A DNA stretch of 20,146 nt from the IMG/VR virus record IMGVR_UViG_3300037264_000905, positions 1-20,146 of that record, one strand, 5' to 3'. The notes beneath the pieces were generated by a model. It saw only the letters and a list, made by a program, of their open reading frames with translations. It was not told the DNA's origin and made no database searches. Every line of letters begins with the position of its first letter. The first letter of the stretch is position 1. The DNA is from a virus. The position numbers and the translations under genes were made by a program. Below are positions 1 to 20,146 of the stretch, piece by piece.

Positions 1-1
1 T

Positions 2-250
2 TCAGCGGGTGACAAGTCACTCCGCGTTGAAACCACTGGAGTTTTCCAGTTTACTACCAGTGATACAGTAGTTCAGGCCCACGTCGGTCTTGAGGTCTAC
101 TGGGATGACGCAGTAGGTTCCGTTAACGTGGTTCAGGGTGACCCTGGCGTTGGTGGAAAGGTTGGAAGAATCGTTGAGCGGATTTCCGCTACCGAGGTAA
201 TGGTTCGCATTACAGGTTATGCTTTGGTTCAGGCTAACCAAGCATCCTAA
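2..250 (+). CDS. Probable capsid decoration (cement) protein, C-terminal part
   Basis: The reading frame is open from the left edge to a TAA at 248-250, giving 82 residues without a start, so the gene begins outside the window. The visible part is beta-rich and contains the phrase VGLEVYWDDAVGSVNVV followed by a glycine-rich turn and a short C-terminal strand. This resembles the small DUF2190-type decoration proteins that sit just upstream of major capsid genes in many phages. The position, 30 bases ahead of the capsid gene, supports a virion surface role that stabilises the shell. The family call rests on pattern resemblance and gene order only; the N-terminal part is not available. Another small head protein is possible. 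Confidence 0.55.
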   Translation, partial: SAGDKSLRVETTGVFQFTTSDTVVQAHVGLEVYWDDAVGSVNVVQGDPGVGGKVGRIVERISATEVMVRITGYALVQANQAS

Positions 251-280
251 TAATTAACAAATAAGGTGAGGTGAAAATAA

Positions 281-1207
281 ATGCCTGTTACAAAATCAGA
301 CGTTCCTAACCTGCTTCTAGCAGGGCTTAAGACTATCTTCTTCGAGGAATACGCTGCTGGCGCAGCCAATTCCGTGTTTGAGCAGATAGCTACAATCGTA
401 CCTTCAGAGAAGGATACAGAAACTTATGACTGGCTTGGTTCGCCGCCTGTCATGAGAGAATTCAAGGACGAGAGACTGCCAAAGGGTCTTTCAGAGTATG
501 ACTATACTCTGAAGAACAAGACCTGGGAGGCTTCCCTTCGTGTAGATCGTGCTGCAATCGAGGATGACCTTTATGGTCAGATTCGTGTGCGTGTGCGTGA
601 ACTTGCACAGGAGGCAAGACGCCACCAAGATCAGCTTGTAATTGAGCTTCTTCCCGGTGGAACTACTGCTGTCTGCTATGACGGTCAGTACTTCTTCGAT
701 GATGACCACTCTGAGGGAGACAGCGGCACTCAGGACAATAAGACCAATACTGCCCTTACTGCTGCTTATCTCAAGACTGGTATCACCACAATGATGAAGT
801 TTAAGGATGACAGAGGTAAGAACATGGGTATCATACCTAACACCCTTGTTGTTCCGCCTGATCTTCAGTGGACTGCTCTGGAGCTTCTTCAGTCTCCAAT
901 TCAAGTAACCGCTGGACTTCCTTCTGCCGCTTCTTCAAGTGGTTCGGATTACAGCAACGTGCTTCAGGGTAGACTCAAGCTCATCATCAGCCCGTATCTT
1001 ACTGATACGACCAACTGGTATTTGCTTGCTACCGACAGAATCGTAAAGCCTCTCATTCTGCAAAACAGAATGCCTGCGACTTTCGATGCTCTGGAGAACG
1101 GCAGCGAATCCGGGTTCATGAGAGACGCTTACCTGTACGGTGTTCGCGCTCGTTACAACGCCGGTTACGGCCTGTGGCAAGCCGCTTACTGCTCAACAGG
1201 TGAATAA
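281..1207 (+). CDS. Major capsid protein, Mu gpT-like
   Basis: This 308-residue protein is the shell subunit of the phage head. It matches the Mu gpT-type major head subunit family: an N-terminal segment with LLLAGLKTIFFEEY, a middle part with WEASLRVDRAAIEDD, and the characteristic phrase YDGQYFFDDDHSEGDSGTQ at residues 133-151. The length is that usual for the family. The ATG at 281 is preceded by a GGTGAGGTG Shine-Dalgarno region at a normal distance. Leucine is mostly CTT here, a stronger codon bias than in the genes at 1675-3941, as expected for a highly expressed protein. It follows the decoration-like gene and is followed by a strong terminator-like hairpin, which fits the need for many copies. 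Confidence 0.93.
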   Translation: MPVTKSDVPNLLLAGLKTIFFEEYAAGAANSVFEQIATIVPSEKDTETYDWLGSPPVMREFKDERLPKGLSEYDYTLKNKTWEASLRVDRAAIEDDLYGQIRVRVRELAQEARRHQDQLVIELLPGGTTAVCYDGQYFFDDDHSEGDSGTQDNKTNTALTAAYLKTGITTMMKFKDDRGKNMGIIPNTLVVPPDLQWTALELLQSPIQVTAGLPSAASSSGSDYSNVLQGRLKLIISPYLTDTTNWYLLATDRIVKPLILQNRMPATFDALENGSESGFMRDAYLYGVRARYNAGYGLWQAAYCSTGE

Positions 1208-1221
1208 GCCATTCGGCTTAT
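1204..1221 (+). repeat. Short inverted repeat over the capsid stop codon
   Basis: ATAAGCC (1204-1210) and GGCTTAT (1215-1221) form a perfect 7-bp stem with an ATTC tetraloop. The TAA stop of the capsid gene (1205-1207) lies in the left arm. There is no T-tract directly after it, so it is not itself a terminator. It may protect the 3' end of the mRNA; that role is inferred. Confidence 0.5.
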
Positions 1222-1239
1222 CTTGGTTGAACTCAATTA

Positions 1240-1278
1240 CTGTGGGGCTGGTTTTTCCAGCCCCACAGTATTTCTTTT
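1240..1278 (+). terminator. Rho-independent terminator-like hairpin after the capsid gene
   Basis: CTGTGGGGCTGG (1240-1251) pairs perfectly with CCAGCCCCACAG (1257-1268), a 12-bp GC-rich stem with a TTTTT loop, followed by TATTTCTTTT. The T-tract is interrupted, so read-through is likely. That would let the capsid message be abundant while the downstream genes are still expressed from the same operon. Confidence 0.78.
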
Positions 1279-1292
1279 GAGGGAGGTTTGAA

Positions 1293-1658
1293 ATGAAGAG
1301 ATATAGTGTTCGTGCAAGATCGAGACGTTACGGGGGATTTCGTAGAAGCGGTCGCTGGTTTTCCAGTGCAGCAGCTACTATACTAACCGAAGCCGAAATG
1401 ACCCCTGAGATATTCGCAGAGGCAATGCTCATTGTGAGTGAGCTACCGGAAGAGCCAGAGGTTGAACCAGTTGAGCCAACAGTTGAGCCAGAGGCCGAGC
1501 CGAAAGTTGAAGAGGTAGTAATTCCTGAGACAGTCCAGGTATACGAGTATCCAAATGACCCCACTCCGGTTGTGGAGGTGGAACCTGCACTTGAAGTCAT
1601 GCCGGAAGTGGAAGAGAAACCGAAGAAAAGACAAGGTAGAGTATCAAAAGAGGAGTAG
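1293..1658 (+). CDS. Small head-region protein, HI1506-like N-terminus with acidic tail
   Basis: This is a 121-residue protein. Residues 1-45 (basic start, then YGGFRRSGRWFSS and ILTEAEMTPEIFAEAML) match the pattern of the small HI1506/gp35-like proteins found directly after the capsid gene in Mu-like phages: a GFRRAG-type motif followed by a short helical region. The second half is low-complexity and very acidic, with repeated VEPxxEP-type units (about residues 50-75), and the chain ends in a basic KKRQGRVSKEE tail. The function of this family is not known; a role in head assembly or joining is inferred from conserved position. The start is well supported by GAGGGAGG just upstream. The acidic repeat may have expanded by slippage. 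Confidence 0.7.
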   Translation: MKRYSVRARSRRYGGFRRSGRWFSSAAATILTEAEMTPEIFAEAMLIVSELPEEPEVEPVEPTVEPEAEPKVEEVVIPETVQVYEYPNDPTPVVEVEPALEVMPEVEEKPKKRQGRVSKEE

Positions 1659-1674
1659 AGGGGGTTAACTAACT

Positions 1675-2112
1675 ATGGCTGAGTTACAACTAGGATTAGA
1701 CCCTAGTGGAAATCCAAAAGAGATGGTTACTGATACAAACGGGTATCAGAAAGTAAGTTTGGCAACACTAATATCGGGTGAAGATACTGCGCAAAACCTG
1801 ATTAGGGTATCCCAAGTAGGTTATGTTCCTTATTCTGTTGCTGGAACGGCTACAGAAGTATCAACTGCTATTAGTGGTGCAGCTATCTCGGGAACTCTGG
1901 CCGGGTATTCTGTGACTGCTGTAGGTAAAGCAGACTCAACAGCCTCACTATGGGATGGTAACCCAGCAACAGGAACACAAATATGTGCTATCAACACACT
2001 AGCTATAACTGACGGAGTAAAGTGGGTTTACGCAAACTGTAGTACCTCTATGTACATAAAGTGCCGTGATGATAATACAACGCTACGCGTAACTCTGCTT
2101 TATATGGAATAG
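1675..2112 (+). CDS. Hypothetical virion-associated protein
   Basis: I do not recognise this 145-residue protein. The first 45 residues contain LDPSGNPKEMVTDTNGYQKVSLATLISGEDTAQNLIRV, a polar segment of the kind that starts fibre or appendage proteins. The remainder (about 50-145) is Ser/Thr/Ala/Gly-rich and has alternating hydrophobic residues, suggesting a single compact beta domain. There is no signal peptide or membrane segment. The ATG is preceded by AGAGGGGGTT at 8 bases. It is followed after 11 bases by the phosphoesterase gene, and both look richer in A/T-ending codons than the capsid gene. Together they separate two genes that are usually close neighbours in Mu-like heads. A surface decoration or fibre role is only a guess. 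Confidence 0.6.
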   Translation: MAELQLGLDPSGNPKEMVTDTNGYQKVSLATLISGEDTAQNLIRVSQVGYVPYSVAGTATEVSTAISGAAISGTLAGYSVTAVGKADSTASLWDGNPATGTQICAINTLAITDGVKWVYANCSTSMYIKCRDDNTTLRVTLLYME

Positions 2113-2123
2113 GGTGATATTTT

Positions 2124-3941
2124 ATGACAACACTTTTGGATGAGAGGTTTCCTAATGCTGCTGCACTAACGGCTTGGACACAATCTAGTGTATCAGGTAG
2201 TCTAGCTGAAGTAGTATCAGACGGCCCTAACCGATCAGGAAGTTCAACAGCACTAAGAGTGTATACAGCAAATGGAACCTACCATAGGCTGATAAGAAGT
2301 TTACCTATAAAACCTGCAACCGGGGATACTATGGATGTTTCATTTGACATCCGATATGAAGATGGTTCCCCGGACGATGTAGCCTTTCCGCCGTATGCTA
2401 ACATTGACCAAAAGCTTCAATACTTACGATTCTATGATGACACAGCAAATGTGTGGGTTTATGACAATTTTGGGATGGATAGGGCGGCTAGTGACTATGG
2501 GATAATTACCATTACTGGGAGTTCTTATGTCCATGCAGGTAAGGATACCCCACAAATAGGTAAGTGGGCGCATATTCATGTGCGTTACACTGGGATGTGG
2601 ACTGCTAACGGGGCTACACAGTTGTATAAAGACGGACGCCCATCTGCAGGCCATTTATACCCTGTAGGTTGGAAAACGTCCAATCATAGTGGGGCATTCA
2701 ATATATGGATTGGGCAAACAGGAACAGTATCGGTAGGTGCGCCTGTTGCCGTGCGTTACGCAAACCTGCTTGTACAAAGCTGGGCTGCTGAAGATGCTCC
2801 TGAATTACCTTATGCGCCGGATATTCAAAGTGTATTGGCGATTAAGACTGGAGTTTCCCAAGTTGAAATGTCTTGTTGGACTCCCGCTGCTACTGCTGTA
2901 ACTGTAGAGTATGGACTTTCATCAGTATATGGCTCATCTGCTGTAGTAGGCGATACTCATGACGGAAAACAACATGGGTGGTTAATGACAGTCCCAGCAT
3001 CCGGCACATTGTACTATAAGATCACAGCGACAAATCTGACAGACCCAACTGACTATACTGTTCGAGAAGGTACAGTCCCCCTAAAGGGTAGTACAGATAA
3101 CTCCACAGTGCTTATACTGAATGACTTACAGGATGATTCCAGATGTGCGGCCAGTGCTAGATTTGCACGTCAAAACACAATAGACACCTTACTGGCCCCT
3201 GGTGATATTTCAGATGTCAACTGGCACATGATAGAGGCCGATGGTGACGAGGTGTGGAGTGCCAATATTAACTTAAGTGTACTAGACTCGTTTACAACCA
3301 CACCTGTATATGGGCTGGGGCTTGGTAATCATGATGTGGATACACTGGACTCTGCTGCTATATTTATGGGTTTGACCCCGATGCCTAGTAACTATTACAG
3401 CTTTGACCAGGGGCGCGTACATTTTGTTGTTGCTGACTTACATAACGGAGTCACGATGGATGCAACCCAGTTAGCATACATATCAGCAAACCTTGCAGGG
3501 TCAACACAGCAATGGAAAGTAGTTGTAATACACCAGGCTTTTAACTGGAGTACAACTGAGAATCCTCCGATTGGTGAGATGTTCACAAATCAGGAAGAGT
3601 TCCATGCAGCTATGGTTGCTGGTGGTGTTAATGTGGTAGTTAATGGACATCACCACCAGATGAATATTCAGCAGGCAGACGGTGTTCATTATATAAGTAA
3701 CACGACTGCTGGGTCAGAGACAACGTGGAATACAACCTCAAACGATACTGGGGAAACATTTGCAAGAAATAAACTCGGTACATGGAAAAAACCTATAGCA
3801 ATGCGCGGTTATACAGTTATGAGTGTAACTGCAGATTATATAGACTGTACTATGTATACAAGTTTAGGTGTAGCGTTTTCAAAACGTAGAATTAGACCAA
3901 GACGGGGTTCTATTATAGCAACTGCCAGAGTATTGAAATAA
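2124..3941 (+). CDS. Three-domain protein: ConA-like, FN3/PAP-N-like and calcineurin-like metallophosphoesterase
   Basis: This 605-residue protein appears to have three parts. Residues about 1-225 look like a ConA-like jelly roll (LLDERFP start, strand-rich, ending RYANLLVQSW). Residues 230-322 resemble the FN3-type domain that precedes the catalytic part of purple acid phosphatases (VTVEYGLSS, GTLYYKITATN). Residues 328-600 carry metallophosphoesterase motifs: D334, GD at 360-361, GNHD at 401-404, H470 and GHHH at 508-511. In motif I the usual DxH is DLQ, so the histidine is glutamine, closer to the DxG form of purple acid phosphatases. The protein would hydrolyse a phosphoester; the substrate is unknown. 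There is no signal peptide, so virion attachment or intracellular action is more likely than Sec export. The ATG follows AGGGTGAT. It lies inside the head gene cluster, which is unusual. Confidence 0.85.
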   Translation: MTTLLDERFPNAAALTAWTQSSVSGSLAEVVSDGPNRSGSSTALRVYTANGTYHRLIRSLPIKPATGDTMDVSFDIRYEDGSPDDVAFPPYANIDQKLQYLRFYDDTANVWVYDNFGMDRAASDYGIITITGSSYVHAGKDTPQIGKWAHIHVRYTGMWTANGATQLYKDGRPSAGHLYPVGWKTSNHSGAFNIWIGQTGTVSVGAPVAVRYANLLVQSWAAEDAPELPYAPDIQSVLAIKTGVSQVEMSCWTPAATAVTVEYGLSSVYGSSAVVGDTHDGKQHGWLMTVPASGTLYYKITATNLTDPTDYTVREGTVPLKGSTDNSTVLILNDLQDDSRCAASARFARQNTIDTLLAPGDISDVNWHMIEADGDEVWSANINLSVLDSFTTTPVYGLGLGNHDVDTLDSAAIFMGLTPMPSNYYSFDQGRVHFVVADLHNGVTMDATQLAYISANLAGSTQQWKVVVIHQAFNWSTTENPPIGEMFTNQEEFHAAMVAGGVNVVVNGHHHQMNIQQADGVHYISNTTAGSETTWNTTSNDTGETFARNKLGTWKKPIAMRGYTVMSVTADYIDCTMYTSLGVAFSKRRIRPRRGSIIATARVLK

Positions 3942-3946
3942 GGGGG
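3941..3946 (+). promoter_or_regulatory. Ribosome binding site that favours a GTG start at 3955
   Basis: AGGGGG overlaps the stop of the upstream gene. It overlaps the in-frame GTG at 3946 and lies 8 bases before the in-frame GTG at 3955, so 3955 is the better start. Confidence 0.55.
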
Positions 3947-3954
3947 TGGTTGAT

Positions 3955-4428
3955 GTGGCCTACTGCACGTTAGCAGACTTACAGATGGAGCTTAGGGAAT
4001 TCGTCAAACTTGTACCGACAGGTAAAGAGGAAGCAGCATGGGCAACCCACATGATCAAACGGGCTGACTCCTATATCAACATGCGTCTTAACCGCAGGTA
4101 TGGGGACTACATACCATTTAGTCCTGTACCCGATGCAGTTTGGAGTATGTCAATCACACTGTCTATCTACTACTGCCTATTGTCAAACTATGCAGGACAG
4201 TCGATAGATAAGGTTGAGGCTCTGACTGCAACGTACTACAGACCCGTGGTAGAACAACTCAACTGGCTTTCAAAGGGTAACCTTGAATTGCCGGAGATCG
4301 ACGGAGACTCTGATACTATGCTTATCGACTCCACTACTGACGACTATCAGAAAGAGTTCCGTATCTCACGAGAAGATACGGAAGGAACTACGATTGTTGA
4401 CGGTAATATGGATGAAGGCGAGTGGTAA
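3955..4428 (+). CDS. Head completion/connector protein, DUF1320 (Mu gp36-like)
   Basis: This 157-residue protein begins AYCTLADLQMELREFVKLVP and continues with a helical segment IKRADSYINMRLNRRY, followed by WSMSITLSIYYCLLSN and a Y-x-x-x-x-x-QLNWLSKGNLELP segment. This is the pattern of DUF1320 proteins, the Mu gp36 type, which are thought to act at the head-tail connection. The GTG start at 3955 has an AGGGGGTGG SD at the proper distance; a GTG at 3946 is an alternative giving three more residues. The C-terminus is acidic. It normally lies near the capsid genes; here it is displaced by the two genes at 1675-3941. The family call is fairly secure, the precise role is inferred. Confidence 0.82.
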   Translation: MAYCTLADLQMELREFVKLVPTGKEEAAWATHMIKRADSYINMRLNRRYGDYIPFSPVPDAVWSMSITLSIYYCLLSNYAGQSIDKVEALTATYYRPVVEQLNWLSKGNLELPEIDGDSDTMLIDSTTDDYQKEFRISREDTEGTTIVDGNMDEGEW

Positions 4429-4432
4429 GACT

Positions 4433-4861
4433 ATGTTTTACTTCAGTGTAGTTGTCAACACGACTACTCCGATGCTCATGCGTTTGGACTCAGAACTTAT
4501 CGGTGGACTTCGGAAAGCTTGGGAGGCAATAGGACGGGAAGCCGTCCGTGCCATACACACCAACTTTCAGGTTGGGGGCAGACCATCATGGGTTCCACTC
4601 TCTGCTGAAAGGGTAAGGCGCAAAGGCCATAGCCGTCCACTTATTGACACTGGAAGGTTGATGAATTCAACCTACTATCGCTACATTGGTGGGGGACTAG
4701 AACTTTACAATGATACCCCTTATGGTGAGCTTCACCAGAATGGGGGAGATAACGCCCAGGGGAAGTACGTCCCAGCGCGTCCGTGGATGACACTACGACC
4801 TGAAGATGAGGTTAACTTTGTGCGTATCCTCGACTCTGTAATACAAGACTTGGGAAGGTAA
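4433..4861 (+). CDS. Virion morphogenesis / tail completion protein, gpG/gpS-like
   Basis: This 142-residue protein carries the pattern of the phage virion morphogenesis family that includes Mu gpG and P2 gpS: helical RKAWEAIGREAVRAIHTNF, then GGRPSWVPLSAERVRRKGHS, then PLIDTGRLMNSTYYR, then YGELHQNGG and a final ARPWMTL segment. These proteins act when heads and tails join. The reading frame is open further upstream, from 4283, but that part overlaps the preceding gene and lacks a good SD. The ATG at 4433 gives a normal family length and begins 4 bases after the upstream stop, which suggests translational coupling. It is followed after 2 bases by the next gene. Confidence 0.85.
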   Translation: MFYFSVVVNTTTPMLMRLDSELIGGLRKAWEAIGREAVRAIHTNFQVGGRPSWVPLSAERVRRKGHSRPLIDTGRLMNSTYYRYIGGGLELYNDTPYGELHQNGGDNAQGKYVPARPWMTLRPEDEVNFVRILDSVIQDLGR

Positions 4862-4863
4862 CA

Positions 4864-5334
4864 ATGCCTAATCTATCACAACAACTAGACATAATAGACA
4901 AGCTTGTAGCAATGATGCAAGCTGATACCACACTGAGCGATAACTTTGAAACATTCCTAGATCACATACCGGATGATCTGGCTGGAAATGCTTACCCATT
5001 GCTTGCGGTTGACTGGTCTGGTGATACACATAGACCCGTGGCAGTAGGTGGATACCGTATTGTTTGTAGTCTTTTCACTATTCTTATCGCTACGAATGAC
5101 TGGGAAGCTAAGGAAGCAAGAAGAAACCTTGTGGAGCTTTCAGGAATAGTAACAGACTTCCTATCCAAGCTAAGCAGCATGCAGCAAGATGGTTACTGGC
5201 AGCGTGGTAAGCTTGCCGAAGGTGGTCAGAATGTTCGTGTAGGTAGAAGTGATACCTCAGAAGGCACTACCGGGTTTGTTTACTCCGCACTGGTTCTTTG
5301 GGAAGCAGAATACAGAAAGGCAAAGGTAACTTAG
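4864..5334 (+). CDS. Putative tail terminator / head-tail joining protein
   Basis: This 156-residue protein has no motif I can name with certainty. It has a helical N-terminus (QQLDIIDKLVAMMQAD), a central stretch with alternating strands (YRIVCSLFTILIATND) and a long helix (EAKEARRNLVELSGIVTDFLSKL), ending in a strand (TGFVYSALVLWEAEYR). This order of secondary structure and the length of about 150 residues are typical of tail terminator (gpU-like) proteins. The position between the gpG-like gene and the tail tube gene, apart from the inserted glycosyltransferase, is where that gene is expected. The SD is GGGAAGG, overlapping the end of the upstream gene. The call is inferred from position and shape. 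Confidence 0.6.
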   Translation: MPNLSQQLDIIDKLVAMMQADTTLSDNFETFLDHIPDDLAGNAYPLLAVDWSGDTHRPVAVGGYRIVCSLFTILIATNDWEAKEARRNLVELSGIVTDFLSKLSSMQQDGYWQRGKLAEGGQNVRVGRSDTSEGTTGFVYSALVLWEAEYRKAKVT

Positions 5335-5335
5335 A

Positions 5336-6343
5336 ATGAAGTTGATGATAGCTGTAAGTGTAGCAGACTGCAAAGCTTACTGCATAGACGAGTTTTTGAA
5401 ATGTCTCGACACAGAGACAGCGGCTCTCGACTTCGTTGATGAGTGGCATATCATCATATACGGGGATAGACTAGCGCGGGAGGGTTATACGTTCCCACGG
5501 CTATCGGAGTGGGTAAAGGCCCATGAAGATAAGGTAACATATATCCCCGGTGTCGAGCTTGAAAACCTTACAGATGACAATATCTATAACTCCAAGGCAG
5601 TAGCCCAGGTTCGGGAGAACACGCGGCAGGTTGCCCTATGCTCTGACTGGTGGGATACACTTCTCTTTTGGGATTGTGACGTATTCCCACTCCCCGGCGC
5701 GTTAGCTAAACTTGCTGCTGCAATGGAGGAGTCAGACGGAGATATAGTAGCCGGACTGGTTGCTGACTGGTCAAGTGAGATGCCCTCTGTAGCCCTTTTT
5801 GATGAGAATACCGATGAGCTAAAGCTCGTATGGCCTTTAACAAAGCTGGAAGCCAATAAGGACTACCAAGTAGGGGTTACTCACCTGGCATTCACTCTTA
5901 TAAAGAGGCCGGTGCTTGAAGCTATACCTTTTGTGTATGACGAGCGGGTAGTGGCTTGGGGTGACGACGGTTACCTTTGTAGAGAAGCATACAAACAGAA
6001 GTTCTCTATCATTACCACATCCAAGGTGGAAACCTTACATGTGCATGAATCCTTTAAGGGACAGAAATGCGAAGTCAAAGGGGACGGTGTTGAAGTTAGC
6101 GTTTATAAGGTTCCTACCTCCAGTGTTGAATTCGCGGGTAAGGAAGAAGCTCTAGCTTACGTAAGGGATGACTCCGGTGGACACTTTCCAGCCCCTATAG
6201 ACTGGACTTTTCACAGAGGCAAGCCAGTTCCTACGCGCCTTCTTGGAGATATACGTGTCAACCTTCTGCTTGAAGGGCCAGCTTTTCGGAAGATAACGGT
6301 AACTAGACATGACATGGAAGTTGCCGCTGATATTATGGATTAG
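5336..6343 (+). CDS. GT-A fold glycosyltransferase
   Basis: This 335-residue protein looks like a nucleotide-sugar-dependent glycosyltransferase of the GT-A fold. Residues 1-45 have an initial strand MKLMIAVSV and a following WHIIIYGDR strand. The DxD motif, which binds the metal and the sugar nucleotide, is D113-C114-D115 in LLFWDCDVFPLPGA. A later GDDGYLCREAYK (209-220) corresponds to the acceptor-side ED-type motif, and H235/H237 in LHVHES could be the late metal ligand. There is no membrane segment, so it would act in the cytoplasm. It begins one base after the stop of the upstream gene and sits directly before the tail tube gene. It may modify a virion protein or a host glycan; the sequence does not say which. 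Confidence 0.82.
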   Translation: MKLMIAVSVADCKAYCIDEFLKCLDTETAALDFVDEWHIIIYGDRLAREGYTFPRLSEWVKAHEDKVTYIPGVELENLTDDNIYNSKAVAQVRENTRQVALCSDWWDTLLFWDCDVFPLPGALAKLAAAMEESDGDIVAGLVADWSSEMPSVALFDENTDELKLVWPLTKLEANKDYQVGVTHLAFTLIKRPVLEAIPFVYDERVVAWGDDGYLCREAYKQKFSIITTSKVETLHVHESFKGQKCEVKGDGVEVSVYKVPTSSVEFAGKEEALAYVRDDSGGHFPAPIDWTFHRGKPVPTRLLGDIRVNLLLEGPAFRKITVTRHDMEVAADIMD

Positions 6344-6352
6344 CTTCCATAA
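6333..6352 (+). repeat. Short inverted repeat over the glycosyltransferase stop codon
   Basis: TTATGGA (6333-6339) and TCCATAA (6346-6352) form a perfect 7-bp stem; the TAG stop (6341-6343) lies in the 6-base loop. No T-tract follows, so termination is not suggested. Confidence 0.45.
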
Positions 6353-6393
6353 GATAAAACAAGAAACTCAATACTTGAGGAGGTGACACGAAG

Positions 6394-7467
6394 ATGACAG
6401 ATATTTATGGGTTCAATGACTGGATGGCAGTCGAGGTAGAGGATACCGAAGGGACTGCTGTGAAGGGTACATTGTACCTTGACCTCATGAGTTCCAACTT
6501 CGGAGAAAAGGTGGATACCTTATTCCGTAGGTCAATGAGACAGGATGGAAGACTGGTCAAGAGGATTATTCCTCGTAACGCTAGTATAGACGGAGATGTG
6601 AACTTTGAGATTCCTGCTTCAGGAGCCTCTAAGATCATGTACGCGGCTTTCGGTGCGCCCACCTCAAGTGGCACAGCGAGTCCGTACACACACGTTTTCC
6701 TCAACCCGGTTAGCGGAACTGGTCACAAGTCTCTTACCGTTGTTCAGGCTATCGGCGGGTATCACAGAATATCAGCCGGAGCAGTTATAGGCAAAATGTC
6801 TATCAAAGCAGCAATTGACAGTCCACTTACTATGACAGTAACACTGGATGCTATCGACACAGCCTATCAGGATACTGCTAGTATAGCAACTACATGGCTT
6901 TCAAGCGCAGCTTACGATGGAGGCGGAAACTACGAAGACTTCCACGTTGGTATGTATCTTGATGGCACAGCAACAGACGCGATAGATGACGTTACTATCG
7001 ACATTGACTCCGGGCTGAAGCCAAAGAGAACTTTGGTTGGTTCCCGTAGACCGGTTGGACACACCTATGGTGTTTCCGATACCGAGATCAAGGCTACCAT
7101 GTACTTCTCAAGTGATAGAGAGCGTTGGGAACTCCTTGGTCAACCTACTCAACCGGCGTATCCGTACAAGGTTGCGGCTACAGCACAACCTCAAAGAACT
7201 ATGAAGCTTGAAGCTATCAATGGAATCTACAGGTTTACTGTTGACCTTCCTGATATAAGGATAGTTGAGTCTGGAGACGTTGAGTACCTCGAAGACGTTA
7301 TCAAAGTCCCTGTAACTTTCAGGGCTATGTATGACGCAACAACCGCGAGTGACGTTAAGATTACAGTAATCAACGGAACTCAGGCAATCGCCGCAGGCAC
7401 AGCCGTTTCAGGTGCAAACCTACCTACCGACTTCGGTATTTCTACAGCGTCCTCACGGAAGATATAA
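6394..7467 (+). CDS. Tail tube (major tail) protein
   Basis: This 357-residue protein is the repeated subunit of the tail tube. It shows the features of the phage tail tube family found in siphoviruses of Gram-positive hosts: an N-terminal segment ending in RRSMRQDGRLVKRIIPRNAS, a strand with DGDVNFEIPASGASKIMYAAFGAP, then SPYTHVF, and a second half with a symmetric beta domain (KPKRTLVGSRRPVGHTYGVSDTEIKATMYF). It is longer than minimal tube proteins of about 150-200 residues, in keeping with a duplicated tube fold. The C-terminal 30 residues form a small Ala/Gly/Thr-rich extension. The start is fixed by a near-perfect GAGGAGGTGA SD. No tail sheath gene follows, so the tail is non-contractile. 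Confidence 0.85.
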   Translation: MTDIYGFNDWMAVEVEDTEGTAVKGTLYLDLMSSNFGEKVDTLFRRSMRQDGRLVKRIIPRNASIDGDVNFEIPASGASKIMYAAFGAPTSSGTASPYTHVFLNPVSGTGHKSLTVVQAIGGYHRISAGAVIGKMSIKAAIDSPLTMTVTLDAIDTAYQDTASIATTWLSSAAYDGGGNYEDFHVGMYLDGTATDAIDDVTIDIDSGLKPKRTLVGSRRPVGHTYGVSDTEIKATMYFSSDRERWELLGQPTQPAYPYKVAATAQPQRTMKLEAINGIYRFTVDLPDIRIVESGDVEYLEDVIKVPVTFRAMYDATTASDVKITVINGTQAIAAGTAVSGANLPTDFGISTASSRKI

Positions 7468-7473
7468 TCTTCC
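7457..7473 (+). repeat. Short inverted repeat over the tail tube stop codon
   Basis: GGAAGAT (7457-7463) and ATCTTCC (7467-7473) form a perfect 7-bp stem with an ATA loop. The TAA stop (7465-7467) spans the loop and the first base of the right arm. Confidence 0.5.
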
Positions 7474-7494
7474 TTTGCCCTACCACGGGGCTTT

Positions 7495-7539
7495 TGCTAA
7501 GGCGGGGAGTCCTCCTTTCCGCCTTAGCAGTTCCATTTT
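7495..7539 (+). terminator. Terminator-like hairpin after the tail tube gene
   Basis: TGCTAAGGCGG (7495-7505) pairs perfectly with CCGCCTTAGCA (7519-7529) around a 13-base loop, followed by TTCCATTTT. A smaller GCCC/GGGC hairpin with TTTT lies just before it (7477-7495). The T-tract is imperfect, so partial termination or mRNA protection is the likely effect in this gap between the tube gene and the chaperone gene. Confidence 0.6.
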
Positions 7540-7567
7540 CACAAATCACACGAAGGAGAAATTCAAG

Positions 7568-8008
7568 ATGCCTAGAGCAACAGCAGAAGACACAGCTAGT
7601 CATGAAGTTTTGGAAGAAACAGGTGAGATAAAAAAGCTTACTAGAGAAGAGCTTGTTGAAAAGCTCAGACGAAATAACGCGACACAGAATGTCGAGCCGG
7701 TAACCCTTGAGGGTATGCTTGGGATTGGTAAGCCTGTTGGCTTTGGGAATGTAACCCTTTACATCCCTGCGCTTACGGTAAGACAATTCACAAAGGCGTT
7801 GACCCTCATTAACGAAATATCGTCAGCAGGAGATGAGGATACAGGAAAGACCATGAACCAAATGATGGAAGTCATTCACATGGCAGTATCTCGTAACTAC
7901 CCTGATATTACGTTAGAGGAGCTTCTTGACCTGATTGACCTATCGAACCTCCAAGACGTGTTCCAGCAAGTTCTACAGTCATCTAACATAACAGTAAAAA
8001 ACGAGTAG
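7568..8008 (+). CDS. Tail assembly chaperone, short (gpG-type) product
   Basis: This 146-residue protein lies between the tail tube and the tape measure, the standard place for the tail assembly chaperone that coats the tape measure during tail building. It has a charged N-terminus (IKKLTREELVEKLRRNN), a small strand region (PVGFGNVTLYIPALTVRQFTKAL), and a helical end (ITLEELLDLIDLSNLQDVFQQVLQSS). The open frame extends upstream to 7412, but that overlaps the tube gene and a hairpin; the ATG at 7568 follows GAAGGAGAAA. The last codons read GTA AAA AAC GAG TAG and form a -1 slippery site, so some ribosomes should continue into the extension at 8002-8214. The lambda G/GT pair is the classic parallel. 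Confidence 0.82.
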   Translation: MPRATAEDTASHEVLEETGEIKKLTREELVEKLRRNNATQNVEPVTLEGMLGIGKPVGFGNVTLYIPALTVRQFTKALTLINEISSAGDEDTGKTMNQMMEVIHMAVSRNYPDITLEELLDLIDLSNLQDVFQQVLQSSNITVKNE

Positions 8009-8060
8009 ACGGAGAAGGTAAAGCTGTAGACGAACCAGACTGGGGCTATATTTTCTCCGT
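7996..8060 (+). promoter_or_regulatory. Programmed -1 ribosomal frameshift signal
   Basis: The heptamer A AAA AAC (7996-8002) is in the correct phase with the chaperone frame (GTA AAA AAC). The zero-frame stop TAG follows two codons later at 8006-8008. Six bases after the heptamer, ACGGAGAA (8009-8016) pairs perfectly with TTCTCCGT (8053-8060), an 8-bp stem that can be extended by G-U pairs. Spacing and phase fit a classical stimulatory structure, though the large loop (36 bases) suggests an internal fold. Confidence 0.8.
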
Positions 8061-8214
8061 TATGGCAGCGATCTATAAGTTTGATGCAGACACGGTAGGC
8101 GACCTTGATCTAAATCAGCTTAATGGTTACATGTCTAATATCGGACGGGTTCTTCCTTTGATTAACCCCTTCGCGGGGCAACAAGGAAAGGCTTCTGAGG
8201 CTCAGTCGGATTAA
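8002..8214 (+). CDS. Frameshift extension of the tail assembly chaperone (gpT-type part)
   Basis: This frame is open from 7987 to the TAA at 8212-8214. A -1 shift at 7996-8002 joins it to the upstream gene and adds 70 residues, beginning RVDGEGKAVDEPDWGYIFSVMAAIYKFDADTVGDLDLNQL and ending GQQGKASEAQSD, for a fused product of 215 residues. The DWGYIFSVMAAIY segment followed by a helix-loop-helix ending IGRVLP is the usual pattern of the second half of frameshifted tail chaperones. An ATG at 8062 could make a shorter product but has no SD. The stop codon lies in the loop of a strong terminator. The fusion product is inferred from a complete set of frameshift signals. Confidence 0.78.
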   Translation, partial: RVDGEGKAVDEPDWGYIFSVMAAIYKFDADTVGDLDLNQLNGYMSNIGRVLPLINPFAGQQGKASEAQSD

Positions 8215-8246
8215 GTGTAAAACTCGTCCGACTGGGCCTTTTTTTT
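8198..8246 (+). terminator. Strong rho-independent terminator overlapping the chaperone end
   Basis: AGGCTCAGTCGGA (8198-8210) pairs with TCCGACTGGGCCT (8227-8239), 13 pairs with one G-U, followed by a run of eight T (8239-8246). The loop holds the stop codon of the frameshift product. This is the best terminator in the left half of the window and precedes the tape measure gene, which is needed in few copies. Confidence 0.85.
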
Positions 8247-8258
8247 GTATTTCATTAC

Positions 8259-8265
8259 GAGGGAG
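8259..8265 (+). promoter_or_regulatory. Ribosome binding site that sets the tape measure TTG start
   Basis: GAGGGAG lies 9 bases before TTG 8275. The in-frame TTG at 8245 is inside the terminator T-tract and TTG 8266 touches the SD, so 8275 is the best start. Confidence 0.65.
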
Positions 8266-8274
8266 TTGAGTAAG

Positions 8275-11200
8275 TTGTCACAGTTTACCATTACTATTAC
8301 TGGTAACTCTACACAAGCTGTACAGGCAGTACAACAACTACAGGCAGCATTAGGCAATCTTCAAGTTAACATGAACCAAGCAACGGCTACTGCTGGCAAA
8401 AGTACCGGGCTTATGTCTCGATACTTTAGGAACTTCGGGCTTGTCGTTGGTGGTATGGCAATATACAAAGCCGCACATGCTATCAAAGAGTTCATAAAGC
8501 AATCAGTATTGATGGCTGGTAATGTTCAGACTATGAATGCTACTATGCCGGTTATCGCCAAGAACATGGGATATACCGGCAATGCAGCTAACCACATGGT
8601 AAAGAGCATACACAACATGAACATAAGCTGGACAGCAAGTTACCAAGCTGTACAGCAGTGGATGACTATGGGTTTGCCACTCAAAGATATGTTCGGGGTT
8701 GTTCGTGCAGCGCAGGAAAGAGCTATCCTGGCAAATAGGGACTCGACTACTGCTATGGCTGACTTCTTTGAAGCCATATCTACGGGCTACACACGCCAGA
8801 TGAATATGTATATGCTTGTAAAGAACTCCCCACAGATTTACAAGGACTATGCACGTTCACTAGGTAAGACTTCTGCCGCTCTCTCGGAGTACGAGCAACG
8901 CATGGCTATCGTGAACTATATTACCACGGAAGCCGTAAAGACTGCTGGTATATATCCGGCAGCTTTGGAGACATGGCAGAAGAAACTCCACTCCATGATT
9001 CGTGTCTTGCAAGACTTTCAGGTAGCTGGGGGTAATGCATTCAACCTTTCAATGAGGGTTATCGTAGATCAACTTTATGATAGCTTCACCCGCTGGAGCA
9101 AGGAGCTTGAAAAAGCAGCGGCAGATGGTAGGATGGCTCTATGGGCTATCCAACTAAAGAATGCTACCGTTGAAGCAATCAGACTCATTGAGAAGCTAGG
9201 CGTAGCTGTACTTACTATGGGTAGGTGGGCGATAGAGGCAAACAGATGGTGGGATAACTTTTCCCACACCATAGACAACTCCTCTGTGTCAGTTCACAAC
9301 TTTATGATTAAGACCCCTACGATAGTCGGTCTTGTGGGTAATCTACAGGCTCTTATTACCTACGTACGTGAAGTAGGGGCAGCTTTTACCAAAGCTGGAG
9401 AAGAAGCAGAAGGTATAGTTTACCCGATAGCGCGAGTTCTAGCTAATATTGTGATTACAATTCTCAATATGCAGTCTGCGGTAATCAGCGCATTCACATT
9501 GCCCTACAAAGTCGTGTATAACTTTGTGGTAAACTGGGCCTCAAACATAGTGAAAACTATCTTTGGTGGATGGAGGTCTAGTGCTAAGGGTGGGGACGTA
9601 TTTGGACAGTCCACAGTTGGCATGCTTGTCAGGGTACACAAGAGTATCGCTACATGGTGTCATAATGTCTATGTGGCTATTGCTAATGCCTGGAACAAGT
9701 CTACAAACCCGGTTATAATGTTTGCAAGAACAGTTATCAACTGGATAGCGAAGGTAATCCAGTCAATAGACAACTTCATACTGAAGATACTATCTATACC
9801 GGATAGGCTGGGTATCGCCATAGGTAAAGCTAATAGCAAACTAGCTAACTCCTGGGGCAGTAACCAAATGCCTTACTCCTATGCCAAGGCTACCGGACTT
9901 GAATACCAAAAAGGTGACAAGATCGGTGCATTGAGGGTTACCTCTGCTCAGTCTAATGCGGCTGTGCATGCCGGAACACATAAACTACCTGGAGTTATAG
10001 ACTTCGGTGAAAGCTCAGTTAAGGCGGCTGGATTCAAGTCACTTGACGAGGCTGCACAGTATCTAGCGGCCCGTGGTTTTGTTGCTGCAGTGAGGCCCAC
10101 AAAGGGTAAGTTCTCTTCAGGCCCACATATCCATGCTGCTGACCCAACCCTTAACCCGGCTGAGGCAGCGCGTCTTGCCGCTCAGGGTAGCAGTAAAACA
10201 CATGTGTATGGTGGAAAAGAGAATAAGCCTGACTCTGGTTGGAACTATGCTGTAAAGCAATGGCAACAACAAATCAGAACCTTTGCCCCCTACACTCCTC
10301 CAGATGAACAGTTAGAATATGGGCCTGGAAAAGCCAGTATGGGGGCTATGAATGCCGCCAAACTTAAAGCTGATGCAGAAAAGAAAGCTAAAGCTGATCA
10401 GAAGAAAGTCGAAACAGATTGGCGTAAGTTTGAGAAAACCCTGTCCGCCGATAAGGTTAAGCAAATAGCTGACGAACGTAAGAGGGCTATTAGCGAAGCT
10501 TATCTCAAGTACTATAATCTTGAGAAGCTTGCTCATGGGGATGCCAAAAAAGAAGCAGCGGCAACGCAATGGCTTGTTGGCGAGAAGAAAAAGATCAATG
10601 CCAAGTATGACGTTGAACAGGCGGCTGCAAACAAGAAAGCACACGAGCAGAGACTTGATTCTATCGAAGAAGCCCGACTCAATGGGGATAAGCTGAAGGA
10701 AGAGCTACTACAGGTAGATCAAAAGTACGCTGAGATGCTCAAAAAGGATAAGCTCACCGTTAACGACAAAAAACGGATAAACGAGATGTATCTGAAAGAG
10801 CGTCAGAATACTATCAGGAAGTACAATCTAAACGAGGAAGCTACGGAAGCAGAACATCAGGCCAAGCTACTAACCATAGCTGCTGATACCCTGGAGAAGA
10901 AAGGGGCGGCTGAGGTTGCTACTCTTGAAGCTACCCGCAAGGATAGACTCGCGGAAACAAATGATGCGAAAGAGAAAGTGCGTATCAACGCTGAGATAGA
11001 CGCTCAGATAACAGCAGTTCATGCGGAATATGCAGAGAAGAGAAGGCTGCTTGAACTTGAGGTTTCTAACCAAATACTCGGTATTATCGGTAATGAAACC
11101 CAGGTCAAAAAGAATAAGGCCAAAGAGCAGGCTGACGAGTGGATAAAGCAGGGAATGAATCGCCTGCAAGCAGAGAAATGGCTTCAACTTGAGCTTGCCA

Positions 11201-12945
11201 AGATCGACAAGGAAGACATTGTTGACAAGTTCCAGAAGGATGCCGGGGCTGCTAAGCGTAGGGTAGACCTAACTAATACCAATGCTTACGAAGAAGTCAA
11301 GATTCTGAAGGCTAAACTCGAAGCTGTTAAGGGTACTCTCGGAGAAACCTCTCCAGAGTACCAAGGTCTTAGTGACACGGTTGAAGAGATGGATATGAAT
11401 CTCCTATCTTCACAGATTGATAACTTCAAAAAGCAGTATGATGCTGGAAAGTTGAGTACAGACCAGTACAAAGCACTGGTTACTGAGCAGATAACAGTCC
11501 ACAAGGATGGATTGTCTAAGCAACTCATGGACTTGAATGCGTACTATGACGTAGTAGCAGCCAAGGATGTTAACTATAGGGATGAGCAGGCTACTTTCCT
11601 TGCCGAAGGTGCAAAGCTTTGGGGAACCTCCACGGAGCATCAACAGATAGTTGTTGCTGGATTCCTATCCAAGCTTATCCAAGACCATAAGTTGACCGGG
11701 GCGCAGATAAAAGCAGAGATAGCAACCTGGGCTAACTACTTCGGTGTCCCTTATGACACCATGCTTAAAATCGTAGCTGAAAAACTCGACAAGCTTGTTG
11801 TAGTACACCAAACTTTCGGTCAGTATATAAAAGCCAACTGGGAAAAGATAGCTGGAGATATGTCTACAGCTATAGCGAACTTTGTTGGCGACTCTATTAC
11901 TCACTTTAAGGGGTTCAAAAACTTCTTTACCGGCTTGATTAATACCATCAAGGAAACTGTGATTAGCGTTTTCAAGGACTACCTGGCTAACGTTATCAAA
12001 ACCTGGCTTCTCAAAGTAATGGCTGGTACCAAAGGCATAATGGGAACCATGAGTATCGGAGGAGGAGGAGGCGGTGGTATTGGTGGAGTACTAGGTGGAC
12101 TAGTAGGTGGGGGAAACTCAGGAGGAGGCATAGGCGGACTCTTAGGTGGACTCTTCGGTAACAAAAGTGGAGGAAGCTCAGGAGGAGGGGGAGGTTCACT
12201 CTTAGGTGGACTCTTCGGAGCCGGAAGCGGACTTTTCGGCAGCAGCACATTCGGTACACCACCTATAGTAGGCGGCGGTACTAGTGTCAACAATATCATA
12301 ATGCCGGGGGCTAGTACACAAACAGGTGGTGTTGGCGGTGCGCTTCAGCTTGCCAGTGTGTTCAAATCTGGTGGAGGCGTAGCTAAAAAAGTGCTTAGTT
12401 TCCTAAAGGGTGGTGCTATGCCCTGGATTCTAGGTGCAACCTTGCTAGGCGGAGGTAACCCGATAAAAGGTATTACTACTGTAGTTTCTACAGTAGTAAA
12501 GACTGTCAGCAAAGTAGTAAGTGGTATAGGGAAGGTTATTGGTGGTATCTTTAAGGGTATCGGTAAAATCTTCGGGTTCCACGACCCATTTGCTGATAAG
12601 GGGATTGCCTCAGCAGGTCAAATGCTGGGCCTACAGTTGAAAAACTCAAAACCCGGTTCGGCAGGAGGCATGCTCAATGCTTCGTTTGGCAAGGCAGGAC
12701 TACCTCCACCGGCTATGATGGGACAGGCTTGGGGTATTGACTTCGGGAGGCTCTTTACTACAGGAGTAAACCAGGGAATTGCTACGGCAAAATCTCCGGG
12801 AGCCGCGTCTTCAAGAGGCGGGGGCGGAGATCACCCCATAACGATACACCAGACCAACTATATCAACAACCCGACAGACTGGGAGCGGAATGCAAAAGAC
12901 GCTTTCAAGACTGCCATGAGAACATGGGAAGGGGGCGCGTACTAG
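8275..12945 (+). CDS. Tape measure protein with embedded M15-like peptidase motif
   Basis: This 1,556-residue protein (from TTG 8275) sets tail length and is ejected with DNA. At roughly 0.15 nm per residue the tail would be about 230 nm. Order: N-terminal ITITGNSTQAVQAVQQLQAAL coil (3-30); hydrophobic stretches near 45-65 and 384-431; a region with AVHAGTHKLPGVIDF and, later, GPHIHA, giving H569, D576, H618 and H620, the ligand pattern of M15-type peptidases; long charged coiled coils (about 686-990); a glycine-rich block (about 1260-1325); and a hydrophobic C-terminal part ending in FKGIGKIFGFHDPFADKG, typical of tape measures. The peptidase motif suggests local cell-wall cleavage during DNA entry. 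A TTG start and a terminator upstream should keep expression low. The gene is joined to the next one by TAGATG. Confidence 0.9.
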   Translation: MSQFTITITGNSTQAVQAVQQLQAALGNLQVNMNQATATAGKSTGLMSRYFRNFGLVVGGMAIYKAAHAIKEFIKQSVLMAGNVQTMNATMPVIAKNMGYTGNAANHMVKSIHNMNISWTASYQAVQQWMTMGLPLKDMFGVVRAAQERAILANRDSTTAMADFFEAISTGYTRQMNMYMLVKNSPQIYKDYARSLGKTSAALSEYEQRMAIVNYITTEAVKTAGIYPAALETWQKKLHSMIRVLQDFQVAGGNAFNLSMRVIVDQLYDSFTRWSKELEKAAADGRMALWAIQLKNATVEAIRLIEKLGVAVLTMGRWAIEANRWWDNFSHTIDNSSVSVHNFMIKTPTIVGLVGNLQALITYVREVGAAFTKAGEEAEGIVYPIARVLANIVITILNMQSAVISAFTLPYKVVYNFVVNWASNIVKTIFGGWRSSAKGGDVFGQSTVGMLVRVHKSIATWCHNVYVAIANAWNKSTNPVIMFARTVINWIAKVIQSIDNFILKILSIPDRLGIAIGKANSKLANSWGSNQMPYSYAKATGLEYQKGDKIGALRVTSAQSNAAVHAGTHKLPGVIDFGESSVKAAGFKSLDEAAQYLAARGFVAAVRPTKGKFSSGPHIHAADPTLNPAEAARLAAQGSSKTHVYGGKENKPDSGWNYAVKQWQQQIRTFAPYTPPDEQLEYGPGKASMGAMNAAKLKADAEKKAKADQKKVETDWRKFEKTLSADKVKQIADERKRAISEAYLKYYNLEKLAHGDAKKEAAATQWLVGEKKKINAKYDVEQAAANKKAHEQRLDSIEEARLNGDKLKEELLQVDQKYAEMLKKDKLTVNDKKRINEMYLKERQNTIRKYNLNEEATEAEHQAKLLTIAADTLEKKGAAEVATLEATRKDRLAETNDAKEKVRINAEIDAQITAVHAEYAEKRRLLELEVSNQILGIIGNETQVKKNKAKEQADEWIKQGMNRLQAEKWLQLELAKIDKEDIVDKFQKDAGAAKRRVDLTNTNAYEEVKILKAKLEAVKGTLGETSPEYQGLSDTVEEMDMNLLSSQIDNFKKQYDAGKLSTDQYKALVTEQITVHKDGLSKQLMDLNAYYDVVAAKDVNYRDEQATFLAEGAKLWGTSTEHQQIVVAGFLSKLIQDHKLTGAQIKAEIATWANYFGVPYDTMLKIVAEKLDKLVVVHQTFGQYIKANWEKIAGDMSTAIANFVGDSITHFKGFKNFFTGLINTIKETVISVFKDYLANVIKTWLLKVMAGTKGIMGTMSIGGGGGGGIGGVLGGLVGGGNSGGGIGGLLGGLFGNKSGGSSGGGGGSLLGGLFGAGSGLFGSSTFGTPPIVGGGTSVNNIIMPGASTQTGGVGGALQLASVFKSGGGVAKKVLSFLKGGAMPWILGATLLGGGNPIKGITTVVSTVVKTVSKVVSGIGKVIGGIFKGIGKIFGFHDPFADKGIASAGQMLGLQLKNSKPGSAGGMLNASFGKAGLPPPAMMGQAWGIDFGRLFTTGVNQGIATAKSPGAASSRGGGGDHPITIHQTNYINNPTDWERNAKDAFKTAMRTWEGGAY
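12138..12218 (+). repeat. Direct repeats in the glycine-rich part of the tape measure
   Basis: A 21-base sequence at 12138-12158 is repeated exactly at 12198-12218, 60 bases apart and in the same frame; the preceding CTCAGGAGGAGG (12119-12130 and 12178-12189) is also repeated. Each copy encodes a LLGGLFG unit within the glycine-rich block, so the unit appears to have been duplicated. Confidence 0.8.
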
Positions 12946-14208
12946 ATGGCTAACCCCAGCTACCGATTTGGCAATTATGACTTTGAAGATAATGCAGAGC
13001 GTTTAGGGTGGGAGTATAACATTACTGCGCCTACCTACCCGCTTGGGAGAGACGATGGCTCCAAACATGGCGGAGCCACCGTCACCTCCAAAACGATAAG
13101 GCTTGATGGCTATATAGCCTCAACTGATTATGCGTCATGGCGTGACGTTAAGGATACCCTAATGGCTGCTATGTTCCCTACCCCGAGGATACAGAAGCTT
13201 GCCCTCTCAGACGACAGAGAATACTGGGCTGAGGTTGTAAGCTTCTCTATCCCGGATTGGATAGGACTACCAGAGATGCCATTCTCGATAACTTTCCTGT
13301 GCCATGACCCATTTGAGTATCAAAACGTTGTTCAGAATACCTTCTGGACTGACGCTTCAACAGGGGTATACACCGGATATACAGACACGCGATGCTATTC
13401 CAGCTTTGTCTTCTCCAATGGCGGAATGACAGTAAGACCGAAGATTATATTCGGTTGGCAGAACATATCTCAGCCTATCATACTCCAAACCAGATGGGCT
13501 AACTTACTAGCAAACTCTGACTTTGGTATAGATACCAATGTTGACGGACTTGCAGATAGCTGGGTAAAGTCCGGGAATGGTAACACCATGTTAGACCCTG
13601 CTTTCAGTGTTTTTGGAGACGTATCCCAACGAATAACCAATAGTGTTGTTCAAACCACAGACATCTCCCAGCTTGTACCGACAGGGGCGGGGTTACAGGG
13701 TGCAACGATAACCTCGTCTGTGTATGTGCGTAGAACTACGGGGACAAGTGGTGTCGTTAGGCAGAGAATAGAGCAGTACAGCGCGGCTGGAACACTTATC
13801 AGTTCCCATAACGGGGCGCAGTTTACCTCCGCAGTTACATTTGCAAGAGACTCCCTGACAGTTGCAATAAATAGCAACTGCTACTATATTAAGTATATAC
13901 TGTCAAATGGTGGAGACTGTGAGGCTTGTTTCGACGGTGCTATGATCGAGATAACTGACCAAACCTCGACATGGAATAATGGCATAGTCAGAAGTATGAC
14001 ACTTACCGATTCTGTAACTGTAAACGACATTATAGTTGTAGACTGTGATGCCAGAACTGTAACACAAAACAACGTAAACAGTCTTAACTACATGACAGGC
14101 GAGTTCTTCACCTTTGAACATGGTGACAACTTGCTTATACTATCCCATGCCGGGAACGGCTTTTCTGCTGGATGGTTCCAGGGATTATTCATACCAAGAT
14201 ACCTGTAA
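12946..14208 (+). CDS. Distal tail protein (Dit) with inserted carbohydrate-binding-like module
   Basis: This 420-residue protein follows the tape measure directly, as Dit proteins do. Residues 1-130 show the Dit N-terminal pattern: FEDNAERLGW, TSKTIRLDGYI, WRDVKDTLMAAMF and ITFLCHDPFEYQ, which forms the hexameric ring at the tail end. Residues about 140-182 and 346-420 form a second, galectin-like part split by an insertion. The insertion (about 185-345) begins NLLANSDFGIDTNVDGLADSW, the entry pattern of CBM4/9-like modules, and ends CFDGAMIEI. Such evolved Dit proteins are known in some siphoviruses and help hold the host surface. The ATG overlaps the upstream stop (TAGATG), and a GGGGGCG SD lies upstream. 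The Dit call is strong; the sugar ligand is unknown. Confidence 0.85.
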   Translation: MANPSYRFGNYDFEDNAERLGWEYNITAPTYPLGRDDGSKHGGATVTSKTIRLDGYIASTDYASWRDVKDTLMAAMFPTPRIQKLALSDDREYWAEVVSFSIPDWIGLPEMPFSITFLCHDPFEYQNVVQNTFWTDASTGVYTGYTDTRCYSSFVFSNGGMTVRPKIIFGWQNISQPIILQTRWANLLANSDFGIDTNVDGLADSWVKSGNGNTMLDPAFSVFGDVSQRITNSVVQTTDISQLVPTGAGLQGATITSSVYVRRTTGTSGVVRQRIEQYSAAGTLISSHNGAQFTSAVTFARDSLTVAINSNCYYIKYILSNGGDCEACFDGAMIEITDQTSTWNNGIVRSMTLTDSVTVNDIIVVDCDARTVTQNNVNSLNYMTGEFFTFEHGDNLLILSHAGNGFSAGWFQGLFIPRYL

Positions 14209-14219
14209 AGGAGTTCCGT

Positions 14220-14651
14220 ATGGCACACACATGGGAAACTGTTCCCGAAGATATACAGTTCAAAAGCTACTACCTTGTAGCTGTAGAGGAAAGAGATGGC
14301 GCACTACGCCCAACTATGAGCTACTTAGACCATAGCGAGTTTGAGGGAGACGGTTGGGCTGTAGTCTCTCTATCAGAAGAGAGAGATGAAGCTGTAGTTG
14401 TTGTGTTTGGTCGTAAAGCCTTACACCATGAGGCTGAGAATCATGGGGAAAGACTCTCAATTATGTTCCCCGATGCAGTCTCCCCAGCCCCGGACAAGAA
14501 ACCTTTCGATACAACCAAGAACCACATGCTTGACGTGCTTGCTCTTGTGGAAAAGGACAACGGCTCTTTATCTACGTTAGTCGATCAACCACTAGAGGAA
14601 TATGCCTCTAAGTCTGATCTCGAACCTATCAAAGAGAAAGAAGTAGTGTAA
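14220..14651 (+). CDS. Hypothetical tail-tip protein
   Basis: I do not recognise this 143-residue acidic protein. It has a strand-rich first half (YYLVAVEERDG, WAVVSLSEERDEAVVVVFGRKAL) and a second half that is probably helical and charged, ending EPIKEKEVV. It has no signal peptide or membrane segment. The open frame extends back to 14172, but the ATG at 14220 follows AAAGGAG at a proper distance and avoids overlap with the Dit gene. It lies between Dit and the LamG protein, so a tail-tip or accessory fibre role is likely by position only. The stop is followed within 2 bases by the next start. Confidence 0.6.
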   Translation: MAHTWETVPEDIQFKSYYLVAVEERDGALRPTMSYLDHSEFEGDGWAVVSLSEERDEAVVVVFGRKALHHEAENHGERLSIMFPDAVSPAPDKKPFDTTKNHMLDVLALVEKDNGSLSTLVDQPLEEYASKSDLEPIKEKEVV

Positions 14652-14652
14652 T

Positions 14653-16053
14653 ATGGCTCTACTATTCCAAGATCAGTTTACAAGACCAAATCAGCACGGT
14701 TGGGGTGGTGGTTGGCTTACCACCACCCCAACATCCAACTTCTTCTTCCCCAAGTATAGTATTGTTAGTAACCAGGCTGCATTTAGTATACCTTCTGGAC
14801 ATGTCGGGTTAATGAATCTGTATACTTACCCCTCAGCTTCACCTAGTATAACAAGCGGAGAAGTAACATTTAGATTTAATGTTACTGAATGTAGTCAAAA
14901 TCTCAGTCTTGCATCCTCATTTGGCCCTATGTTTAGGTATAGTTCTCCTAGTGGTGACTTCTACCACATGCAGATCAATCCTGCTGGAACGGTGGCACAG
15001 AGTGCTGTTGGAACATTGACTATATACAGAGTCCTTGACGGGGTTCATTCTCCACTAAGCTCATTACCATTTCTTATGTTGAAAAACGCATGGTACACTG
15101 TAAGGGCCATTTGTAAGCAGTCTACAGCAAGTACAGTTGACTTAAAGATTAAGGTATGGAAAGACGGCGAAGACGAACCCGCAGCATATACACTAAGTAT
15201 TGGGGATACTCTAGCAGCAATGCAGAACTTTTCTGGTAAGGCAGGGTTTGCCATATATGGCAATGATGGCTATGACTATAGCCAGTACTTAGATAACTTT
15301 ACATTGTATGATGTAGCCGGAGACAGCCCCTCACAACCCCCATCGGCTCAACAAACGTTCACATGGGGAACAACCGCGACCGACAAGTTTGCTACTACGT
15401 GTACACTCACTACTGAACTTGCTGCTAAGAGTGATGGTACTTCGGATGACATAAAAGCAGCTATCAATACATGGGTTGCCGATACTGACACAAAGTTTCT
15501 CTACAAGTTTGCAGAGGGAAGTGGTCAACAGGTAGTGGACTCTGCAACAACTCCTATCACTGGGACTCTCGGTGATAGCATATCTGTAGAGTCAGCAGAC
15601 CCGGCTTGGACATCTGGAGATGACTGCATGGGAGGTTCGGCCCTAGTATTTAGTGCGGCTGACACAGACAGGGTAGTTGTTCCCCACAATGCTAAACAAG
15701 TTTCTGCAGTCCTTACTATCGAGGCTTGGGTTAATGGTGTAACTTACGTAGGTACAAGCCGAACCATAGTAAACAAGTGCAATGATGACCAATCGTTACG
15801 AAATTACTATCTCCGATGGTACTCTACCGGTGCAGCCTGGAGATTTTCGTATCATAATACCAGTGATACCTTGGTTGCCTTAGACTATACTACTACACCA
15901 ACAACCGGCGTATGGTATCACATTGCCGTTACCAGAACTTCTGGTAACCAGTGTACTATGTATCTGGATGGTGTGCAGGTAGCACAGCAGACCCTTTCTG
16001 CGCCTAGAACTACAACGACCGGAAAGCTTGCAATTGGTACAACTATAGGATAG
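14653..16053 (+). CDS. Tail-associated protein with two ConA/LamG-like modules
   Basis: This 466-residue protein probably has two jelly-roll modules. Residues 1-222 start LLFQDQFTRPN and end YLDNFTLYDV, the frame of a ConA-like domain. Residues about 280-466 resemble a LamG-type domain: FLYKFAEGSGQQVVDSA, SALVFSAADTDRVVVP, LTIEAWVN, WYHIAVTRTSGNQCTMYLDG and GKLAIGT. The LamG domain stops right after this last strand, without the usual final FxGxIDEVRIY segment, so it is slightly truncated. A linker (223-280) has helical character. The gene likely encodes an adhesin or side fibre that binds sugars. The SD before its ATG is weak, and it starts 2 bases after the upstream stop, so coupling is likely. 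A 14-bp hairpin lies in its first codons. Confidence 0.75.
   Translation: MALLFQDQFTRPNQHGWGGGWLTTTPTSNFFFPKYSIVSNQAAFSIPSGHVGLMNLYTYPSASPSITSGEVTFRFNVTECSQNLSLASSFGPMFRYSSPSGDFYHMQINPAGTVAQSAVGTLTIYRVLDGVHSPLSSLPFLMLKNAWYTVRAICKQSTASTVDLKIKVWKDGEDEPAAYTLSIGDTLAAMQNFSGKAGFAIYGNDGYDYSQYLDNFTLYDVAGDSPSQPPSAQQTFTWGTTATDKFATTCTLTTELAAKSDGTSDDIKAAINTWVADTDTKFLYKFAEGSGQQVVDSATTPITGTLGDSISVESADPAWTSGDDCMGGSALVFSAADTDRVVVPHNAKQVSAVLTIEAWVNGVTYVGTSRTIVNKCNDDQSLRNYYLRWYSTGAAWRFSYHNTSDTLVALDYTTTPTTGVWYHIAVTRTSGNQCTMYLDGVQVAQQTLSAPRTTTTGKLAIGTTIG
14699..14732 (+). repeat. Perfect 14-bp inverted repeat inside the LamG gene start
   Basis: GTTGGGGTGGTGGT (14699-14712) and ACCACCACCCCAAC (14719-14732) form a perfect 14-bp GC-rich stem with a 6-base loop, in codons 16-27 of the gene at 14653. 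No T-tract follows, so it is not an ordinary terminator; it encodes GWGGGWLTTTP. Confidence 0.85.
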
Positions 16054-16066
16054 GGGGTAGCTTCTG

Positions 16067-19000
16067 ATGTTTTTTCAACTCCGTGGCGCAATGAGTATAG
16101 ACCGAAAACCGCTTGCAGGTTCGCCACTAAATATACGCGACCCTTTAGTTGACAGACTTGTAAGCTGTGTAGTTCTTAATGATACACTAAAGGCGTATGA
16201 CTCAGTTACCGGGGTTATGGGCAGTGTATCCGGTGGGGTTGGCTTCTACAACCCTATGGGGGATGGCTCAAAGTATTTTGACGGAACGGGGAGTATAGCT
16301 TTCGGTGGTGGTGGACTCGATACCAGATATAATGCGACCTCACATCCATTTACTGTTGAGACATACGTAAACCCTGCCTCACACGCCGGTTCACCTAGAA
16401 TTGTTTGTCAGCAAAGTTCAGGAACAACCGTATGGTATCTTGATATAGAACCCGGCCCTATACTTAGATTCTACGTGAACTTTACCGGTGGAACCAACAT
16501 AGACGCGAAAGCGGAAACTACTGCTAATGTTCCGGCCATCGGGGTATGGTCACATGTCGTAGCTTGGCTGGATACCAGCAAAGTTCCCCATATAGCAGTT
16601 AATGGGCGAGAGGTTACATACTCTTCCCAAATAACAGGAGACTCAGCAGTAGCAGGAGCCTCAAGCGTTCCTTATTGTATAGGCTCACGAAACGGCGTAA
16701 ACTTCTTTACCGGTGGTATAGGATATGCTCGACTTTGGAGTAGAGAACTCAAAGAGTCCGAGCGTTTGTCTCTATACACTGACCCTTACAGAATGTTCCG
16801 CATACCCGCTGACAACTCGCTTCTTGTCGAGGCTCCTGCAACCGGGAGCGTAAATGTCCTTGCGGTAACCGGCAGTGCAACTGGAAATACAACATTACCG
16901 ACAGTATCAATTACCTCTACCCAAGGATACAGCCTTTCTTTCGACGGTACTATAGACGCTATAGCTATGTCTAATACTGTAAGAACAGACATACTTGCTC
17001 GATCTAATAAGTACAAAGACTTGGGTACTATTACTTCGGCTGTTTGTGACGGTGGTAGTAATACTCCAAACTGGATACCTAACACAACCACGTCAGAACC
17101 TACAGGAACCTCTATCGAGTGGGCTTCAAGAGGCTCTAACACGATATTCCTAGCAACTGATGTTAGCCCGTCATGGGGGTCTTGGACTCCTACCCTTACT
17201 GTACCTGAGAATCGCTATGTTCAATGGGAAGCTCGTTTTAATACAACCAGCAAGCTTACCCCAACACTTCAGTCTGTTAATCTACAAGGTGTAGGTGTTG
17301 CCCCGCAAGCTCAGGGTAAACCTTATATCTGGTATCCGCCTGCTAGAAAGTGGCCTGATACTCTCAGACTCCCCGAATGGAGAGTTGAGATATGTAATGC
17401 GGCCGGTGTAAAGGTAGCAGAGCTTACTGATATAGAGTCAGCAGAATTTAACTGGAACAGGAAGGGTGGTTGCACAGACTTTACCATAACTCTCTCTGAG
17501 AACTCCAGAGGGTTAGAACACATGAATAGTGACTACTGGTTAATATTCTATGTAAAAGACCCGGCAGATGGCACATGGGGTAAGTGGTTCTCCGGTTATC
17601 TACTGCACGGGAGTCTCTATTCAAAGAAACCACAAGCCCTAACATTCAAAGGTATAGGGTTTGTGGGAGAGATGGAGAGAAAGCAACTCCCAGCTTTAGG
17701 TGTAGGACGTAAGTCCAGCGGAGACACCTACATAGCTATAGGTTTCTTCGGTACACAGCTTTACAACAAGTGGTTGGGTGCGGACAGGAGCAATGTAGCA
17801 AGCTTTGTCTCGTATTGGAGTCCCAGCGTTAAGGCTGACGAAATGCACTTCGACAATGCTAACCTCGTAGAGATAATGAATACTGCAACCGAAGGGATAA
17901 ACCCAATCTACGCTTATGGTTTAGGTGGGTCATGGGGTGTAGACGAGGAGCGTATACTATTCATGCAGCCAGTTCCGACTGATACTTTGCACGTATTCGA
18001 TCATGATGACCCACGTATAGAAGACCTGGCTTTGGAGTGGGATACAACCGACAAAGCAAATACTGTAATAGTACAGGGTGGTGAAGCTAACTTTGGCAAC
18101 TACCTGCGAAACCCGTCATTTGCTGAAACAGAGAAAACATCTAGCGGGAGTACAGATACTTTCGATCACTTGGTAGGGTGGGTAAGAAATCCCAGTACCG
18201 GAGGTGACGTTACCTACTTCGATACCTATACAGAAACGTCTACTCCAGAATCCCCTATTAAGTTCCTGCATGATAATAATGTAGTTTACTTTTCTGGAGC
18301 TGCTACTACAAATTACTTGGAAAGCAAACCAGTAAAAGTAATAGGTAGTGGGTCTGGTACATATAGCTACTACTTCTCTACAGGATTGTGGGCTGCTGGT
18401 AGATTTATAACCGGGAATGGGCTTGGCGCGAAGCTGAAAGTCCAGCTATATCATTCAACCACAGAGACAGGCACGTTCTCTGCGCTAACAGCATCCCACT
18501 CCCTTGAGTGGGTAGCAGGAGAACACATGTTGACCAAGAAGGTGATATTCGAGGACTTGTATACCGGGTCTGGTTCACAAGAACTTTGGTGGAAAGTCCG
18601 TATCACCTGTGACAGAGCAAGCTACCACTTTTACGTAGATGGCATAACAATGACAACAGGTTACGAGAAAACACACCGGGGGAGTCCTGATGATGCAATG
18701 TCCTATCTTATGTCTACTCAGTATCAAGCTGCATTTACCAATGGTACTCCGACAGATAAGGAAACTAGATGGGAAACAATCACGAATCAAACTATCAAAA
18801 CCTACGCAGATGCTAAACAGTTTGCCGACTCATACTTTGCATGGCATGATAGGGAGATAATTGGCGGGTCACTTACACTTAGAAGCTATCCACATCGGAT
18901 AGCCCCGTGGCAAGGAGGCATTACTATAACGAATGTGCCTAGACCGGATGGCACTCGAATAACGGTAAGCTTCCCCGTAGAGTCATCTAAGCTCTCCATA

Positions 19001-19123
19001 ACGAAGGAAAACTGGATTCATACCTTGGAGATCGGTGACCCGATACCTACTCACTGGGATTATATCGCAAAAGCTTGGGCAAATACCTCAGCCCAAATGA
19101 ACATAATCCACCAGATCATTTAG
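16067..19123 (+). CDS. Tail hub (Tal/Gp37-like) protein with N-terminal LamG and inserted CBM-like module
   Basis: This 1,018-residue protein is the probable tail-tip hub and adhesin. Residues about 30-240 are LamG-like (DGSKYFDGTGSIAF, FTVETYVN, WSHVVAWLDT, GIGYARLWSREL). Residues 280-410 form a beta-sandwich of the kind that precedes binding parts in surface proteins (SGxx-type WTPTLTVPENRYVQWEARF...TPTLQSVNL). Residues 420-670 match the ReqiPepy6 Gp37-like tail family (WRVEICNAAGVKVAELTDI...FNWNRKGGCTDFTITL, WFSGYLL, LTFKGIGF), continuing at 866-1018. Between them, residues 675-865 begin NYLRNPSFAE and end YHFYVDGI, a CBM-like insertion. The ATG at 16067 has an AGGGGG SD at 9 bases; ATG 16091 lacks one. 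It is the last gene before a terminator. The N-terminal extension is unusual because hub domains normally come first. Confidence 0.8.
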   Translation: MFFQLRGAMSIDRKPLAGSPLNIRDPLVDRLVSCVVLNDTLKAYDSVTGVMGSVSGGVGFYNPMGDGSKYFDGTGSIAFGGGGLDTRYNATSHPFTVETYVNPASHAGSPRIVCQQSSGTTVWYLDIEPGPILRFYVNFTGGTNIDAKAETTANVPAIGVWSHVVAWLDTSKVPHIAVNGREVTYSSQITGDSAVAGASSVPYCIGSRNGVNFFTGGIGYARLWSRELKESERLSLYTDPYRMFRIPADNSLLVEAPATGSVNVLAVTGSATGNTTLPTVSITSTQGYSLSFDGTIDAIAMSNTVRTDILARSNKYKDLGTITSAVCDGGSNTPNWIPNTTTSEPTGTSIEWASRGSNTIFLATDVSPSWGSWTPTLTVPENRYVQWEARFNTTSKLTPTLQSVNLQGVGVAPQAQGKPYIWYPPARKWPDTLRLPEWRVEICNAAGVKVAELTDIESAEFNWNRKGGCTDFTITLSENSRGLEHMNSDYWLIFYVKDPADGTWGKWFSGYLLHGSLYSKKPQALTFKGIGFVGEMERKQLPALGVGRKSSGDTYIAIGFFGTQLYNKWLGADRSNVASFVSYWSPSVKADEMHFDNANLVEIMNTATEGINPIYAYGLGGSWGVDEERILFMQPVPTDTLHVFDHDDPRIEDLALEWDTTDKANTVIVQGGEANFGNYLRNPSFAETEKTSSGSTDTFDHLVGWVRNPSTGGDVTYFDTYTETSTPESPIKFLHDNNVVYFSGAATTNYLESKPVKVIGSGSGTYSYYFSTGLWAAGRFITGNGLGAKLKVQLYHSTTETGTFSALTASHSLEWVAGEHMLTKKVIFEDLYTGSGSQELWWKVRITCDRASYHFYVDGITMTTGYEKTHRGSPDDAMSYLMSTQYQAAFTNGTPTDKETRWETITNQTIKTYADAKQFADSYFAWHDREIIGGSLTLRSYPHRIAPWQGGITITNVPRPDGTRITVSFPVESSKLSITKENWIHTLEIGDPIPTHWDYIAKAWANTSAQMNIIHQII

Positions 19124-19125
19124 GA

Positions 19126-19159
19126 TTGGGGAGGGGCTTTTTCCCTCCCCAAACTTTTT
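19126..19159 (+). terminator. Rho-independent terminator ending the tail module
   Basis: TTGGGGAGGG (19126-19135) pairs perfectly with CCCTCCCCAA (19143-19152) around a GCTTTTT loop, followed by ACTTTTT. It starts 3 bases after the hub stop codon and closes the morphogenesis transcript. Confidence 0.85.
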
Positions 19160-19170
19160 CTCATGGGGAC

Positions 19171-19199
19171 TTGTCTTTATGGATGAGCTATGGTATACT
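19171..19199 (+). promoter_or_regulatory. Putative sigma-70/sigma-A promoter
   Basis: TTGTCT (19171-19176) and TATACT (19194-19199) are exactly 17 bases apart, with a TGG extended -10 (19191-19193). The expected start of transcription, near 19206, lies just upstream of the SD at 19210-19217. It sits 12 bases past the terminator tail and would open the next unit. The -35 matches 4 of 6 consensus bases, the -10 matches 5 of 6. Confidence 0.65.
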
Positions 19200-19223
19200 A
19201 GAAAGGTAGAGGGGGTGTTAGCT

Positions 19224-19589
19224 ATGGCAGACCCTTGTATAGCTGCCTTCCTCACCAGCGCATGTTTCACACACATTTTGGCTGGTATGGTTGGTGGGTT
19301 TATCGGTGAGCTTGGTAGAAACAAAAACGTCTTGCAACTTCCGCATCGTGAAGGCACAGGTTTAGACATAGGGTTTCTCTCAGGCATGCTAATCGGCGGT
19401 TTTGTGGGATTCATTGTAGACCATAATCCCGCATTATCCGGTGTAGCCGGGTATGTAGGAATCAAGTTTGTTGATTACCTTGTCCACCAACTCTTTCCCG
19501 AATACATGGAGAATAAGAAACTGGATAAGGAAAGAGATCGGGTGAGAGAAGGGGAAGATTACTGTGATAAAAAGGAAGGAGGTGAGTAA
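19224..19589 (+). CDS. Small membrane protein, possible holin
   Basis: This 121-residue protein has two or three hydrophobic segments: residues about 5-26 (IAAFLTSACFTHILAGMVGGFI), 45-64 (DIGFLSGMLIGGFVGFIVD) and a weaker one near 68-85 (LSGVAGYVGIKFVDYLV), followed by a highly charged C-terminal tail (ENKKLDKERDRVREGEDYCDKKEGGE). This layout fits phage holins, which form holes in the inner membrane at lysis, and its place after the tail module fits the lysis region. No endolysin is visible in the window, so the role is not proven. The frame is open from 19179, but the ATG at 19224 has an AGGGGGTG SD and lies downstream of the predicted promoter, which would not include 19179. Confidence 0.65.
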   Translation: MADPCIAAFLTSACFTHILAGMVGGFIGELGRNKNVLQLPHREGTGLDIGFLSGMLIGGFVGFIVDHNPALSGVAGYVGIKFVDYLVHQLFPEYMENKKLDKERDRVREGEDYCDKKEGGE

Positions 19590-19592
19590 TCC

Positions 19593-19844
19593 ATGCGTAT
19601 TCCTGATATAAAGATAAGGGTGTGGTTACTTCGTATAACCATCGGGGCTGCTAAGATTAGAGAAATCCTTCTCCGTCTTATTAGCGAGACTATTCCCTGG
19701 GGTAGCCTAGTAAATCTGCTTGCTGAGTCTATGCACATATCCAAGGAGGCTGCACAGATAGTCGTAGATAACATTAAGGACTGGCTTGTAGCTGAGGTTA
19801 TGGAAAATGCTCAACCTGGAGAGTTGGAGAATGGGGGAGACTAA
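19593..19844 (+). CDS. Small hypothetical protein
   Basis: This 83-residue protein is not recognised. It begins with a basic, amphipathic helix-like stretch (IRVWLLRITIGAAKIREILLRLI) followed by a region of probable helices (SLVNLLAESMHISKEAAQIVVDNIKDWLVAEVM) and a short acidic end. It could associate with membranes or partner with the preceding protein. The ATG follows AAGGAGGTGAG, one of the best SDs in the window, which overlaps the end of the upstream gene, so the two are likely co-translated. Nothing in it identifies a lysis enzyme. Confidence 0.65.
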   Translation: MRIPDIKIRVWLLRITIGAAKIREILLRLISETIPWGSLVNLLAESMHISKEAAQIVVDNIKDWLVAEVMENAQPGELENGGD

Positions 19845-19847
19845 AGG

Positions 19848-20146
19848 ATGTGGGAGCCACAAAATAAAGAGGGGTTCAAAGATAACTACCTCTCAGGCGC
19901 AACGAATCAGGAGTTAGCTGATAAGTTCGGCACAACAAAAGGTAAGATCAAACACTACCTCCGTAATCTGTTTGAGGCCGGTGAACTTCAAAAGAGGAAG
20001 CTGCCAATAGAACAACCTGAAGTCGAGGAGGAAGATGAGATAAGGTATAATGCCCTAGAACAAAAGCTTCTCCGAAGACTCAAAAACTCTGCAACCGCCG
20101 CAGATGTGCGATCTCTTGCTGACGAATTTGACGTGTCTCCACGCCG
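19848..20146 (+). CDS. HTH DNA-binding protein, N-terminal part
   Basis: The frame is open from the ATG at 19848 to the right edge, 99 codons plus two bases. The ATG follows AAAGG and lies 3 bases after the upstream stop. Residues about 15-50 (YLSGATNQELADKFGTTKGKIKHYLRNLFEAGELQKRK) look like a winged or homeodomain-like helix-turn-helix. An acidic linker (55-66) leads to a second, similar start (SATAADVRSLADEFDVSPR) at the edge, so two HTH units in tandem are likely. It could be a regulator, a terminase small subunit-like protein or the DNA-binding part of a larger enzyme; the missing C-terminus decides. Confidence 0.65.
   Translation, partial: MWEPQNKEGFKDNYLSGATNQELADKFGTTKGKIKHYLRNLFEAGELQKRKLPIEQPEVEEEDEIRYNALEQKLLRRLKNSATAADVRSLADEFDVSPR

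Follow-up and report, generated by a model that had tools for sequence, protein, structure and literature searches.

What is a phosphatase gene doing among the head genes of a phage, and where would its product act? The question is raised by P0001, a protein encoded in the window, which is the whole IMG/VR record and comprises a linear viral fragment of 20,146 bases. A sequence-only reading had described P0001 as a phosphoesterase fused to sugar-binding-like modules and had proposed that the virion carries it.

The late gene block around the phosphatase

The late genes in the window belong to a siphophage whose head is of the Mu type. The features that frame the phosphatase gene are the following:

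281..1207, plus strand: Mu-like gpT major capsid protein (MCP; PF10124, E 4e-70; phrog_371)
1238..1270, plus strand: hairpin of 14 pairs resembling an intrinsic terminator, after the MCP gene (hairpin scan)
1293..1658, plus strand: gp35-like small head protein (position; arginine-rich N-terminal pattern G-F-R-R-x-G)
1675..2112, plus strand: orphan of 145 aa, possibly a head decoration or (head-)fibre protein, judged by its position only
2124..3941, plus strand: FN3-metallophosphoesterase protein P0001, 605 aa (one intact ORF from ATG 2124 to the stop at 3941)
3946..4428, plus strand: gp36 head-tail adaptor (PF07030, E 2e-7)
7494..7530, plus strand: terminator-like hairpin of 16 pairs, after the tail tube gene (hairpin scan)

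The order MCP, gp35-like gene and gp36 recurs in relatives. The counterparts in phage Mu are gp34 for the MCP and gp36 for the adaptor; Mu gp35 may be related to the connector (PMC11915804). The product of 1293-1658 gave no significant family match in Pfam or PHROG, and neither a family (Pfam, PHROG) nor a homologue was found for the orphan at 1675-2112. For gp36, the GTG at 3955, behind GGGGGTGG, is the more likely start. P0001 had been placed between two conserved Mu-like head genes; the gpT-type MCP and gp36 do flank it, but two small genes (1293-1658 and 1675-2112) separate the MCP gene from the phosphatase gene.

The hairpin scan of the window yielded seven sites against 6.3 expected in shuffles, and weight was therefore given only to the two long stems, which bracket a gene block (1293-7464) holding the phosphatase. 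Gene order and these terminator-like hairpins place the phosphatase gene in a structural-gene operon. The window further encodes a Phage_tail_S neck protein, the tail tube (Phage_tube_2), a Dit-like protein, tail proteins with laminin-G domains and an ORF of tape-measure size.

Several of these neighbours have features of their own. A 335-aa protein encoded between the tail-completion and tail-tube genes (5336-6343) gave a sub-threshold match to family-2 glycosyltransferases (PF00535, E 0.003). In the tape-measure-sized protein (8245-12945), about residues 545-640 contain H-x-G...D...SGPHIH and resemble an embedded M15-type peptidase, with no Pfam match. The tail-end proteins at 14653-16053 and 16067-19123 each carry a laminin-G_3 (ConA-like) domain (E 2e-15 and 3e-15), and an ORF cut by the record end (19848-20146) starts with two weak helix-turn-helix-like segments.

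The phosphatase gene is preceded by a Shine-Dalgarno-like site, GGGTGA, and is tightly packed, with 11 bp to the preceding gene and 4 bp to the listed gp36 start (13 bp to the alternative start). An in-frame TGA two codons 5' of ATG 2124 leaves no room for a signal peptide and thus excludes a leader. The first 60 residues also lack a hydrophobic segment (maximum 15-residue hydropathy 0.52), in agreement with the initial statement that a signal peptide is absent.

The phosphoesterase domain and its relatives

The modules and metal-ligand motifs of P0001 are listed below:

2124..2789, plus strand: orphan N-terminal module, residues 1-222 (homologue searches negative; pLDDT mostly <50 in the full model)
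2826..3083, plus strand: FN3-like / purple-acid-phosphatase N-terminal-type beta module, residues 235-320 (AlphaFold2 pLDDT mostly 68-88, seven strands)
3099..3917, plus strand: metallophosphoesterase (MPE) domain, residues 326-598 (PF00149, AlphaFold2 and PDB matches)
3123..3131, plus strand: motif I, D334-L-Q336, of the D-x-Q type (sequence, alignment)
3201..3215, plus strand: motif II, G360-D-I-S-D364, GDxxD and not the GDxxY of purple acid phosphatases (PAPs) (sequence, alignment)
3324..3335, plus strand: motif III, G401-N-H-D404 (sequence, alignment)
3531..3533, plus strand: motif IV, H470 (invariant in the alignment)
3645..3656, plus strand: motif V, G508-H-H-H511 (sequence, alignment)

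The Pfam profile Metallophos (PF00149) matched residues 328-512 with 23.3 bits against a cut-off of 21.5 (E 1e-4). All five MPE ligand motifs are present, the third position of motif I being Q; GD 360-361, GNHD 401-404, H470 and GHHH 508-511 lie exactly where the sequence-only reading had put them. Across an alignment of 65-67 relatives, little or no variation was seen at D334, G360, D361, G401, N402, H403, H470, H509 and H511.

An AlphaFold2 model of P0001 was built with 52 relatives and reached a pLDDT of mostly 70-95 over residues about 235-598. Structure prediction against MPE and PAP folds had been proposed as a check; residues 223-598 of the model matched the plant PAP 1xzw_B (Z 33.3, rmsd 3.2, 350 aligned residues). 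This match covers the FN3-like and MPE modules both, and the model thus contains the plant-type arrangement of an FN3-like domain on an MPE domain. Further structural matches were mammalian PAP (Z 26), PhoD (25.5), GAP50 (25), ADPRibase-Mn (21) and GpdQ (20), and more than 100 PDB chains matched at E<=0.001, with MPE-fold enzymes heading the list. Since the alignment drives the model, it supports family membership and is not an independent proof, whereas the Pfam match and the motif set do not depend on it. P0001 almost certainly has the four-layer MPE fold, and its description as a calcineurin-like phosphoesterase was upheld by profile, motifs and fold. The N-terminal PAP profile PF16656 was not matched by the sequence in the Pfam search.

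Of the module fusion proposed initially, the FN3-like and MPE parts stood. The label ConA-like for residues 1-222 goes back to their general look and gained no support: these residues gave no Pfam or PHROG match and no homologue in phage records (tblastn) or in the viral contigs searched, and the N-terminal 230 residues folded alone reached a pLDDT of 29. A BLASTP comparison with the window's own laminin-G protein (E 0.017 as a single comparison, 33% over 84 gapped columns) was too weak to be used, and a PF05408 match on residues 96-164 (E 0.1) was ascribed to chance.

The glutamine in motif I had been pointed out as a replacement of the usual histidine. The replacement is real, but it is not odd. 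In this column the relatives have G (34), Q (16), H (8) or R (7), and the choice is coupled to motif II: all 16 D-x-Q relatives have GDxxD/E, and 33 of the 34 D-x-G relatives have GDxxY with the PAP tyrosine. P0001, with Q336 together with D364, is of the D-x-Q/GDxxD type. A docking model of human ADPRibase-Mn has metal 1 bound by the Gln of D[V/I]Q, which is conserved in that family; with His in its place, activity was about tenfold lower (PMC4334965). Gln at this position is also found in other D-x-Q subfamilies. Given its frequency among the relatives and its role as metal 1 ligand in ADPRibase-Mn, Q336 is by our analysis an ordinary variant of a catalytically competent type and not an anomaly. 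The tyrosine that serves PAPs as charge-transfer metal ligand is replaced by D364, and P0001 is therefore PAP-like and not a PAP proper.

Relatives were collected from bacterial genomes with a scan that combined patterns and tblastn; it gave 79 loci. The best relative in the fetched set had an E of about 5e-14 (phmmer), and Bacillota FN3-MPE proteins matched P0001 with E 3e-16 in a small set and 7e-14 per genome. The order FN3-like module, then MPE domain is standard among secreted bacterial phosphatases of many phyla (PF16656 + PF00149; e.g. Selenomonas P0002 and Bacillota L133-L135) and is shared by P0001; the Selenomonadales and Bacillota members also share D-x-Q with GDxxD/E. These enzymes mostly have a leader (a crude test found a hydrophobic leader-like segment in 41 of 73 relatives of P0001) and are encoded on bacterial chromosomes or plasmids, whereas P0001 is leaderless, has the additional orphan module and is encoded in the head operon of a phage. 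Plant PAPs (1xzw, 1kbp, 6gja) have the same two-domain fold as residues 223-598 (Z about 29-33) but differ by D-x-G and GDxxY, at about 15% identity. Zebrafish ADPRibase-Mn (2nxf; Z 21) has the MPE fold and the motif I Gln in common with P0001 (D[V/I]Q and D-L-Q), but no FN3 module.

P0001 forms a very long branch in the trees (1.9-2.5 changes per site). Its placement beside D-x-H phosphatases (support 95/78) was set aside because of the branch of 2.5 changes per site.

Phage phosphatases and the MCP-gp36 slot

No homologue of whole P0001 was found in 50,697 phage records (tblastn), nor in viral contigs by peptide patterns. Two matches labelled as phage (H43, H47) and the viral contig L046 were not counted as phage homologues because their loci resemble bacterial chromosomal ones, with a SusCD-type locus or a dehydrogenase and other housekeeping genes. 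Chromosomal bacterial genes of these kinds (a SusCD locus; housekeeping enzymes) occur in L046, MT835678 and MT839322, all labelled viral.

In a structure search of viral proteins, gp352 of Bacillus phage G ranked first. It combines Mtd_N (25.1 bits, cut-off 26.3) and a sub-threshold lamin-tail domain with Pur_ac_phosph_N and Metallophos. Mtd_N is of the tail tropism protein type. The phosphatase of the crAss-like phage cr60_1, read with TAG as Q, consists of lamin-tail and PAP-N domains (both sub-threshold) and Metallophos; its gene is flanked by that of an internalin-like receptor-binding protein and, one gene removed, by that of a minor structural protein. The 148-kb contig L131 has the same arrangement. 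Like P0001, these three phage-encoded proteins join a PAP-N-like module to a D-x-Q MPE domain behind extra N-terminal modules, with no leader seen. They differ in their N-termini, with a sub-threshold lamin-tail domain in all three and Mtd_N in phage G, and form their own clade apart from P0001 in the tree. The cr60_1 and L131 genes, unlike that of P0001, adjoin large receptor-binding-type genes. The fibre-type phosphatases L129 6562-9942 (crAss-like), L131 3430-7464 and L126 7429-10029 (phage G) have D-Q-Q and GNND in common, the latter an unusual active-site variant with the motif III His changed to Asn.

The viral contig L045 carries an FN3-MPE gene between portal-like and MCP-like genes (neighbours named by reading), but its product differs from P0001: it has a leader, its motifs are D-x-G/GDxxY, and PKD and lyase-like parts are added. 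This 827-aa FN3-MPE-PKD protein (7455-9935) has an alginate-lyase-like end (sub-threshold PF05426), and a sulfatase-like gene (251-1543) is nearby. PAP-like phosphatases thus apparently entered phage structural clusters more than once, by independent captures. No paper describing them as virion enzymes was found in the open-licence literature.

The relatives of the MCP are at most 44% identical to that of the window, and none of 38 MCP-related viral loci encodes P0001. As the gene was not found in this slot of any related phage, it may be a recent passenger. Many of the loci have only a gp35-like gene between MCP and gp36, and several have extra genes there. In L026, an ORF of 795 aa shares the slot with a gene whose 280-aa product matched the fibre family PF23140 (E 7e-52). 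In L010, a laminin-G protein (E 7e-30) follows the MCP, and in L013 and L014 a 387-aa glycosyltransferase-like gene, identified by reading, lies right after it; gp36 itself was not recognised by the search in these last three loci. The varied extra genes indicate that accessory genes, including some for display modules, can be accommodated in the slot. The 795-aa ORF of L026 (7158-9545) consists of many degenerate repeats of roughly S-x-T-P-x-I-x-x-x-x-x-R-x-L-x-A-x-I and has no Pfam match.

Location and role of the phosphatase

The best reading of P0001 is a leaderless phosphatase of extracellular type that is expressed late, carried on the virion and active outside the cell; we assign it a probability of about 0.5. 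The phage would have taken up a two-metal FN3-MPE (PAP-like) phosphoesterase of the kind that bacteria normally secrete, without its signal peptide and placed behind the orphan N-terminal module. Made in the late morphogenesis operon alongside head proteins, it would become an accessory virion component, most likely on the head or neck surface, with the N-terminal module as anchor or binder on the particle. There it may hydrolyse extracellular phosphate esters, such as phosphorylated surface polymers or nucleotides.

Expression from the late morphogenesis operon makes P0001 a likely component of the virion. Virion carriage gains support from the fibre or laminin-G genes in the MCP-gp36 slot of related phages, and from phage G, crAss-like phages and L131, whose PAP-like phosphatases have N-termini of fibre type or are encoded next to receptor-binding genes. 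P0001 is probably an active enzyme. A surface polymer or an extracellular nucleotide as substrate is a tentative proposal, and the teichoic acid or polysaccharide named at the outset are guesses. Against the virion reading, operon position alone is no proof of incorporation, the glycosyltransferase-like product of 5336-6343, which comes from the same block, may stay in the cytosol, and residues 1-222 have no recognisable fold or virion-anchor signature. Moreover, those nearest known phage phosphatases that have a clear gene context belong to tail clusters and not to head clusters. The more specific proposal is unlikely, namely that this siphophage displays an active phosphatase on its Mu-like capsid, recruited leaderless and head-anchored by a new module, which processes phosphorylated polymers or scavenges phosphate before infection.

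The main rival, which we regard as rather unlikely, is a late cytosolic phosphoesterase that is not part of the virion and acts within the cell on nucleotides, signalling molecules or DNA, in counter-defence or metabolism. The lack of a signal peptide suits such an enzyme, and the tree, weakly, groups the P0001 domain with D-x-H phosphatases and not with the other phage fibre phosphatases. Phage MPEs with counter-defence roles exist, but the example, the mycobacteriophage phosphodiesterase Gp48 with its intracellular role, is described as early-expressed (PMC12287305), whereas the P0001 gene lies in a late head operon. Moreover, the FN3 plus PAP-like architecture is typical of extracytoplasmic enzymes, as the leader-like segments of the relatives illustrate, and an intracellular enzyme would not need the 222-aa extra module.

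It is improbable that P0001 is a virion protein that kept the MPE fold in an inactive form for attachment, comparable to the PAP-fold protein GAP50 with its structural match of Z 25. The very long branch, the replaced motif I His and the GNND of the phage G and crAss relatives in place of GNHD would agree with this, but no metal-ligand motif of P0001 is lost, its motif III still has the His, Gln as in Q336 is known to work as a ligand, and a protein that loses its function would usually show decay in several motifs. Least probable is that the gene is a moron, a passenger of host origin which was caught where insertions are tolerated and contributes nothing to the phage life cycle. The variable slot and the lack of homologues in any related phage would allow this, but against it stand the intact 605-codon frame, the GGGTGA site and tight gene packing, as well as the extreme divergence from bacterial relatives with every motif intact, an indication of long-term selection.

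Depolymerases and lysins on virions are familiar; to our knowledge, virion-borne phosphatases have hardly been described. The occurrence of PAP-like phosphatases in separate phage structural clusters, namely in the phage encoding P0001, in phage G, in crAss-like phages and in L045, suggests that taking phosphate off an extracellular target helps some phages; a single recombinant protein would allow a direct test.
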